In this document: positions 1 to 64,000 of the stretch, piece by piece
How positions within the stretch are numbered: position 1 is the stretch's first letter
Layout: the number at the start of each line of letters is the position of its first letter
NCBI GenBank assembly: GCA_026645935.1
Contig: JAPKMP010000005.1
Span: 62,001 to 126,000 of the forward strand
Reading direction: 5' to 3'
DNA: 64,000 nt
Origin: Candidatus Villigracilaceae bacterium
Lineage (GTDB): Bacteria; Chloroflexota; Anaerolineae; Anaerolineales; Villigracilaceae
Translations under genes and position numbers: made by a program
Notes under the pieces: model-generated
The model's input: the letters and a program-made list of their open reading frames with translations, nothing else
Databases searched by the model: none
Told to the model about the DNA's origin: nothing

Positions 1-1351
1 CGAGCAATCCCGCCCAGACGATTGCCAGCGCATCGCCCAACATCGTTTCGTAGTTCGCCAAAAGCATCGGGTCTTTTTTGATGGAGGCACGGAACATCCA
101 CACCTTGGGGAAGGGCAATCCATCGCGGACGACGAGCGGCTCAGGCGCGACGAAACTGTGCAGGGTCATCACCCGGGCAAGATAATCCGCCCGTTGGAAG
201 GTGGCGGGAAATTGGTTGTGTCCTTCGGCTTCGAGGGTGGCAAAGTCCCAGAAATATGGCTGGGAATCGGGATAAATAAAATTATGCAGAAGGGATAACG
301 GAACCACCAGCGCGCCGATGATGAGCCCATAAATGATGAGCTGTTTGATATTCCGCCTGACGAAGAAATGGGCGATGAACGTCTGCGCGACATTCGAAAT
401 GGTGATGCCGAAGGCGGTCAGCCCGGCAATGACCTGCATGTAGAGCGGCTTGTCTGTGAGAAGGATGACCAGGAACGCGAGAGCCACAGCCGCAAGGTAG
501 ATATAACTCTCGATGACGGAACCAAACACCAGTTGAGCCGACGAGGCGCCGAAGAGAGCGGCGATCAAAAGCGCATAAAGCGGATTCCCCAGCTTGTGTT
601 TGACAAAATACCAGACGAGATAAACGCATAATCCGCCGACCATCGCGTTGAGGGTGAAGGCGGCGAAGAGTTTATTCCCGTTGAAGAGAAAACCGAGAAG
701 CGCAACGAACGGGCGGATGATGAGCAGGATGAACGGGTGCGCGGGACGCCAGTAGTAATCCTCGTAGGTCGGCATGGTGTAGCGATAACGGTAGAGATTG
801 GAGTCGGCGTCGAAGAAGACATCGTCCGCGTCGTAGTGGGGACGGTTGAAGATCGAAGCGAAAAGAAGGTATACGCAAAAGAACAGAAAGGCGATCAGCA
901 GGCCGCCGAGATTTTCTTCGAGGAATCGGTGGATGCGCGATTCTCTCCAGTTCTTCCTGCGGTTGATGCTGACCGCGATCATGGCGATGAAAAAAGCGGG
1001 AATGAGCGCGACGACGAACGAAACGCGGACGGAGGCATCGAGATGAAAGGTCAGGGGGTCGAAGAGGTTCGTGAATGGTTTTGCGAGGTTGTACGAGGCG
1101 GGCAGGACGACGATCAGAGCCGTAAAGAGAACCGCCTTGAGCGAAGCGTCGATTCGATTTGAAACGATTTCCCTTTTGATCCTATCGAGGAGGTAATATC
1201 CAAATATGCTGACAAGGCTGTGGACCAGGATCGTCCACAACGCAACTTGAAGCGCGGTCTTGTGGAAATTTTCCAGGTAGGAAACCGCCAAATAGGTTGC
1301 CGGGATGCCCAACAACCATGCCAGCGGGAGGCGTTTATCGAAGGTCTTCAC
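1..1351 (-). CDS. polytopic membrane protein, GT-C-like paralogue 1 (3' end outside window)
   Basis: About 450 residues are visible; the reading frame stays open to the left window edge, so the C-terminus is missing. The start is taken as the GTG at 1351, preceded by an AAGGAAAAG purine stretch. The protein is strongly hydrophobic with about ten apparent membrane segments. It shares with the next gene and with 4743-6755 an acidic loop motif (DDVFFDAD followed by RYRY) and a downstream HPF motif after a Tyr-rich stretch. An Asp pair in the first external loop is typical of GT-C glycosyltransferases using polyprenyl-phosphate sugars, so a membrane glycosyltransferase is inferred. It reads in series with the gene at 1368-3011. 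The family name is not certain. Confidence 0.72.
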   Translation of the reverse strand, partial: MKTFDKRLPLAWLLGIPATYLAVSYLENFHKTALQVALWTILVHSLVSIFGYYLLDRIKREIVSNRIDASLKAVLFTALIVVLPASYNLAKPFTNLFDPLTFHLDASVRVSFVVALIPAFFIAMIAVSINRRKNWRESRIHRFLEENLGGLLIAFLFFCVYLLFASIFNRPHYDADDVFFDADSNLYRYRYTMPTYEDYYWRPAHPFILLIIRPFVALLGFLFNGNKLFAAFTLNAMVGGLCVYLVWYFVKHKLGNPLYALLIAALFGASSAQLVFGSVIESYIYLAAVALAFLVILLTDKPLYMQVIAGLTAFGITISNVAQTFIAHFFVRRNIKQLIIYGLIIGALVVPLSLLHNFIYPDSQPYFWDFATLEAEGHNQFPATFQRADYLARVMTLHSFVAPEPLVVRDGLPFPKVWMFRASIKKDPMLLANYETMLGDALAIVWAGLL

Positions 1352-1367
1352 GTTTCTTTTCCTTTGA

Positions 1368-3011
1368 TCAGCGGAGATGCATGTACGATGCCCAGAGCAT
1401 GATGAGGATCAATCTCGAGTTGTTGAGCATCAAAAGGAAGATGAAACCCAACAGGGAAAATTGAAACCAGCGTTTGCCGGAAAGTTCGCGCCACGCCAAT
1501 GCGAGAAAGAGCGTGATGGCATACGTCCAGTTGACGGAATAAAGGAAGACATCCCTGCCGTAGCGCATGTGAAGCGCGAAGAAGAACAGACAGGTCAGGA
1601 TGAACGCAAAGGGAAAGCGGTTATCCTGCCTGGGAACATTCTTCAGGAAGAGAAATCCGCCGATGGCGACAAAGCCGAGCCAGGCAGTGACAAGCGCATT
1701 TCCAAGATGCGTTTCGTACCTTGCGATCTGCAACGGCACCTTTTTCAACGCGGCGCGGAACATCCACACCTTGAGAAAGGGAATATCTTCCTTCAATAGC
1801 AGCGGGTCCGGCGAGACGAAACTATGCAGGAGCATCACCCGTCCCAGGTAATTGGCGCGCTGGAGGGTCGGCTCGAAGACATTCTTTTCCTCGTATTGCA
1901 AGGTGGAAACCTCCCAGAGATACGGATGCGCTTTGGGGTAAATGAAGTTATTGAGCAGGTTCAACGGGATGACCAGCGCGCCGACGATCAATCCGTATTT
2001 GATCAACTGCGGGATGCTGCGCTTCACCATGAAATGCGCGATGACCGTCTGCGCAATGTTCGAGATGGTGATGCCAAACGAAACCAGCCCGGCAACCACC
2101 AGCATGTGAAGCGGTTTATCCTTCAATAGCAAAACGATGAAGATCAACGCCGCCGCGCCGAGGAAGATGTAGTTCTCGATCAACGAACCGAATGCGAGCT
2201 GCGAAGTCGAAGCGCCGAAGAGGGCGGCGATCAGCGAGGCATAAAGCGGATTGCGAGTCGTTTCCTTTACAAAATACCAGACGAGGAAAACGCACAACGC
2301 GCCGGTCAATGCCGTGACGATGAACGCGCCGTACAACATATCCCCTTTCAGGAACAATGAGATCATCCAGACCCACGGGCGGACAATGATCAACACATAC
2401 GGGTGGACGGTCCGTTCGTAATAATCCTGGTAATGCTCCGTCCCGAATCGCATGCGGTATAGTTTGCTGTCAGTGTCGAAAAAAATATCGTCGAAGCGGA
2501 AGATGGGTTGGTTGAAGATGGAGGCAAGAAGGAAATAGACCGAGAAAAAAAGCGCGGCGAGGACCAAGCCGCCGAGGTTGGAATCCACGAAGCGATAAAA
2601 ACGACTCCGGCGAAAATCCCTGCGATGCGCCCGGGTAACGAACCACATCGAAAGGAGAAAAGCCGCCGCAATCCCGACGAGGAAACCGGTCAGCGTTTCA
2701 GTGGCATGGGCATACGCCGAAACATCGAACTGCCGCGGAAAGCGGCTAGCCATGTTCGCGAGTCCCGCAAAGAATACGATGATCGAAATCCCCAGCCCAA
2801 GCAGGATGGAAGCATCCATTGGATGTGCCCGGAATTTTTCCGCCAGCCTGCCGAGGGTGAAATAAGCAAATAAAGAAACGACAACATGTAGAATGATCGA
2901 AACAAGCGCAATCCCGATCGCAGATCTGTAATAGGCATCCAAAAAACCGATTGCGATATAACTTGCGGGGATTCCCAACGCCCATGCGGAGAGGAGTCGT
3001 TTGTTCAACAT
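1368..3011 (-). CDS. polytopic membrane protein, GT-C-like paralogue 2
   Basis: A 547-residue integral membrane protein with many hydrophobic segments. An acidic loop near residues 174-181 (DDIFFDTD) is followed by YERTVHP near 198-204, the same arrangement as in the paralogues on either side. By analogy with GT-C enzymes the Asp pair would bind metal or donor phosphate, and the product would be a sugar transferred outside the membrane; this is inference. The ATG start gives a normal N-terminal membrane anchor. It lies 16 bp upstream of paralogue 1 on the same strand and is divergent from the GT39 gene at 3132, with a hairpin repeat in the shared intergenic space. Confidence 0.75.
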   Translation of the reverse strand: MLNKRLLSAWALGIPASYIAIGFLDAYYRSAIGIALVSIILHVVVSLFAYFTLGRLAEKFRAHPMDASILLGLGISIIVFFAGLANMASRFPRQFDVSAYAHATETLTGFLVGIAAAFLLSMWFVTRAHRRDFRRSRFYRFVDSNLGGLVLAALFFSVYFLLASIFNQPIFRFDDIFFDTDSKLYRMRFGTEHYQDYYERTVHPYVLIIVRPWVWMISLFLKGDMLYGAFIVTALTGALCVFLVWYFVKETTRNPLYASLIAALFGASTSQLAFGSLIENYIFLGAAALIFIVLLLKDKPLHMLVVAGLVSFGITISNIAQTVIAHFMVKRSIPQLIKYGLIVGALVIPLNLLNNFIYPKAHPYLWEVSTLQYEEKNVFEPTLQRANYLGRVMLLHSFVSPDPLLLKEDIPFLKVWMFRAALKKVPLQIARYETHLGNALVTAWLGFVAIGGFLFLKNVPRQDNRFPFAFILTCLFFFALHMRYGRDVFLYSVNWTYAITLFLALAWRELSGKRWFQFSLLGFIFLLMLNNSRLILIMLWASYMHLR

Positions 3012-3054
3012 TTTTATCAGAGCGTTTGGAGTTTACCACACGCAACCGGACTCA

Positions 3055-3096
3055 AAAGTCGGGAGACTTCTGACCGCCAACGTCAGGAGACGTTGG
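3055..3096. repeat. paired small hairpins between divergent genes
   Basis: Two imperfect copies of GTCnGGAGAC follow one another. The second forms a perfect 8-bp stem, CCAACGTC-AGGA-GACGTTGG, at 3077-3096. There is no T-tract and the flanking genes diverge, so a terminator role is unlikely. It looks like a small repetitive extragenic palindrome that would fall in the leader of the rightward gene. Confidence 0.45.
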
Positions 3097-3131
3097 ACTC
3101 CGGTTTCACGTTCTGGTATATTTTCCTGCGG

Positions 3132-4700
3132 ATGAATACGCTCAAGCCTTTCGTCTCCCGCTGGAAAACCCACATGCTTTTCACCGCCATCCTGCTGATT
3201 GGCATCTTCGCCCGCGCCTGGGAGTTCGCCTCCCTGCCCCCCGGCTTGAACGTGGACGAAGCCTCCATCGGCGTGGAAGCGTACTACCTTTATAGATTTG
3301 GCATGGATCGGTTCGGGCTTTCCTATCCCGTCCATCTCACTTCATGGGGCAGCGGACAAAATTCGTTGTACGCGTATTTGCTGATGCCCTTCGTGGCATT
3401 GAAGGGGATCAACGCCTTTGCAGTGCGCCTGCCGATGATGCTGGCGGGAATCCTCTCCCTGCCGTTGATATTCATTGCCGGAAAAAAATTATTCGATGAG
3501 AAATTCGCGCTCCTTGCTATGTTCTTCATGGCGGTCTCGCCCTGGCACATTGTCAACTCAAGGTGGGCTGTAGAATCCAACATCATGCCGTTTCTCTTTC
3601 TGGCTGGCTTTACTGCGCTCACCCTGACAGAAATAAAAAACTGGTGGTTTTACGTTTCGATATTTTTCTTTGCGCTTTGTTTATACGCCTACGGCACGGC
3701 ATACGTCGGCGTGCCGGTTTTTCTTCTGTTGACCGTCCCCTGCCTGATCAAACTCAATCGGTTGACGGTCAAGCAAGTCATCATCGGCGCGGTCATTTTC
3801 ATTTTGCTCGCCCTTCCCATCGGGATGTTCGTCGCCGTCAACACTCTCAAACTCGAAACCATGCATCTCGGCGCAATCACCATTCCGCGTTTGCCCGTCG
3901 AAGCCCGTTACGAGACGATGGCGGCAGTCTTCGGCGGGAGTCCCTTCGAGGCAATCGCGGAAAACGCGCGGATCATGCTCGATCTGTTATGGACTCAATC
4001 TGATGCCTTCCCCTGGAATTTTGTCGAGCCATTCGGGTATTTCTACAAATATACGTTCCCTCTCGTCCTCATCGGTTTGTTCCTCGCTTTCTTCGTCAAG
4101 GAGAATCGCCCCGGGCGTTGGCTGATCGCGGCATGGATGCTCGCCTCAGTCGTTGTTGGCTTGCTCCATCCGGTCAACCTGACGCGCATCAATATCATCT
4201 TCACGCCCATCCTGTTATGCATTGCGCTTCTTTTAATAGACATCGATAAACGCCTGCCTCAAATTATTCCCGTCGGTGTCGTGATCTTTTCAATCGGATT
4301 CATCTTTTTCAACCGCGCTTATCACGGTGGGGAATATCGCAAGGTCACCAGCGCGATCTTCAATGAGGGCATCATTCCCGCCATCGAATACGCCGCGGAT
4401 AACAGCGATTCCCTTTTTTGCCTCACAGACGAGCATTATTCACTATACATTTACGTTCTATTGACTCAAAAATATCATCCCTCTGAATATGTGGATGACC
4501 TTGAATGGATAAACCCCGATGATCCCGCCGACCCTGCGCGGAAGTTGGTCGCGCTGAAAAATTTCCGCTTCACGCCGGAAGCATGCCTGAGCGACCCCGA
4601 GGCGGCTTACATCCTCACCCTAAGGGAATCCCCGCCCAACCCCGACATCGGCTACAAAGAGAAGAAGTTCGTCAAGTTCGTGGTGCATCTGCCAAAATAA
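3132..4700 (+). CDS. GT39-type (ArnT/PMT-like) glycosyltransferase
   Basis: A 522-residue polytopic membrane protein. The N-terminus has one membrane segment and then LPPGLNVDEA, with the Asp-Glu pair at residues 42-43 in the first external loop that defines ArnT/PMT-type GT-C enzymes. The following region (PYRFG-like Tyr-rich stretch, then RLPMMLAG) also fits the family. It should move a sugar from a polyprenyl-phosphate donor to an acceptor on the outer face of the membrane. ATG 3132 is chosen over an in-frame ATG at 3093 because the family starts here; a TATATT box ends 9 bp upstream and no Shine-Dalgarno is visible, so the transcript may have almost no leader. It diverges from the paralogue cluster on its left. 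Confidence 0.85.
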   Translation: MNTLKPFVSRWKTHMLFTAILLIGIFARAWEFASLPPGLNVDEASIGVEAYYLYRFGMDRFGLSYPVHLTSWGSGQNSLYAYLLMPFVALKGINAFAVRLPMMLAGILSLPLIFIAGKKLFDEKFALLAMFFMAVSPWHIVNSRWAVESNIMPFLFLAGFTALTLTEIKNWWFYVSIFFFALCLYAYGTAYVGVPVFLLLTVPCLIKLNRLTVKQVIIGAVIFILLALPIGMFVAVNTLKLETMHLGAITIPRLPVEARYETMAAVFGGSPFEAIAENARIMLDLLWTQSDAFPWNFVEPFGYFYKYTFPLVLIGLFLAFFVKENRPGRWLIAAWMLASVVVGLLHPVNLTRINIIFTPILLCIALLLIDIDKRLPQIIPVGVVIFSIGFIFFNRAYHGGEYRKVTSAIFNEGIIPAIEYAADNSDSLFCLTDEHYSLYIYVLLTQKYHPSEYVDDLEWINPDDPADPARKLVALKNFRFTPEACLSDPEAAYILTLRESPPNPDIGYKEKKFVKFVVHLPK

Positions 4701-4742
4701 ATTCGTCCGCGTGATTGGCGTTCTCTAATGCCAACGGGTAAT

Positions 4743-6755
4743 CTACACCTGCATCCCCAACACGTCCAGGATCGTCTTCATCAAAACCCCGTTGTTCCAA
4801 GCCAACAGAATCAAGAAAACCAGCAAGACCGCCTGGAACCATTTACGGTCGTGGATTTTTTGCCACGAAAGCCCTAACAACAAAATCAGCGCGTAAGTCC
4901 AATTGGGCGTATAAAGGAACAACTCCTTGCCGTAGCGCAGGTGGAGTCCCAGGTTGAGGAGCATGCACCCGATCAGCGCAATGGAAAATCGCAGGTGCGG
5001 GTTCTTTCTGAGATTCATCAAGAATAATATCCCGCCAAGGAGGAGCAGCGCCAACCATACCCATGAAGCGACATCCTGTATCGGCAGATCATACCGGCTG
5101 AGTTCGTCGATCTCCGGTTTGAAAAACCGTAATTGAATGAAGGGAATGTCCTTGTCGTAGAAGATGGGCGAAGGCGCAGCGATGTTGTGGAAGAGGAAGG
5201 CGCGGGTCAACGCCTGAATCCGCAGGGAATTCAACGGGAATAAATTCTGCTGTTCCGCCTGCAAAGTGGACGGCACGAAAAAGAACGGGTGCGCATCGGG
5301 GAAGAGCAGGTTGTTCAACAGGGTTAGCAAAACCAACAGGACCATCACCGAAACGACGAAGCGAATCATCTGCCTGATGTTCGGTTTGACCGTGAAAAGC
5401 GCGATCACATTCTGGGCAAAGTTCGTGTGCGTGATGCCGATGGTTACAAGACTCGCGGTGATCAATGCCGGTAGCGGTCTATCCTTGATGAGCAGGACAA
5501 AGAACAGGATCAAACTCGCGGCGAGGAAAATGTACGATTCGATCAGCGAGCCAAAGACCAGGTGCGAGGCGGTGAATCCCAATAGCGAAGCGATCAACGA
5601 AGCGTAGGTTGAACTCCCCGTCGCGGATTTGATGAAGAGCCAAACAAGGTACACACACGCCGCGCCGCCCAAAGCGGTGAAGAGGTACGCGCCCCAGAGT
5701 TTGTTCCCCTTGAGCAGGAAGCCGAGCAGGTCAACAGGCGGCTTAAAGAGAAGCAGCACAAAGGGATGCACTGAACGCTCATAGAAATCGCTCCAGCTGT
5801 CGGTCGTGAGGCGGATGCGCCAATTCATCCCGTCGGCGTCGAAGAAGATATCATCGACGTCGAAACGCGGGTCGTTTATCACGGAAGCAAAAACAAGATA
5901 CAGAACGAAAAAGGCAAAGGAAAGCGAAAATCCCGCCAGGTTGGCGCTGACATAGGCATAGACTTTCGTCGACTTGAACCTGTTATAAAAACCGGCGAAC
6001 TTGAGTTTGATGTGCAGCCATGCCTGCCACGGCAGGGCAAGCAGGCTGGTGTATAAAAACACATCGCTCGTTCCGTCGTTCAAAATAAAGTAACTGATCG
6101 GGAAGAGCGAAACGACCCGGCTGGATTGGAAGAGCCAAATGATAAAGCCGATCAGCAGCAGGAACAAAGAACCGTGAATGAGGGCATCGAACCAGCGTTC
6201 GCCCGCCACACGCCGCACCCTGCCCATCAGGAAATAACCGCCAACGCCGAAAACCGCCTGCGATATCAATGTCAACAGAACGACCTCGACCGGGCTGGAA
6301 TAGAAATCATCCAAAAAACCGATGAGCAGCGAACTTGCAAAGAACGCGAACAACCACGCGCCAAATACGCGGCGGCGTCCGCCCGCTTCGATCAGATTCT
6401 GGATGGAAGGAGCGGCGGGAAGGGAGAGGAGAAAAAAAATTATGAAAAGAGAGAGGAATGAAAGCGTCGAAAGACTGGAAACACATAACAGGAGAAGGAT
6501 GGAGAGAATCGCCCAAAGGATGACAAAGAAACGGGCGGGGAAGAACGTGCGCGCGAGAGATTTTTCAAGAATGGGAGACAGATACAAACAACATGCAAAT
6601 ATTGCAAGGGCTGGGACCAAAACCAAAAATAACCGGTCAAGAAAAGCGCGCGAGTCGAGGTCAAAAAAGGACTGCGCCGCCGCAAATGAGATTACCATGC
6701 CGGTCACGGCGCTGACAAGCATACGCAAAAAAATCACCGGTTTCCGATCCGTCAT
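4743..6755 (-). CDS. polytopic membrane protein, GT-C-like paralogue 3 with N-terminal extension
   Basis: 670 residues, about 120 longer than paralogue 2 because of an extra set of hydrophobic segments at the N-terminus. The core carries the shared DDIFFDAD loop and YERSVHPF, followed by the same conserved stretch around SLIESYIFLAAS. A polyprenyl-phosphate-dependent glycosyltransferase is inferred; the acceptor is unknown. Its ATG overlaps the stop of the P1 peptidase gene by 4 bp (ATGA), so the two are translationally coupled. The downstream GT39 gene is convergent with it. Confidence 0.78.
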   Translation of the reverse strand: MTDRKPVIFLRMLVSAVTGMVISFAAAQSFFDLDSRAFLDRLFLVLVPALAIFACCLYLSPILEKSLARTFFPARFFVILWAILSILLLLCVSSLSTLSFLSLFIIFFLLSLPAAPSIQNLIEAGGRRRVFGAWLFAFFASSLLIGFLDDFYSSPVEVVLLTLISQAVFGVGGYFLMGRVRRVAGERWFDALIHGSLFLLLIGFIIWLFQSSRVVSLFPISYFILNDGTSDVFLYTSLLALPWQAWLHIKLKFAGFYNRFKSTKVYAYVSANLAGFSLSFAFFVLYLVFASVINDPRFDVDDIFFDADGMNWRIRLTTDSWSDFYERSVHPFVLLLFKPPVDLLGFLLKGNKLWGAYLFTALGGAACVYLVWLFIKSATGSSTYASLIASLLGFTASHLVFGSLIESYIFLAASLILFFVLLIKDRPLPALITASLVTIGITHTNFAQNVIALFTVKPNIRQMIRFVVSVMVLLVLLTLLNNLLFPDAHPFFFVPSTLQAEQQNLFPLNSLRIQALTRAFLFHNIAAPSPIFYDKDIPFIQLRFFKPEIDELSRYDLPIQDVASWVWLALLLLGGILFLMNLRKNPHLRFSIALIGCMLLNLGLHLRYGKELFLYTPNWTYALILLLGLSWQKIHDRKWFQAVLLVFLILLAWNNGVLMKTILDVLGMQV

Positions 6756-7711
6756 TGATTTTTCTCATTGCCAGCCAGCCCCGGCAAGCCGCCCGTCGAA
6801 ACCGATGCCCGCACTGCACGAACGATCGCCTCCGCAAATACATTCGCGGCAAATGCGCCAACGACGGAAAGATCGGCTTTTTTCCCGCCTGTGGCAAGCG
6901 CAAAGATCGTATCGCCGTCATATTGCGTATGCACGGGTCGGATCGCCCGCGCCATTCCATCATGCGCCATTTGCGCAATGCGCGTCATATCAGCCTTTGT
7001 AAGATCTGCGTTCACCGCAACGACGCCGATCACGGTGTTTTGTTTCGGCGCACGATTGAATGAAAGCAACCTCATCAACTCCATCGTCTTTTTTTCACCG
7101 CGAATTCCGGCTGCAAATTCACCCGTCATCGGATCGTACACATCTCCCAACGCATTGACCGCGGCAAGCGCGCCTACAACAACCCCCTTGCCGATTTGAA
7201 CGCTCGCGCCTCCAATCCCCGATTTCATCGCTTGACTCTTTCCAAGCATTTTGCCAACGCTCGCACCCGTTCCCGCCCCCGCCACACCCTCGGTCGTTTC
7301 ATCCCGCGACGCATTCAGGCACGCCTGATATCCCATCTTCGCATCCGGGCGGATTTTGGAATCGCCCAGATCAAGATCGTACAAAATTGCGGATGGCACG
7401 ATGGGAACGAACGCCTCGCGAGTCTGGAACCCGATCTGATTCTCCTCGAGATAGCGCATCACCCCCGATGCCGCATCCAGCCCAAACGCGGAACCGCCTG
7501 ACAATAATACAGCATGAACCTGTTGAACCAGATTGCCCGGACTCAACAAATCCGTTTCACGTGTACCGGGCGCGCCACCGCGCACATCCACACCGGTGAC
7601 AGCCCCCTTGCGGCACAGGATCACGGTGCAGCCGGTCAGCGCCCTTTTATTCTGCGCATGTCCCACTTCGATGCCGGGTACGTCTGTAATTGAATTGCGG
7701 AGTTTTTTCAT
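6752..7711 (-). CDS. P1 family peptidase (S58, DmpA/NylC-like Ntn hydrolase)
   Basis: 319 residues. The N-terminal ITDVPGIEVGHA, then GVDVRGGAPGTRETDLL and LLSGGSAFGLDAA, are hallmarks of the P1/DmpA family. QNTVIGVV places the expected autoprocessing nucleophile at Thr226; cleavage before it would give an alpha chain of about 225 and a beta chain of about 94 residues. Family members are aminopeptidases or amide hydrolases of the cytoplasm. The substrate here cannot be told from sequence. It is coupled by ATGA overlap to the membrane protein downstream. Confidence 0.93.
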   Translation of the reverse strand: MKKLRNSITDVPGIEVGHAQNKRALTGCTVILCRKGAVTGVDVRGGAPGTRETDLLSPGNLVQQVHAVLLSGGSAFGLDAASGVMRYLEENQIGFQTREAFVPIVPSAILYDLDLGDSKIRPDAKMGYQACLNASRDETTEGVAGAGTGASVGKMLGKSQAMKSGIGGASVQIGKGVVVGALAAVNALGDVYDPMTGEFAAGIRGEKKTMELMRLLSFNRAPKQNTVIGVVAVNADLTKADMTRIAQMAHDGMARAIRPVHTQYDGDTIFALATGGKKADLSVVGAFAANVFAEAIVRAVRASVSTGGLPGLAGNEKNQ

Positions 7712-7760
7712 CGATTGAAATCGATCGGCGCGTTAGAGAACACGCCCTACGCATACCGTA

Positions 7761-8054
7761 TTATTTTTCCAAACCGCGCATCAGGTTTACGAACTCTGAC
7801 CAGTCTTCTTTATCCAGCCAGATGTCGACATTATCGAATGAGACGGCATACATCCCGTCATCGTCGGGTCGGGTTTGAATCAATTCAGGGATCGCCGCCA
7901 TCAGTTCCTCCCATTCCTCGGTGAAGAAGTTCAAAGTGGCGCGTCCCAATTGCAGATAGTACACCGTCTCGCCGTCGGGTTCGTCCGCCCGCAATGCGCT
8001 GAAGTTTTCGGTTTCGGCGATGGTTTCGGTATTAAGATCCTGGGTATTATTCAT
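7761..8054 (-). CDS. small acidic conserved hypothetical protein
   Basis: 97 residues, very rich in Asp, Glu and Trp, with no membrane segment or signal peptide. The start is fixed at ATG 8054 by AGGAG six bases upstream; a further in-frame ATG at 8072 has no such site. The C-terminal half looks like a compact alpha/beta fold, but I do not recognise the family. It sits 49 bp ahead of the P1 peptidase gene on the same strand and is probably in its transcript. Confidence 0.72.
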   Translation of the reverse strand: MNNTQDLNTETIAETENFSALRADEPDGETVYYLQLGRATLNFFTEEWEELMAAIPELIQTRPDDDGMYAVSFDNVDIWLDKEDWSEFVNLMRGLEK

Positions 8055-8143
8055 GATGTCTCCTAAAAACATAACAATGTGTTGGCGGCGCCCACTTGCG
8101 CCGAAAGCGCGTTAGTGAACGCATATTACGCGGAGCGATCGGC

Positions 8144-9352
8144 TTATTTTTTTGCGCCAAATTTCCGGTCCCGGAAGAAGCGGCGGATGGCGACCATGAT
8201 CCGCGAGCCGGGAGGCGGCGCCGGTTGAGTCGCTTCTTTTTCCGGGAATGGATCCAGGTCGAACATTTTGCGCATGACATAATTCCAAAGTAGCGCAGCC
8301 GTGGCGAGAATGGGCGCGGCAACGACGACGCCAAGGATGCCGAAAAGGTTTGCGGCAATGATGGCGGCCACGAGCACGGCGGCGGGATGCACCTTCAATG
8401 CGCTCGACATGATGCGCGGGTTGACGATGTTATCGAATATCTGGTCTATGATCAGCGCGACGACAAGGACGATGAAGGTATATGTCAGGTCCGGAAGATG
8501 AAAGAGGGAATATTGTTGAAAATAAGCGACAATGACAAGTAATGTCCAGTTGACCGCCGGGCCTACATAAGGAACGAAGCGCGCCAGCCCCGCAAGGAAT
8601 GCAAGACCAATGGCATAGCTTACACCAAGCACGCTAAGGACGACCGAATAAATGGCCACCGCCATAAAGAAGATGATGATCTGCCCGCGAAGGAAGGCGT
8701 TCCAAATGCGGCCCAGCTCGCGGCTGAGGCGGGCAAAATCCTGGTTGTATCCGGGGATTTCAACCGTAATGATCTGGTCGCGCAAACCGCGGCTTTCGAT
8801 GAGTGTAAAGTAGGAAACAAGCAGGACGAATAACGTCCAGCCGAGAAAATTTGCGGCGCTTCCCGCCACTGTGCCAAGCAAGGTGCCCGTACGGCTGAGC
8901 AGGGGCTGTATCATGCCGAAAACCTGCTGGCTCAGGTCGCTCAGGTCCAGGGCGCTGAAATCAAATCTGAAGGGACCGAATTGATACACCTGGCCCGAGA
9001 TTTTCTCGATCAATTGCGGCAGGGTACGCAGCGCATCCTGCACGATGACCACAAGACTTTGGATTTGTTGCACCAATCCCACACCGCCCAGCGTGAGCAG
9101 ACCCAACAAAAGGATGATGATAAACAGGAAGATTACGGCCACCGAGGCGTTCCACGAAAAATGCAGTTTGCGCTGTAAAAGATCCGCAACGGGGTGGAAA
9201 AGATAGGAAAGAAGGAATGCCATCACCAATGGTGTGATGATGAACTGGAATTTGACCAGTAATGCGCCGATTACGACCACGATGGTCAGCGCGATGACGA
9301 GTTTGGTGTTTGTGCCCCAGACAGGTGAAGTCGGTTTGGAGGTCGGTTCCAT
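8144..9352 (-). CDS. AI-2E family transporter (PerM/YdiK-like)
   Basis: 402 residues with two N-terminal hydrophobic segments, a long polar region and a C-terminal block of membrane segments. The motifs GLARFVPYVGPAVNW and DQIFDNIVNPRIMSSALKVHP are diagnostic of the AI-2E transporter family (PF01594). Members export small solutes or, in some cases, work in Na+/H+ exchange; the family name does not prove AI-2 transport. The C-terminal tail is proline-rich and basic. The gene stands alone on the minus strand between the FHA gene terminator and the small acidic protein. Confidence 0.9.
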   Translation of the reverse strand: MEPTSKPTSPVWGTNTKLVIALTIVVVIGALLVKFQFIITPLVMAFLLSYLFHPVADLLQRKLHFSWNASVAVIFLFIIILLLGLLTLGGVGLVQQIQSLVVIVQDALRTLPQLIEKISGQVYQFGPFRFDFSALDLSDLSQQVFGMIQPLLSRTGTLLGTVAGSAANFLGWTLFVLLVSYFTLIESRGLRDQIITVEIPGYNQDFARLSRELGRIWNAFLRGQIIIFFMAVAIYSVVLSVLGVSYAIGLAFLAGLARFVPYVGPAVNWTLLVIVAYFQQYSLFHLPDLTYTFIVLVVALIIDQIFDNIVNPRIMSSALKVHPAAVLVAAIIAANLFGILGVVVAAPILATAALLWNYVMRKMFDLDPFPEKEATQPAPPPGSRIMVAIRRFFRDRKFGAKK

Positions 9353-9449
9353 AGGCGGTGATCCCTGTGAAATGATCGGATATCGACGATCTTTTCTTCG
9401 ATTCTATCAAAGATGTTGCATTTTACAACCGGCTGCCCATAAAACAAAA

Positions 9450-9477
9450 CGCCCCGCGAGAAATTACTCGCGGGGCG
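9450..9477 (-). terminator. Rho-independent terminator of the signalling operon
   Basis: Perfect 11-bp stem (CGCCCCGCGAG / CTCGCGGGGCG) with a 6-base loop. On the minus strand it is followed by TTTTGTTTT. It lies 12 bp past the stop of the FHA gene and so ends the leftward signalling operon. Confidence 0.92.
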
Positions 9478-9489
9478 TAAATGTCGTTA

Positions 9490-10047
9490 CTAACAACCCG
9501 AAATGAAGGGGAAGAAAGTGCACCAACGGTAGGTTGCGTCCACCCACCAGAAAAAGCCGCCGCACACACAGAGGAACAACAATACCCCGACGCCAATGAA
9601 AATCGGCATCATGTTGGTCTTCTTGGCTGCGGGAGGCGCAGAATAGGCAGGCGGAGGCGGCGAGTATGATTGCTGGGGAGCGGAATATGCCGGGGGCGAA
9701 GGTTGGACCGCTTTGCGCGAGACGGCCACCGTCGCGCCGGCATCACCGGCGATGGCATCGTACATCAGGACGATCTGCTCGCCGAGTGAAACAACATCGC
9801 CCGGCTTGAGCACGACCGGACCCGCAAGGCGCTGCCCATTGACAAACGTGCCGTTGGTCGAGCCGAGATCTTCCAGCACATATTTACCGCCCTGGAACAT
9901 GAGGCGCGCATGTTTGCGGGAAATTTCCGCATCGTTGATCGCGACACCGTTGGTCGAATCGCGCCCAATGGTTAGCTGGTCTCCATCCAGCGGAAAGGTG
10001 ACTCCCGGCGTGGGTCCCGAACGCATGACAAATTGAAATTGTGCCAT
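9490..10047 (-). CDS. FHA-domain membrane protein
   Basis: 185 residues. The FHA domain spans about residues 5-95 with the canonical IGRDSTN, ISRKHARL and LEDLGSTNGTFVNG motifs, which read phosphothreonine. A Pro/Ser/Tyr-rich linker (about 110-140) leads to one hydrophobic segment and a short Cys/Trp-containing tail, so the FHA domain probably faces the cytoplasm from a C-terminal anchor. The start has GGAGGAAG just upstream. It closes the operon with the histidine kinase, Sir2 and response regulator genes. No Ser/Thr kinase is visible in the window to supply the phosphothreonine. Confidence 0.9.
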   Translation of the reverse strand: MAQFQFVMRSGPTPGVTFPLDGDQLTIGRDSTNGVAINDAEISRKHARLMFQGGKYVLEDLGSTNGTFVNGQRLAGPVVLKPGDVVSLGEQIVLMYDAIAGDAGATVAVSRKAVQPSPPAYSAPQQSYSPPPPAYSAPPAAKKTNMMPIFIGVGVLLFLCVCGGFFWWVDATYRWCTFFPFISGC

Positions 10048-10145
10048 CTTCTTCCTCCGAAAATAATATCAATTGCTCGTGCCTAGTTTATTCCCTTCAA
10101 TCAAAAAAGTCAAACCGTACTTATTTCCCACACGAACGGCACTCC

Positions 10146-11387
10146 CTATTTCTTCACTTTCCTGGGCGACGACTCCGCGACGAGATCGCGCGGAACGGTT
10201 TTGGTCGAGCGGGGCAGATAAAGCATAAAAACGGTTCCGACTCCCATTTTGCTTTTGACCTCGATCCGTCCGCCATGTCCCTGCACGATCTGTTTACAGA
10301 TGGATAACCCCAGGCCCGTACCGGAGGCGCGGGTTTCGTGTTCACGCACGCGATAGAACTTTTGGAAAAGATGCGGGAGCGCTTCGTCCGGAATGCCGAT
10401 ACCGGTATCCTGGATCACGATCATGATCTCGTTCTCACGCATCTCGGCGCGCAAAAGGACGCTCCCGTTGGGGCGGTTGTACTTGATGGAATTGCTCAAC
10501 AGATTCAGGAATACCTGTTTAATCTTGTCGCGGTCGGCATCCACAAGCGGCAAACCCTCAGGCGATTCGACCCGCAGGTGGATGTTGTCCTCCACTGCCT
10601 TGGTCGCCATGATGTCCTTGCACTCGTACATCAGGTCCGCCAGGCTGAATACGGTTTTGCGGTATTGCACGCGACCCGACTCCAAGCGCGCCAGGTCGAG
10701 GAAGGAGGAAGCCAGCGCGTTTAGTCGCATGGTCTCATTATGTATGTTCTGGATGATCTGGTCGCGCTGGTCTTGCGACATCTCCGGGCGCAGCAATAAA
10801 TATGTGGCAGTGCTGAGAGAAGAAAGCGGCGTGCGTAGTTCATGCACGAACTCGGAGATCAAATCGGATTGCTGGAAGAGGCGCGTATTTTCGATCGCCA
10901 CGGCCGCCTGCGCGCCCAACACCAAAAGCAGGGACTCATCCGTCTCGGTGAACTTCCCCCGGTGCTTGTTCAATGCCTCCAGCACGCCGACGATCTTGTT
11001 CTTGGTGATCAGCGGAATGCCAAGCAGGGACTGTGTGGACAACCCCGTGATCGCTTCCACATTCGAATAAAAACGTTTGTCTTCGTGAGCGTCGGTGATG
11101 CGCACCGGTTTGCGGTTGGTCACGATCCACCCGGCAATGCTCCCATCGAGCGGGACGGTGATTCCGCGCCGCGTGGATTCATCCATGTTGGTGGAAACCT
11201 GGAAATACAGTTGCCGCGAAGCATCATCGTACAACAAGATCGAAGCCGCCTCCGCGCCGCTGATCTCAGCTGCGGCATGAACGATCCGGCTGAGCAGGAT
11301 GTCCAGGTCGAGGGTCGAAGCGAGGTCGCGCGAGATGTCGATCAGGCGGCGGTAACTATCCAATCGTTCCGTTTTGATTTCAGCCAT
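10146..11387 (-). CDS. GAF-domain sensor histidine kinase
   Basis: 413 residues, soluble. A GAF domain (about 28-168) is followed by the dimerisation box FVHELRTPLSS with phosphoacceptor His182, then a HATPase domain with N box (FLNLLSNSIKYN), G1 box DTGIGIP, F box and G2 box GTGLGLS. No membrane segment is present, so the signal is intracellular: GAF domains bind cyclic nucleotides, haem or other small ligands. The start overlaps the end of the Sir2 gene by 8 bp. The probable partner is the response regulator at the head of this operon. Confidence 0.95.
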   Translation of the reverse strand: MAEIKTERLDSYRRLIDISRDLASTLDLDILLSRIVHAAAEISGAEAASILLYDDASRQLYFQVSTNMDESTRRGITVPLDGSIAGWIVTNRKPVRITDAHEDKRFYSNVEAITGLSTQSLLGIPLITKNKIVGVLEALNKHRGKFTETDESLLLVLGAQAAVAIENTRLFQQSDLISEFVHELRTPLSSLSTATYLLLRPEMSQDQRDQIIQNIHNETMRLNALASSFLDLARLESGRVQYRKTVFSLADLMYECKDIMATKAVEDNIHLRVESPEGLPLVDADRDKIKQVFLNLLSNSIKYNRPNGSVLLRAEMRENEIMIVIQDTGIGIPDEALPHLFQKFYRVREHETRASGTGLGLSICKQIVQGHGGRIEVKSKMGVGTVFMLYLPRSTKTVPRDLVAESSPRKVKK

Positions 11388-12156
11388 TCAAGACTCTTTC
11401 TGCGATCGCTGGCAGGATCGTGGCGACATCATCGAGGATGACAACATCCGCGCGGACGTTGATATACGTGGGCATGTTGTTGATGACGATCAAATGGGCT
11501 CCGCGGTCGAGCGCCTGCATGGGCAAACCCGCCACCGGGAGCACCTCGAGCGAGGAGCCCGCCACCAGCATCAGATCGCAGGCACGCGCCTCGCGCTGCG
11601 CCATGAACCACGCAGCCTGTGGCAGCTGTTCACCGAACAGGATAACGTCCGGTTTGAGCACTTGCGCGCATTTCGGACAGCGGGGAATCTCGCCGCATTC
11701 CACGTAACGCCCGATGTATGATTCTGCCTGCACTCGATGATAACACTGTGTGCATGTCAGTGTTTCCATAGTACCGTGCATTTCAATGACAATTTTCGAA
11801 CCGGATTTTTGATGAAGGGTGTCGATATTTTGGGTGATGATGGCTTTGATATATCCGCGCGCCTCAAGTTCTGCCAGGGCTGCGTGCGCTGAATTCGGCT
11901 TGGCATCGAACATTTGACGTGCCAGCGGGCGGAACCATTCGAAGAACTGACCCGGCTTTGTGCGAAACGCGCTGAGGGATGCCACTTCCAGCGGTTCATC
12001 GCGCGACCATAAACCTGTCCCCGTGGAGCGAAAATCGGGAATCCCCGATGGTGTGGATATCCCCGCTCCGGTCAGGATGACAGCGTGATTGGATTGGCGA
12101 ATAAGATCCGCGGCATAATCGATGTTCGTCCGGGTCTGGGGAGAAAGCGGGGTCAT
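11380..12156 (-). CDS. Sir2 family NAD-dependent protein deacylase
   Basis: 258 residues, a normal length for a bacterial sirtuin. GAGIS at 30-34 with PDFRS binds NAD, TQNIDTLH follows at 108-115, and the catalytic His is His127 in EMHG. A zinc site is formed by Cys135/Cys138 and Cys160/Cys163. The enzyme removes acyl groups from lysine side chains, using NAD+. Class III members of this kind usually prefer acetyl or succinyl groups. Its start overlaps the response regulator stop by ATGA. Placement between a response regulator and a histidine kinase is unusual. Confidence 0.95.
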   Translation of the reverse strand: MTPLSPQTRTNIDYAADLIRQSNHAVILTGAGISTPSGIPDFRSTGTGLWSRDEPLEVASLSAFRTKPGQFFEWFRPLARQMFDAKPNSAHAALAELEARGYIKAIITQNIDTLHQKSGSKIVIEMHGTMETLTCTQCYHRVQAESYIGRYVECGEIPRCPKCAQVLKPDVILFGEQLPQAAWFMAQREARACDLMLVAGSSLEVLPVAGLPMQALDRGAHLIVINNMPTYINVRADVVILDDVATILPAIAERVLNG

Positions 12157-13316
12157 CGCGCCTTTTCGCGCTGGAGAATCCCGTCCGCGATCTTGATGAA
12201 TTGCTGTGAGACCATGTTCGCCGGTTGCGCGATCACGGCCGGCGTTTGGGTGCGCAAGGACTGGAGAAATAGTTCCGGCATTGGGGTGAGTCCCGCCAGG
12301 ATGGGATGACCCAATTGCTCCTGGGACCGTTTTAATGGAATTTGCGCCTCCGATCGTTGACGATTGTTCAAAATGACCGACACGGTTTTCGGATCCACAT
12401 TTATGACGCTGAATTCATCCAGCAGCAGTTTTGTGTGACGGATGGAATTGGGGGTTCCCTCCATGACGATTATCCGTTCCGCGCACAATGTCAGCAGCTT
12501 CTGAGCGGAAGACGGCAGCCCTGAACCCAGGTCTAAAACCACAAAGCGGGCGAGCGTCGACAAACGCAGGGCAAGCGTATTGAGGTTTTCGACCTTCGCC
12601 ATCAGGTCCACTTCGCGCGGATTTTCAGAAGCGACAAGTAACTTTACGCCCGAACTGTGCTCCACGAGCGAGCTTTTCACCTTCTCGCGGGTCACCTCCG
12701 CTGCCGTACCCCGCAGGATATCCGACAATCCGTTTTGAGGCGGAAGCCCCAAATCCATGCCCAGCGTTCCCTGCCCCGGCGTCAATTCAGCAACGATTAC
12801 TTCCGATTTGGAATGCCTCTGAAGACCTGCAGCGATGTTGATCGCAACAGTGGAAACTCCTAACCCGGCGCGGGCAGAAATGACACCGATCAGGTATCCA
12901 CTCTTTTCCCTGGATGGAGGTTCAACCTCATCGGCACCCTTCGGCGCAGCGCGCGACAGCAGGGCTTTCACATGGGAGAGGAGTTCAGTGGGGTGCGTGG
13001 GTTTGGTCAGGTAGTCGTCCGCGCCAACCTCGAATCCTGTTACTTTATCGTCCAACTGGGTCTTCGCAGTGAACATGAGGATCGGGATGGAAGCAGTGGC
13101 GGGATTCTTTCGCAAGCGGCGGGTGACTTCGAATCCGTCCATATCCGGCATCATCACATCAAGGAGAATTAAATCCGGCCTTTCATCAAGCGCTTTCTCC
13201 AGCCCCTGCGTACCGTTCGAAGCAGCGCTGACCTGATACTGCTGTCGCTGGAGCATCAGCCCCACCAGCCGCAGGGTATCTACGTCATCATCTATCACCA
13301 GGATTTTTTCAGACAT
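12153..13316 (-). CDS. response regulator fused to CpaE-like degenerate ATPase
   Basis: 387 residues. The receiver domain (3-120) has the acidic pair near 9-11, phosphoacceptor Asp53 in LLDVMMPD and Lys86 in FTAK. After a linker, residues 140-387 match the MinD/ParA fold of CpaE (YLIGVISARAGLGVST, later FVVLDLGSGL). The Walker A counterpart lacks the signature lysines, so ATP hydrolysis is doubtful. CpaE proteins place pilus or secretion machinery at the cell pole. ATG 13316 follows GAGG at a normal distance; a longer in-frame start at 13388 lacks support. First gene of the signalling operon. Confidence 0.88.
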   Translation of the reverse strand: MSEKILVIDDDVDTLRLVGLMLQRQQYQVSAASNGTQGLEKALDERPDLILLDVMMPDMDGFEVTRRLRKNPATASIPILMFTAKTQLDDKVTGFEVGADDYLTKPTHPTELLSHVKALLSRAAPKGADEVEPPSREKSGYLIGVISARAGLGVSTVAINIAAGLQRHSKSEVIVAELTPGQGTLGMDLGLPPQNGLSDILRGTAAEVTREKVKSSLVEHSSGVKLLVASENPREVDLMAKVENLNTLALRLSTLARFVVLDLGSGLPSSAQKLLTLCAERIIVMEGTPNSIRHTKLLLDEFSVINVDPKTVSVILNNRQRSEAQIPLKRSQEQLGHPILAGLTPMPELFLQSLRTQTPAVIAQPANMVSQQFIKIADGILQREKAR

Positions 13317-13375
13317 TGGAAGCCTCATACACAGGTCCCGCACTCCTGCAAACAAGTGCCGACCTGATATACCAA

Positions 13376-13422
13376 TTATAACGGACAAGTGCGCAACTTT
13401 CGTCCGAATATAATGCTATAAT
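13376..13422. promoter_or_regulatory. back-to-back -10 boxes for tmRNA and signalling operon
   Basis: Two TATAAT hexamers on the plus strand (13409-13414 and 13417-13422) lie upstream of tmRNA. One TATAAT on the minus strand (13376-13381) lies upstream of the response regulator gene. None has a convincing -35 at the usual spacing, so the exact start sites are uncertain. Confidence 0.45.
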
Positions 13423-13464
13423 AATAACAGCCCGGAATTTCCAAACACCGGAAAGCCGTTCCAC

Positions 13465-13847
13465 GGGGATGACAGGCTTCGACGGGAGAGGCTGGTTCCG
13501 GAATGCGAGCCGAGCGCGCGCCGACCTCGTAAAATCAGCGCAAACTTTAAGTGCCAACAACCGCACTTACGCCGCTATGCCCCTCGCCGCCTAGTGCGAC
13601 GAGATCGTAACGGTTGGCGCCTAAGGGCGTCACGTCCACCGTCCCCGTTCCCCACCCGGTGACGGACCGGGCGAGACAAAGGTAGGGTGCCGCGTGTGAC
13701 TCCGCTAAACACGCGAAAGACCAGCGGATGGTCGCAGGCTTACCAGCCGGCCGGGATGCATGCGATGACGAATAACGGCAGGCTACGCTCGTAGAGTTCC
13801 GAGGGTCGAATCTTTCGGACGCGGGTTCAATTCCCGCCATCTCCACC
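13465..13847 (+). ncRNA. ssrA: transfer-messenger RNA (tmRNA)
   Basis: The 5' end GGGGATGACAGGCTTCGACGGG and the 3' tRNA-like end (T-arm GCGGG-TTCAATT-CCCGC) form the alanyl tRNA-like domain; the first seven bases pair with CATCTCC near 13838-13844, including one G-T pair. The resume frame begins near 13554 and encodes the tag ANNRTYAAMPLAA before a TAG stop. It rescues ribosomes stalled on broken messages, together with SmpB. The final CCA is not fully encoded and must be completed enzymatically. Confidence 0.96.
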
Positions 13848-13849
13848 TT

Positions 13850-13880
13850 ATAATTGTCCAGCATGATGCTGGACAATTAT
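13850..13880. terminator. stem-loop directly after tmRNA
   Basis: A 14-bp perfect stem with a TGA loop begins 3 bp after the tmRNA 3' end. The base of the stem is AT-rich but no T-run follows, so it may act as a terminator or as a 3'-end protecting structure. Confidence 0.6.
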
Positions 13881-13901
13881 CATTAACCGCAATCGACAAC
13901 T

Positions 13902-14645
13902 ATGAAAAAACTCTTCCTTGCTCTTACTGGATGTCTTACCCTGACCGTTGCCTGCAATCTTGGCGTCCCCACGCCTGGGAACGAATCTGCCCAGACAGGT
14001 ACGCCTCTCGCGCCCCCCGAACTTGAATCGTCAACCCCGGCTTTTTTTTCCACTGAATCCGCTCCCTCCACACCTGAACCGCCTCCACCGTACTTCACCG
14101 AAGAGTTCGACATACCATCCCCATACTGGAAATTTCTCCAAGCCGCGGGCGGGCAAGCGCCGTCCATTTCCACGGGCAACGGATCGCTCCGCATCGACCA
14201 ATCTTCTCCTGACGTCTGGATGATAGGAATTCAAGTCGTTCATTCCTATTCAAATGTATTCATCCGCGCAAAGGCATCGGTCAAGCCGGGTGGCTCGGTA
14301 GGTTTGATCTGCCGATACAACGAAAGCAGCGGATGGTATGAATTCAACGTTGCCAGCGACGGAACATACAGCCTCCTTCTCGGGCAATGGCTCTCGCCGG
14401 GGGTCGTTAAATATATTCCCCTTGTAAGAGATGGGCATAAATTTTCGATCCTAGATCCCGGCATCGAACTCGGGTTGTTCTGCGAAGATGGATTTCTTCA
14501 TTTGTACCTGGACGGTTCCGCCATCCGTCACTTCGACGCGACAAATTACGGACTGACCAGCGGCAATGTCGGCTTTGCCGCCGCTTCCTTCACAGAAATT
14601 CCCATGACGGCAACCCTCGAGTGGATTTCAATCAAAGATAAGTAA
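13902..14645 (+). CDS. lipoprotein with a laminin-G/jelly-roll-like domain
   Basis: 247 residues. The signal peptide ends in the lipobox TVAC with the lipid-bearing Cys near residue 18. A Pro/Thr/Ser-rich spacer reaches about residue 65. The rest is beta-rich with features of a concanavalin-like sugar-binding fold: GLICRYNESSGWYEF, then LYLDGSAIRHFDA and SGNVGFAA. It should sit on the outer face of the membrane; the ligand is unknown. No clear Shine-Dalgarno precedes the ATG. A related C-terminal fragment follows it at 14651-14785. Confidence 0.8.
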   Translation: MKKLFLALTGCLTLTVACNLGVPTPGNESAQTGTPLAPPELESSTPAFFSTESAPSTPEPPPPYFTEEFDIPSPYWKFLQAAGGQAPSISTGNGSLRIDQSSPDVWMIGIQVVHSYSNVFIRAKASVKPGGSVGLICRYNESSGWYEFNVASDGTYSLLLGQWLSPGVVKYIPLVRDGHKFSILDPGIELGLFCEDGFLHLYLDGSAIRHFDATNYGLTSGNVGFAAASFTEIPMTATLEWISIKDK

Positions 14646-14650
14646 TCCTA

Positions 14651-14785
14651 TATCCAGACAAGTTGAAATCCTTCCCCGATCGAGTGTACAACTTTAAGGA
14701 CGGCAAGGTGGGTTTCAATATTTCCTCCCTTAATGTTCTGCCAATCACGGTCAATGTAAAATCCTTCGACATTGCACAGCCCTGA
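14651..14785 (+). pseudogene. C-terminal fossil of a paralogous lipoprotein
   Basis: No start codon, but the frame ending at TGA 14783-14785 reads VYNFKDGKVGFNISSLN and then LPITVNVKSFDIAQP. This lines up with the tail of the preceding lipoprotein (SGNVGFAAAS, then EIPMTATLEWISI): the glycine-valine-glycine-phenylalanine core and the closing strand match. The frame differs from that of the upstream gene. It looks like the remaining end of a tandem duplicate. Confidence 0.6.
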
Positions 14786-14806
14786 TCAGGTCCGACCCGT
14801 GAAGGT

Positions 14807-14838
14807 AAGAGCCGTCTTTTTCAGGCGGCTCTTTTTAT
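14807..14838 (+). terminator. Rho-independent terminator
   Basis: AAGAGCCG and CGGCTCTT pair around an 11-base loop, followed by TTTATT. It separates the lipoprotein transcript from dnaK. Confidence 0.8.
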
Positions 14839-14922
14839 TCAAAACCAATGGAGTGTTAACAGAATTCTTGCAAAAATCGCTTAATATTTTCACATCAATA
14901 AAGGAATGTAAGGAGATTTCAC

Positions 14923-16806
14923 ATGGGTAAAATCATAGGCATCGATCTCGGCACGACCAACAGTGTTGTGGCTGTCATGGAAGGCGGCTCCCCCACTGTC
15001 ATCACCACTGCTGAGGGCGGGCGGTTATGCCCGTCGGTCGTGGCGTTCAATAAGAACGGCGAGCGCATGGTCGGGCAGACCGCCAAACGCCAGGCGGTTG
15101 TCAACCCGGATAATACTATCTACTCCATCAAGCGTTTTATCGGACGGCATTACGAGGAGACCGCCAATGAACGCAGCATGGTTCCATTCCAAGTCATCAA
15201 GGGATCGTCGGACGATGTGCGTGTGAAAGTCCCCGTCAATGGCCGGGAATATTCCCCGCAGGAAATAAGCGCGATGGTGTTGGGCAAGCTCAAGGCGGAT
15301 GCTGAGGCGTATCTGGGCGAACCTGTCACACAGGCGGTCATCACCGTCCCTGCATACTTTAACGATAGCCAACGTCAAGCCACCAAAGATGCGGGCAAGA
15401 TCGCAGGCCTGGAAGTGCTGCGCATCATCAACGAGCCGACAGCATCCGCCCTTGCGTATGGACTCGATAAAAAGAAAAATGAAACGATTCTCGTCTTCGA
15501 CCTCGGCGGCGGTACGTTCGACGTATCCATCCTTGAAGTAGGCGAGGGTGTGATCGAAGTTAAAGCCACCAACGGTGACACTCATCTCGGCGGCGACGAC
15601 TGGGACCAGCGCATCACCAACTGGGCGGCGGATGAATTCAAGAAGGATCAGGGCATCGACCTGCGCAACGACCGGCAGGCACTGCAACGCCTGCGCGAGG
15701 CGGCGGAGAAGGCCAAGATCGAGCTCTCGACCGTGATGGAAACGGAGATCAACCTGCCGTACATCACCGCCGATGCCACGGGACCGAAGCACCTGCAGTT
15801 GAAACTATCCCGATCCAAGTTCGAGCAAATGACAGAAGACCTGCTCCAGCGCTGCCGCCATCCGTTCGAAGCAGCGTTGAAAGACGCCGGATTGTCTCCC
15901 GATAAACTCGATGAGGTGGTCTTGGTCGGCGGCTCGACCCGCATGCCGATGGTCGCGGATCTTGTCCGCAAATTAACTCAAAAAGAGCCGAATAAAGGCG
16001 TCAATCCTGATGAAGTCGTTGCGGTAGGGGCGGCAATTCAAGGCGGTGTGTTAGGCGGCGAGGTAAAAGATATCCTCCTGCTCGATGTGACTCCTCTCTC
16101 GCTCGGCGTCGAAACAATGGGCAGCGTGATGACAGTGATGATCGAACGCAACACGACCATCCCGGTCCGCAAGACCGAAGTGTATTCCACCGCCGCGGAT
16201 AATCAAACTGCTGTAGACATCCACGTGCTGCAGGGTGAACGCCCGATGGCGCAGGACAATATGAGTCTCGGCCGCTTCCGCCTCGACGGAATCCCACCGG
16301 CACCGCGCGGCGTTCCGCAGATCGAAGTGACGTTTGACATTGACGCGAACGGAATCCTACATGTAACCGCGAAAGATAAAGCCACAGGCAAGGAACAAAA
16401 GGTGACCATCACCGCTTCGACCAACCTGAACAAGAACGACATCGACCGCATGGTTCAGGAGGCGCGGCAGAACGAAGCCGCCGATAAGAAGCGCCGCGAA
16501 GTGATCCTGGTCAAGAACGATGCGGACAATCTCACGTATCAGATCGAGAAAGCATTGCGCGAACTTGGCGACAAGGTTCCATCGGCTGAGAAGGCTTCCA
16601 TCGAGACCAAGGTCAACGAGTTGAAGCAAGCCGCGCAAGGCGAGGATGTGGAGCGCATCAAGAAATTGACCGAGGACCTGCAGCACACCTTCCACGCTCT
16701 CAGCCAGCAGATGTACGCCCAGGGACAGGGTGGGCAGCCTCAACCCGAAGGCGGTCCATCTTCTCCGCATGACGGTAATGTGGTGGATGGTGAAGTGAAA
16801 GAGTAG
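14923..16806 (+). CDS. dnaK: molecular chaperone DnaK (Hsp70)
   Basis: 627 residues, normal for Dna[11 protein letters not shown] at the N-terminus, the phosphate loop DLGGGTFD near 193-200, and VGGSTRMP near 333 define the actin-like ATPase. The substrate-binding domain (about 385-500) and helical lid follow, ending in a Gln/Gly/Pro-rich tail. AAGGAG precedes the ATG. It binds exposed hydrophobic peptides in an ATP cycle with DnaJ and GrpE, neither of which is adjacent. No CIRCE element is visible upstream, so HrcA control is not supported by sequence. Confidence 0.98.
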
Positions 16807-16832
16807 GAAAAAGCAAGTTCATTGTGAATGGT

Positions 16833-16864
16833 GAATGGGATGCGTTCGCATCCCATTCTTTTTT
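16833..16864 (+). terminator. Rho-independent terminator of dnaK
   Basis: GAATGGGATG and CATCCCATTC pair around CGTTCG, followed by six T's (16859-16864). It lies 26 bp past the dnaK stop. Confidence 0.93.
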
Positions 16865-16928
16865 CTGCGAGTCGTGTTTGCAAAGACCGCTGGGGTAAAA
16901 TACATGAAAATTTTATGGAGTTCCTTTC

Positions 16929-17771
16929 ATGTTAAAAAAGAAAATCGCATTCATCGGTCCTGGTGTGATGGCAGAGGCAATGATCGCAGGCTTGCTTCGT
17001 AAAAAACTGGCAGACGCCAGGAACATCATCGTTTCCGGGCCGCGGGGGGCGCGCGGGGAAGAATTGCAAAAAAAATACGGGATGAAATTCACCATGGATA
17101 ACTCCACCGCCAGTCATGAAGCGGACGTGGTGGTTCTTTCTGTCAAGCCGCAGCGGCTGACCGAAGTGATGAAGGGGCTCAAAGGTGTTCGAAGCGATGC
17201 GCTGGTCTTATCCATAATTGCGGGCGCGACGATCAAGAAGATCAGCACAGGCTTGAAGCACAAAGCCGTCGTCCGTTCGATGCCGAATACGCCCGGTCAG
17301 ATCGGTGAGGGGATCACGGTCTGGACAGCATCAAAAGAAGTGACCGAGGAACAACAGGAAATGACCCGCGCCATTCTTGGCGCTTTGGGAGAAGAAGTTT
17401 TCGTTGAGGATGAAAGCTATCTCGACATGGCAACCGCGCTTTCCGGTTCGGGTCCCTCTTATGTCTTTCTTTTTACCGAAGCACTGATCGACGCTGGAGT
17501 CCACATGGGTTTTCCGCGCCGCATTGCGGAACAACTTGTACTGCAAACTATCAAAGGCTCGGCGTCGTATTATCAAGGCGCGGCGAGACATCCTGCCACG
17601 CTGCGGAATCAGGTCACTTCGCCGGGCGGAACGTCTGCAGAGGCGTTGTATTATTTGGAAAAGGCTGGCTTCCGCACGGCTATTTCACGCGCGGTGTGGG
17701 CGGCGTATCAGAGGTCATTGGAGTTGGGCAAGGAGAAGCCCGGTCATATCGATACTGACGAAGAGAAGTAA
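16929..17771 (+). CDS. proC: pyrroline-5-carboxylate reductase
   Basis: 280 residues. The N-terminal Rossmann motif is IAFIGPGVMAEAMIAGL; SVKPQ and RSMPNTP follow, and the C-terminal signature LRNQVTSPGGTSAEAL is diagnostic of ProC. It reduces 1-pyrroline-5-carboxylate to proline with NADPH, the last step of proline synthesis. The ATG is preceded by GGAG at eight bases. The first Gly of the usual GxGxxG is present but the second position is Pro, which is tolerated in this family. It appears monocistronic, followed by tRNA-Lys. Confidence 0.96.
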   Translation: MLKKKIAFIGPGVMAEAMIAGLLRKKLADARNIIVSGPRGARGEELQKKYGMKFTMDNSTASHEADVVVLSVKPQRLTEVMKGLKGVRSDALVLSIIAGATIKKISTGLKHKAVVRSMPNTPGQIGEGITVWTASKEVTEEQQEMTRAILGALGEEVFVEDESYLDMATALSGSGPSYVFLFTEALIDAGVHMGFPRRIAEQLVLQTIKGSASYYQGAARHPATLRNQVTSPGGTSAEALYYLEKAGFRTAISRAVWAAYQRSLELGKEKPGHIDTDEEK

Positions 17772-17778
17772 TAATTCG

Positions 17779-17807
17779 TTGACGCCTCTATATGCCCGTG
17801 ATAGAAT
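17779..17807 (+). promoter_or_regulatory. promoter of tRNA-Lys
   Basis: TTGACG (17779-17784) and TAGAAT (17802-17807) with a 17-bp spacer, placed 18 bp before the tRNA. This is a near-consensus housekeeping sigma factor promoter. Confidence 0.8.
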
Positions 17808-17825
17808 GCAATCCGCTTTCAAGAT

Positions 17826-17897
17826 GGGCGCGTAGCTCAATGGTAGAGCAGCGGCCTTTTAAGCCGTTTGTTGAGGGTTCGATCCCCTCCGCGCTCA
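17826..17897 (+). tRNA. tRNA-Lys (anticodon TTT)
   Basis: Seven-base acceptor stem GGGCGCG / CGCGCTC with one G-T pair, D-arm GCTC-AATGGTA-GAGC, anticodon loop CTTTTAA giving TTT, and T-arm GAGGG-TTCGATC-CCCTC. All four arms fold. The discriminator is A; CCA is not fully encoded. Confidence 0.97.
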
Positions 17898-17898
17898 C

Positions 17899-17923
17899 AA
17901 ACTCCTCTTTCGAGGAGTTTTTT
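17899..17923 (+). terminator. terminator of tRNA-Lys
   Basis: AAACTCCTC-TTTC-GAGGAGTTT followed by TTT, immediately after the tRNA. It overlaps the region where the leftward acetyltransferase gene ends and may serve both strands. Confidence 0.88.
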
Positions 17924-17929
17924 GTTCAT

Positions 17930-18679
17930 TTACCCCCAACGAACAGCTACGCATCGTTCGCAGTCGGGTCTGCCGCACAGAAGCGAATAGGGATCTTCGT
18001 GGATGGTGTTCACCACTGTTCGCAATAGATCCTTGACGGGCATGACTTGGATAGCCAGCCCATCCAATTCGATATGAAGAGTAAACGATTTGATGGATTG
18101 GGAAATCGCGTTGAAGCCTTCCGAGTCTCCGGGGAAATGCGGACATTCGACCACACCAGATTCCGTCAGTGCCCAACGGATAAACTGCATGCGTCCGGCA
18201 AGTTTTTCTCCGTAATGAATGCTGAAATTCAAACGCTGGTCAACGCCGACGAGAAGGATGACGCCATCTTTTTCTGCAAGTGCGGCGATGGGGGCGTATG
18301 CATCTTGTAGGGTTTGAGATTGGATGAGCATATCTGCGTGGAGGCCGATAAAAGAGAGCGCCGGATGCAAGGAACGTTTTGAACGAGAATGCTTTCGGAC
18401 GATTTCCGGGAAAGGACCGAAGGCATCATCCGCAGGCATGGAGTGCTGAAATGATTCAGCCGCTGATCTCATATCCGCTTTGTAATTGGATGGATGAAAA
18501 TCGAGAGGCAGCAGGGCTTTGGGCGTAAAGGCCGGGGTGATAAATCCGCGGGTGGTTTCGAGCAGAGTCGCAAGCAACTCGTCTGCGTCCAAGGCGTGGG
18601 AGGCGTGGACGAGGACAAGGCGTTTTCCCAAGCCAAGGTCGGAGAAGGCAGATTTGAGCGCAGAAGGAGAGGCGGGCAT
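17930..18679 (-). CDS. AAC(3)-like N-acetyltransferase
   Basis: 249 residues from the ATG at 18679; the open frame extends further upstream but that part is the antisense of the neighbouring hydratase gene. RLVLVHASHALD and GFITPAFT near the N-terminus and FGPFPEIVRKHSRSKRSLHPALSF in the middle fit the antibiotic N-acetyltransferase (AAC(3)) family, which uses acetyl-CoA. The loop after VHAS is shorter than usual. The C-terminus holds CGRPDCERC, a possible metal-binding Cys cluster. Environmental members often do not act on aminoglycosides, so resistance is not claimed. No good ribosome site is visible. Confidence 0.75.
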   Translation of the reverse strand: MPASPSALKSAFSDLGLGKRLVLVHASHALDADELLATLLETTRGFITPAFTPKALLPLDFHPSNYKADMRSAAESFQHSMPADDAFGPFPEIVRKHSRSKRSLHPALSFIGLHADMLIQSQTLQDAYAPIAALAEKDGVILLVGVDQRLNFSIHYGEKLAGRMQFIRWALTESGVVECPHFPGDSEGFNAISQSIKSFTLHIELDGLAIQVMPVKDLLRTVVNTIHEDPYSLLCGRPDCERCVAVRWG

Positions 18680-18758
18680 TATGGTCGAAGGGTCGAATGG
18701 TCGAGTAATCCAAATCAACCAGGCGATTAAGTGACTGCTCGTCCAACGAACTGCAAAA

Positions 18759-19532
18759 CTACTTCCCCTTCCAATCCGCTTTGCGTTTTTCGACAAAGGC
18801 GCGCATGCCTTCCTTTTGATCTTCGGTGGCGAACAGCGGATAGAAATTTCGTTTCTCGACCGCAAGCCCTTCGGTGAGCGTGGTCTCGAATGCGGCGTTG
18901 ACCGAATCTTTTGCCATGCGGACCGCGAGCGGCGCGCGCGAGGCAATCTCATCCGCAAAGGCGACGGCGGCATCGAGATATCCTTCGACAGGCACAAGCC
19001 GATTCGCGATACCGAATTGAAGCGCCTCTTGTGCGGTGAGTGTGCGGTTATTGATGACCATTTCCATGGCGAGATGTTTGCCAACAAGACGAGCCAAACG
19101 CTGCGTGCCGCCCGCGCCGGGGATGACGCCGATGGTGATTTCAGGTTGTCCGAACTTGGCGGATTCGCTCGCGATGATCATGTCGCAGGAAAGTGCAAAC
19201 TCGCATCCACCGCCCAATGCCCAACCTGAGACTGCGGCGATGACCGGTTTGCGAATCCCGCGGATGCGGTCCCAGACCTGGACGCGTTCTTCGGTCAGCA
19301 TTTGCACGTACGACGCCTCCGCCATTTCTTTAATGTCCGCCCCGGCGGCAAAGGCTTTTTCGTTGCCGGTGACGATGATCGCGTTGATGTTTTCATCTTT
19401 GTCGAGGGATTCCAGCGCATCAAAAACCTCACCGAGCATGACGAGGTTGAAGGCATTCATCGCTTTCGGGCGGTTCAATGTTACGATACCCACCCGTCCG
19501 CGGGTTTCCGTCAGAATCGTGTTGTAGGTCAT
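18759..19532 (-). CDS. enoyl-CoA hydratase/isomerase family protein
   Basis: 257 residues. VTLNRPKAMNAF, AFAAGADIKEMA and SGWALGGGCEFALSCD form the crotonase oxyanion hole and CoA site; Glu in FGQPEITIG and Glu/Gly in GVIPGAGGTQRL are the expected catalytic segment. It hydrates trans-2-enoyl-CoA in beta-oxidation or a related pathway. ATG 19532 is chosen because GGAGGA lies just upstream; a longer frame to 19649 would run into the divergent gene. It stands alone on the minus strand, divergent from the reductase-like gene at 19628. Confidence 0.93.
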   Translation of the reverse strand: MTYNTILTETRGRVGIVTLNRPKAMNAFNLVMLGEVFDALESLDKDENINAIIVTGNEKAFAAGADIKEMAEASYVQMLTEERVQVWDRIRGIRKPVIAAVSGWALGGGCEFALSCDMIIASESAKFGQPEITIGVIPGAGGTQRLARLVGKHLAMEMVINNRTLTAQEALQFGIANRLVPVEGYLDAAVAFADEIASRAPLAVRMAKDSVNAAFETTLTEGLAVEKRNFYPLFATEDQKEGMRAFVEKRKADWKGK

Positions 19533-19627
19533 GGGTTCCTCCATATCGAAACCATTTGTCGTAGAGATCGTCGAAATTATAAAGGATGAACTCCTTGTTG
19601 TATAATTCGCGCACCAAGGAGCCCGCA

Positions 19628-20371
19628 ATGATATTTCCCGAATGGACAACCGGCAATACTATCCTTTACATCGCTCTCGCCGTTCTGGGGGTGGGAGTGG
19701 CCCCCGGTGAATATTACGGGCAGACCATGATGTACTACAGCAAGTTTCGCCGGGTGGGGGGCATACCCTCGCGTCTTTACATGTTTTTCATTTACTCTGC
19801 GCCCATCGTGGCATTGTTCTTTTCCGTGCGGGGTTATCTGCCGAATGCAAATCTTGTTCAATGGATCGTGGGGGGTGCGGTATTCATACACTTCCTCAAA
19901 CGGGTGTTGGAATCCCTTTTTCTGCATAAATACTCCGGCACGGCTGGCATACTGACCGCCCTCCTGGTCGGATCATTCTACTCCTTTGCCGCATATTTGA
20001 TCGGCTGGCTGAATCAAAACCCAATCCCCGTCGTCGATGCCTGGTTTGTGCTTGGGATCCTTGTTTTTCTCGTCGGCATTGCCGGGAATTTCTATCATCA
20101 CAAACTGCTGGCGGATTTGCGAATGGATTCGCTCGATTATTTCATTCCAAAAGGCGGATTATTCAAACATGTCATCTGTCCGCACTACCTGTTCGAGATA
20201 ATTACCTGGCTGGGCATCGCTCTGCTTTCCCGCCATCTTGCAGCGTGGTTGATCCTGCTCTTCGTCTTCGACTATCTTTCCGCGCGCGCCATTCGCACAC
20301 TGGCCTGGTATCGCGAACGATTCAAGGATTTTCCGAAGGAACGCAAAGCGATCTTTCTATTTATCCTGTAA
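19628..20371 (+). CDS. steroid 5-alpha-reductase-like membrane protein
   Basis: 247 residues, six or so membrane segments. The C-terminal third (HHKLLADLR, YFIPKGGLFKHVICPHYLFEI, then WYRERFKDFPKERKAIF) is the signature of the 3-oxo-5-alpha-steroid 4-dehydrogenase C-terminal domain. Family members reduce a double bond next to a carbonyl or polyprenol using NADPH; here a polyprenol or fatty-acyl substrate is likelier than a steroid, which is inference. AAGGAG seven bases upstream fixes ATG 19628. The next small membrane gene follows by 32 bp. Confidence 0.88.
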   Translation: MIFPEWTTGNTILYIALAVLGVGVAPGEYYGQTMMYYSKFRRVGGIPSRLYMFFIYSAPIVALFFSVRGYLPNANLVQWIVGGAVFIHFLKRVLESLFLHKYSGTAGILTALLVGSFYSFAAYLIGWLNQNPIPVVDAWFVLGILVFLVGIAGNFYHHKLLADLRMDSLDYFIPKGGLFKHVICPHYLFEIITWLGIALLSRHLAAWLILLFVFDYLSARAIRTLAWYRERFKDFPKERKAIFLFIL

Positions 20372-20403
20372 AGCAACCCATATCCAAACACGGAGATTTC
20401 GAA

Positions 20404-20808
20404 ATGAACCTTCTTCTGATCGCCCATTCGCACCTCAGGTGGCTCGTGCTTCTGATCGCCGTCATAGCCGTGGTCAAATTTGCCGTCGGCTGGCTGAGAG
20501 GCGGCGCCTTCAAAGGCATGGACCGCGGCCTCGCTGCCGGGTTCAGCGGCCTGATGGATCTGCAAGCCACGCTGGGAATCATCCTGATTCTCTGGCTTGG
20601 TTTTTCCGACTCCGGCGGCGGATTTCCAGCCTACCGGATCGAGCACGCTGTTACCATGATCCTGGCCGCGGTTCTCGGCCACCTGCCGTCACGCTGGAAG
20701 AACGCCGCAGATAATATCCGCTTCCGCAATGCGCTTTTCTGCATCCTTGGCGCTCTTCTATTGGTCTACATCGGCGTCATGCGCCTTCCCGGCGGGTGGA
20801 CTCGCTAA
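20404..20808 (+). CDS. small four-segment membrane protein of unknown function
   Basis: 134 residues from ATG 20404, preceded by GGAG at nine bases. It begins MNLLLIAHSHLRW and has four hydrophobic segments with conserved-looking His residues (HSHLRW near 8-13, IEHAVTM near 80, LGHLPS near 92) that could bind haem or metal, which is inference. I do not recognise a named family. It probably shares a transcript with the upstream reductase-like gene. Confidence 0.75.
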   Translation: MNLLLIAHSHLRWLVLLIAVIAVVKFAVGWLRGGAFKGMDRGLAAGFSGLMDLQATLGIILILWLGFSDSGGGFPAYRIEHAVTMILAAVLGHLPSRWKNAADNIRFRNALFCILGALLLVYIGVMRLPGGWTR

Positions 20809-20840
20809 CATCGCAACCATTTACCATTCTCAACCGTATA

Positions 20841-20875
20841 CCTCTTCAGGCATTAACCTGAGGAGGTTTTTCTTT
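20841..20875 (+). promoter_or_regulatory. hairpin that hides the ribosome site of the next gene
   Basis: CCTCTTCAGG and CCTGAGGAGG pair (nine Watson-Crick plus one G-T) around CATTAA and are followed by TTTTTCTTT, then ATG 20876. The right arm contains the GAGGAGG ribosome site. The element can end transcription from the upstream gene and would also block translation of the next one if read through. Confidence 0.65.
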
Positions 20876-21718
20876 ATGAACCATAAACTTATCATATTTA
20901 TCGCAGTCCTTGCGGTAGCGGCAATGGCGTGTGGGATCAGCGTCCCCGAACCGCCGACTCCCAGCCCCGAAGTGACGGAAGAGATCAATGTCGAATATCC
21001 CGATTCGGAAGAGATCGACCTGGCGCTTAAATTTGGCGCTGGCAACCTGACGCTTAACCCCGGCGCAGATACGCTTGTAGAAGGCACCGCCATCTACAAT
21101 TATGATGAACTCAAGCCCGAGGTCATCACCAATGGCGGAGACGTCGAAGTCCGCGTTGGGGATGGGGATTTCAACATCTTTCCGAACCTCAACAACCTCA
21201 AGAACGAATGGGATTTGAAGCTCGGCGACCAGCCGATGAACCTGTCCATTGATTCCGGCGCATATGACGGCATCTTCGAATTTGGCGGTCTCTCGCTCAC
21301 TCGCCTCGATATTAAAGATGGCGCCTCGAACGTGGCACTCTCCTTCTCCGAACCGAACCCTGTGGAGATGAGCACCTTCACCTACAACACCGGCGCTTCG
21401 GATGTGAAGATCCTTGGATTGGGAAACGCGAATTTCACTCTGTTCGATTTCTCCTCCGGCGCGGGCGATTACACCCTCGATTTCTCCGGCGACCTGCAGC
21501 GCGACGCTTCGATCAAGATCGAGACCGGGTTTAGCAACCTCATCATCATCGTCCCCGAAGGGGTGGACGCGGTGGTCTCGGTGCAGGGAGGGTTGTCGAA
21601 TGTGAACGCAACCACCGGCTGGGAAAGAAGCGGGGATGACTACGTCCAAAAAGGCGAAGGTCCCACTCTGACCTTCGTCATCGAAATGGGCGCGGGAAAC
21701 CTTACGCTCGCGAGATAA
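20876..21718 (+). CDS. lipoprotein with toast-rack / LiaF-like beta domain
   Basis: 280 residues. The signal peptide ends in the lipobox AAMAC at residue 18 or so; a short Pro-rich spacer follows. The body is made of repeated Gly/Asn/Leu beta strands (LKFGAGNLTLNPGAD near the start, FVIEMGAGNLTLAR at the very end, plus FNTGASDVKIL-type repeats), the pattern of the toast-rack/DUF4097-LiaF group that forms right-handed beta stacks. Function is unknown; LiaF relatives sense envelope stress. ATG 20876 is preceded by GAGGAGG, which is inside a hairpin. Confidence 0.82.
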   Translation: MNHKLIIFIAVLAVAAMACGISVPEPPTPSPEVTEEINVEYPDSEEIDLALKFGAGNLTLNPGADTLVEGTAIYNYDELKPEVITNGGDVEVRVGDGDFNIFPNLNNLKNEWDLKLGDQPMNLSIDSGAYDGIFEFGGLSLTRLDIKDGASNVALSFSEPNPVEMSTFTYNTGASDVKILGLGNANFTLFDFSSGAGDYTLDFSGDLQRDASIKIETGFSNLIIIVPEGVDAVVSVQGGLSNVNATTGWERSGDDYVQKGEGPTLTFVIEMGAGNLTLAR

Positions 21719-21722
21719 ATAG

Positions 21723-21759
21723 AGACCTGACAGGGTTCGAAAACCTGTCAGGTCTTTTT
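21723..21759 (+). terminator. terminator / repeat AGACCTGACAGG
   Basis: A perfect 12-bp stem, AGACCTGACAGG / CCTGTCAGGTCT, with a 9-base loop and a T-run. The same right arm occurs at 37617-37628, so this terminator belongs to a dispersed repeat family. Confidence 0.88.
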
Positions 21760-21802
21760 GATTCAGCGCGAAAGGTCATAATTCATCCATGACCTCTATC
21801 AC

Positions 21803-21831
21803 TTGCCTTGTAACAGCAATCACAATAAAAT
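21803..21831 (+). promoter_or_regulatory. promoter of the Rrf2-family regulator
   Basis: TTGCCT (21803-21808) and TAAAAT (21826-21831) with a 17-bp spacer. The predicted start near 21838 falls inside the palindromic operator that follows. Confidence 0.65.
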
Positions 21832-21835
21832 CGTG

Positions 21836-21860
21836 ATTGTAGGTAATTTTTGCCTACAAT
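21836..21860 (+). promoter_or_regulatory. candidate Rrf2 operator
   Basis: Perfect inverted repeat ATTGTAGG-(9)-CCTACAAT, 11 bp before the regulator ATG and over the predicted transcription start. A second, shorter palindrome (AATCAC / GTGATT, 21818-21838) overlaps the -10 box. Rrf2 proteins bind palindromes of this size and usually repress their own gene, so autorepression is inferred. Confidence 0.65.
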
Positions 21861-21871
21861 GTGAGGTCATT

Positions 21872-22285
21872 ATGCAAATTACTCGCCAAGCCGACTATGC
21901 CGTTCGCGCGGTGCTCCATCTGGCGCGCAACGGGGAGACGCGCACTGCCACCAGCGTCATCGCCGAAGAACAGAAGATTCCCCCATCCTTCCTTGCCAAG
22001 ATCATCTCCCAGTTATCCATTGCGGGATTGCTGCACACCTCTCGCGGCGCGCGTGGCGGCGTAACGTTGGCGCGAGATCCGAGGGAGATCACCCTGCTCG
22101 AAGTGATCGAAGCCATCGACGGCCCCATCCAACTCAACGAGTGTGTGGGCGAAACCGGGGTATGCACCTTCGATGCGAACTGTCCCCTGCGCCCGGTGTG
22201 GTGCGAGGCACAGGAGGAACTGGTGGGCCGCCTCAAAGGAACGAACTTTGCTGACATGCTTGCAAAGGGTCGCGTGACCGCTTGA
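21872..22285 (+). CDS. Rrf2 family transcriptional regulator
   Basis: 137 residues. MQITRQADYAVRAVLHLAR and the winged helix IPPSFLAKIISQLSIAGLLHTSRGARGG-type segment are classic Rrf2. Three cysteines in CVGETGVCTFDANC match the spacing that binds an Fe-S cluster in IscR/NsrR/RsrR relatives. It probably senses nitric oxide, redox state or iron-sulphur supply. GAGG six bases before ATG 21872 fixes the start. The palindrome at 21836 makes autoregulation likely. No iron-sulphur or nitrosative-stress genes lie beside it. Confidence 0.93.
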   Translation: MQITRQADYAVRAVLHLARNGETRTATSVIAEEQKIPPSFLAKIISQLSIAGLLHTSRGARGGVTLARDPREITLLEVIEAIDGPIQLNECVGETGVCTFDANCPLRPVWCEAQEELVGRLKGTNFADMLAKGRVTA

Positions 22286-22297
22286 TGCTGGAAATCA

Positions 22298-22334
22298 AAG
22301 CCTCTCGGCTATAATAGCCGGGAGGCTTTTTTAT
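22298..22334 (+). terminator. Rho-independent terminator of the Rrf2 gene
   Basis: A 14-bp stem (AAGCCTCTCGGCTA / TAGCCGGGAGGCTT, one G-T) followed by a run of T's, 12 bp after the stop. Confidence 0.9.
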
Positions 22335-22356
22335 TTTCAACTGCAAGGATTGGACC

Positions 22357-23208
22357 ATGAAACAAAATCGCGGATATTCGACTCTTGTCCTCCTGGGGAT
22401 TGCAATCCTGGCATGCACCGTGCCGGGGCTTCCCATCGCTTCCTCCTCCCCGACGCCTGATACACGATTGGAGCGCATGGTCGCTGAGACTGTGTCCGCG
22501 GGGTTGTTATTGACCCAACAAGCTGTTCCTTTCGCCACTGAAGTTCCATCCGCCACGCCCGCTCCGACAGCGACCAATACGCCGATTCCTGCCGTTCCAA
22601 CTCAATCCGTCGAAAGCGTGCTGGATAAAAACACTGACGGCACAAGTTCGTTCATCGACTTGGGTGGAAAATATCAGATCATCATTCCCATGCAGTGGCT
22701 TGCCTTGCGCATCAATTCTCCGGAATACGACCAAGCTGGATTATTGCCGGAGGCTTCGACCCCTGCCATTCAGCGTTCGCTGGCAACCATAAAAAATCAG
22801 GACCCGAATGTCTTTCGTCTGTTTATGCTCGATATCGCCGAAGAACACCTGGACAGCGGTTTTGTCACCAACATAAACCTGGTATGGGACCGGCAGATGG
22901 AAATCTCCCTTGTGACGGATACCGACCTGAAGGCGCTCGCCGAAACACTGCCCGCTTCGCTTAAAGACGCGGAAGTCACCGGCACAGAGCTCAAAGCCAC
23001 AAAGAACGAAATCCCTTACGGCGTGATCATGGCTAAAACCCCCGCGCTTACGCAGGAGGGGGTCCAGATCGTGGTGATTCAAAAACTGGTCTTCCTCGAC
23101 CTGCCCATTGGAACATTGTCCATTACGCTCTCGACCACTGAAAAATGGCAGGCCACCGTCGAGCCTTCATTCGACGAGATCATCGAATCATTCATCCTGT
23201 TGAAATAG
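22357..23208 (+). CDS. lipoprotein of unknown function
   Basis: 283 residues. The signal peptide ends in ILAC (lipid Cys near 20). Residues 25-80 are a Ser/Thr/Pro/Ala-rich stalk. The C-terminal domain (about 90-283) is alpha/beta, beginning YQIIIPMQWLALRI and ending TVEPSFDEIIESFILL, which recalls the PsbP/Mog1-like fold of other Chloroflexota lipoproteins, though the match is by shape only. It probably acts at the cell surface. Urocanase follows by 12 bp and may share the transcript. Confidence 0.75.
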   Translation: MKQNRGYSTLVLLGIAILACTVPGLPIASSSPTPDTRLERMVAETVSAGLLLTQQAVPFATEVPSATPAPTATNTPIPAVPTQSVESVLDKNTDGTSSFIDLGGKYQIIIPMQWLALRINSPEYDQAGLLPEASTPAIQRSLATIKNQDPNVFRLFMLDIAEEHLDSGFVTNINLVWDRQMEISLVTDTDLKALAETLPASLKDAEVTGTELKATKNEIPYGVIMAKTPALTQEGVQIVVIQKLVFLDLPIGTLSITLSTTEKWQATVEPSFDEIIESFILLK

Positions 23209-23220
23209 GAGCCGTCTTTC

Positions 23221-24873
23221 ATGCCCAATCCCCGCGTGATCCGCGCGCCGCGCGGAACCGAACTGACCTGCAAGAACTGGCTAAGCGAAGCCGCCTATCG
23301 CATGATCCAGAACAACCTCGACCCCGAAGTGGCGGAGAAACCTGAAGACCTCGTCGTCTATGGCGGACGAGGCAAAGCCGCGCGTTCGTGGGAAGCCTTC
23401 GATGCGATTCTGAAATCGCTGAAGAATCTAGAAGAAGACGAGACTTTACTTGTGCAATCCGGTAAACCGGTGGTTGTCTTTAAATCGCATAAAGACGCTC
23501 CAAAGGTTTTGATCGCCAACTCCAACATCGTGCCGCATTGGGCGACGTGGGAATACTTCGATGAGCTAGCCAAAAAGGGACTCATCATGTACGGGCAGAT
23601 GACCGCCGGTTCGTGGATCTACATCGGCACGCAGGGAATTTTGCAGGGCACCTACGAGACCTTCGGCGCCCTGGCAAAACTCAAAGGCTGGGGCTCGCTC
23701 AAAGGGAAATTCGTCCTCACGGCAGGTCTCGGCGGGATGGGCGGCGCGCAGCCGCTTTCCATTACGATGAACGAAGGCGTTGGGCTGATCGTCGAAGTGG
23801 ATCCCGAACACGCCGAACGCCGCCGCGCCATTGGCTACGTGGACATGGTGGTGGATAACCTCGAAGAAGCGATGACGCTTGTCGAGGAAAACGTAAAGAA
23901 CAAAACACCGAAGTCCATGGGGCTGATCGGCAACGCGGCAGATGTTTACGACGAATTATCAAAGCGAGGGATCGTTCCGGACGTGGTGACAGACCAAACG
24001 TCCGCGCATGAGGCGTTGTTCTATGTCCCGTCGGGATTGAGCATCACTGCTGCGAATCAACTGCGCGTGAGTGATCCGGAAAAATACAAAAAGATGGCAA
24101 TGGACTCGATGTCCACGCATGTGCGCGCCATGCTTGCCTTCCAACGCGCAGGCGCGGAAGTGTTCGATTACGGCAATAACATCCGCCAGCAGGCGTACAA
24201 CAACGGCGTGAGCGATGCATTTGAATTTCCGGGTTTCGTTCCCGCTTATATTCGCCCATTGTTCTGCGAAGGAAAGGGACCGTTTCGCTGGGTGGCGTTA
24301 TCCGGCGAAAAGGAAGATATTTACGTCACCGATGAAGCCATCATGGAACTCTTCCCCGAGGATGCGCATTTGCATCGCTGGCTGAAGATGGCAAGGGAAA
24401 AAGTCCCATTTCAGGGATTGCCCGCGCGAATTTGCTGGCTCGGTTACGGCGAACGAGTCAAAGCCGGTTTGAAATTCAACGAATTGGTCGCGAGCGGAAA
24501 AGTGAAAGCGCCGATCGTGATCGGGCGCGATCATTTGGATTCGGGTTCGGTCGCTTCGCCGAACCGCGAAACCGAATCAATGAAAGACGGTTCGGACGCC
24601 GTCAGCGACTGGGCGATCCTCAATGCGCTCATCAACGCGGTCGGCGGCGCGACCTGGGTATCGTTCCATCATGGAGGCGGGGTTGGAATGGGGTATAGTC
24701 AGCACGCGGGGCAGGTCATCGTCGCGGATGGGACTCCCGAAGCCGCCAAACGGTTGGAACGAGTTCTGACGACCGACCCAGGCATGGGCGTGGTCCGACA
24801 CGCGGATGCCGGGTATGACATCGCCATCGCAGCCGCAAAAAGTCACGGCATCAAAATGCCGATGCTGAAATAG
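23221..24873 (+). CDS. hutU: urocanate hydratase
   Basis: 550 residues, the usual length. The N-terminal block [29 protein letters not shown] and the NAD-binding [16 protein letters not shown] are diagnostic; the catalytic region [15 protein letters not shown] lies near 480. It converts urocanate to imidazolone propionate with tightly bound NAD+, step two of histidine degradation. AGGAG nine bases upstream sets the ATG. No hutH, hutI or hutG gene is nearby, so the pathway genes are scattered or this one works on imported urocanate. Confidence 0.97.
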
Positions 24874-24930
24874 TTTCTTTGATAAACGGAACAAGCACCT
24901 TTTTTTTCTGAAAATGATTGAGCAGGATTC

Positions 24931-25007
24931 TTAACGCAAAGACGCCATGACGCAAAGCTTCCAAGGATTTTTCGTTGCGACCTTGCGCCTTTGCGTTAAA
25001 ATTTTTT
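24931..25007 (+). repeat. ACGCAAAG-type palindromic repeat
   Basis: TTAACGCAAAG (24931-24941) and CTTTGCGTTAA (24989-24999) are perfect inverted arms around diverged internal copies of GACGC/GCAAAG units. A run of six T's follows, so it may terminate hutU. A related element lies at 41829-41880. Confidence 0.7.
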
Positions 25008-25045
25008 CGTACTTTCCAGTCACAGCCTACTTTGGAGAACTTTCT

Positions 25046-26113
25046 CTGAAACGCCTTACAGTTTTAGCTCTTGCTTTCATTCTCGTCGCCTGCACGGGCA
25101 TTCCCAACATTTGGGGCAGTTCCCTGCCGCCCATCCCATCGCCCACCGGCATTCCCACCGATACGCCCACCATCACGCCAACATCCCCGGCAACCTCCAC
25201 TCCGACGATCACACCGACATTTACGGCGACTTTAACGCCGGCGGCAACTCTCACGCCCAGCATAACGCCTTTACCGTCCAAAGCGAATATCGAACGCGCC
25301 ATCATCATCAGCTTCGACGGCTTGCGTCCCGACGCCATCGATCAGGCGCCCATGCCCAACCTGATGGAGTTGATGAATGGCGGCGCCTACGCCCCGCTCA
25401 CCGCGCGCACCATCGATTATCCCGCCACGTCGCCAAGCCACGCCTCCATGCTCACCGGATATTGCATGGAAGACCACGGCGTCATCTACAATAAATTCTT
25501 CATGTACATGGGCTATGCCAAGGGAACAGATGTATTCCAACTCGCGCACGAAGCGGGCATGCGCACCGTCATGATCGTCAGTAAAGACAAGATGCGCCAG
25601 ATGGCGGAACCCGAAACCACCGATGTTTTCGAAGTTGCCTATGGCGAACCCGCCATTCAAAAAGCCGTCCTGCCGCAGATCGAACAGGACTTCGGCTTGA
25701 TGTTCGTCCACTTTGCGGGCGCGGATAACCGCGGCCACAAATACGATTGGATGTCCGGCGAATATATGAAAGTCCTGCGCGAAGGCGACGCGGTGCTGGG
25801 CGAGATGATCAAGACCCTGAAAGAAAAGAATCTGTTCGACACGACCTTCTTCCTCATCACATCCGACCACGGCGGTCACGGCTCGAATCACATCGGCCTC
25901 ATCATCGAAGATTACCGCATTCCCTGGATCACCCACGGTCCAGGCGTCGTTCCGCAAATCCTCGATTTACAGATTTACACCTTCGATACAGCCGCCACCG
26001 TGGCCTACGCGCTCGGTTTGCCCATCCAGCCCGATTGGGACGGCATCCCCGTCTATAAAATCTTCGGCGAAGACCAAATTCGAATCCACGAAAAATATCC
26101 CTGCAAGACCTGA
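25046..26113 (+). CDS. lipoprotein alkaline phosphatase/phosphodiesterase-like, copy 1
   Basis: About 355 residues. A lipoprotein signal (LALAFILVAC) is followed by a Thr/Pro-rich stalk and then the type I phosphodiesterase/alkaline phosphatase core: IIISFDGLRPDAID, with Thr/Ser in PATSPSHASMLTG as nucleophile segment, FAGADNRGHKYDW and TSDHGGHG binding two metal ions. It likely hydrolyses phosphate esters outside the cell. The start is uncertain: the nearest in-frame ATG (24947) lies in a repeat and would add 33 residues before the signal peptide; a CTG at 25046, with GGAG upstream, fits better. Tandem with copy 2. Confidence 0.85.
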   Translation: MKRLTVLALAFILVACTGIPNIWGSSLPPIPSPTGIPTDTPTITPTSPATSTPTITPTFTATLTPAATLTPSITPLPSKANIERAIIISFDGLRPDAIDQAPMPNLMELMNGGAYAPLTARTIDYPATSPSHASMLTGYCMEDHGVIYNKFFMYMGYAKGTDVFQLAHEAGMRTVMIVSKDKMRQMAEPETTDVFEVAYGEPAIQKAVLPQIEQDFGLMFVHFAGADNRGHKYDWMSGEYMKVLREGDAVLGEMIKTLKEKNLFDTTFFLITSDHGGHGSNHIGLIIEDYRIPWITHGPGVVPQILDLQIYTFDTAATVAYALGLPIQPDWDGIPVYKIFGEDQIRIHEKYPCKT

Positions 26114-26130
26114 CGAATACATCCCCCTCC

Positions 26131-27168
26131 ATGCTTTATAAACTCCGATACCTGGTCCTGCTCTCGATCTTTATACAAGGCTGTGTCTCTGCTTCCGCCT
26201 CTTCCCTCACGCCGACAGCATCCCCAGTTCCTCCCATTCCAACAGCAACCCTCACGCCGATTCAACCCTCCGTCCCTGATGAAGCGACAGCCACGCCTGC
26301 GCTGATTCCGCCCCAGCCCATTTCGCGAGTCTTCATCGTCACCTTCGACGGCCTCCGCCCCGACGCCATCGAAGCCGCGGAGATGGAGAACGTCATAGCG
26401 CTGATGCAAACCGGGGCATACACAATGAGAGCGCAAACGGTCGTGCCGAGCATCACGCTGCCCGCGCACGCATCTCTCGTTACCGGAACCTGCCCCGCCA
26501 AACACATTGCGCGCTGGAACGAATACGTCCCGCAAAACGGATACGCCCTCGGCACCGATATCTTTGATCTGACCCACGCCGTCGGCTTGCGCACCGCGCT
26601 CGTGGTGGGAAAAGAAAAACTCCGTCACATCACCGAGCCGGGCAGCACCGACTTCTTCGGCTTTGTGGATAACACCGACGAGGAATTTGACGAAACCACA
26701 ATCGAATCCATGACCATCGAGCAGATCCGCGCGGGTTTCGGGCTTTTGATGGTCCACTTCCCAGACGGCGACGTTGCCGGGCATCAATACGACTGGATGT
26801 CGAAACAACAGCTCGGCGCCTTTCACAAAAAAGACGAATCGCTTGGGCTATTTCTAAGAGTGATGAAAGACAGCGGCTTCTACGACGGCACGCTCATCAT
26901 CGTCACCTCCGACCACGGCGGGCACAACTCCGATCATGGATTGAACATCCCCGAAGATATGACCATTCCCTGGGTCGTCAGCGGACCGCAGATCGTCCCC
27001 GGCGAATTGCAAACCCAGGTTTATATCTATGACACCGCCCCCACCGTCGCATTTGCTCTTGGTTTGCCCATCCAAGCGGATTGGGACGGCGCGCCTGTCT
27101 ATGAAGCCTTCGGCTTGCCTGTCGATCCGCTGCGGCAGGGCGGCTGCCCCGGTGTGACCCCACGATAG
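26131..27168 (+). CDS. lipoprotein alkaline phosphatase/phosphodiesterase-like, copy 2
   Basis: 345 residues. A signal peptide ending FIQGC marks a lipoprotein; a Thr/Pro stalk follows to about residue 60. The enzyme core mirrors copy 1: FIVTFDGLRPDAIE, then PSITLPAHASLVTG, FPDGDVAGHQYDW and TSDHGGHN, giving the metal ligands Asp and His. The nucleophile segment reads ITLPAHAS instead of ATSPSHAS. It starts 17 bp after copy 1 on the same transcript. The two are clear paralogues that have diverged, so they may act on different phosphoesters. Confidence 0.9.
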   Translation: MLYKLRYLVLLSIFIQGCVSASASSLTPTASPVPPIPTATLTPIQPSVPDEATATPALIPPQPISRVFIVTFDGLRPDAIEAAEMENVIALMQTGAYTMRAQTVVPSITLPAHASLVTGTCPAKHIARWNEYVPQNGYALGTDIFDLTHAVGLRTALVVGKEKLRHITEPGSTDFFGFVDNTDEEFDETTIESMTIEQIRAGFGLLMVHFPDGDVAGHQYDWMSKQQLGAFHKKDESLGLFLRVMKDSGFYDGTLIIVTSDHGGHNSDHGLNIPEDMTIPWVVSGPQIVPGELQTQVYIYDTAPTVAFALGLPIQADWDGAPVYEAFGLPVDPLRQGGCPGVTPR

Positions 27169-27299
27169 TTATTCGACACAAACCCAGCCCGACCTGCTAC
27201 AATTCCAACAACGAAACTGTCAGCCGAAAAATGCAGGAACGGTATGGATATTTTCCTTGTTTAACTTTGTGACCCTTCGTGGTCAAGAAGGAATTCAAC

Positions 27300-28469
27300 A
27301 TGACCCAAAATTACGATGCCATTGTGATCGGCGCAGGCGTGATGGGCGCCAGTATTTCATATCACCTCGCTGAGCGCGGATTGAAAGTCGCCATCCTCGA
27401 ACGCAAGGTCAGCGCGTCGGGCGCGACGGGTCACTCCAGCGGGCTCGTCCGCATGCACTACGACCTCGCCGCCGAATCCGAGTTGACGTTCAAGAGTTAT
27501 CAAATGTATTTCAGTAATTGGAAGGAAAGAGTGGGCGGGGAATGTGGTTTCCAGCAGACGGGTTTTTTACAGATCGCCAAACGCGAGCATGAGGACAAAC
27601 TGCGCGGCAACGTCGCGAACCAACAGAAGATCGGCATCAACACCTCGGTCATCAGCGTGGACGAAGTGCGGAAACTCTTCCCCGACCTCGTCACGGAATA
27701 TTTCGATTACGCCGCCTATGAACCGGATTCAGGCTACGCCGATGCAACGCTCACGACCAACTCGTTCATCGAAGCCGCGAAGCGCAACGGCGCTACGTTG
27801 ATTCAAAATTGTGAAGTGACCGCCATCCAAACCAGTGGCGGAAAAGTGACCGGCGTAAGCACGACCAAAGGCAACTTCTCAAGCCCGATCGTCGTCAACG
27901 CGGCGGGACCGTGGGCGAAGCATGTCGCTGCACTGGCAGGTATCGATGTCCCTTTGGTAACATGGACTCACGATGTCGCCTTCCTGCACCGTCCGCCCGC
28001 ACTGGGAAGAATCCCTGCCTGCATCGATGACGTGATCAATTGCTATTATCGCCCCGAGGGCAGTGCGCTCATCCTTGCGGCGGGAGAAGACGAATCCCTG
28101 CGCGGAGAAGCGCCCGATGCCGAAGACCAGACGCCCACACCCACGTTCCTCGAAAAATTGATCGACCAGATGGTGCAGCGCATCCCGAAGATCGAACAGA
28201 GCGGCTTGCACTCCATCCACGTTGGGCGCGACGGCATCACGCCCGACCAGCGCGCCATTTACAGCGGCACGGACCTGGGCGGTTTCTACCTGGCGTGCGG
28301 CTTGAGCGGCACCGGATTCAAAACGTCACCTGCGGCGGGCGCGAGCATGTCTGAATTGATTTTGGATGGAACACCCAAGACCGTGGATATCACGCCGTTT
28401 CGATTCAGTCGCTTCTCGGAAGGGAAGTTGTTGGAGGGAGAATATGGTTATGGACATATTTGGAAGTGA
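27300..28469 (+). CDS. FAD-dependent oxidoreductase (DAO / sarcosine oxidase beta-like)
   Basis: 389 residues. The N-terminal dinucleotide fold AIVIGAGVMGASISYHLAERG binds FAD, with the conserved second block ASGATGHSSGLVR. The C-terminal part has the family pattern VGRDGITPDQRAIYSGT and CGLSGTGFKTSPAAG. Such enzymes oxidise N-methylated or D-amino acids, yielding an imine and hydrogen peroxide or reduced carrier. The substrate is not clear. AAGGA eight bases upstream supports ATG 27300. No sarcosine oxidase partner subunits are adjacent. Confidence 0.92.
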   Translation: MTQNYDAIVIGAGVMGASISYHLAERGLKVAILERKVSASGATGHSSGLVRMHYDLAAESELTFKSYQMYFSNWKERVGGECGFQQTGFLQIAKREHEDKLRGNVANQQKIGINTSVISVDEVRKLFPDLVTEYFDYAAYEPDSGYADATLTTNSFIEAAKRNGATLIQNCEVTAIQTSGGKVTGVSTTKGNFSSPIVVNAAGPWAKHVAALAGIDVPLVTWTHDVAFLHRPPALGRIPACIDDVINCYYRPEGSALILAAGEDESLRGEAPDAEDQTPTPTFLEKLIDQMVQRIPKIEQSGLHSIHVGRDGITPDQRAIYSGTDLGGFYLACGLSGTGFKTSPAAGASMSELILDGTPKTVDITPFRFSRFSEGKLLEGEYGYGHIWK

Positions 28470-28595
28470 CGCCTTTGGTTGTCATCTGCCATATTAAGGG
28501 ACTCTTTGGTCGCAGCAAATACTCCCAAGGTGACAGCATCTAGTTGATACTTTTGGAGTAGCGGGCAAGCCCTCGTGTAAAATATATTCAGGTGT

Positions 28596-28985
28596 ATGGC
28601 AGCCTGCACTCAAAGAATGTTGGACTATTCCGAACAGATTCGAAACGTCACCCAATATATCCGTGAGCATATCAACGAACCGCTGAGCCGCGAATCCCTG
28701 GCGGAAGTGGCGGGTTTTTCCGTGCCACACTTTCATCGTGTTTTCACCTCCACTACAGGCGAGAGCGCGGTCGGTTATTTGCGGCGGATGCGGCTCGAAC
28801 GCGCCGGACGCAAACTCCGTATGGGAGCAGTGAACATCACCGAGGTTGCGCGGGCGGCGGGATACGAGTCACATGCGGCATTCGGCAAGGCGTTCAAGGC
28901 ACAGTTCGGTCTAAGTCCCAGTGAATTCCGCCGGTTGGGTTGCAGCCAAGCCACACAACTTTTAACGAGAGGAATCGAAAAATGA
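28596..28985 (+). CDS. AraC-type regulator, DNA-binding domain only
   Basis: 129 residues containing just the two helix-turn-helix units: the first near 22-60 (SRESLAEVAGFSVPHFHRVF), the second near 75-115 (NITEVARAAGYESHAAFGKAFKAQFGLSPSEFR). There is no ligand domain in this chain. Its stop overlaps the ATG of the VOC protein, so the two are coupled and the VOC protein may supply the sensing function; that is inference. The start could also be the ATG at 28617. Confidence 0.9.
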   Translation: MAACTQRMLDYSEQIRNVTQYIREHINEPLSRESLAEVAGFSVPHFHRVFTSTTGESAVGYLRRMRLERAGRKLRMGAVNITEVARAAGYESHAAFGKAFKAQFGLSPSEFRRLGCSQATQLLTRGIEK

Positions 28986-29380
28986 AGATCAAACTGTCCA
29001 GTGTTTCGATAGACGATTACGATAAGGCTCTGAAGTTTTACACCGAGATGATGGGCTTCCAACTCAAACGGGATATCCCTTTGGGAGGAGGCGCCCGCTG
29101 GATCACTGTCGTCTCGCCGGAGGAACCCAACGGTACTGAATTACTTCTCGAACCCAATGCAAGTTACCCCGCGATGAAAGCGCTCAAAGAATCGCTCGTA
29201 AAGGACGGTATTCCGTTCACAGCCTTCGAGGTCAACGAAGTTCAGAAAGAATATGAGCGGATGAGGAATCTCGGCGTGGAATTCACCATGGAACCGACAA
29301 ATATGGGAACGACGACCGCCGCAATACTCAATGATACGTGCGGGAATCTGATACAGATTTATCAAGTCACTGGCGGATGA
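28982..29380 (+). CDS. VOC family (glyoxalase/bleomycin-resistance fold) protein
   Basis: 132 residues with the paired beta-alpha-beta-beta-beta modules of the VOC fold: IDDYDKALKFYTEMMGF near 9-25 and a C-terminal AAILNDTCGNLIQIYQ. Metal-ligand positions are partly kept (Glu in ELLLEPN, Gln in IQIYQ). It starts within the AraC stop (ATGA). Relatives bind or detoxify small molecules. With the ligand-less AraC protein it could form a split sensor. Confidence 0.9.
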   Translation: MKIKLSSVSIDDYDKALKFYTEMMGFQLKRDIPLGGGARWITVVSPEEPNGTELLLEPNASYPAMKALKESLVKDGIPFTAFEVNEVQKEYERMRNLGVEFTMEPTNMGTTTAAILNDTCGNLIQIYQVTGG

Positions 29381-29392
29381 CGAATCCTTTAT

Positions 29393-29484
29393 TAGACTTC
29401 TTGCAAAAATTACAATTTTATCTTGCTCAAGGCGGCGTCCCCGCCGCCGGGGACTGCGGCGGGGGCACTTATGCAAGAGGTCTA
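29393..29484. repeat. 92-bp element with 13-bp inverted ends
   Basis: TAGACTTCTTGCA at the left and TGCAAGAGGTCTA at the right are inverted copies with one mismatch. Inside is a GC-rich hairpin GTCCCC-GCCGCC-GGGGAC (29437-29454). It has no coding capacity and resembles a miniature inverted-repeat element just upstream of the kinase/STAND gene. Confidence 0.65.
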
Positions 29485-29487
29485 TTG

Positions 29488-29524
29488 AAAAACGGGACTA
29501 CGTTTAAATCATGGTCCCGTTTTT
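29488..29524 (+). terminator. Rho-independent terminator before the STAND gene
   Basis: AAAAACGGGAC and GTCCCGTTTTT pair across a 15-base loop with a T-run. It would end transcription from the AraC/VOC pair. Confidence 0.85.
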
Positions 29525-29553
29525 GATTCAATTTTGGATGAAGCGCGTATAAT
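29523..29553 (+). promoter_or_regulatory. promoter of the kinase/STAND gene, probably leaderless
   Basis: TTGATT (29523-29528) and TATAAT (29548-29553) are spaced by 19 bp. The expected start, about seven bases after the -10, is the A of ATG 29560, so the message would have no leader; no ribosome site is visible, in agreement. Confidence 0.55.
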
Positions 29554-29559
29554 TCGCCA

Positions 29560-32500
29560 ATGCCCGAACTGACGAACGATTTCCAATCCCTGCCGCCTGA
29601 ATATCAGCAAGTCATTCAACTCGCGCAGGAGACCAACAACATCGCCATCGCGCCGCTTCAATTATTGGTGGGAGGCTGGTCAGGCGCGGTGGTGTATCTT
29701 GTCAGTGTGGCATGGAATGAGACAAAGCGCGTCGAGCATTGCATCCTCAAATTGGACCGCAAAAGCAAGAACGCCAAATCAGATGAGGTCACGCGGCACA
29801 ATACGGTGATGGAAAAAGCCGCGCCCGAGTTTGCCCGCGCACACATCGCCGAACTGGTCTTCGAGCGCGTCGAGCATGAAGGCGCGATAGCCATCTTTTA
29901 TCGCATCGCGGGGGAGTCGCTTCAAAAATATCGTCCGCTATCCAACTACGAACGACAAAGTCAGCTCAAGACCATCTTCACAGAGACGAACAGTATCTTG
30001 TTAAGCGGATGGAATCCAAACGCGACTTTCGAACAAGCCGTTCATCCGCAAAAGGCGCTGGAGAATTGGCTGGGCTTTCGTTTGGACGAAGGCGGGAACA
30101 TCGAACGCTTTATTCAAGAGAAGGCAAATGCAAATGTGGCGGGCTTTCTTGTCAATGGACATGTCTTTCCCAATCCGCTGTTGTATGCGCGCAAGAGCGA
30201 GCCGTGGGGGGATGTCCGCGCGATGGATGTTGCTACGGGATTCATCCACGGCGACTTGAACACCAATAACATCCTGGTCAAATTTGCGGACGATAAAGAG
30301 ACTCTTGCGGGGTATTACCTGATCGACTTTGCGCTGTTCAAAGAGAACATGCCGCTGCTGTACGACCAGCGCTATTTGGAAATGTCGTACCTTATGCTGG
30401 CAATGTCGCAGGCCGCGTTCGCGAAATGCGTCAACTTCCTGTCACTGCTTGCCGTGGCGGATGTGCCCGATCCGCATAAGGTGCCGATCGAAGTCTCGGG
30501 TGTCAGTGCAGTCATCGGATCGGCAAGAGGCGCATTTTCCGATTGGGTGCAGGCGAATCATCCGAGTCTGCACGATGACTTGTGGGGACAGTATTGGCTG
30601 GCGGGAGTCGCTGCGGGCTTGGCGTATTGTCACAAGGCGGGGCAACCTGATGAGCAGCGCCTCGCGGGCTTGATCTATGCTGCCGCGAATCTCAAACGCT
30701 ATGCTTCCATTTTCAAACTGCCGCCGCCGACCAGCGTGGAATTGCTTTACGATGAAAGTCATGCTGTTTCATCGTCAACAAAAAAATCGAAACATAATCT
30801 TCCTGCACAACCGACTCCGTTTATTGGACGAGCCACGCAACTGACTGCGTTGAAAGAAATGATTATCATGCCCGATGTGCGTCTCATCACTTTGATGGGA
30901 CCCGGCGGCACAGGCAAGACGCGGCTCAGTTTGCGGGTTGCGCAAGAGTCGCTTGAGCATTTTCCGAACGGCGCGTTCTTCGTCCCGCTTGCCGATGATA
31001 TCGATGCGAACCAATTCATCTCGCGTGTGGCGCAACAACTCGAAGTGCGCGAAGGCGGGCGCCCGCTGCTCGATAACGTCAAGGATTATTTGCGCGATAA
31101 AAAACTTTTGCTGGTGCTCGATAATTTCGAACAACTCGTTTCCGCCGCGCCGGTGGTCGCAGACCTGCTCGCTGCAGCGCCGCAGTTGAAGATCATCATC
31201 AGCAGCCGCATTGCGCTCAAGGTGCAGGGCGAGCGCGAATATCCCGTTCCGCCGCTGGGGACGCCGCAGCGCGAAGCGACTCTCGAAGAAATGGCGGAAT
31301 ACGAATCTGTAAAATTATTTGTGGAACGCGCCCGCGCCGCCCAGCCAAATTTTTCTTTGACGAAAGACAACGCCTCCGTCGTGACTGAGATCTGCCTCCG
31401 CCTCGATGGGCTGCCCCTCGCCCTGGAGCTTGCCGCCGCGCGCGTCAAACTACTTTCACCGCAGGCAATCCTTGCACGGCTCGACGATCAACTCAAACTG
31501 CTCACAGGCGGCGCGCGCGACCTGCCGACACGTCACCAAACCCTGCGCAACACGCTTGAGTGGAGTCACAGCCTGTTGAACGACGACGAGAAAATGTTAT
31601 ACGCGCGGCTCAGTGTGTTCGTGGGCGGGTTCACGCTCGAAGCCGCCGAAGCCGTGTGCAACGTGGACGGGAAACAAGACATCCTTGAAGGATTAACCTC
31701 ACTCGTAGACAACAGCCTCATCCGTCAGGAGGAAGCGGATGGCGGCGAGCCGCGCTTCGGGATGCTGGAAACCATCCGTGCCTACGCAGTGGAACGCCTC
31801 GCTGAGAGCGGGGAAACACCAGCCTTGCAGGCAAATCATGCGCAATATTTTGGAAACATCATTCTTAATCAGGCTGGGTTGGGGGTCTATTCGCCGAAAG
31901 CGCTCTATTGGCTGACCTGGTTCGAGAAGGAACTTGATAATATCCGCGCGATGCTCAATTGGTGTCTTATCACGCCGCAGGGATTCCAACTCGGCGTGGG
32001 CTGTATCATGATGTTGTTCTGGTTCATGTATCGGCGCGGGCATTTCATCGAAGGTTTGCAATGGGCGGAAAAATTCCTGGCGCTACCCGATGTCCAAAAC
32101 ATTCCGCCCATGCGCGCCATGGCGCTGGCATCCAGCGGCATGATGGCGCTCTGGCAGGGTCAGCAGGAGACCGCGCTGGCAAAGTTACAGGAGACTCTCG
32201 CTATCGAACAGCGATTGGAAGACGATAACATGGTGGCGACCTCGCAAATGGCGAATGGGATCGCCTTCATCAACATGGGCAGGGACAGCGACGCCAAGCC
32301 GTTGCTCGAATCAGCAAGCCAATTTTTTGAGAGCACGAATCCATATTTCCACGCCCTTACGCTGGTGCATCTGGGGAACGCCGAGCTTGGTTTGGGAAAT
32401 CCCAACACAGCGCATGCCTATCATTCAAAAGCGGAAGCCGCCGCACGCCGTATCCAGGAAAATTGGCTGTTGAGTTTTGCGTTGAACAATCTCGGGGAAG

Positions 32501-32967
32501 TGGCGCGTGTGCAGGGTCAGTACGACCTGGCGCGAAAATATTACGAAGAATGCGAAGCGCTGCTGCCCGACTCGGGCGATAAAGGCGACAGGGCGCGTTT
32601 CGTCCACAGTTTGGGTTACATCGCCCAGCACGAAGGTGACCACGAACGCGCCGAGGAGCAATTCCGAAGAAGCCTGCGCATGTTCCGCCGCCTGGGCAAC
32701 CGGCGTGGCATGGCGGAGTGCATGGCAGGTCTGGCGGGTTTGAAAGCGCGGCAGGGACAAGTGGAATGGGGGGCGGTCATGCTCAATGCGGCTGATTCCG
32801 TGTTGAAGGCGACTGGCGGCGCATGGTGGCCCGCCGACCGCGTGGAAGTGGAACGCAGCCAGGAAATCATCCGCTCGGCGCTGGGGGATGCAGACTGGGA
32901 TGCGGCACAGAAAAAAGGCGCGGGGATGACTCTCGAACAGGCGCTGGCATTCGCTTCGGAAGTATGA
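29560..32967 (+). CDS. APH-like kinase fused to STAND NTPase and TPR repeats
   Basis: 1135 residues in three parts. Residues 1-375 look like an aminoglycoside/choline-kinase-fold phosphotransferase: a Lys in HCILKLDRKS, the catalytic GFIHGDLNTNNILV (about 227-240) and YYLIDFA (about 253) in place of DFG. Residues 420-760 form a STAND/NB-ARC-type ATPase with FIGRATQL, Walker A GPGGTGKT (447-454), Walker B LLLVLDN (517-523) and GLPLALELAAARV. The C-terminus is about ten TPR-like repeats. There is no HTH, so it is not a LuxR/AfsR transcription factor. Such STAND proteins act as switches that sense a ligand with their repeats and trigger the N-terminal effector. The next gene overlaps it by ATGA. 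Confidence 0.88.
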   Translation: MPELTNDFQSLPPEYQQVIQLAQETNNIAIAPLQLLVGGWSGAVVYLVSVAWNETKRVEHCILKLDRKSKNAKSDEVTRHNTVMEKAAPEFARAHIAELVFERVEHEGAIAIFYRIAGESLQKYRPLSNYERQSQLKTIFTETNSILLSGWNPNATFEQAVHPQKALENWLGFRLDEGGNIERFIQEKANANVAGFLVNGHVFPNPLLYARKSEPWGDVRAMDVATGFIHGDLNTNNILVKFADDKETLAGYYLIDFALFKENMPLLYDQRYLEMSYLMLAMSQAAFAKCVNFLSLLAVADVPDPHKVPIEVSGVSAVIGSARGAFSDWVQANHPSLHDDLWGQYWLAGVAAGLAYCHKAGQPDEQRLAGLIYAAANLKRYASIFKLPPPTSVELLYDESHAVSSSTKKSKHNLPAQPTPFIGRATQLTALKEMIIMPDVRLITLMGPGGTGKTRLSLRVAQESLEHFPNGAFFVPLADDIDANQFISRVAQQLEVREGGRPLLDNVKDYLRDKKLLLVLDNFEQLVSAAPVVADLLAAAPQLKIIISSRIALKVQGEREYPVPPLGTPQREATLEEMAEYESVKLFVERARAAQPNFSLTKDNASVVTEICLRLDGLPLALELAAARVKLLSPQAILARLDDQLKLLTGGARDLPTRHQTLRNTLEWSHSLLNDDEKMLYARLSVFVGGFTLEAAEAVCNVDGKQDILEGLTSLVDNSLIRQEEADGGEPRFGMLETIRAYAVERLAESGETPALQANHAQYFGNIILNQAGLGVYSPKALYWLTWFEKELDNIRAMLNWCLITPQGFQLGVGCIMMLFWFMYRRGHFIEGLQWAEKFLALPDVQNIPPMRAMALASSGMMALWQGQQETALAKLQETLAIEQRLEDDNMVATSQMANGIAFINMGRDSDAKPLLESASQFFESTNPYFHALTLVHLGNAELGLGNPNTAHAYHSKAEAAARRIQENWLLSFALNNLGEVARVQGQYDLARKYYEECEALLPDSGDKGDRARFVHSLGYIAQHEGDHERAEEQFRRSLRMFRRLGNRRGMAECMAGLAGLKARQGQVEWGAVMLNAADSVLKATGGAWWPADRVEVERSQEIIRSALGDADWDAAQKKGAGMTLEQALAFASEV

Positions 32968-33731
32968 ACCAACTGCGCGTCAGTGTTGCCACATACAACC
33001 AGGTGGTGTTCCCTCATCCTGAAAGCGGCATCATTATGCTGGCGCTGGAGCGCAAGGCGACCGTGTTGAATGATGGAAGTGTTTACGTCCGCGCACAGCC
33101 GTTCGGCGGGGGAGTGAAAATTCTCGACTCGAAATCTTTGCAGGAGATCATTGGGGAGATTCGCTTTGACAGCGAACGTTCCAAACAGGAGCGGGATTTT
33201 CGCATTTTGATTCAGCCGCCTCAATGGGAAGCTGTAAAACAGTATTGCCTGCTTCATCTTGAAAATCCAAACGACTCTGAGCTGGAATCCGCGCCTGATC
33301 GCGAATTGGCGGAGGAGTTCGAAGAAACGATGGGCACGGAGTTAAAGCGGAGTCAATATGTGGTGGAGCCAATGGGTTTTGTCGTTGAGGATAATCCGGT
33401 GCGGACGGAAAACCGGTACGCCCAAGGAATTTCCACGATGCGGGTTTACCGCACATACAGGGTGAATCTTCTCGATGCGGAGTTTTGCAGGACTTTGCTT
33501 GCTACAAGTCAAGGGATTTCGGATGGGGAGCTTGGCAGGCGCGCTTTGAACAGCGAGAGGGGACGCGCGAACTCTGTGCTGGTTTTGCCGTTGGTTACTG
33601 TCAGCGAAGCGTGGCTGGCATTGCCGCCTGAGATGCGGTACCGAAAGATCAATTTGGATGGATGCGAGTTGGATGAAAGCACGCTCGTTATCCTGGACGA
33701 CATGGAAGTGCCGGAATATAAACGACGATAA
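32964..33731 (+). CDS. divergent Nudix-like protein, partner of the STAND gene
   Basis: 255 residues, soluble. The N-terminal beta strands lead to PFGGG (46-50), comparable with the Gly-Gly that opens a Nudix box. About 60 residues later RELAEEFEETMG (113-124) matches the RExxEE core of the box, so the motif seems split by an insertion. The usual Gly-x5-Glu spacing is absent. If it is a Nudix hydrolase it would cleave a nucleoside diphosphate linked to another group; this is inference and catalysis is doubtful. Its ATG overlaps the STAND stop, so both proteins are made together. Confidence 0.72.
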   Translation: MNQLRVSVATYNQVVFPHPESGIIMLALERKATVLNDGSVYVRAQPFGGGVKILDSKSLQEIIGEIRFDSERSKQERDFRILIQPPQWEAVKQYCLLHLENPNDSELESAPDRELAEEFEETMGTELKRSQYVVEPMGFVVEDNPVRTENRYAQGISTMRVYRTYRVNLLDAEFCRTLLATSQGISDGELGRRALNSERGRANSVLVLPLVTVSEAWLALPPEMRYRKINLDGCELDESTLVILDDMEVPEYKRR

Positions 33732-33806
33732 AAAGGGGTTGGTATCGTATAATCCACCCAGTCTGCCGGCAAATCCCGCATAAATCCTGTCGAGCGCTGA
33801 TATCGC

Positions 33807-34691
33807 ATGCCAAAACTGAATCAACAATTCCAACTGCCCGATGGGCGCAAACTCGGATACGATGAATACGGCGTTCCAAATGAGAAGCCGATATTTTATT
33901 TTCACGGCTCGCCCAGTTCGCGCCTCGAATGCGCATTATATGTAAATGAAGAACTCCTGCAAAGACTTAATGTCCGTTTGATCGCCGCGGACCGCCCGGG
34001 AATGGGGTTGTCCGATCCCCAGCCGAATCTCCGCATGACAGATTGGGCGCGGGATGTCGTTGCGCTGGCGGATCATTTGCAGATCGAACGATTTGCCATT
34101 CTGGCTTATTCGCTCGGCGGTCCTTATGGATTGGCTTGCGCTTTTGAGATTCCGCAACGGTTGACGAAAGTGGGAATCCTTAGCGGCGCGGCGCTGTTCA
34201 CCGAGCCCGATCTGGTAATGAATGTCAACGAAGGGACGCGCAAGTTCCTGACCATGCCGCGTGAAAAGCCCTGGCTCGCTCGGTTATTCATGTGGACGGC
34301 GTTGAGCGTCATGCCGCGCATCGCTCCCAACCGGTTCGTCGCGCAAGCGAATACCTTATTGCCCGCGCCGGACCGGCCCATCGTCATTGATGATCCGGAA
34401 TTCCAGAAGGGGTTTATCAAGATGCTGCGCGAGGCGACAAGGCAGGGAATTGGCGGCGCATTTCATGAATCATTGTTAACGGTCACCGATTGGGGATTCA
34501 GTTTGCAGGAACTAAACGCCCCGATCCTGCTCTGGCACGGGGAGGCGGATCAAAACATCCCTGTGGAGATGGCTCGTTACATAGAATCAGCCATCCCGAA
34601 TTGTGAAGCGAAGTTTCATCCGAACGAGGGTCATTTGTCTTTATTCAAGAAACATGCTGAAGAGATCTTCCGAGCATTGATAAATGACTGA
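33807..34691 (+). CDS. alpha/beta hydrolase
   Basis: 294 residues. FYFHGSPSSRLE forms the oxyanion hole, AADRPGMGLSD is typical, the nucleophile elbow AYSLGG contains the catalytic Ser, LLWHGEADQNIP the Asp and PNEGHLSL the His. Likely an esterase or C-C hydrolase; the substrate is unknown. A TATAAT lies near 33748. It is 75 bp beyond the Nudix-like gene, so it may or may not belong with that pair. Confidence 0.92.
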   Translation: MPKLNQQFQLPDGRKLGYDEYGVPNEKPIFYFHGSPSSRLECALYVNEELLQRLNVRLIAADRPGMGLSDPQPNLRMTDWARDVVALADHLQIERFAILAYSLGGPYGLACAFEIPQRLTKVGILSGAALFTEPDLVMNVNEGTRKFLTMPREKPWLARLFMWTALSVMPRIAPNRFVAQANTLLPAPDRPIVIDDPEFQKGFIKMLREATRQGIGGAFHESLLTVTDWGFSLQELNAPILLWHGEADQNIPVEMARYIESAIPNCEAKFHPNEGHLSLFKKHAEEIFRALIND

Positions 34692-34804
34692 AAACGGGAT
34701 TCATTGTGATAAGGTTGATAAAAATCTTAATGATTTCCTTATTCTGATGGCAGGGTAATTTCGATAAAGGTTCTATTCTAGAGGTGCGTAAATTGGTCAC
34801 TCAA

Positions 34805-35317
34805 ATGCAACTCCAAATCCATCCCGAATCACCCGAAGACATCCCCGGAATATACGAAGTCAATCGCTCAGCCTTTGGGCGGGTAGACGAAGCGGAACTT
34901 GTGGATAAACTCCGCCTCGATAATGCGATCACTCTTTCCCTTGTCGCAGTGGATAACGGTCAGGTCGCGGGGCATATCCTGATCACACCGGTAACGGTCG
35001 ATTCGGACGATTCGCAGTGGGATGCTGTTGCGCTTGGTCCCATGGCGGTCCTGCCGTCTTATCAAAGGCTGGGCATCGGGTCACAGTTGATACGGGCGGC
35101 ATTTGCGGAATTGATAAGAACCGGACATTTCGTTGTCATCGTCCTCGGTCATCCCCAATACTATCCCCGCTTTGGTTTTAAACCATCCAGGCCGCTTGGA
35201 ATTCAATGGGAGATCAGCGTGCCCGAGGATGTCTTCATGGTCGCGGAGTTGAAAGACGGCGCGCTCGGCGGCAAAAAGGGAGTGGTAAGATACCACCCCG
35301 CATTCAACGGTGTTTAG
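34805..35317 (+). CDS. GNAT family N-acetyltransferase
   Basis: 170 residues from ATG 34805. The fold shows the acetyl-CoA loop VLPSYQRLGIGSQLIRAA (motif A, Q/RxxGxG/A) and HFVVIVLGHPQYYPRFGFKP, close to the YhbS-type group. It transfers an acetyl group from acetyl-CoA to an amine. The in-frame GTG at 34784 is an alternative start, but the family N-terminus (IHPESPEDIPGIYEVN) fits the ATG. No ribosome site is obvious for either. Upstream lies CAGGGTAATTT (34751), also seen at the ends of the repeat at 35366. Confidence 0.92.
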   Translation: MQLQIHPESPEDIPGIYEVNRSAFGRVDEAELVDKLRLDNAITLSLVAVDNGQVAGHILITPVTVDSDDSQWDAVALGPMAVLPSYQRLGIGSQLIRAAFAELIRTGHFVVIVLGHPQYYPRFGFKPSRPLGIQWEISVPEDVFMVAELKDGALGGKKGVVRYHPAFNGV

Positions 35318-35365
35318 CTGCCCCTGTTTCGGAGAACCCGTTTGTCAAAATGAACCCATAATGTT

Positions 35366-35511
35366 ATTCAGGGTAATTTTAATTGTCTTGCGTTTTTAGG
35401 CGTCATGCTGATCGAAGCGAAGCATCTCTACGATTTTCTCAGAGACCCTTCGGGGCGCCTTTAGCGCCGCTCAGGATGGCAATTTGTAAGGTGATTATTG
35501 TTACCCTGAAT
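35366..35511. repeat. 146-bp element with perfect 11-bp terminal inverted repeats
   Basis: ATTCAGGGTAA (35366-35376) and TTACCCTGAAT (35501-35511) are perfect inverted ends. The interior carries GAAGCGAAGCATCTC and a partly complementary GAGACCCTTCGG, plus GGCGCC-TTTA-GCGCC. It has no gene and looks like a MITE or a REP unit. Its right end runs up to the ribosome site of the following gene. Confidence 0.65.
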
Positions 35512-35525
35512 AAGGAGTCTCTAAA

Positions 35526-35924
35526 ATGAAAAATCATCGCATTGCCGCGTTCGTCTATGCCGTTGTTTCCGTCGTTGTCATCCTGTTCCAGATCGCGCTT
35601 GCCGCTGGCGCGCCGTGGGGAGCTTACGCGATGGGCGGAGCCTTCCCCGGTCAATTCCCGCCCGAACTGCGCGTGGCGGCGGTCCTTCAGGCGGGCATAC
35701 TTGCCGCGCTGGCTTTTGTTGTACTGGCACGCGCAGGGATCACACTGCCGCGATGGTCGCGCACTTCGCGCTGGTTGATCTGGGTCGTCGTCGCGTTTTC
35801 TGCGGTCAGCCTCGTTCTTAATACCATCACCCCCAGCGCAGGCGAACGGGCCATTTGGGCGCCGGTCGCTTTGATCATGCTGATCTGCAGTGTGATTGTG
35901 GCGATCAGAAAAGATGCGCCGTAA
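35526..35924 (+). CDS. four-segment membrane protein of unknown function
   Basis: 132 residues with four hydrophobic segments, short loops, and Arg/Lys at the cytoplasmic ends. AAGGAG precedes the ATG and lies at the edge of the inverted-repeat element, so the repeat may have brought or disturbed its promoter. No family recognised. It converges with the lipoprotein gene at 36025 and ends before a two-way terminator. Confidence 0.75.
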   Translation: MKNHRIAAFVYAVVSVVVILFQIALAAGAPWGAYAMGGAFPGQFPPELRVAAVLQAGILAALAFVVLARAGITLPRWSRTSRWLIWVVVAFSAVSLVLNTITPSAGERAIWAPVALIMLICSVIVAIRKDAP

Positions 35925-35945
35925 TTTTTTCGATTTGAAGAATGA

Positions 35946-35983
35946 AAAAACGGGGTTGCGTCTGAGACGCAATCCCGTTTTTG
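35946..35983. terminator. bidirectional terminator between convergent genes
   Basis: AAACGGGGTTGCGTC and GACGCAATCCCGTTT pair around TGA, with an A-run before and a T-run after, so it works on both strands. Confidence 0.9.
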
Positions 35984-36024
35984 ATTTCAGGTGAAGGCTT
36001 TTAATGCATGGTAAGGTCCGCGAA

Positions 36025-37251
36025 CTACGGTCCCCACCTCATGGATTCGGCGTAAGGGACGAGCGGGATCATCGCCTTTTGCCCGTCCGTATAATACAAC
36101 TCCGCCGCGCCGCCGAAATAGATCTGCTCGTTCTGCGCGTTGGCAACGATGACGAAACTTGCGTCGGACGCCCAGAGCGCTTCGTTCATGTATTCGAACG
36201 TTTCCTGGCGCAGGACGGTCCTTCCGGTCACGCCATCCGCTGCGGAACGGACGAGTTGCAACGGCGTGCGGTTGGGGATGTCGTTCGGGTTGGGGATGGT
36301 GCCGAAAAAATAATATAACTGTCCGTCCGGCGCAGCGAAGGGATTGTCCGCCACCTCGGCGGGATTTGTGTCGAAATCTCCGAGCAAAAGGGTTGTCACA
36401 TTTCCCGAGTTCGTATCCACGCGCCACAACCCGGCGGCGAACATACCGAAAGTGGGGCTGGCGGCAAATAAAGCCGAGCCGTCGCTGGTTAGGGAATAAT
36501 CGCCGCAGCAGATGATTCCTCGTTGCTCGTTGACCAAACGGACAAGCCCGCCCCCGTTTGTGTAATAGACGGCAGAGGATGCGCCTTCGTAATATCCAAG
36601 CGTGATGATAAGGCGGCTCCCGTCGGCGGAGTACATTTCGGGCCAGTACAACTCGCGCGGGATGACAAGCCCGCCGCCGACATCGTCGAGGGAATCATCC
36701 AGCACGCGGTTGGATTGTCCGCTTGCGACCGAGTAGAAGTTCAAGCCTTTGTGACCGAAGGCGATCGTCTGCCCGTTCGGCGAAAAGACCGGGCTGTTGA
36801 TGCGCGTCAGGAACGGGTTGTTTTCGTCCACCGCGCCGCCGTCGAAGATCATGCGGCGGTTCGAGCCTTCGGCGTCGATCAGGAACATCTGATTATTGGA
36901 CGTAAAGACGACGCTGCCGTCAGCAATGGATACGTCGTATTCGGTTATCTTGGAAGGCTCGAAGGTCAATTGAGTCACCGTCCCGCCGTCCTTCTCGAGC
37001 CGGAAGACCTGCAATATCTGCGCGGCGTCGTTGGCGAGAAAATACATCGAGCGGGGTAGAAGGCTTGAGGCGGAATCGACAGGCGCGGGCGTGGAGGGAG
37101 CCGGGGCTGTCATCGCGGCAAACGTCGCTGCGACGACCGTTTCCACATTGGCGGGTCCTTCCTGGGGCGCGGGTGTCCCCAACGGGTTGGCGCATGCCAA
37201 GGCAAAAAGGATCAGCGCAGACAACCCGATCATCCAGTTTTTGTTCTTCAT
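36025..37251 (-). CDS. lipoprotein with TolB/WD40-like beta-propeller
   Basis: 408 residues. The signal peptide ends LALAC (lipid Cys near 20), then an Ala/Pro/Thr stalk. The rest shows repeated propeller blades: SRSMYFLANDAAQIL at the start, SPVFSPNGQTIAFGHKG, PEMYSADGSRLIITLG, SLTSDGSALFAAS, similar to TolB/PD40 repeats. It should be anchored outside the membrane and may bind peptides or sugars. GAGG lies five bases before ATG 37251. It is separated from the c-di-AMP receptor genes by 66 bp on the same strand. Confidence 0.82.
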   Translation of the reverse strand: MKNKNWMIGLSALILFALACANPLGTPAPQEGPANVETVVAATFAAMTAPAPSTPAPVDSASSLLPRSMYFLANDAAQILQVFRLEKDGGTVTQLTFEPSKITEYDVSIADGSVVFTSNNQMFLIDAEGSNRRMIFDGGAVDENNPFLTRINSPVFSPNGQTIAFGHKGLNFYSVASGQSNRVLDDSLDDVGGGLVIPRELYWPEMYSADGSRLIITLGYYEGASSAVYYTNGGGLVRLVNEQRGIICCGDYSLTSDGSALFAASPTFGMFAAGLWRVDTNSGNVTTLLLGDFDTNPAEVADNPFAAPDGQLYYFFGTIPNPNDIPNRTPLQLVRSAADGVTGRTVLRQETFEYMNEALWASDASFVIVANAQNEQIYFGGAAELYYTDGQKAMIPLVPYAESMRWGP

Positions 37252-37317
37252 TATCACCTCTTCATTAAGCGAACAAAGACGCGCGAAGACGTCTTTGTTC
37301 GAGAGAATACAAAAAAA

Positions 37318-37578
37318 TTATACCTGTTCGTAATGGCTGATGGGCAGGACGAATAGTGTCGCTCGTTTTTCATCGCCTTTGGGAGGGAGCGCATCGCGAA
37401 CGGTTCGAATGACGGCGTCGACTTGATCGCCCTCGACGCCCAGAAGCATGGTCGCCACGCCGCGCCGTAAAAAGCCGCCGGTGGATGCAACGCGCGTCAC
37501 GCGGAAATTTGCGGCGGTGAATGCCTGTGTCAGGGTTTCGGCGTCATCCCCCTTTACGATGACAATGATCAGTTTCAT
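37318..37578 (-). CDS. DarA/PstA-like cyclic-di-AMP receptor, copy 1
   Basis: 86 residues. MKLIIVIVKGDDAETLTQAF, FRVTRVASTGGFLRRGVATMLLGVE and the ending VLPISHYEQV match the PII-like cyclic-di-AMP receptor family (DarA/PstA, DUF970). The T-loop is short. The conserved Thr-Gly-Gly-Phe stretch is the cyclic-di-AMP contact in known members. These trimers signal cyclic-di-AMP levels, which in many bacteria control potassium and osmolyte transport. It lies downstream of a second copy and next to cation transporters. Confidence 0.85.
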   Translation of the reverse strand: MKLIIVIVKGDDAETLTQAFTAANFRVTRVASTGGFLRRGVATMLLGVEGDQVDAVIRTVRDALPPKGDEKRATLFVLPISHYEQV

Positions 37579-37595
37579 GGCGATTTCTCCTCAAC

Positions 37596-37628
37596 AGACC
37601 CGGAAGGTTTTTGTAACCTGTCAGGTCT
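37596..37628. repeat. decayed copy of the AGACCTGACAGG repeat
   Basis: The right arm CCTGTCAGGTCT is identical to that at 21744-21755. The left arm matches at 9 of 12 positions. It lies between the two receptor genes and weakens as a terminator because the left arm has mutated. Confidence 0.65.
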
Positions 37629-37633
37629 AATTT

Positions 37634-37969
37634 TTATATTTGTTCGAATCGTTCCACCGGCAGGGCAAACACCGTCGCGCCGCCAACGGTGACAGGCACG
37701 GGCGCGGGCATCGGCATGGGCGAACCTTCCAGGGGCAGCGTCATGTATTCGATGCGCTGGCGGCAGGCTTCGTGCAGGATTTTCAAGGAATCCTGCAAGC
37801 GATCCGCCGGCAAGCCCACCAACAGAGTGGCATTGCGCCTGCCCAGAAATCCTCCCGCGCTTGCGAGATACGTCGATGACGCGCCTATCTTTTGCAGGGC
37901 GTTGGTTGCCGAATCAAGGTCCTGTTCCTGCACGACCGCCATCAACAATAAGAATTTTGGATGATCCAT
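37634..37969 (-). CDS. DarA/PstA-like cyclic-di-AMP receptor, copy 2 (divergent)
   Basis: 111 residues from ATG 37969, which has AGGAG seven bases upstream. FLLLMAVVQEQDLDSATNAL, TYLASAGGFLGRRNATLLVGLP and the end FALPVERFEQI align with copy 1 along the whole chain, but it has a longer Pro/Met-rich loop near 80-95, and the key Thr before Gly-Gly-Phe is Ala. Ligand binding may therefore differ. It precedes copy 1 on the same strand and directly follows the broken permease tail. Confidence 0.8.
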   Translation of the reverse strand: MDHPKFLLLMAVVQEQDLDSATNALQKIGASSTYLASAGGFLGRRNATLLVGLPADRLQDSLKILHEACRQRIEYMTLPLEGSPMPMPAPVPVTVGGATVFALPVERFEQI

Positions 37970-38121
37970 GCTCTTCTCCTGGGATGATTCGCCATCCGGG
38001 TTCGACCCAACACCCATGCCGCGCCTCTTTCCGCGCCCGGGTTTGATTCTATTTCAGCAGGCGTTTCTTCCGCTTCGATATTATCATCACTCCCGCGATG
38101 ATTCAACCTTGAAGTGCCGTT

Positions 38122-38301
38122 TCAAAATAAAGGGAACGCCAGGGCGTAAAGAATGCTCGCGATCGCGCAGGTGACGATCATGACCGGCAGACCGCGCTTG
38201 ATCCATATCACCGAAGTGATGGGCGTGCGCGTTTTCTCGGATAGCGTGGCGACGATGATGTTCGCGCTCGAACCGATGATCGTACCGGTGCCGCCAACGG
38301 T
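38122..38301 (-). pseudogene. C-terminal fragment of an SLC13/ArsB-type permease
   Basis: The open stretch reads VGGTGTIIGSSANIIVA, then TRTPITSVIWIKRGLP and a final hydrophobic segment ending at TGA 38122-38124. GGnGTxIGASAN is the signature near the end of ArsB/NhaD/SLC13-type ion transporters. There is no start and the frame upstream runs into the PII-like gene. The missing N-terminal part is at 40039-40386, beyond an antiporter cassette. Confidence 0.72.
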
Positions 38302-38315
38302 CCGTATATCCAGTT

Positions 38316-38678
38316 CTATTCTACGAATATCGAATCGTTTTCACGCAGGCCGTACGCTTCCAGTACCGGCAGGACAATAAGGATGCCGGTGTGCGGATCA
38401 TCCAAACGGCCGATAACCGCCTCTGTTGCCTGAATTAGGGTCGCGATATCGAAAGAATCAGCCACCACGCTGAATATTGTGCGATGCGTGTGTTCCTGGG
38501 TCCGCAACAGGGCGCGCAGGGAAGGGATCAAGGGAAGATCGTCATGCCCTGCCAGTTGCCGCCCAATGCCGCTGCTATCCAGAATCGTGGCGCCTGGTAC
38601 GCCTATACGCGCCCATACCTCCAGGGCGGGCATCGTTTTGCTTCCATCAGCCAGAACCAGAACAATCATTTTATTCAT
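38316..38678 (-). CDS. PII-like small regulatory protein
   Basis: 120 residues with the beta-alpha-beta-beta-alpha-beta layout of PII-like trimers: MIVLVLADGSKTMPALEVWARIGVPGATILDSSG, then HRTIFSVVADSFDIATLIQATEAVIG and GILIVLPVLEAYG. The T-loop region is rich in Leu/Pro/Asp. Its ATG overlaps the stop of the Kef-type antiporter by 4 bp, so it very likely regulates that transporter. It is distinct from the DarA-like copies but of the same architecture. Confidence 0.8.
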   Translation of the reverse strand: MNKMIVLVLADGSKTMPALEVWARIGVPGATILDSSGIGRQLAGHDDLPLIPSLRALLRTQEHTHRTIFSVVADSFDIATLIQATEAVIGRLDDPHTGILIVLPVLEAYGLRENDSIFVE

Positions 38679-39910
38679 GAGGTTTTTTCCTCTTCAAAAG
38701 CCCACCTCAGCAAAGGCGGGGTGATTAAAGTGCTTATCAGAACAACCAGAATCACCAACGTTAATTCGCGCGGCGCGATGATTCCAAGACTCTGACCAAC
38801 GCTGGCAACAATCAATCCAACTTCGCCGCGAGAGATCATGCCAACTCCCACGCGGAGGGATTGCCATTTGGAAAAACCGCCCAACCGCGCTCCGAGTCCA
38901 CTGCCCAGAATTTTTGAGACCACAGCGACCAGAATCAATACCAGCGCCAGAGGGATGATGGAAACATCCAGATCGCGGATATTTGCCTGCAACCCCACGC
39001 CCACCAGAAAGAGGGGCACGAAAAAAGTGTAATTCATGGTCTGCAGTTCGCGTGCAATTTCCTCGCGCCAATGGGTCCGTCCCAATCCTATCCCTGCAAC
39101 AAAGGCGCCTGTGATGGCGGCAATCCCCCCAATATACTCCGCGCTCCAGGCAAAGAGAAGCGCAGAAACGATCACCATCGCCATCATGCCCTGGCTTACA
39201 GGAAGGCGATTTGCCCAGTCAACCAAAAGGGGCAAAACCAGATAGCCGAGTATTCCAGAAGCCAGAAGAGTCAGAACCATTCGGGTGAGCACAATGGAAA
39301 GGTTCTCCTGCCCTCCCGTCAGGCTGACGAAAATGGAGAGACCCAGGATTACGAGCACATCGTCCACGACAGCAGCTCCCAACAGGGCCACGCCCTCCGG
39401 GGTGCGAAGACGTTTGAGTTCCACAAGTGTCTGAACTGAGATGCTTACACTCGTCGCTGCAAGGATGATCCCAAGAAATATGGCGGAGTTGACTGACTTT
39501 TGAAAGGGTATTACGAGTAGTGCCGCCATGATGATGGGTGTCACCATTCCAAACAGCCCCGCGAAAATGGCCGGGCGTCCGCTTCTTCGCAAGTCGGCAA
39601 TCTCCGTATCCAATCCAGCGGAAAACATCAGAAAGATGACTCCCAACTGGGATAACTGAGAAATTGTTGTTTCCGTATTTCCAGTGGGGTCCCGTAACAA
39701 TGGTAGGTGGAATAAATCAACCACGGTCGGACCAAGTAAAAGCCCTACAAGAAGTTCGCCGAGAACGGCGGGTTGTCTGAACTTTACCGCCAAAGCGCCT
39801 GCAAGTTTTGCGCAAGCCAGCAGAATGGATAGGGCGAGCAGGAGTGGCAATAAACCTGAGTGTTCATTGCCGGGCGTGAGGGGGAGATGAGAGAAATACA
39901 ACGATGCCAT
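38675..39910 (-). CDS. Kef-type (CPA2) cation:proton antiporter
   Basis: 411 residues, about twelve membrane segments. The motifs PAVLGELLVGLLLGP near the N-terminus, LGVIFLMFSAGLDT and the ion site LLGAAVVDDVL are typical of monovalent cation:proton antiporter family 2. There is no C-terminal RCK/TrkA-N domain, which suggests control by a separate protein; the overlapping PII-like gene is the obvious candidate. With the PII-like gene it forms a cassette lying inside a broken permease gene. Confidence 0.92.
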   Translation of the reverse strand: MASLYFSHLPLTPGNEHSGLLPLLLALSILLACAKLAGALAVKFRQPAVLGELLVGLLLGPTVVDLFHLPLLRDPTGNTETTISQLSQLGVIFLMFSAGLDTEIADLRRSGRPAIFAGLFGMVTPIIMAALLVIPFQKSVNSAIFLGIILAATSVSISVQTLVELKRLRTPEGVALLGAAVVDDVLVILGLSIFVSLTGGQENLSIVLTRMVLTLLASGILGYLVLPLLVDWANRLPVSQGMMAMVIVSALLFAWSAEYIGGIAAITGAFVAGIGLGRTHWREEIARELQTMNYTFFVPLFLVGVGLQANIRDLDVSIIPLALVLILVAVVSKILGSGLGARLGGFSKWQSLRVGVGMISRGEVGLIVASVGQSLGIIAPRELTLVILVVLISTLITPPLLRWAFEEEKTS

Positions 39911-40042
39911 TCCTGTCGTCTAATGAAAACTGCAAGTTGAAGCACATGGGCAATGCGGACAAACACCGCCACGGCTTCGCGAGCTGCCGCTTTTGGAGGA
40001 TTTTGAAACGACAACCCGATTCATGCAACCTGAAAATTTCAT
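39905..40042 (-). pseudogene. fossil of a CBS-domain gene
   Basis: Reading in three successive frames gives MKFSGCMNRVVVS, then AREAVAVFVRIAH, then ALPM and LDDRNGIVVF. These align in order with the first CBS motif of the gene at 40383-40842 (MNVSSCMKRNVVS, REAAAIFVKKH, LLPVVDKND). At least two indels separate the pieces. It sits directly before the antiporter. Confidence 0.5.
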
Positions 40043-40386
40043 GATGAATCCGTATCCTTGGTTGCTGGATTGACCCGAAATGCCTGATTGCTCCTTGCCC
40101 CTGCCGCGCGCGCGGCGAGCACAGCCAGGTAATCGAAGAATCCCGTCGGCTCGAGCAGGAAGACAAGAATCTTCATGCCCAACAGCAGGCCGAGCATATT
40201 GAAGCCGATGGCTTCGATGGCAAGGTCTTCATTATAAAAGTAAAAGTCGAGGATCTTGCCCGCGCCGATCATCAACACTGACCCGGCGATGGCGACGATG
40301 GAACGGTTGATCTTCTCCCAAAAAATGAGTACCAGGCTCCCGAAGAAGATCGTGAAGGTAAGAATGACGGAAAAGGATCCCATCAT
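40039..40386 (-). pseudogene. N-terminal fragment of an SLC13/ArsB-type permease
   Basis: About 115 residues from ATG 40386, which overlaps the CBS stop. Three hydrophobic segments include INRSIVAIAGSVLMI and FNMLGLLLGMKILVFLLEPTG, the conserved start of ArsB/NhaD-type permeases, which usually exceed 400 residues. After AARAAGA (near 40097) the sequence turns polar and soon stops. The matching C-terminus lies at 38122-38301, so the gene is interrupted. Confidence 0.75.
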
Positions 40387-40842
40387 TCCACCTTTTCCCA
40401 TGCTTTGAGGATCGTCACACCGATATCCACGCGCGAGTCGATGCCGATCAATTTTCCATCCCTGGCAACGAGAGGAATATCATGCAGGTTCTGCTGAAGC
40501 ATCAGGGAATAGGCGCGCAGAAGACCGCAGTCCTCATCCACAGTAATGACCGGGCGCATCATCGACCTGACCGTTTTTTTTCAATGTCACGGCGGGTGGA
40601 CGGGTATCCTCCACCGCGCCGAAGTCATGGACGAAATCCACGTCCATCACGAAGTTGACGAAGTCGGGCATTTCCAGTTTGAGCAGGTCGCGGATGCCGA
40701 TCACGCCAATGGGTTTATCGTTCTTATCCACGACGGGCAGCAAGCCGATATGTTTTTTGACGAAAATCGCCGCGGCTTCACGCACAGTCGTGGACGCGGA
40801 AACGGATACTACATTGCGTTTCATACAGGAGGACACGTTCAT
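40383..40842 (-). pseudogene. two-CBS-domain protein with a frameshift in an A8 run
   Basis: The first frame encodes one CBS motif (MNVSSCMKRNVVSV, then HIGLLPVVDKNDKPIGVIG). At a run of eight A's near 40578-40585 the frame is lost; skipping one base restores VRSMMRPVITVDEDCGLL and NLHDIPLVARDGKLIGIDS, the second CBS domain, ending in a TGA that overlaps the permease ATG. CBS pairs bind adenyl nucleotides. It may be a dead gene, a slippage-controlled gene or an assembly error. Confidence 0.7.
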
Positions 40843-40912
40843 GGGAAACTCCGGAAGTCAGAAGGATGAATAAAATATTACTCCATTCGCATCTTTTCGC
40901 GCCGGATGCGGG

Positions 40913-41263
40913 TCAACTGCCAGCCTCCCCGCCTCGATAAACGCGTATTTGCACCTTTTCGACCGTGGCTAGCATCCCGCGTTTGATCCTGCTCTCGGCA
41001 AAGGATAAAAACCTTTCGATGTTTTCGCTGCTGTCCACGATTTCAACCACCATGGGAAGGTCTTCCGAGAGGCGTTCGATCTTAAATGTGTGAATCACCC
41101 TGGAGTGCGCGCCAAATCCCATCATCCCTCGCAGAACAGTCGCCCCCGCGAGACCCTGCGATTTCGCTTCCGCAACCAGCCACTCATAAAGCGGCTTTCC
41201 ATCGATTTTGTCGCTCTCGCCTATGAAAATGCGAAGCAAAAACCCCTCTTCAGGTAAAGTCAT
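40913..41263 (-). CDS. DUF190 domain protein
   Basis: 116 residues. EEGFLLRIFIGESDKIDGKPLYEWLV and ATVLRGMMGFGAHSRVIH are the DUF190 signature, another PII-like small fold, commonly encoded with CrcB. The end has VEKVQIRVYRGG. It starts 3 bp after the crcB stop, so both are under the fluoride riboswitch. The exact role is unknown; a partner in fluoride handling is inferred from context. Confidence 0.92.
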   Translation of the reverse strand: MTLPEEGFLLRIFIGESDKIDGKPLYEWLVAEAKSQGLAGATVLRGMMGFGAHSRVIHTFKIERLSEDLPMVVEIVDSSENIERFLSFAESRIKRGMLATVEKVQIRVYRGGEAGS

Positions 41264-41266
41264 CGG

Positions 41267-41650
41267 TTACCTCCAGATCGAATAAGCGAGTGCGTGGCCC
41301 AGCCAGACCGCCCCCAAGCCGAGCATGATATGCACAGCCAGGTTGAAAAGCGCCGACATATATTCACTGTCGCGCATCAGATTAAAAGTTTCATTCCCAA
41401 ACGTTGAAAAGGTGGTGAATCCGCCCAGCAGTCCAACGAACAAAAAGCCGCGCATTTCAGGCGTAAACGCCCCTTGAGATTCGGCGATCTGCGAAAGAAA
41501 GCCTATGATCAAACAACCCGCAAGGTTGACTGCGAGCGTGCCGTAAGGAAAAGCAATGCTGTTCGACATCCCCTGCACATATCCGCTGAGGACATACCGC
41601 AGGATGGAGCCGATAAATCCGCCGAACCCAATGATGATGAATTTGCTCAT
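41267..41650 (-). CDS. crcB: fluoride ion exporter CrcB/Fluc
   Basis: 127 residues, four membrane segments. GFGGFIGSILRYVLSG at the N-terminus, GTLAVNLAGCLIIGF with the pore Asn, and GLLGGFTTFSTFGNET with the Phe box and Na+-site are all present. Works as an antiparallel dimer that lets fluoride leave the cell. A fluoride riboswitch sits 26 bp upstream, which is strong independent support. DUF190 follows in the same transcript. Confidence 0.97.
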   Translation of the reverse strand: MSKFIIIGFGGFIGSILRYVLSGYVQGMSNSIAFPYGTLAVNLAGCLIIGFLSQIAESQGAFTPEMRGFLFVGLLGGFTTFSTFGNETFNLMRDSEYMSALFNLAVHIMLGLGAVWLGHALAYSIWR

Positions 41651-41675
41651 TCCTACTCCTGACCAAAGAATATTT

Positions 41676-41722
41676 GGCAGGAGTCATCAGCGCTCGGCGG
41701 TTAAAGGCGGACTCCATCGCCA
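41676..41722 (-). promoter_or_regulatory. fluoride riboswitch (crcB motif)
   Basis: On the minus strand it begins GGCGATGGAGTCCGCC, continues TTTAACCGCCGAGCGC and ends TGATGACTCCTGCC. These are the conserved parts of the crcB motif: the GGCGAUGG opening, the GCCG joining region and the UGAUGACUCCU pseudoknot strand. It lies between a TATAAT box and crcB, so it should turn on export when fluoride binds. Confidence 0.95.
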
Positions 41723-41730
41723 TCTTTTCG

Positions 41731-41736
41731 ATTATA
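41731..41736 (-). promoter_or_regulatory. -10 box of the crcB transcript
   Basis: TATAAT on the minus strand, nine bases before the riboswitch starts. No good -35 hexamer is visible. Confidence 0.6.
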
Positions 41737-41828
41737 ACGGAAATATCCTTTCCGAGATCGCCTTCCATTCAGAACGGGTTTAGCGCGAAAGCATCGGTAA
41801 AATTTTCCGTGTTGGATGCTGCGTGCAT

Positions 41829-41880
41829 AACGCAAAGGCACAAATGTTTATTTAATTCCTGGCGACCTGGCGTCTTTGCG
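41829..41880. repeat. second ACGCAAAG-type palindromic repeat
   Basis: CGCAAAG (41831-41837) and CTTTGCG (41874-41880) are inverted. The segment GGCGACCTGGCGTCTTTGCG resembles parts of the element at 24931. The right arm lies inside the 3' end of the exchanger gene and encodes its last residues. Confidence 0.6.
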
Positions 41881-42960
41881 CTTTACTCGTTTGGAACGGG
41901 CGGACCTGACCGCGAACGCAACCAGTACAATAAATGTCAGTGGAATAAAAAATGCCGCAAACAACGCAACGCCTGGAAACGCCGCGCTGTTCATCGCATC
42001 CGTGACGATGTAAGTCATATATAGAAGGAAATAAGCAAATAACAGTCCGCCCTCGAGACGCGAGATGTGGTTGTCAATATAGAAGACGGGAAGTGTGACC
42101 ATTGCCACGAAGACCATGGCAGGAAAATCGAACGCAAGCGCACGTCCTGTAACCGCAATTCCGTCCGGGGCAACGATCGATCCAATTCCCAGAACCCCGA
42201 GCAGGTTGAAGATATTACTTCCCACCGCGTTCCCGACAGCGATGTCACTTTCCCCTTTGAACGCGGCGATGACCGAGGTCGCCACTTCGGGCAGGGAGGT
42301 TCCGGCTGCGACGATGGTCAAACCGATGATGAGCTCGCTTACGCCCAGAGAGCTGGCGATCTGTGTGGCGGAATTCACCAGCCAGTCCGAGCCCTGGACG
42401 AGCAATCCCAAACCAACCGAAATGAAAAGGAGGTTGACGATGATGTTGCGCGCCGTACGCGGTTCCTTTGCCGCGAACTCCTGGGCATATTCCCTTTGCA
42501 CAGCCCGGCTTTCCCTCCTGCTTTGACGAAGGGCGAAGATCGTATAAACGATCAACCCAATTATCAGGACCGCGCCATCCAAATGTCCAAAGCGGCCATC
42601 GAGGGCGAACGCAAAAACCAGCAGGGAGATTCCCAGCATGATGGGCGCGTCCTGGCGGATGAGTTGTTCGGCGATCACGATCGGCGCGACCAATGCAGTA
42701 ATGCCGAGAATGAACAGGATGTTGAAAATGTTCGAGCCGAGCACATTGCCCAGCATCAGATCGCCTTGACCGCTGGCGGCGGCATGCAGTGAGACAGCGA
42801 TCTCAGGCGATGCTGTTCCAATCGCGACAACCGTCAATCCGATGGCGAGCGGCGAGACGCCGAATGCCGCGGCGAGACGCGATGCGCCGCGTACCAGCAG
42901 ATCTGCGCCGAGGATGAGGATTGCAAGTCCAGCAAGGAAAAGGAGGATAGTTGTGATCAT
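41848..42960 (-). CDS. calcium/sodium antiporter (CaCA family, YrbG-like)
   Basis: 370 residues. Two homologous halves carry the alpha-repeats: GLTVVAIGTASPEIAVSLHAA and GLTIVAAGTSLPEVATSVIAA, each followed by GNVLGSNIFNILFILG or GNAVGSNIFNLLGVLG. These bind Na+ and Ca2+. It exchanges sodium for calcium across the membrane. ATG 42960 begins the first membrane segment. The C-terminal tail KRKDARSPGIK is encoded by a repeat arm and is probably not ancestral. Confidence 0.95.
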   Translation of the reverse strand: MITTILLFLAGLAILILGADLLVRGASRLAAAFGVSPLAIGLTVVAIGTASPEIAVSLHAAASGQGDLMLGNVLGSNIFNILFILGITALVAPIVIAEQLIRQDAPIMLGISLLVFAFALDGRFGHLDGAVLIIGLIVYTIFALRQSRRESRAVQREYAQEFAAKEPRTARNIIVNLLFISVGLGLLVQGSDWLVNSATQIASSLGVSELIIGLTIVAAGTSLPEVATSVIAAFKGESDIAVGNAVGSNIFNLLGVLGIGSIVAPDGIAVTGRALAFDFPAMVFVAMVTLPVFYIDNHISRLEGGLLFAYFLLYMTYIVTDAMNSAAFPGVALFAAFFIPLTFIVLVAFAVRSARSKRVKRKDARSPGIK

Positions 42961-43206
42961 GTTTGTTCTCTCGCGCCGTAATTCTTTAAGATCCACCGTA
43001 TTGTGTAATTGCGAAATGCATGATACCAGAAATGGATGAATAATTTGAGTGCTTATTGTTCCTTAATAAATTTGGTTTAAAATTGCGACAGATCGAGTTG
43101 CTGATGATACGAACCATGAGACAACGTTCGTATTGTAAAGGTTCAATAATATCGGAAAGTACGCGGGAATGCCCGAATGATGGCGAGATAGCAAGGAGAG
43201 TTTTCC

Positions 43207-43659
43207 ATGAATGTCCAGGATATTATGATCCGGGATGTGATCAGCATTTATGTGGATACGACTGTGGACGAGATCGCAAAGGTTTTGAACGAACATCGCA
43301 TTGGAGGCGCGCCGGTGGTGGACAACGAGAGGCGGGTCATCGGCATCGTCTGTGAAAGCGACCTGTTCCTCAGAGAAAAAGGATTGCCCTTCTCGGCTGT
43401 AAAGATCCCGACCCTGTTCAAACGCTGGGTGGATCCGGATCGTCTGGCGGAAATCTACGAAGGCGCTCGCCACCACACCGCTGCCGACGTGATGACGACC
43501 AACGTGGTCTGCGTGGACGTTGACGACACCGTTGGTCATGCGGCTTTGCTCATGGTGCAGCGCAACATCAAGCGTATTCCCGTTCTTCAGGATGGCAGGC
43601 TGGTGGGCATCATCACCCGCACCGACATCATCCGTTTGCTGGCAAGGGACGAGGAATGA
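43207..43659 (+). CDS. two-CBS-domain regulatory protein
   Basis: 150 residues, two CBS motifs: [22 protein letters not shown] with [22 protein letters not shown], and [17 protein letters not shown] with [21 protein letters not shown]. The pair binds adenosine nucleotides. AAGGAGAG supports the start. Its stop overlaps the mrpA ATG, which makes it the head gene of the Mrp operon and a likely energy-state sensor for it. Confidence 0.95.
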
Positions 43660-45965
43660 TCCTGGCAATTGCGGTCTTGTCCGGTTTTGGGCTTGCGTTC
43701 CTCGCGCCTTTTCTGACGCGGCGATTGGGGAATACGGCAGGTTTGATTCTTGCGCTTTTACCCGCCGCGCTCACCATTTATTTTGCCAGCCTCCTGCCGG
43801 ATGCCGCCGGAAATGAACCCGCAACCTTTTCATTTCCATGGGCGGTAGAAATGGGGATTCTCTTTTCATTCCGTGCCGATGGATTGGGTTTACTTTTTGC
43901 CCTGCTTATCAGCGGCGTTGGCGCGCTGATTTTCATTTACGCGGGCGGCTACCTGAAGGGCAATTCTAATCTTGGGCGTTTCTACGCATGGCTTTCCGTG
44001 TTCATGGGCGCGATGATCGGGGTGGCGCTCGCGGATAATATCCTCGTCCTTTTTGTATTTTGGGAACTCACCAGCATCAGTTCGTACATGCTCATCGGCT
44101 TCGAGCACGAGCGGGAAAGCGCGCGTTTTTCCGCATTGCAGGCGTTTCTTGTTACAGGCTTGGGCGGGCTGGCAATGCTTGCCGGGTTACTGCTGCTTGG
44201 GATTTCAGGCGGCTCTTACGAACTTTCCGTCCTGCTACAAAAGGGCGATGCGCTCCGGGCGGATGCACTTTACATCCCGGCGGTCGCGCTGATTCTGCTG
44301 GGTGCGTTCACCAAATCGGCGCAGTTCCCCTTCCACTTCTGGCTCCCGAACGCGATGGAAGCGCCGACGCCCGTCAGCGCATACCTGCACTCGGCGACGA
44401 TGGTCAAAGCCGGGGTCTATTTGCTGGCGCGGCTCGGACCGGCTCTCAACGGGACCGACCTGTGGTTCTACACTGTCGGTGGCGTGGGCGCGGCAACGAT
44501 GCTCGTCGGCGGGTATCTTGCTTTGACCCAGACCGACTTGAAGCGATTGCTCGCGTACTCAACAGTCAGCGCGCTGGGAATGTTAACCATGCTTATCGGT
44601 CTCGGCTCGAAACACGCGCTCGAGGCGGCAGTGGTCTTGTTGCTGGCGCACGGGTTATATAAAGGCGCGTTGTTCCTCGTGGCTGGCGCGTTGGATCACG
44701 AGACCGGGACACGGGACGTCACACAACTCGGCGGATTGTTTTCAAAGATGAAACTGACCGCCATTGCAGGAGGGATCGCCTCCCTCTCGATGGCAGGCTT
44801 GCCTCCCTTATTTGGATTTATCTCCAAGGAATTGACCTATGAGACCGCGCTCGAATACGGTTCGTGGCTGACGGGTGTTGTTGTCCTTGCAGGGTTGTTC
44901 TTCGTGTTCGTCGCCGGGGCTGTCGGCGTGGCACCGTTCTGGGGGAAGCCGAAGCAAACCCCAAAGTCCGCGCATGAGGCGCCCTTCAGCATGTGGTTCG
45001 CCCCGATGACCTTGGCGGGGCTGAGTCTGCTCATCGGTATTTTTCCCGTGCCGGTAAGCGGTTTCCTCGTGAGTCCGGCTGTCTCTGCCGCGATCGGTGA
45101 AGCGACCACGGTCAAACTGAAATTATGGCACGGTGTAAACACAGCCTTCATCCTGAGCATGTCAACTTTATTGATCGGCGCGGGATTGTTCGCCGTTCGC
45201 GATTCGATTCGGAGAGGGCTTTCAAAATTGACCTGGAGGTGGGGACCTTCATTTTTCTATGAACGTTCGCTCGACGGACTCAACACGCTGGCACGCGGGC
45301 AGACACGCTTCCTGCAAAACGGCTATCTGCGCTTTTACCTTTTCACAGTTGTGTTCGCGGGGACCGGGTTGGCGGGTTTTACTCTTTTCGCCCGCGATGG
45401 TTTTCACTGGCCTGAAAAGGTTTTGGATATACGTTTTTATGAAGCAATGCTTGCTGTTCTGATCTTATGCGGCGCGTTCTTTGCGACGATATCAAGGTCA
45501 AGGCTAGGGGCGGTCGCATCGCTGGGGGTCGCCGGGTACGGTGTGTCGTTGATCTATCTCCTGTTTGGTGCGCCCGACCTGGCGATGACGCAGTTCCTCA
45601 TCGAATCCCTGACAGTCATTCTGTTCGTGCTCGCCTTCTATCATCTGCCACAGTTCACACAACTCAGTTCCCGGCGCACCCGTCTCCGCGATATTTTCAT
45701 CGCTCTGCTTGCAGGAGGGGTGATGACTACGCTGGTGCTGAGCGCTGTTGGCATCCAGCTGCATGACAGCATTTCACCCTATTTTGCGCAAAACGCTTTG
45801 CCGCTAGCCCACGGACGGAATATTGTCAATGTGATCCTTGTGGATTTTCGTGGGATTGATACGTTGGGCGAGATCACTGTGCTAAGTATTGCCGCTGTTG
45901 GAGTATACGCATTATTGAAACTAAACCCGCACACAGGGAAAGATAAGGAGGGAGAGGGCGAATGA
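43656..45965 (+). CDS. mrpA: Na+/H+ antiporter subunit MrpA
   Basis: 769 residues. An NuoL-like core ([75 protein letters not shown]) is followed by the extra C-terminal membrane domain of the MbhE/MrpA type ([50 protein letters not shown]). It is the large proton-pathway subunit. Starts within the CBS stop and ends within the mrpB start. Confidence 0.96.
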
Positions 45966-46378
45966 CATCGTTGATCCTCCGCACGACCGCGCGCTATTTG
46001 ATGCCGCTGCTTTTGATCTTTTCCGTTTTTTTGTTCCTGCGCGGGCACAACCAGCCGGGAGGAGGGTTTGCGGCCGGCTTGGTGGCGGCTGCTCCCTTTG
46101 CCCTTTATTCGATTGCCTTCGGCGCGGTGAAAGCGCGCCATGTCTTGCAGGTAAGACCGCGCTACCTGATCGTCACCGGGTTATTGGCATCCGTTGTCAG
46201 CGGCGCGATCGGCATGTCAGTCGGGAAACCCTTCCTCACCGGGATATGGGGTTATCTCTACTTGCCGGGTTCGGGCAAATTAGAAATAGGAACGCCAATC
46301 CTTTTCGATCTGGGAGTTTATCTGGTGGTGATCGGTGTATCACTATCCATTATTTTTGCACTTGAGGAGGCAGAATAA
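45962..46378 (+). CDS. mrpB: Na+/H+ antiporter subunit MrpB
   Basis: 138 residues, four membrane segments. [22 protein letters not shown] and the ending [16 protein letters not shown] are diagnostic of MnhB/MrpB. Overlaps mrpA by ATGA. The subunit belongs to the membrane arm and is needed for antiport. Confidence 0.96.
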
Positions 46379-46380
46379 AT

Positions 46381-46728
46381 ATGGAAATCGTTCTGGCATT
46401 CGTGATCGGCGGACTGTTTGCGGCAAGCGTCTATATGCTCTTGCGGCGCAGTCTCGTAAAACTTCTGATTGGACTGGCATTGTTGAGTCATTCGGCGAAC
46501 CTCTTGATCTTCACCTCTGTAAAACTGACGCGTGGAAGTCCTCCGGTCATCGGCATGAATGCAACAGCACTCAGGGAACCCTTTGCCGATCCTTTGCCCC
46601 AGGCGCTCATCCTGACCGCCATCGTCATCAGTTTTGGTGTCATGGCGTTTGCGCTTGCGCTGGCTTTTCGCGCATATCGAAGCGTCGGCACGGACGACCT
46701 TGATCGGATGAAAAGCACGGACGATTGA
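46381..46728 (+). CDS. mrpC: Na+/H+ antiporter subunit MrpC
   Basis: 115 residues, NuoK-like with three membrane segments; [26 protein letters not shown] and [25 protein letters not shown] are family signatures. GAGGAGG lies ahead of the ATG, at the end of mrpB. Confidence 0.96.
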
Positions 46729-46759
46729 CCGCCGCCGGAAAAAAGAAACCAAAGCAAAC

Positions 46760-48271
46760 GTGAATCCATTACTTATTCTTCCCATTCTCATTCCGCTGGT
46801 CACAGCCATCCTTGCACTGTTATTCCGGGAAGCGCGCAATGTTCAGCGCGCTTTGAGCCTGTTGGGGGCATTGGGTTTGTTCGGCGCCTCAGCAGGCTTG
46901 ATGTTCGACGTCCGGCGCAACGGCATCCAGGCGGCACAGGTCGGGAACTGGCCCGCACCCTATGGCATCACCCTGGTGGCGGATCTCTTCGGGGCGATCA
47001 TGGTCCTGCTTGCGGGAATCATTGCCATGGCAGTCGTAACCTATTCGTTGGTCAGCGTGGATGCAAAGCGCGAGGAATTTGGATATCACTCCCTGATTCA
47101 CTTCCTATTGATGGGAGTATGCGGCTCTTTCCTGACCGGGGACCTGTTCAACCTGTACGTGTGGTTCGAAGTTATGCTGATGGGTTCATTCGTGCTCATG
47201 GCGCTGGGAGGCGAGCGCGGTCAGATGGAGGGCGCGATCAAATACGTTACGCTCAATCTTCTCTCATCAGCAATGTTTCTGTCCGCGCTGGGATTGTTGT
47301 ATGCCATGGCGGGCACATTGAATATGGCGGACCTGGCAGATAAATTTTCCGATATTTCTGCCTCGCAGCCTTACGGTGTTGTTACAACCTTGGCAATGTT
47401 GTTCATGGTTGCGTTTGGGATCAAAGCCGCGGTGTTCCCTTTGTTTTTCTGGCTTCCGGCTTCGTATCACACGCCGCCAGCCGCGATTTCTGCACTCTTT
47501 GCCGGTTTACTTACCAAGGTGGGAGTCTACGCGCTCATCCGGGTATTCACGCTGATATTTGTTCAAGATGCTGGATTCACCCATAATCTGATCCTGATCA
47601 TCGCCGGTTTGACGATGGTGAGCGGCGTCTTGGGCGCGGTGGCACAGAAGGAGTTCCGGCGTGTGTTGTCGTTCCATATCGTCAGCCAGATCGGTTATAT
47701 GATCATGGGACTGGGATTATTCACGCCGTTGGCGTTGGCGGGATCCGTTTTCTACATTGCCCATCACATCATCGTAAAAACGAACTTGTTTCTTATCAGC
47801 GGGGCGGTGGAAAAGCTCGGCAGAACGCCCGTATTGAAAAAACTTGGCGGGCTCTATCAGGCGCAGCCGATGCTGGCGATTTTGTTTCTCGTCCCCGCGA
47901 TGTCGCTGGCTGGTCTGCCCCCGCTCTCCGGGTTCTTTGCCAAATTGAGTTTGGCGCGTGCAGGATTGGAAACGGGTCAATATATCATTGTGTCAATAAT
48001 GCTTGGAGTGAGTCTGCTGACATTGTTCTCGATGCTCAAGCTATGGAACGAGGCGTTCTGGAAACCCTTGCCAGCATCCGCGATTGGGAGCGGAGGAGCC
48101 GCAGGCATGGGGAATCTGCACACCTGGCTAATTTCAGTTGCGTTTCTCGCGGCGATCACTGTCCTCATTGGGATTGGCGCGGGTTCTTTTTTCAGCATTG
48201 CATTGCTGGCTGGCGAACAATTGATGAATCCACAAGATTACATTCAAGCGGTCCTTGGAGGAGCAAGATGA
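46760..48271 (+). CDS. mrpD: Na+/H+ antiporter subunit MrpD
   Basis: 503 residues, NuoN-like with about 14 membrane segments. [19 protein letters not shown] carries the conserved Glu, and [22 protein letters not shown] and [20 protein letters not shown] hold the proton-channel Lys residues. The GTG start has only a weak ribosome site; the gap to mrpC is 31 bp, the largest in the operon. Confidence 0.95.
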
Positions 48272-48762
48272 CCTATTTCATGTTGAATATTGCGCTCGCA
48301 CTTGCATGGGCGGCTTTTACCGGCAACTTCAATCCCTCGAATCTGATGATCGGGTTTATTTTGGGATATTTAACCTTGCTTGCAACGCGCCGGGCTCTGG
48401 CTCCCTCCGATTATTTTTCGAAGGTCCGGCAAGCCATCGGATTTGCGGGATTCTTCCTGTGGGAACTCGTCCTTGCCAACCTTCGGGTGGCATACGACGT
48501 AATGACTCCGCAATATCACATGAAACCGCGTGTGATTGCCATTCCGCTCGACGCACGCACCGATGCGGAGATCACCGCGCTGGCATATTTCATTTCGCTC
48601 ACCCCCGGCACGCTCAGTCTGGATGTTTCCACCGACAGACGGACTCTCTTCATCCATGCCATGTATGCGCCCGATGCCGATACAGTCAGGCGCGAGATCA
48701 AACAGGGTTTCGAACGACGCCTGCTGGAACTCATGCGCGGCGACCCTGCAAAGAGAGGTTAA
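48268..48762 (+). CDS. mrpE: Na+/H+ antiporter subunit MrpE
   Basis: 164 residues. Two or three N-terminal membrane segments ([28 protein letters not shown]) then a cytoplasmic domain with [20 protein letters not shown], the MrpE signature. ATG 48268 overlaps the mrpD stop and is preceded by GGAGGAG. Confidence 0.95.
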
Positions 48763-48764
48763 GC

Positions 48765-49040
48765 ATGAATATTCTCATCAATGTTACTTTTGGATTGTTG
48801 ATCCTGGCAATGTTCATCGCGTTTGTCAGGCTGGTCATCGGTCCCAGCCTGCCCGCCAGGGTGGTTGCGCTGGACATGATGACGGTACTGGCAGTCGGCA
48901 TTATCGCCGTTTACTCGGTTGCAACCAAGCAGCCCCTTTTCCTGGATGTCGCCATCGTTCTCGCGCTGATCGGGTTCCTCGGCACCGTCGCTTTCGCGCA
49001 CTTCGTCGAAAAAGGAGACCTGCCATGGCGGAAGGTATAA
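48765..49040 (+). CDS. mrpF: Na+/H+ antiporter subunit MrpF
   Basis: 91 residues, three membrane segments. FVRLVIGPSLPARVVALDMMTVLAVGIIAVYS and LDVAIVLALIGFLGTVAFAHF are typical. Starts 3 bp after mrpE with GAGAGG upstream. Overlaps mrpG by 16 bp. Confidence 0.95.
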   Translation: MNILINVTFGLLILAMFIAFVRLVIGPSLPARVVALDMMTVLAVGIIAVYSVATKQPLFLDVAIVLALIGFLGTVAFAHFVEKGDLPWRKV

Positions 49041-49402
49041 GTTTGGTTTTGTTATTTCTGGGCGCGGTGTTCATGCTGCTTGCATCCATTGGGCTGGCCC
49101 GCATGCCGGATGTCCTTATGCGTCTGCATAGCACCACCAAATCCACGACCCTCGGTGTGGGGTTGATCATGCTGGGCGTCGCGCTGACTTTCGACGATTT
49201 CGCCATTGGGGTGCGCGCGCTCGCTATTGTGATATTCATGTTCTCCACCGCACCAGTGGCTGCGCACATGATCGGAAGGGCGGCATATCTTTCAGGTGTG
49301 CCGCTTTGGAAAGGAACGCTCAGCGATGAAATGCGCGGGCATGATTTTGAAAGCCATCCTGTGACTGAGCAGACCCGCGAACCGGATGGCAGGCAGCCCT
49401 GA
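49025..49402 (+). CDS. mrpG: Na+/H+ antiporter subunit MrpG
   Basis: 125 residues with three membrane segments; FLLASIGLARMPDVLMRLHSTTKSTTLGVGLIMLG-type sequence is the MrpG signature. The start is set by AAGGAG inside the end of mrpF. The C-terminal 35 residues are polar and extend past the usual end. It is the last gene of the mrp operon and converges with the GpgS fusion gene. Confidence 0.94.
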   Translation: MAEGISLVLLFLGAVFMLLASIGLARMPDVLMRLHSTTKSTTLGVGLIMLGVALTFDDFAIGVRALAIVIFMFSTAPVAAHMIGRAAYLSGVPLWKGTLSDEMRGHDFESHPVTEQTREPDGRQP

Positions 49403-49446
49403 CGCCGGGTTTTTCAGCTAAAGTTTTATTCACTATCGTCCATATG

Positions 49447-49559
49447 TCGTTGCGAGGGTGATCTCCCCGAAGCAACCTCCCGTTTTCAAGCGCATTCCCA
49501 TTCAAAAGGAGGTTGCTGCGCCGTCGAAAACCAAGAGCGGCGGCTCGCATCAACATAAT
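49447..49559. repeat. palindromic repeat of the TCGTTGCGAGGG family
   Basis: Opens TCGTTGCGAGGG, contains the inverted arms AGCAACCTCC (49471-49480) and GGAGGTTGCT (49508-49517), and ends CTCGCATCAACATAAT, a decayed complement of the opening. It fills the space between two convergent genes. Its relative is at 58865. Confidence 0.65.
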
Positions 49560-49587
49560 TTAGCATGATGTATGGTAGCAAAAAGTT

Positions 49588-51393
49588 TCATCCCTTGTTT
49601 CTGTTGAGATACTCCGGCACTTCGATCATCGGCGGGCGCTCGTATTCGGCGATCTGCTCCACGTCCAGAAGATAACCCTTGCCGTCGTGACGGATCAATT
49701 TCATCGAACGGTTTACGTCCTCCAATACAGCCCGCCCGAAGCGTTTCTCCAGCTTGCGGATGACGGTCTGGATGATGGCGAAGGACATCTTGCCCAGCGC
49801 CTCCAAATGCTGGTTGTGATGGATGCGCTCCAGCAGATCCACCTGGGCGATGGATTCCAAATGGAACTTTTCATAGATGCCGATCAGCAAACCTGTCTCC
49901 ACGCCGTAACCCGAATAAAAAGCGGTTTGTTCCAAGGCGCTGCGCCTGCCAGCATACTCACCTGAAAGCGGTTGGATGACCCCGGAAAGTTCAGGGTAAA
50001 ACAGATTCAACAACGGGCGCGCCGTCAACTCGGTCACGCGCCCTCCCCCGCCCGCCTGGAACCTCTGCCCGACCTTCAACGGCCTGCGGTAAAAACCCTT
50101 TACCAACTGCACCTGCGGGTTTATCAGCAACGGACCGATGATGCCATACACGAAGCGCGGATGGATGTTGACGATGTCCGTATCGATCCAAACGATGATA
50201 TCGCCTTTGGTCACCAGCAAGCTTTTCCACAGGGCTTCGCCCTTTCCGCGGCGGGGTTCCAAATCCGGCAACAGTTCCTGATGAATATAAACGGGTATGC
50301 CCTCCTTTACGGCAATCTCGCGCGTACGGTCCGTCGAATCCGAATCGATCAACACGATCTCATCCAAAAGCGGGTTCCGCCGCATCAATTCCTTCTTCAT
50401 CGTGCGGATGACTTTTCCCACCGTTTCTTCTTCGTTCAAGGCGGGCAAAGCAAGGCTGATACTCACGCCTTGTTGTTCCTTCAGTTTTACAAGCTCGCGC
50501 AGGTTATTGAACTCATCGGCATGAAACGTGTTTTCCGCAAACCATTTATCCACAAGGATCGAGATCGCCTCGAACCCCGCGCTTTCATCGAATTTGATCT
50601 GCGGCATGGGTCTGCCATTTTTGACGGCGATCACCGCGCACGGCGCTTCGTGCAGGATTCGATCCGCGACTGCTCCGAGCGATGCAGAACTGGTGATGGG
50701 TTGAGCCGTCGTACCCAAAATGATGACATCCGATCTTTTTGCGTTGTCCAAAATGACCTGCGCCGCATCATCCGTGACCTCGAACTGTTTCTGCACTTCA
50801 GGCATTTGATTCAGCACCCGCTCCAACCCGATAAAAGCCGCATCCGCCCTGACTTCGGGATCATTCGGCTTGCGGATGTGAAGCGCGGTCACGCCCTTGG
50901 GCTGCAATCCCAGCCCAACCTTGAAAGCCAACTCGGCATGCGGACCGCCTCTCATGGGAACGAGGACCTGCTTCGGTTTGCCGGTGATTTTTCCGCGCAC
51001 CAGAGCCACATCACAGGGCGGGCGAGTCAGCACGTCGCTCGCAGTGACGTTCAAGGCTTTGAGGTGTAAATCAAACTCAAGACAGAGCAGATCCGGGTTT
51101 TCATCCTGTATCAGGTTCGAAAGCTCCTCCCAGGGCTGGTGCGAAACGATCACCTGGTTCCTGCTCGTGATCCGTTTATCCTTGCCGAAGATGCGCAAAG
51201 TACGCCGCAATGCGCGTGCCGCGGCAGCGCCTGTGCTAAGGGAGTGTTCCTCCGAAACCACCACCACGCCGACGAGGACGATCTCCCCATCGAATTGACG
51301 CGCGGCATCGAGGGCGTGCAAGCCGGGACCATTGTGGACGAACGGCACAAGGATGGTGTGAATGGGTGCGAATTTTGAACGGAGCTGTATCAT
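49588..51393 (-). CDS. gpgS: tandem universal-stress-protein domains fused to glucosyl-3-phosphoglycerate synthase
   Basis: 601 residues. Residues 10-135 and 140-258 are two UspA-type domains; the second keeps the end SASLGAVADRILHEAPCAVIAVK and a GTT nucleotide loop. Residues 275-590 are a GT2 enzyme of the GpgS/MpgS type: LALPALNEEETVGKVI, RRGKGEALWKSL, the metal-binding DTD at 404-406 and PLSGEYAGRRSALE. It should join glucose from a nucleotide sugar to 3-phosphoglycerate, making the precursor of the osmolyte glucosylglycerate. The stress-protein fusion is unusual. No phosphatase (GpgP) was seen nearby. First gene after two GT4 genes on the strand. Confidence 0.85.
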   Translation of the reverse strand: MIQLRSKFAPIHTILVPFVHNGPGLHALDAARQFDGEIVLVGVVVVSEEHSLSTGAAAARALRRTLRIFGKDKRITSRNQVIVSHQPWEELSNLIQDENPDLLCLEFDLHLKALNVTASDVLTRPPCDVALVRGKITGKPKQVLVPMRGGPHAELAFKVGLGLQPKGVTALHIRKPNDPEVRADAAFIGLERVLNQMPEVQKQFEVTDDAAQVILDNAKRSDVIILGTTAQPITSSASLGAVADRILHEAPCAVIAVKNGRPMPQIKFDESAGFEAISILVDKWFAENTFHADEFNNLRELVKLKEQQGVSISLALPALNEEETVGKVIRTMKKELMRRNPLLDEIVLIDSDSTDRTREIAVKEGIPVYIHQELLPDLEPRRGKGEALWKSLLVTKGDIIVWIDTDIVNIHPRFVYGIIGPLLINPQVQLVKGFYRRPLKVGQRFQAGGGGRVTELTARPLLNLFYPELSGVIQPLSGEYAGRRSALEQTAFYSGYGVETGLLIGIYEKFHLESIAQVDLLERIHHNQHLEALGKMSFAIIQTVIRKLEKRFGRAVLEDVNRSMKLIRHDGKGYLLDVEQIAEYERPPMIEVPEYLNRNKG

Positions 51394-51399
51394 TTTGGT

Positions 51400-52623
51400 T
51401 TATCCTTTTTCGGCGAGCAGCGGCGCGATCTTTTCACGATAGATCGTTTCCCATCGGAACGAAACCCTCGCCCGCATGGCGAGCCGCGCAGGCATGGATG
51501 TTCGAAAATGGCCTGCGATCATTTTTGCAACGCGGGCGGGGTCTTCATCGGGAGGGAAAAATTGGGCATCGCCCGACCCCAGTTTTCTAAGCGGCGGAAT
51601 ATCAGCACAAAATGCAGGCAGGTGACTGAACGCCGCTTCGATCAACGGGATGCCAAAACCCTCTTCCCGGCTCGGAAGGAAAAGCGCATCGGCAATGCGG
51701 TAAAAATCCGCAATGACTTCATCGGGCAGGAAACCATCGCTCAATTCGGCGAGAAAATGAACCGAACCTTCCAAACCCAATCGTTTGCGGAGATCGACGA
51801 GCATCTCGAAATATTTGATATTGTTCGCGTTGTGCGGTCCCAACGGTCCCGTCACGACCAGCGCGGCGTGAGGAAAATCTATTTTCAAGCCAGCCAGCGC
51901 CCATAAAGCAAGTTCGATATTCTTGCGCGGCGTCACACGGACGGGCAAAAGCAGAATGGGCAACGAATCGAGCAAATGGGTTTTTTCGAGCAGGGAGCGC
52001 GTCCATGCCTCGAGCTTATAGAAGCGTTCCATATCCACGCCGTTTGAGATGACGTGAATGGAGCCTGGTTGGAGCTTCATCAAGCCTGAGAGTTCATCGC
52101 GCCGCAGATCGGAAACAACGACATGAGTGGTTTTGCCCCAATCCATCTTAAGCAGATTCCACGGATAGCCTTCGTGTAATTCCGTCAAATAGCGCGGGGT
52201 GGTCCACGCCAGGTCGTGATGCCAAAGGATGAGGCGCGGCAGTTTTTCCGCTGCATGCAGTTGATGAAGCGCGGCGGTGAGGGCAAGGTTCTTGTTCAAC
52301 GAGCAGACGTTGTGTGCGATCAATATTTCCGCGCTTGCAAAGGCGGCTTGTAAGTCAGTCATCAATTCGTCGCGCAGGGACTCGAATTTTTTTGTCGCTT
52401 CGCCGCGATCCAATTCCTCTTTCACACGGACCACGCGCTCATGGCGTGAATCAGCGAGCGGAATGCGAACCAGCGGGATGTCATCGTTCATAGAATCGCC
52501 CCGCGCTGCGATCAGGCGGACGGAATGTCCATCCGCGGACATCAGCCGCGCATGGTGGGCGATGACGCTTTCCACGCCGCCGACGATGGGCGGAACGGAA
52601 TAATGCAGTATTGCGATCTTCAT
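51400..52623 (-). CDS. GT4 family glycosyltransferase A
   Basis: 407 residues. KIAILHYSVPPIVGGVESVIAHHARLM is a typical N-terminal donor half, the hinge region VISNGVDMERFY and LLPVRVTPRKNIELALWALA follow, and REEGFGIPLIEAAFSHLP is the nucleotide-sugar site of GT4 with its Glu-x7-Glu. ATG 52623 overlaps the stop of the next GT4 gene. With GpgS, it may extend glucosylglycerate with another sugar, for example mannose, as in mannosylglucosylglycerate makers; this is inference. Confidence 0.88.
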   Translation of the reverse strand: MKIAILHYSVPPIVGGVESVIAHHARLMSADGHSVRLIAARGDSMNDDIPLVRIPLADSRHERVVRVKEELDRGEATKKFESLRDELMTDLQAAFASAEILIAHNVCSLNKNLALTAALHQLHAAEKLPRLILWHHDLAWTTPRYLTELHEGYPWNLLKMDWGKTTHVVVSDLRRDELSGLMKLQPGSIHVISNGVDMERFYKLEAWTRSLLEKTHLLDSLPILLLPVRVTPRKNIELALWALAGLKIDFPHAALVVTGPLGPHNANNIKYFEMLVDLRKRLGLEGSVHFLAELSDGFLPDEVIADFYRIADALFLPSREEGFGIPLIEAAFSHLPAFCADIPPLRKLGSGDAQFFPPDEDPARVAKMIAGHFRTSMPARLAMRARVSFRWETIYREKIAPLLAEKG

Positions 52624-53963
52624 ACCTGGTACCCCATACAATCCGCAACGATGGATTCGAGTCTTCGTTCCAGAACCGTGTAGGAAAAATAACGTTTGGC
52701 GAGTTGGTAATTCGTCTCCGCCCATTCCTGCGATTGCTCGGGATGCTTCAATGCATGCCGGGTTGCGGTCAGGGTGCTGGTGCTGATGAAACCATCGAAC
52801 CAGAGCGTGTGAAAGCCCTTCGGTTTGATATCCACTTCGTAGATGGAATAGTTGTTGACCAGGATCAGCCGTTTGTAATACACCGCTTCCAGGAAGGCGT
52901 TGCCAAAGCCTTCGATATTCGATGGATAAGTAACCAGGTCTGCATGCGGATATACGTCGCCCAGCGTATAAATTTTTTGCCCGTCCTTCGTGGTTCCGCG
53001 CCGGTCTTGCACCTGATCCGACTCAAAACGGACGGAAACATCCAGCAAATGGGCGTACTCGTGGACGCGATGTTCATAGTCCGAGCCTTCGTCGCCGCTG
53101 GCGTGCGAGATGATGAGTTTTGCGGGCAGGTCGAGACGGCGCATCAACTCGATGGCGTGTTCGATCCCCTTGCGTTGAATGACGCGCGTCGGTTGCAGGA
53201 AGAAGTATTCACCGTCGCCGATCCCAAAGTCCGCGCGAACGGTCCGGGTGTATTCGTCGGGCGGAGGCGGGGGAGAGTCAAAGTCCATCACGTTGGGTAT
53301 CACACGCGCGGAAACTCCATATCGCGACGCAATTTGCTGGGACTGAATCGAGTTGATGACAACATGCCGGATGGAAGGCAGATTGGGCGGGAACGCCGCG
53401 GCAAGATAATCGCCGACACAATTGACCTGGAAGCGTTGACGTTCCCAATGAAAGTCGTGGTGGTGTGAAATGGTGGGATAACCCGTCTCCGCGATGAATT
53501 CAGTGATGGCCAGCCCCAACGGAATGTTAAGCGGGATGGTGAGCGCGTTTTCAACGACCAGAATCTCGAGGTCGAACTTGCGCGCATATTTGTACAACTC
53601 TTCCTTGAAGCGTTCCTTCAATTCGTTGATACGCTTCGTCATTTGCGGCGGGCGGACGTAGATGGAGAAAAAGTCCTTGTGCAGGTCTTCCATTTCAGGA
53701 TGCGACGCCCGCGCCTCCTTCATGACGGTCCAACTGCCGGAATACGCCATGTGGTTGATTTCATCGATCGCAGGATGTCGATAATACGCTTCGGGCACGA
53801 CGTAGGATTGGTCCGCGTTTCGGTCGCATTCGCCTGCGAAGTAAAAACACTTATGGCCAAGCCGCTCCAGCACTGTCACCCATTTCTGGGTTTCAAGCGA
53901 GACCCCGTCTGTGCCTGCAAAACGGGTTGAGATAAAACCGATGTTATGGGAGGAAGGGTTCAT
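52620..53963 (-). CDS. GT4 family glycosyltransferase B
   Basis: 447 residues. NIGFISTRFAGTDGVSLETQKW starts the acceptor half; PTISHHHDFHWERQR and VIPNVMDF belong to the centre, and FFLQPTRVIQRKGIEHAIELMRRL with TYPSNIEGFGNAFLEAVYYK is the donor site. It is related to trehalose-synthase-like and mannosylglycerate-type GT4 enzymes. AGAGG precedes the ATG. Coupled to GT4 A by ATGA overlap, so both probably act on one product. Confidence 0.88.
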   Translation of the reverse strand: MNPSSHNIGFISTRFAGTDGVSLETQKWVTVLERLGHKCFYFAGECDRNADQSYVVPEAYYRHPAIDEINHMAYSGSWTVMKEARASHPEMEDLHKDFFSIYVRPPQMTKRINELKERFKEELYKYARKFDLEILVVENALTIPLNIPLGLAITEFIAETGYPTISHHHDFHWERQRFQVNCVGDYLAAAFPPNLPSIRHVVINSIQSQQIASRYGVSARVIPNVMDFDSPPPPPDEYTRTVRADFGIGDGEYFFLQPTRVIQRKGIEHAIELMRRLDLPAKLIISHASGDEGSDYEHRVHEYAHLLDVSVRFESDQVQDRRGTTKDGQKIYTLGDVYPHADLVTYPSNIEGFGNAFLEAVYYKRLILVNNYSIYEVDIKPKGFHTLWFDGFISTSTLTATRHALKHPEQSQEWAETNYQLAKRYFSYTVLERRLESIVADCMGYQV

Positions 53964-53991
53964 GAATTGCCTCTAATATGGCGCTACTCCG

Positions 53992-54036
53992 GTGGTTGAG
54001 TGGTGGCGCGATTTGCGCCACGTATCGAAACCACCA
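53992..54036. repeat. GGTGGTT...AACCACC palindromic repeat
   Basis: Outer arms GGTGGTT / AACCACC enclose an inner perfect hairpin GTGGCGC-GATTT-GCGCCAC. It sits between the phosphorylase and GT4 B genes in a minus-strand run. A REP-type unit; no T-run at once after it on the minus strand. Confidence 0.7.
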
Positions 54037-54089
54037 GTAATAGAGAGTATTTTTTTACGTTGTAGTCTCGAACGGCGGACAAGCACCGC

Positions 54090-55766
54090 TTACTCGACAA
54101 CCGGATTATTCTTTAGCCAAAGGATTTGATACGGCTCCAGCGCAATTTGGTTTTTGTTCACGGAAAACGAAACCGCTTTCTGGCTGACATTATGCAAGCA
54201 CAACATGCGCGACAAACGGTCTGGAGATATTCGCTCCACGACGAAAACAGCAGGATGGAGGTCGTGGATGACCTGCGTCCCATGTGGATGAAATGCGGAC
54301 GAAGAGCTTCTCGTCTTCAGCAATTGACTGAATTTTGAGAAAACTTTCGAGCGTAGGGAGGTTTCATCTACAAATTGATTTTGCAGTTCGTCGAACTGCA
54401 ATTTTTCGCGATTGATGGTGCGATTGCGCCCGGTCTGCTTTACGCCTTCGATCCAGCCGCGCGAGCCGAAGAGACTGTGGAAGTAAATTCCCGGCACGCC
54501 GATGATGGATAGCATGATGGCTTGCGCAGCGATGAAACGGTTGATTTGTAAATCGAGTGTTTCAAAACCCGCTCCCGCCGCCTTGAGCAATGCGGGATTG
54601 GAAAGCGCATCGAAGTAATTGATGTTCATCTCATACGGACTCTGCGTCCCGTCCGCGTTGTGCTTATACGAGATTAACCCGCCGTGTTCGAGCGTCTTGT
54701 TCACGAGCATCTCGAAGTCGGCGTTCGACAGGATTCCACGCGCGGGATTCAGTCCGATCCCGTCATGTGAGGCGAGGAAGTTGAAGAAAGTGGTTTTGTC
54801 CGAAGGCAGGGTCAATGTCCGCGCCCAGTCCGATAAGATGCGCGCATCGCCGGTATGGAAGGCGTGGAGAGTCAACGGAGGCAAGGCAAAGTTGTAAACG
54901 AGTTGTGCTTCATTCGTACCATCGCCGAAGTAGGAAATGTTATCGCTGTGCGGCACATTGGTTTCGGTGATGAGCTGCACATGCGGCGCGGCTTCGTTCA
55001 GCGCTGCACGCAAGAATTTAACGACTGCGTGCGTCTGCGGAAGGTGGATGCAGGTGGTGCCAATCTCTTTCCAGAGATATGCAATCGCATCGAGGCGGAT
55101 GAAGGTCGCGCCGCGTTCGGCATACAGCAAAAGAATATCGAGGATTTCAAGCAGGATTTCGGGATTATTGAAATTCAGATCGATCTGGTCGGCGCTGAAG
55201 GTTGTCCACACTTTTTTCTCGCCGGATGGAGTTTTGAAAGACGTGAGCAATGGCAACGTCCGCGGACGGACGACCTGCGAAAGATCCGGCTCGCCTTCGA
55301 CAGTGATGAAATAATCCTTGTAGTGCGGGTCGTCTTGCAGGAATCTCTGGAACCAGTCGCTTTTGGAAGAGATGTGATTGATGACGCCATCGAACATCAG
55401 GCGGAAGTTTTGCATGGACGAAACGTCATCCCATGTGCCGAGCGCAAGATCAATCTGACGATAATCCACCACAGAGAAACCATCATCCGATGTCCAAGGG
55501 TAGAAAGGAAGGATGTGAATGCCGCTGATCATCCCGGATAAGTGAGCATCACAAAAAGTCTTTAGTGTCTGCAATGGCTTTTCATTTGCGCTTTGAACCT
55601 GATCGCCATACGTGATGAGAATCGAATCGCGTTCGGTCAATCCATTGAATTGCGGCTTAATGCGCGGACGATATTCCCTCAATAATTGCCGGGTTCGTTC
55701 AAGCAGACGCGCAGAGATGCTTCCCCCGTAAAGAAATTTGAGCAGGTCCAATAGTTTTTCAGTCAT
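54090..55766 (-). CDS. GH13_18 phosphorylase (sucrose/glucosylglycerate phosphorylase-like)
   Basis: 558 residues, a (beta/alpha)8 barrel. GIHILPFYPWTSDDGFSVVDY starts the barrel, FIRLDAIAYLWKE holds the nucleophile Asp226, LITETN the acid/base Glu268 and ASHDGIG the third Asp. This layout defines subfamily GH13_18, which includes sucrose phosphorylase and the YcjM-type glucosylglycerate phosphorylase. Next to gpgS the latter activity is most plausible: glucosylglycerate plus phosphate to glucose-1-phosphate plus glycerate. GAGG lies close to the ATG. Confidence 0.88.
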   Translation of the reverse strand: MTEKLLDLLKFLYGGSISARLLERTRQLLREYRPRIKPQFNGLTERDSILITYGDQVQSANEKPLQTLKTFCDAHLSGMISGIHILPFYPWTSDDGFSVVDYRQIDLALGTWDDVSSMQNFRLMFDGVINHISSKSDWFQRFLQDDPHYKDYFITVEGEPDLSQVVRPRTLPLLTSFKTPSGEKKVWTTFSADQIDLNFNNPEILLEILDILLLYAERGATFIRLDAIAYLWKEIGTTCIHLPQTHAVVKFLRAALNEAAPHVQLITETNVPHSDNISYFGDGTNEAQLVYNFALPPLTLHAFHTGDARILSDWARTLTLPSDKTTFFNFLASHDGIGLNPARGILSNADFEMLVNKTLEHGGLISYKHNADGTQSPYEMNINYFDALSNPALLKAAGAGFETLDLQINRFIAAQAIMLSIIGVPGIYFHSLFGSRGWIEGVKQTGRNRTINREKLQFDELQNQFVDETSLRSKVFSKFSQLLKTRSSSSAFHPHGTQVIHDLHPAVFVVERISPDRLSRMLCLHNVSQKAVSFSVNKNQIALEPYQILWLKNNPVVE

Positions 55767-55855
55767 CTGCCTCGTGAGAAATATGGATTTGCATGAGGTA
55801 TGCCGAAATTTTTATACCATGAATTGAGGCTTTTGGATTAATTCCCTTTTAAAAA

Positions 55856-55888
55856 AAGCGGCAGTCACCATAAAAGTGACTGCCGCTT
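55856..55888 (-). terminator. Rho-independent terminator of the GH63-like gene
   Basis: AAGCGGCAGTCAC and GTGACTGCCGCTT form a perfect 13-bp stem with a 7-base loop; on the minus strand a run of seven T's follows. It lies 13 bp past the stop. Confidence 0.93.
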
Positions 55889-55901
55889 GATTTGATGGCG
55901 A

Positions 55902-58283
55902 TTACATCTCGACAATACAAGGCGCTTCATCTTTGACGATCACACTTTCGCCGTTCGCAAATGTGACAGTGGTTTGTTCCTGCCCCCTCGCAATGGACAT
56001 GCCTTTGAACTTGATCGTCACCGCAAATGGGAAGAGATTCCGCCCTTCCAGTTTTAGACGCGTGCCGGAAAGGATCGTCACACCCAATGCCTGCATGAAC
56101 AAACCGACCGGCGCGAAACCTGTCAACGAATTGCGTTCGCCTATGCCTGTGCCTTTTTCAGCGTGATAACGTTGATAAAAAGCGCGGTTTTGTTTTAAGT
56201 TCAGAATGACGGCGTTCATCACATGCGCAGTCAGGCGAGTCGCTTCGGCGCGGAAGCCGTAATGCAGCAAGCCTTCACCGAGCAGGAGATTCCACGGCAG
56301 GCTCACACTTAGCGAAACGGTCTCCGCTTCTTTATCCGGCACATCCGGCAGGGAGGGCATTCCGAACGGGCGGTCGAACCGATCCGCGGTCATGAGGTTG
56401 CGCCCGATCATCGCGTACGCGCGTTGTTTTTCGAGCGCGCCCGCCCATAATGGAAGGCCGAGCGTGATATCTTCACCGGTCGTATCAACCACTTTAATGA
56501 TTACTTTATCGTCTTCTTCCAATCCCGTTACGTTGATTCGTCCGATCTTCGAAAACGTCGTTTGTGTGGTGGCGACAAGCCCGCCCGTCCGCCATTGGAA
56601 TTGATGCCCGGCGATGATTTCGCTCTCGCCTTTGGATTTGGTGAAGTATTCGCTGATCTCCACTTCCGGTCGCTTCGCGGCCGGACTTTTGGTTTGAATC
56701 TCAACCAGCAGCCTGACCTGCGTCTCGGAATCAAACCTGGGACGCATCGAACCGTCGCCTTTGCGTTTGGCAATGACCTTGCTCTCGGTCATGACTCCGG
56801 TTTCGCGGTCGCGGTAGGAATAGAAACTGACGCGCGGATTCCAGCCTGCATCGAGTGAATCTTTGAGTTTTTCCGCTTGAGCAAGGATCAAAGATACTTC
56901 TTCATCCGGCTTGCCGAGTTTCCTTCCCATTTTCAACAGCGTTTGCGCTTCGCGATGGAGCATGGCTTCGAGCGACGGGCTGTGGACGAAGGAAACATCC
57001 AGCCCCTGCGACCAGGGATTCCAAACATCGAATAACGGGTTGTCCTCCAGACCGGTCTGCAGAATGTGGTCCCATTCGGGCGATCCGTCGCGGTTGCGGT
57101 CGTGCGCGCCGGAGAACCAGGACCAGAAGAATTTGATCAACTTGGGGAATACATCCGCTAGAAATTCTTCGTCGTTTGTTGCCTGATAATATTTCCAAGC
57201 CATGCTGGCGAGGATGGGCATGGCAAGGAATCGCCCGCGTTGACCGGCGATGCCGGGTTTCCCATCCACTTCCCCATCTTCATTTTGGGTCGAGAAAAAA
57301 TTGAGCAGAAGATTTTTCCCCACCTGTGGCGTGACGTTCAGGATGCTGGAAAGGTAATATGCATCAAGCGCGAATTGACCGCTCCATGCGGGCGGATAAT
57401 CCGTGCCATCGCCTTTGTTGGAATGTCCATGATCGGGATGGCGGGCTTGCACGAAGGATGGATGCGGCAACTGCCCGCTGTGCATGAACAAGGCGTGTGC
57501 GGCTTTCTGGCTGAAGGCAAGTGCGGCATCCCATTCCACATCCCCGGTGCGAATGTCGAGGATCTGGCTTTCATCCAACATTTCGATGCGGGCAAGTTCA
57601 GCCTGCCATGGGCGGGCGGCGGTCTTGCGCGCAAGGTCGAAGCCTTCGGGGATCGTATCGAGCGCGGCTTCGGCGAAGGAAATGGTCCGGGCGGCGCCGG
57701 GACCCAGCTCCAGGTCCAGAATGAGCGAGGCGTGCGGACCGGGTCCGTGTTTGGGTCCGCCCGTCATGAAGATCACGGGGGCGATTCCGCTGGTTTGTCC
57801 CGCTAGGATGTTAACTAATTGTTGTTGGGTGGGGATGATGGATTGCCCATTGAGCGGCGCAAGCACGGCGCAAACTTCGAGTTGAATATTGCGCACCGCC
57901 GTTGTTTTATTCGCGATGGTCACGCGCCCGGCAACGGCGTGAGATTCGGGGACCCAGAAATCCGCGTTGGTTTGGAGGTTTTCGAAGGGAACAAAATCGA
58001 GGGTTAGGAAGTTTGGATAGAAGCGCCGCAGCGACGGTTTCGCGGCAAAAGTGTTAGGGTCTGTAACCGTGTTGGCGCCTTCGGTAAAGCGTAAAAAGAG
58101 GCGCATCGAACGCGCCCGTGAGCCATAGGTGGTGACGATGCCGACTGCCGACCGTTCGGGGTCGTTGCTGCCGATTTCCACCTCCCAGATGTGGTCATTG
58201 GCGTAATCCGGTTTGCATAGACGTGCATCCGCCGCTAGGGTGAGGTAAAGCGGGTCGCCGGGACGGAGGGACCAGTCGCGCAT
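55902..58283 (-). CDS. GH63-like (alpha/alpha)6 glycosidase
   Basis: 793 residues from ATG 58283. A beta-rich N-terminal part (to about 250) leads to an (alpha/alpha)6 catalytic region: PPAWSGQFALDAYYL with an acid candidate, FFWSWFSGAHDRNRDGSPEWDH, and a far C-terminal beta sandwich. The middle and the Asp/Glu positions recall amylo-1,6-glucosidase, GH63 and mannosyl/glucosylglycerate hydrolase groups. Given the gpgS neighbours a hydrolase of glucosylglycerate or a related alpha-glucoside is inferred. It diverges from the MaoC gene and has its own terminator. Confidence 0.75.
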   Translation of the reverse strand: MRDWSLRPGDPLYLTLAADARLCKPDYANDHIWEVEIGSNDPERSAVGIVTTYGSRARSMRLFLRFTEGANTVTDPNTFAAKPSLRRFYPNFLTLDFVPFENLQTNADFWVPESHAVAGRVTIANKTTAVRNIQLEVCAVLAPLNGQSIIPTQQQLVNILAGQTSGIAPVIFMTGGPKHGPGPHASLILDLELGPGAARTISFAEAALDTIPEGFDLARKTAARPWQAELARIEMLDESQILDIRTGDVEWDAALAFSQKAAHALFMHSGQLPHPSFVQARHPDHGHSNKGDGTDYPPAWSGQFALDAYYLSSILNVTPQVGKNLLLNFFSTQNEDGEVDGKPGIAGQRGRFLAMPILASMAWKYYQATNDEEFLADVFPKLIKFFWSWFSGAHDRNRDGSPEWDHILQTGLEDNPLFDVWNPWSQGLDVSFVHSPSLEAMLHREAQTLLKMGRKLGKPDEEVSLILAQAEKLKDSLDAGWNPRVSFYSYRDRETGVMTESKVIAKRKGDGSMRPRFDSETQVRLLVEIQTKSPAAKRPEVEISEYFTKSKGESEIIAGHQFQWRTGGLVATTQTTFSKIGRINVTGLEEDDKVIIKVVDTTGEDITLGLPLWAGALEKQRAYAMIGRNLMTADRFDRPFGMPSLPDVPDKEAETVSLSVSLPWNLLLGEGLLHYGFRAEATRLTAHVMNAVILNLKQNRAFYQRYHAEKGTGIGERNSLTGFAPVGLFMQALGVTILSGTRLKLEGRNLFPFAVTIKFKGMSIARGQEQTTVTFANGESVIVKDEAPCIVEM

Positions 58284-58407
58284 GTCGCCAATTGTACGGG
58301 CAGATGGGCGGGTGGTCAAACAGGTATAATTTATTCTTATAGTCGGATGGTCCTGCAGCCGAATGTTCAAGACCGTCAGTCTAACCAACAAACCAGGAGA
58401 CGAACTC

Positions 58408-58857
58408 ATGGCTGGACTTTATTTCGAAGAATTTTCGGTCGGGCAAACGGTGAAGACCGCTTCACGCACCGTCAGCGAAGATGCCATTTTTAATTTTGCC
58501 GGTCTGACAGGCGACTACAATCAGATTCACACCGACGCCGAATTTGCCAGGACATCGCCCTTCGGTCAACGCGTCGCACACGGACTTTTGGGTTTATCCA
58601 TCGCGACCGGCCTGATCATGCGCACCGGTCTGCTCGAAGGGACCGTGCTCGCCTTCCGCGAAATTCAGGAATGGAAGTTCGTCAAACCGATATTCATCGG
58701 AGATACCATCCACGCCGTGTTGACCGTCAACGAGACCAAAGCCCTGCCACGCATCGGCGGCGGCGCGTTGATCGCGAATGTGGAAGTCCGTAATCAAAGT
58801 GATGAAGTGCTCCAAAAAGGCGCATTGAATTTATTGATGCTGAGCAAACCGAAATAG
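58408..58857 (+). CDS. MaoC family dehydratase ((R)-specific enoyl-CoA hydratase-like)
   Basis: 149 residues, hot-dog fold. LYFEEFSVGQTVKTASRTVSEDAIFNFAGLTGDYNQIHTDAEF contains the catalytic Asp-x4-His dyad of MaoC proteins, and FGQRVAHGLLGLSIATGL is the conserved helix. AGGAG eight bases upstream fixes ATG 58408. It hydrates enoyl-CoA or acts in a similar acyl-CoA step. A TATAAT near 58325 may drive it. Confidence 0.93.
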   Translation: MAGLYFEEFSVGQTVKTASRTVSEDAIFNFAGLTGDYNQIHTDAEFARTSPFGQRVAHGLLGLSIATGLIMRTGLLEGTVLAFREIQEWKFVKPIFIGDTIHAVLTVNETKALPRIGGGALIANVEVRNQSDEVLQKGALNLLMLSKPK

Positions 58858-58864
58858 GAATGTG

Positions 58865-58931
58865 ATTGCGAATCCGCTTCGGGCCGTGTTTTGATATGCC
58901 TCGCAGCTACACGACTGCCAACCCTCGCAAT
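58865..58931. repeat. palindromic repeat remnant (ATTGCGA...TCGCAAT)
   Basis: ATTGCGA (58865-58871) and TCGCAAT (58925-58931) are inverted ends of a 67-bp segment; CCCTCGCAATGAC is the complement of the GTTGCGAGGG start at 49449. No open reading frame inside. Confidence 0.5.
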
Positions 58932-58948
58932 GACAAAATAAACTTGAT

Positions 58949-61900
58949 ATGACTGAAGACGATAACGACAAACTTAAACGATTACTGCGTTCGGAAGATG
59001 AAACCCGGAAGGATTTGGATCCCGCGCCTCCCCCCGGCGGGACGACCGCTTCACGCAAAAAGACGGGAAATACTACACCGATTCTGAATCTTCCCGATCT
59101 CGACGAAAACAACATGCCGCTCCCCAGGCGGGTGGACGAAGTGGACGTGGAAGGCACGCGCGTCACGAATGCCGCCTACGAATCTGCAAAAGAGACAAAG
59201 CCGCCCAGGAAGGCACAGGTCCAGAATCAACGCCCTGCCTATCGACTGCCGGAAAATCAAAGCCCGCCCCGTGCGCATCAAAATCAATATCAAAGGGCTC
59301 CGCTGAGTCCCACATTTGCCGACCACATGGCGCTTTTCTTCGGCTCGATCGGCTCTTCCCTGCGCGGCAACAAGGGATGTCTGGTCCGCGTATTGGTCGT
59401 TTCCTTCTTCGCAATTGTGATTCTCGGCCTGTGCGCCGGTTCAATCCTGGTCTACCAGTACGCCCGGATCGCCAGCGCCTTACCCGACGTCAGCGATCTG
59501 AAGAACCGCACATCGCAATTCCAGACCACGCGCATCCTCGACCGCAATGGACAGGTGTTGTTCGAGCTCCTCGACCCGAACGCCGGGCGGCGCAATTACA
59601 TCCCGCTCAGTGAAATTTCCCCGAACCTGGTCGCGGCGATCATCGCCACAGAAGACAAGGACTTCTACGACAATCCCGGTTTCGATCCCATCGCGATCAC
59701 CCGCGCCTTGTGGGTGAACTATGTCACCCAGGGCGAGGGCGGCGGCGCCTCCACGATCACGCAACAATTGGCGCGCGCGCTCCTGCTCTCTCCCGAAGAA
59801 CGCGCCCAGCGCACCGTCGAACGCAAGACGCGTGAGATCATTCTCGCCGCGGAAATCACCCGCCGTTACTCCAAGGATGAAATCCTCGAACTGTATCTGA
59901 ACGAAATCTATTACGGCAACCTCGCCTACGGAATCGAAGCCGCGGCAAACACCTACTTCAACAAATCCGCCAAGGACTTGACTCTCGGCGAATCCGCCTT
60001 CCTCGCCGGTCTGCCGCAATCACCCGCCGTTTACGACATTTACACCAATCCCGAAGCAACCTTGATCCGCCAACAACAGGTCCTCGTCCTGATGTTCGAG
60101 TTGAGCCAGTTACAGGGCTGCATCGAAGTCAGCAACAGCGAGGAGCGTGTGTGCGTGGACCCGATCGCTGCGACCGAAGCCGCTAATCAAATAAAGAACT
60201 ATCCCTTCATACCACCGGTCTTTGGCGATGCGAAATATCCTCATTGGGTCAATTTCGTCCGCGCCGAGCTGGAGAAACTATACGACGCCCAGACCATTTA
60301 TCGCTCCGGTTTCGTTGTTTACACCACGCTCGACCCCGTGCTTCAAGATCAAGCCCAGCAACTGGTGACGGGTCAAGTCGCAAAGATGGTGGATAGCAAC
60401 GCAAAGAACGGCGCGCTGGTCTCCATGCAACCCTCGACCGGACAGATCCTCGCCATGGTCGGCTCGCCCGATTTTACGAACGCTGCCATCTCCGGCCAGA
60501 TCAATATGGCCATCAGTCCCACGCGCCAGCCGGGGTCCTCCATCAAACCGGTCACGTACGTCGCCGCATTCGAAAAAGGCTGGACGCCCTCCACTTGGAT
60601 CTGGGATGTTCCCTCTCAATTTCCCGATGGTGCCAATCCACCCTATGAACCGCGGAACTATGATGGAAAATTTCACGGCGGTATGACAGTAAGGATCGCG
60701 CTTGCGAATTCCTTCAATATCCCTGCGGTCAAGACGCTTGAGTTCGTCGGCATTTACGATGATCCCAACACGCCCGAAAAGGACGGCATGATCGCCATGG
60801 CCGAACGCCTCGGCATCACCTCCTTCACGAGGGATGATTACGGATTGTCGCTTACTCTGGGCGGGGGCGATGTCAGTTTGATCGACATGACAAGCGCGTA
60901 TTCCGTTTTTGCGAGCAGCGGGAAAAAGATTCCACCGGTTGCGATCCTCAAGATCACGACCTTCGACGGCGAAATTGTTTATGAATATAAAACGCCGGAG
61001 GGTGAGCAAGCCATCAGCGCCGAACACGCTTATCTAATTTCATCCATCCTTTCCGACAATCAGGCGCGTTCGCTCATGTTCGGACCCAACTCTGCATTGA
61101 ACCTTTCCTTCCAGGTCGCCGCCAAAACCGGCACCACCAACGACATCCGCGATAACTGGACTCTCGGCTACACCCCGGACCTTGTCACCGGCGTGTGGAT
61201 CGGCAATGCAGATTACACTCCAATGGTCAGTTCATCCGGCTTGAGCGGCGCGGCTCCCATCTGGTCACAGTTCATGGAATTTGCCGTGCCCTATCTCACC
61301 AACGGCTCCCCCACTCCGTTCAGCCGCCCTGCCGGCATCGTCGATAAAGTTGTCTGCCGTCTCGGCGGGACCGAGCCTTCCAATTTATGTCAATCCGAAT
61401 ACACTGAAATCTTTGCTTCCAACCAATTGCCGCTTCCACACGGGCAGGACCTTGCCCGCCGCGTCCGCATCGATCTATGGACCGGTTTTGAAGCGTCCGA
61501 GGCATGCGATGGTCCTTCGGACGAACAAGTGGTCCTGAATGTAAAAGATCCCTGGGCGCGCAAATGGTTCGAAACCGGAGATGGGAAGAGGTGGCTCGCA
61601 AGCAACGATCTTCCCGAAGACCCCTATTACGCGCCCGAACGTGAATGTCAGGAAGGCGACCCCGAGCCAGAGATCGAACTCGTTTTCAACGACGGGCAGG
61701 TCATTTCCAATCCGGTTTTGGAAGTGAAAGGCACTGCGAGCTCTGATGAAGGCTTCAAAGGCTGGAGGTTGGAATTTGGCATCGGTGAGAATCCCGGTAG
61801 CTGGAACCTGCTTGCCGAAAGCGATAAACCCGTGGAGGATGGAGTCTTCACCGTTTGGAATCTGACCGGCACACCGAACGGGATCATCACCCTTCATTTG

Positions 61901-62095
61901 ACCCTCATCGGTGAACACGCCGAGGTGGACAGGCGCGTCCGACTCAACCTCAGCCTGCCGGTTCCCACCTTGCCTACGTCCACACCGACATTGACTCCCA
62001 CAGAAACTCCGACGCAGGTCATCATTCCGCCCACCGACACGCCAATACTGACGCCATTCCCGACCGATACACCAACTGAAACGCCGACGCCATAG
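58949..62095 (+). CDS. class A penicillin-binding protein (transglycosylase/transpeptidase)
   Basis: 1048 residues. A polar cytoplasmic tail (1-145) and one membrane segment (about 150-170) precede a GT51 domain with ATEDKDFYDNPGFDP near 234 (catalytic Glu), GGASTITQQLARALL and RKTREIILAAEIT. The transpeptidase domain has PGSSIKP with the active Ser near 530 and AKTGTTND near 726. A C-terminal extension (from about 890) has an Ig-like strand set and ends in a Thr/Pro-rich tail. It polymerises glycan and cross-links peptides outside the membrane. The long acidic N-tail and Thr/Pro end are unusual. Confidence 0.95.
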   Translation: MTEDDNDKLKRLLRSEDETRKDLDPAPPPGGTTASRKKTGNTTPILNLPDLDENNMPLPRRVDEVDVEGTRVTNAAYESAKETKPPRKAQVQNQRPAYRLPENQSPPRAHQNQYQRAPLSPTFADHMALFFGSIGSSLRGNKGCLVRVLVVSFFAIVILGLCAGSILVYQYARIASALPDVSDLKNRTSQFQTTRILDRNGQVLFELLDPNAGRRNYIPLSEISPNLVAAIIATEDKDFYDNPGFDPIAITRALWVNYVTQGEGGGASTITQQLARALLLSPEERAQRTVERKTREIILAAEITRRYSKDEILELYLNEIYYGNLAYGIEAAANTYFNKSAKDLTLGESAFLAGLPQSPAVYDIYTNPEATLIRQQQVLVLMFELSQLQGCIEVSNSEERVCVDPIAATEAANQIKNYPFIPPVFGDAKYPHWVNFVRAELEKLYDAQTIYRSGFVVYTTLDPVLQDQAQQLVTGQVAKMVDSNAKNGALVSMQPSTGQILAMVGSPDFTNAAISGQINMAISPTRQPGSSIKPVTYVAAFEKGWTPSTWIWDVPSQFPDGANPPYEPRNYDGKFHGGMTVRIALANSFNIPAVKTLEFVGIYDDPNTPEKDGMIAMAERLGITSFTRDDYGLSLTLGGGDVSLIDMTSAYSVFASSGKKIPPVAILKITTFDGEIVYEYKTPEGEQAISAEHAYLISSILSDNQARSLMFGPNSALNLSFQVAAKTGTTNDIRDNWTLGYTPDLVTGVWIGNADYTPMVSSSGLSGAAPIWSQFMEFAVPYLTNGSPTPFSRPAGIVDKVVCRLGGTEPSNLCQSEYTEIFASNQLPLPHGQDLARRVRIDLWTGFEASEACDGPSDEQVVLNVKDPWARKWFETGDGKRWLASNDLPEDPYYAPERECQEGDPEPEIELVFNDGQVISNPVLEVKGTASSDEGFKGWRLEFGIGENPGSWNLLAESDKPVEDGVFTVWNLTGTPNGIITLHLTLIGEHAEVDRRVRLNLSLPVPTLPTSTPTLTPTETPTQVIIPPTDTPILTPFPTDTPTETPTP

Positions 62096-62181
62096 CATGA
62101 GAATCGGATGAAGAAAATGTTTGGGAGGCAGGACCAGATCCAGGTCCGGGACGAGGCGTGGATTCTTCATTGATTAAGACC

Positions 62182-62210
62182 TTGACTCAAACTCCCTGAA
62201 TCCATATAAT
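62182..62210 (+). promoter_or_regulatory. promoter of rpoC
   Basis: TTGACT (62182-62187), 17-bp spacer, TATAAT (62205-62210). This is the best match to the housekeeping consensus in the window. The message would start near 62217, leaving a leader of about 137 bases. Confidence 0.88.
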
Positions 62211-62239
62211 AGTCCTGTTGGATGTAAAAAACGAGATAA

Positions 62240-64000
<1,761 letters not shown>

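Follow-up and report, generated by a model that had tools for sequence, protein, structure and literature searches.

Gene content of the locus

The window is a stretch of 64,000 nt from a Candidatus Villigracilaceae bacterium (assembly GCA_026645935.1, contig JAPKMP010000005.1, positions 62,001–126,000), and all the features described here lie on its minus strand. In the direction of transcription these are the DUF190 and CrcB genes (40913..41650; PF02641, PF02537), a tandem-CBS gene (40383..40842; PF00571 in both pieces), an N-terminal permease remnant (40106..40401), an inserted segment (38298..40105), a C-terminal permease remnant (38122..38297), the DarA/PstA-like gene DarA1 (37634..37969), its short paralogue DarA2 (37318..37578) and a gene for a PD40/TolB-like propeller protein (36025..37257). 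The last is a common neighbour downstream of DarA1-DarA2, and its PF07676 match is weak (20.9 bits, exactly the cut-off).

An uninterrupted CBS-permease-DarA array exists in the closest genome found (G032), and intact arrays occur in other relatives too. With respect to this sister genome, DarA1, DarA2, the PD40 protein, DUF190 and CrcB are conserved (93–99 % amino acid identity; 97 % and 99 % for DUF190 and CrcB). The first-pass annotation held that the regulators flanking the insert had been kept, which is so for DarA1 and DarA2; the preservation of the CBS regulator is less clear-cut, owing to a frameshift. This gene, of 152 aa in G032 and 92–96 % identical to it in amino acids, has a +1 frameshift within a T8 run (40574–40581), and a three-way alignment with G032 and G072 showed a change from A7 to A8 in the run, which is either a true lesion or a homopolymer error.

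Promoter-like sites were not in excess in the region (5 vs 4.7 in shuffled sequences), and terminator-like sites were somewhat commoner (13 vs 7.9, sd 2.8).

Two remnants of one permease gene

The two permease fragments had been reported to lie on the same strand and in the right order. Both align to the single intact 435-residue permease of G032, and not to different families, and they are therefore pieces of one gene. The N-terminal remnant matches CitMHS (PF03600) positions 1–77 of 336 (E 4e-13) and is colinear with L078 9725–10014; with about 97 of 435 residues, it amounts to less than one quarter of the permease and not to the third originally described. The C-terminal remnant (GGTGTIIGSSANIIVATLSEK...ALAFPLF-stop) retains residues 379–435 plus the stop codon, with 96 % amino acid identity to the G032 permease, and is colinear with L078 8707–8882. 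The middle is missing, as had been noted: 842 bp are gone, and a search with the corresponding 280 aa gave no match in the same genome at E values up to 10. The same query recovered 7/7 permeases of relatives at E values of about 1e-125 or better, a positive control that covered the retrieved loci of the relatives. The permease N-terminus gave a single match in its own genome.

By its profile matches, the permease is a member of the CitMHS/IT superfamily. The intact sister permease covers the full CitMHS profile (298 bits vs a cut-off of 31.9, E 9e-89) and also exceeds the cut-off of Pfam ArsB (77.3 vs 22.2 bits). In these Pfam families it resembles the ArsB, DASS, NhaD and MamN permeases of the IT superfamily, its solved relatives being an arsenical pump and VcINDY, but it differs in falling below the cut-off of all seven NCBIfam models that it matched, including MamN (221 of 500 bits), DASS (119 of 199) and the ArsB models (99.1 of 457, 84.8 of 415 and 64.7 of 760 bits). 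The label of ArsB-type permease was dropped, since the NCBIfam cut-offs were not reached.

The reading frame of the N-terminal remnant enters the insert, continuing through 21 foreign codons to a stop at 40039, and the remnant contains a 6-bp insertion and extra nonsynonymous changes. Along the window branch it accumulated 8 nonsynonymous and 5 synonymous changes, vs 2 and 6 in G032 (Fisher P 0.18; P 0.02 when compared with five other genes on the window branch), a faint hint that it may be under relaxed selection. The C-terminal remnant, with 1 nonsynonymous and 4 synonymous changes, showed no relaxation. Both frames are open, so that the pieces could conceivably form a working split protein, either by themselves or jointly with the antiporter. 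Nevertheless, some 280 residues are absent, and the foreign codons, the 6-bp insertion and the extra changes of the N-terminal piece make us give this reading almost no credence; both pieces are presumably dead.

The inserted segment

The insert contains two intact genes, coding for an antiporter and a PII-fold partner, and, in decayed form, the start of another CBS gene. The antiporter (38675..39910, 411 aa) is a NapA-like member of the CPA2 family (PF00999, E 5e-60, profile positions 4–371 of 375), for which Pfam shows the membrane domain alone (residues 34–403 of 411) and no RCK domain. Its closest solved relatives are the Na+/H+ antiporter structures 5bz2/4bwz (E 1.5e-35), in which VVDDV aligned to VIDDV; this DD motif (D183 D184 in the window) is invariant in 7/7 aligned sequences. 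According to the text available to us from PMC11150392, NapA has a DD motif and KefC a QD motif. The antiporter had been annotated as Kef-type. KefB and KefC do belong to the same CPA2 superfamily, but the window protein has DD for QD, ends after the membrane domain, and its matches to Kef profiles are far under the cut-off. Because of the NapA motif and the lack of an RCK domain, we rejected the Kef-type label. The match to the NCBIfam CPA2 model TIGR00932 is likewise below the cut-off (167.1 of 238.3 bits). Unlike NapA, the antiporter has a PII-fold partner, and the stop codon of its gene overlaps the start codon of the partner gene.

The gene for this partner (38316..38678, 120 aa) begins with an ATG that overlaps the antiporter stop codon (ATGA). 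Its product did not match any Pfam or NCBIfam model at E values up to 0.001, and its best hit among PDB sequences was unrelated (E 0.77). However, the AlphaFold2 model (pLDDT 84, pTM 0.72) was similar in Foldseek to GlnB/GlnK-type PII structures (best E 7.6e-6, probability 1.00, moderate TM of 0.57–0.60). The protein is thus predicted to adopt a PII (ferredoxin-like) fold, an assignment made from structure alone that agrees with the PII-like partner first proposed.

Near the front of the insert lies what is left of a second CBS gene (39957..40042), a 5′ end that is degenerate and frameshifted. Using nhmmer and a CBS DNA profile built from 18 sequences, profile positions 1–85 matched 40042–39957 (E 1.7e-7, 19.7 bits), vs a best score of 8.2 bits in 500 approximate dinucleotide shuffles; the translated pieces scored 1.5 and 1.1 bits only. 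The fragment is 72 % identical in DNA, over 85 bp, to the start of the CBS gene in G079, and the presence of a CBS fossil, suggested from the first inspection of the sequence, is borne out at the DNA level. The whole spacer (39911–40105, 195 bp) is in single copy in the genome; its sole match among the loci of relatives, a weak one to the start of that same G079 gene, was the clue to the fossil.

Borders and origin of the insert

Homology with G032 breaks cleanly at window 38297|8882 and 40106|9725, and the two blocks on either side are 91 % and 95 % identical. Between the breaks, 1,808 bp (38298–40105) stand in place of the 842 bp of permease. The array was thus altered by non-homologous replacement, in agreement with the first-pass annotation, which had proposed a replacement or insertion that swapped one ion transporter for another. 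No direct or inverted repeat of at least 12 nt frames the insert, and no recombinase is among its intact genes, which are those for the antiporter and PII; insertion of an IS, a transposon or an integron cassette was rejected accordingly.

The antiporter is foreign to its genus, being 72–74 % identical to homologs from other genera vs 43–48 % to those of its own. Phylogenetically, it groups with antiporters from G072, G092 and G093 (99/96 support) and G203 (100/100), and separately from all 16 own-genus rows, in a tree built without three rows having stops (G035, G155 and L159). Since the antiporter groups with other genera and not with its own, the antiporter/PII pair was acquired from outside. 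The contigs were also scanned for relatives of the antiporter, which a scan with its single sequence did not find and an alignment-based scan did.

Among the matches listed from 152 family genomes outside its own, none extends more than 12 bases beyond the right break and none crosses the left one, so that the replacement event rests on one assembly. This raises the prospect that the antiporter/PII stretch was misjoined into the permease as an assembly or binning chimera, which would also suit the division of the assembly into 70 contigs and the homopolymer position of the neighbouring CBS frameshift. However, both breaks are internal to a contig of 210,854 bases, and a second copy of neither the antiporter nor the PII gene was found in the genome. 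A misjoin should also have left the permease middle somewhere in the genome, where no match to it was found. Additionally, the insert is in the orientation of the operon and its CBS fossil fits the same gene neighbourhood. We therefore consider a chimera improbable.

A different route to the same gene content would be differential loss, with deletion of the permease from an ancestral CBS-permease-CPA2-PII-DarA tandem. Such tandems do exist (G172, G069, G077 and G084). Most other CPA2 loci (28 of a list of 34 that counts G030 twice) have neither CBS nor permease remnants, five have a CBS gene plus permease, and a single one, in G005, has a CBS remnant without permease. In this genome CPA2-PII is immediately preceded by an internally deleted CBS gene and no permease was matched, as deletion would predict, and differential loss is the likely route there, with the caveat that its DarA1 is on another contig. 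In the window, however, the C-terminus of the permease follows the PII gene instead of preceding the CPA2 gene, an order that deletion from such a tandem cannot yield, and the type of CPA2 differs from that of the four tandems; as the origin of the window locus, differential loss is thus very improbable.

The position upstream of DarA1 in related genomes

In relatives, the slot before DarA1 holds varied monovalent-cation transporters or osmolyte enzymes. Among 53 genomes of the genus, it was occupied by a CPA2 antiporter in 20, a permease in 16, both in one and other genes in 16, in a count of same-strand genes that took in permeases up to 2.6 kb and CPA2 genes up to 1.2 kb ahead of DarA1. Contig ends truncate some of these permeases, and a single stop interrupts each of those in G019 and G175. 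The 16 others comprised CPA1 (7), GpgS (5), NhaA (2), an aminotransferase (1) and a contig end (1).

The antiporter/PII pair is a two-gene module also seen upstream of DarA in relatives. Of the 20 genus genomes with CPA2, 15 have the PII gene between it and DarA1, as does the one with both transporters; the PII gene is missing, for want of room, in five of these 21 (G020, G021, G033, G034 and G167). The pair needs no DarA nearby, because 19/20 loci from named genomes with PII beside CPA2 had no DarA-like match in the stretch examined.

These 19 loci also favour the reading that the swap was real yet neutral for DarA, the genes sharing a salt/osmotic-stress neighbourhood, with DarA active elsewhere and the antiporter answering to its own PII alone. 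It also gains from the fact that the slot is not reserved for transporters: besides the five GpgS genomes of the genus, 44/76 loci of other genera, in which transporters were sought up to 2.7 kb upstream, had a gene for an MGH1-like glycoside hydrolase, which could lie anywhere in the stretch and was adjacent in most cases, though not in all. Genes for Fic, Vsr or PIN proteins were likewise found upstream of DarA1 in other genera. Conversely, 46/53 genus genomes have an Na+/H+-type transporter in that position, and a DarA-type domain is covalently fused to a CPA1 antiporter in 18 genomes of the family. Neutrality for DarA is thus a possibility to be taken seriously, albeit not the one that we favour.

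DarA1, DarA2 and a possible control of the exchanged transporter

Both DarA proteins belong to PF06153 (E 1e-22 for DarA1; positions 1–62, E 7.5e-20, for the 86-aa DarA2), and DarA1 matched PstA-type structures by phmmer (E 1.4e-18 to 1.3e-13). The residues of PstA that contact c-di-AMP, as given in the text available from PMC4316997, are R26, T28, F36, L37, N41, G47, F99 and Q108, and each paralogue has 7/8 of them. DarA1 retains the equivalents of T28, GGFL (34–37), N41, G47, F99 and Q108, with Ser for R26, a position where Listeria PstA likewise lacks Arg in the structure alignment; DarA2 lacks the B′ loop, retains R26, T28, G47 and Q108, and has Val at N41. They are similar to the PstA/DarA receptors of Bacillota in family and, for DarA1, in most contact residues, but both are below the cut-off of the NCBIfam equivalog NF058593 (90.8 and 72.9 of 140 bits), and they differ in that DarA1 lies beside transporters and a short paralogue, and in the CPA1 fusions. 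The genome also codes for a diadenylate cyclase (PF02457, 135 bits).

Each paralogue retains half of the c-di-AMP site, and the two halves complement each other in part. Taken together, DarA1 and DarA2 presented the full residue set in 94/100 loci that pair them, vs 33/100 for DarA1 alone and 3/100 for DarA2 alone; in other genera, DarA1 alone had it in 4/71 loci only, and pairs occur there whose DarA1 carries Val/Ile at 28 and Glu at 108. This count omits residue 26, a choice made after seeing Listeria PstA without Arg there, and leaves out pieces, including two fused domains, that have a gap at position 99 or 108; its genus part comprises 29 rows, one of which (L079, contig C26 of G072) belongs to another genus by name. 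DarA pieces with an in-frame stop were left out of the residue listing.

We consider it probable that replacement of the mid-permease, together with a DarA-linked function, explains the locus. The resident operon-like array CBS-permease-DarA1-DarA2-PD40 received a segment with a decayed CBS start, a CPA2 gene and its PII partner, ousting the permease middle and leaving both ends. The DarA1/DarA2 pair is in place, with the new antiporter upstream in the same orientation. The antiporter and PII genes might be expressed from the old operon, and the antiporter may have taken over from the permease by exchanging Na+ (or K+) for H+. It could then be gated by the c-di-AMP receptor-like proteins already present, with the PII protein that came along perhaps acting as a second, private regulator; more generally, DarA may regulate these transporters.

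A more specific proposal, rather unlikely as it stands and put forward tentatively, is that DarA1 and DarA2 form a split c-di-AMP receptor at their mixed contact, constituting a portable control module for any upstream cation/proton transporter. The PstA binding interface would be better preserved in DarA1 for one half and in DarA2 for the other, DarA2 would dock in a c-di-AMP-dependent manner where a DarA1-like domain is fused to CPA1, and transporter swaps would owe their success to the ability of the module to take on new clients.

The swap alone is a modest finding, although the window offers a natural experiment in which a possible client was replaced by an unrelated gene and the receptor-like genes were kept. 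Together, the slot, the CPA1 fusion and the half-sites suggest candidate partners for DarA/PstA and a mode of assembly; the portion of PMC12802241 available to us describes the downstream binding partners of this conserved c-di-AMP receptor as still unknown in December 2025. The available text of PMC10117731 presents NhaS5 and NhaS2 of cyanobacteria as putative c-di-AMP receptors, and links the PII-superfamily protein SbtB and c-di-AMP to bicarbonate/Na+ transport. From the same text, SbtB partners SbtA in cyanobacteria, whereas here a DarA-type pair lies beside exchangeable antiporters.

Replacement of the middle of a permease gene

Two pieces of a permease gene flank an inserted segment on the minus strand of a contig of 210,854 bases, from a genome of 4.33 Mb in 70 contigs; the window spans 62001–126000 of this contig. 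The frame with the N-terminal remnant (40401–40039) covers positions 1–77 of 336 of Pfam CitMHS, and a second frame, which stops at 38122, corresponds to the C-terminal end of a CitMHS-type permease. In the closest genome found, G032, a single intact permease of 435 residues is flanked by a tandem-CBS gene and DarA1, and both window pieces match it (residues 1–89 at 88 %, 379–435 at 96 %). DNA homology with the G032 locus (L078) comprises, next to the insert, blocks 35980–38297 (91 %) and 40106–42940 (95 %) and ends at L078 positions 8882 and 9725, so that the permease is short of 842 bp and 1,808 bp are new in the window (38298–40105). Both breakpoints are clean at the single-base level in this comparison, and a search for direct or inverted repeats at the ends of the inserted segment found none. 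Searched with the missing middle, the source genome yielded no match at E up to 10 and the window nothing below E 0.7; as a control, this query recovered the permeases of 7/7 relatives among the fetched loci (E about 1e-125 or better). The gene replacement proposed in the first-pass annotation is thus borne out by two remnants of one gene and an intact array in G032, and we are fairly confident that it is genuine and was correctly interpreted. The swap taken alone is a modest event; its interest derives from the exchangeable slot that adjoins a pair of c-di-AMP receptor-like proteins. Elsewhere, permease genes with one in-frame stop (TAA, TGA) occur in G019 (L008, contig C107) and G175 (contig C6, 18371–19663), possibly as pseudogenes or sequence errors.

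The inserted segment

At the upstream end of the segment lies what remains of the start of a second, decayed CBS gene (40042–39957, E 1.7e-7); it scores 19.7 bits where the best of 500 shuffles reached 8.2 bits, its translated pieces by themselves giving only 1.5 and 1.1 bits. This remnant is followed by an antiporter gene (38675–39910, 411 aa) and then by a PII-like gene (38316–38678) whose start overlaps the antiporter stop, the segment ending 18 bases past the PII stop. The antiporter belongs to CPA2 (Pfam PF00999); its closest solved structures are the Na+/H+ antiporters 5bz2 and 4bwz, and the two aspartates of its DD motif align with those of these relatives. 5BZ2 is NapA, and KefC carries QD at the position of the NapA DD (PMC11150392); the protein is therefore NapA-like, and not Kef-type as first annotated. 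Family and motif suggest antiport activity. The PII-like protein had no family match by sequence, and its AlphaFold2 model (pLDDT 84) matches PII structures (best E 7.6e-6, probability 1.00, TM 0.57–0.60).

Origin and age of the replacement

The best named relatives of the antiporter are Anaerolineae/Chloroflexota records, from which we take the bacterium to belong to the Anaerolineales. A tree of 58 CPA2 proteins joined the window copy, at 99/96 support, to those of G072 (genus g27), G092 and G093 (both g28) and, at 100/100, to that of G203, from another family, and placed 16/16 rows from its own genus apart. Identity is 72–74 % to G072, G092 and G093 and 43–48 % to own-genus copies, and all G032 antiporters are distant (best E 2e-20). 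The antiporter/PII pair of G072, G092 and G093 lies upstream of their own DarA1–DarA2, DarA1 there being 65–68 % identical to that of the window. Since the pair is close to those of foreign genera but the window DarA1 is 98 % identical to that of G032, the pair must have been imported and the receptors not brought along.

Contig C26 of G072 (L079, 6,685 bp) contains an intact CBS–permease–DarA array with 82–87 % DNA identity to the window, unlike other g27 genomes (about 65–70 %); it may represent binning contamination or a (recent) transfer, and served as outgroup only.

With substitutions polarised against G072, the window branch of the N-terminal remnant shows 8 nonsynonymous changes, 5 synonymous ones and a 6-bp insertion, versus 2 nonsynonymous and 6 synonymous on the G032 branch. 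Fisher tests for relaxation gave P 0.18 for the comparison with G032 and P 0.02 when five other genes on the window branch served as reference. The C-terminal remnant showed no relaxation (1 nonsynonymous, 4 synonymous). The full CBS gene bears an A7-to-A8 frameshift, caused by a run of eight T at 40574–40581, and otherwise 3 nonsynonymous against 8 synonymous changes, so the frameshift either arose recently or is a homopolymer error; within the comparisons made, no frameshift was seen in other flanking genes aligned with G032. The replacement event looks young, or else the decay signal is a weak one.

An exchangeable slot upstream of DarA1

DarA1 (37634–37969) is present in 53 of 57 genomes of the genus. 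Upstream, on the same strand, there is a CPA2 gene in 20, a permease in 16, both in one, and neither in 16, where a CPA1 antiporter (7), GpgS (glucosyl-3-phosphoglycerate synthase, 5), NhaA (2), an aminotransferase (1) or, in G005, a contig end takes their place; a Na+/H+-type transporter thus occupies the slot in 46/53. Of the 20 CPA2 genomes, 15 have the PII gene between CPA2 and DarA1, as does the one with both; in the other five (G020, L046; G033, L047; G034, L048; G021, L049; and G167) CPA2 directly precedes DarA1 and leaves no room for it. The CPA2–PII pairing is therefore not obligatory. Among 76 loci from other genera of the family, there is a Na+/H+-type transporter within 2.7 kb upstream in 23 and an MGH1-like glycoside hydrolase, counted anywhere within the fetched stretch, in 44, the rest being GpgS (1), Fic (2) and unresolved (6). 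This hydrolase of ca. 790 residues precedes DarA1 in many other genera (L231, L249 and L277 among them) and perhaps has a role in osmolyte metabolism. The shared theme of the slot genes is ion or compatible-solute balance, a known field of c-di-AMP, and the source genome encodes a diadenylate cyclase. Among named genomes, 19/20 loci had no DarA-like match beside CPA2–PII in the examined stretch, which counts against a tight link.

G005 has, directly before CPA2–PII, a CBS gene with an internal deletion (L083, 1840–2190) and no permease match, its DarA1 being on a different contig; this shows a second, separate footprint of permease loss, by another route.

Among the fetched genomes, 18 encode a DarA-type domain C-terminal to a CPA1 antiporter within a single open frame (e.g. 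L144, 2421–4322, with PF00999 and PF06153; L145, 5985–7886), with a DarA2 gene within about 1 kb in 17. The fused domain was matched in 82 of 396 genomes sampled across the class (E up to 1e-20); among the matches listed in frames longer than 600 residues, 5/5 belong to this family, whose own sequence was the query, so that distant fusions may be missed.

Complementary half-sites in DarA1 and DarA2

In the PstA site for c-di-AMP, monomer A contributes R26, T28, G47 and Q108, and monomer B F36, L37, N41 and F99; the Kd was not determinable for T28A and GGFL-to-AAAA, N41A bound about 26-fold more weakly, and PstA without the B′ loop bound normally in lysates (PMC4316997). DarA1 (103 rows) retains the B half (F36, L37 and N41 in 103, F99 in 98) and less of the A half (T28 in 50, Q108 in 33, R26 absent from the five commonest letters listed for its column). 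DarA2 (37318–37578; 121 rows) retains the A half (T28 and G47 in 121, Q108 in 118, R26 in 117), and from its B-half counts (F99 121, F36 96, L37 83, N41 24) the loss falls chiefly on one residue, N41. Partly complementary halves thus occur across the family. Scoring T28, G47 and Q108 as A half and F36, L37, N41 and F99 as B half, the full set was found in 33 of 100 loci for DarA1 alone and 3 for DarA2 alone, in 94 when DarA2 supplied the A half and DarA1 the B half, and in 3 for the reverse. The corresponding numbers for 16 fused domains were 0 (fused domain alone), 3, 16 and 0. Because DarA1 of the own genus is complete by itself (29/29 rows, against 4/71 in other genera, where pairing gives 65/71), the idea that DarA1 and DarA2 might form a split c-di-AMP receptor, a portable module for transporters upstream, draws on other genera and the fusions, and we consider it rather doubtful.

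The new antiporter and PII genes, between retained flanks, are probably cotranscribed with DarA1–DarA2. Slot, fusion and residues suggest that c-di-AMP would act on the transporter through DarA1/DarA2. By analogy with PII proteins at other transporters, the antiporter is probably gated by its PII partner. The function of DarA was given as unknown in 2021 (PMC7900238), as were the partners of PstA in December 2025 (PMC12802241). In the open-licence literature, weak evidence of absence, we found no report of a DarA–antiporter link, PstA heterotrimers, or c-di-AMP in Anaerolineae/Chloroflexi.

A second antiporter difference

The window also differs from G032 at 42940–49598: where G032 has NhaA (L078, 12718–13947), the window carries a divergent CBS gene together with putative Mrp-type antiporter genes, so labelled by similarity. 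The gene at 43656–45965 is presumably MrpA-like. Genome G077 keeps a 40-residue NhaA match (L146, 2418–2537) next to those Mrp/CBS genes.
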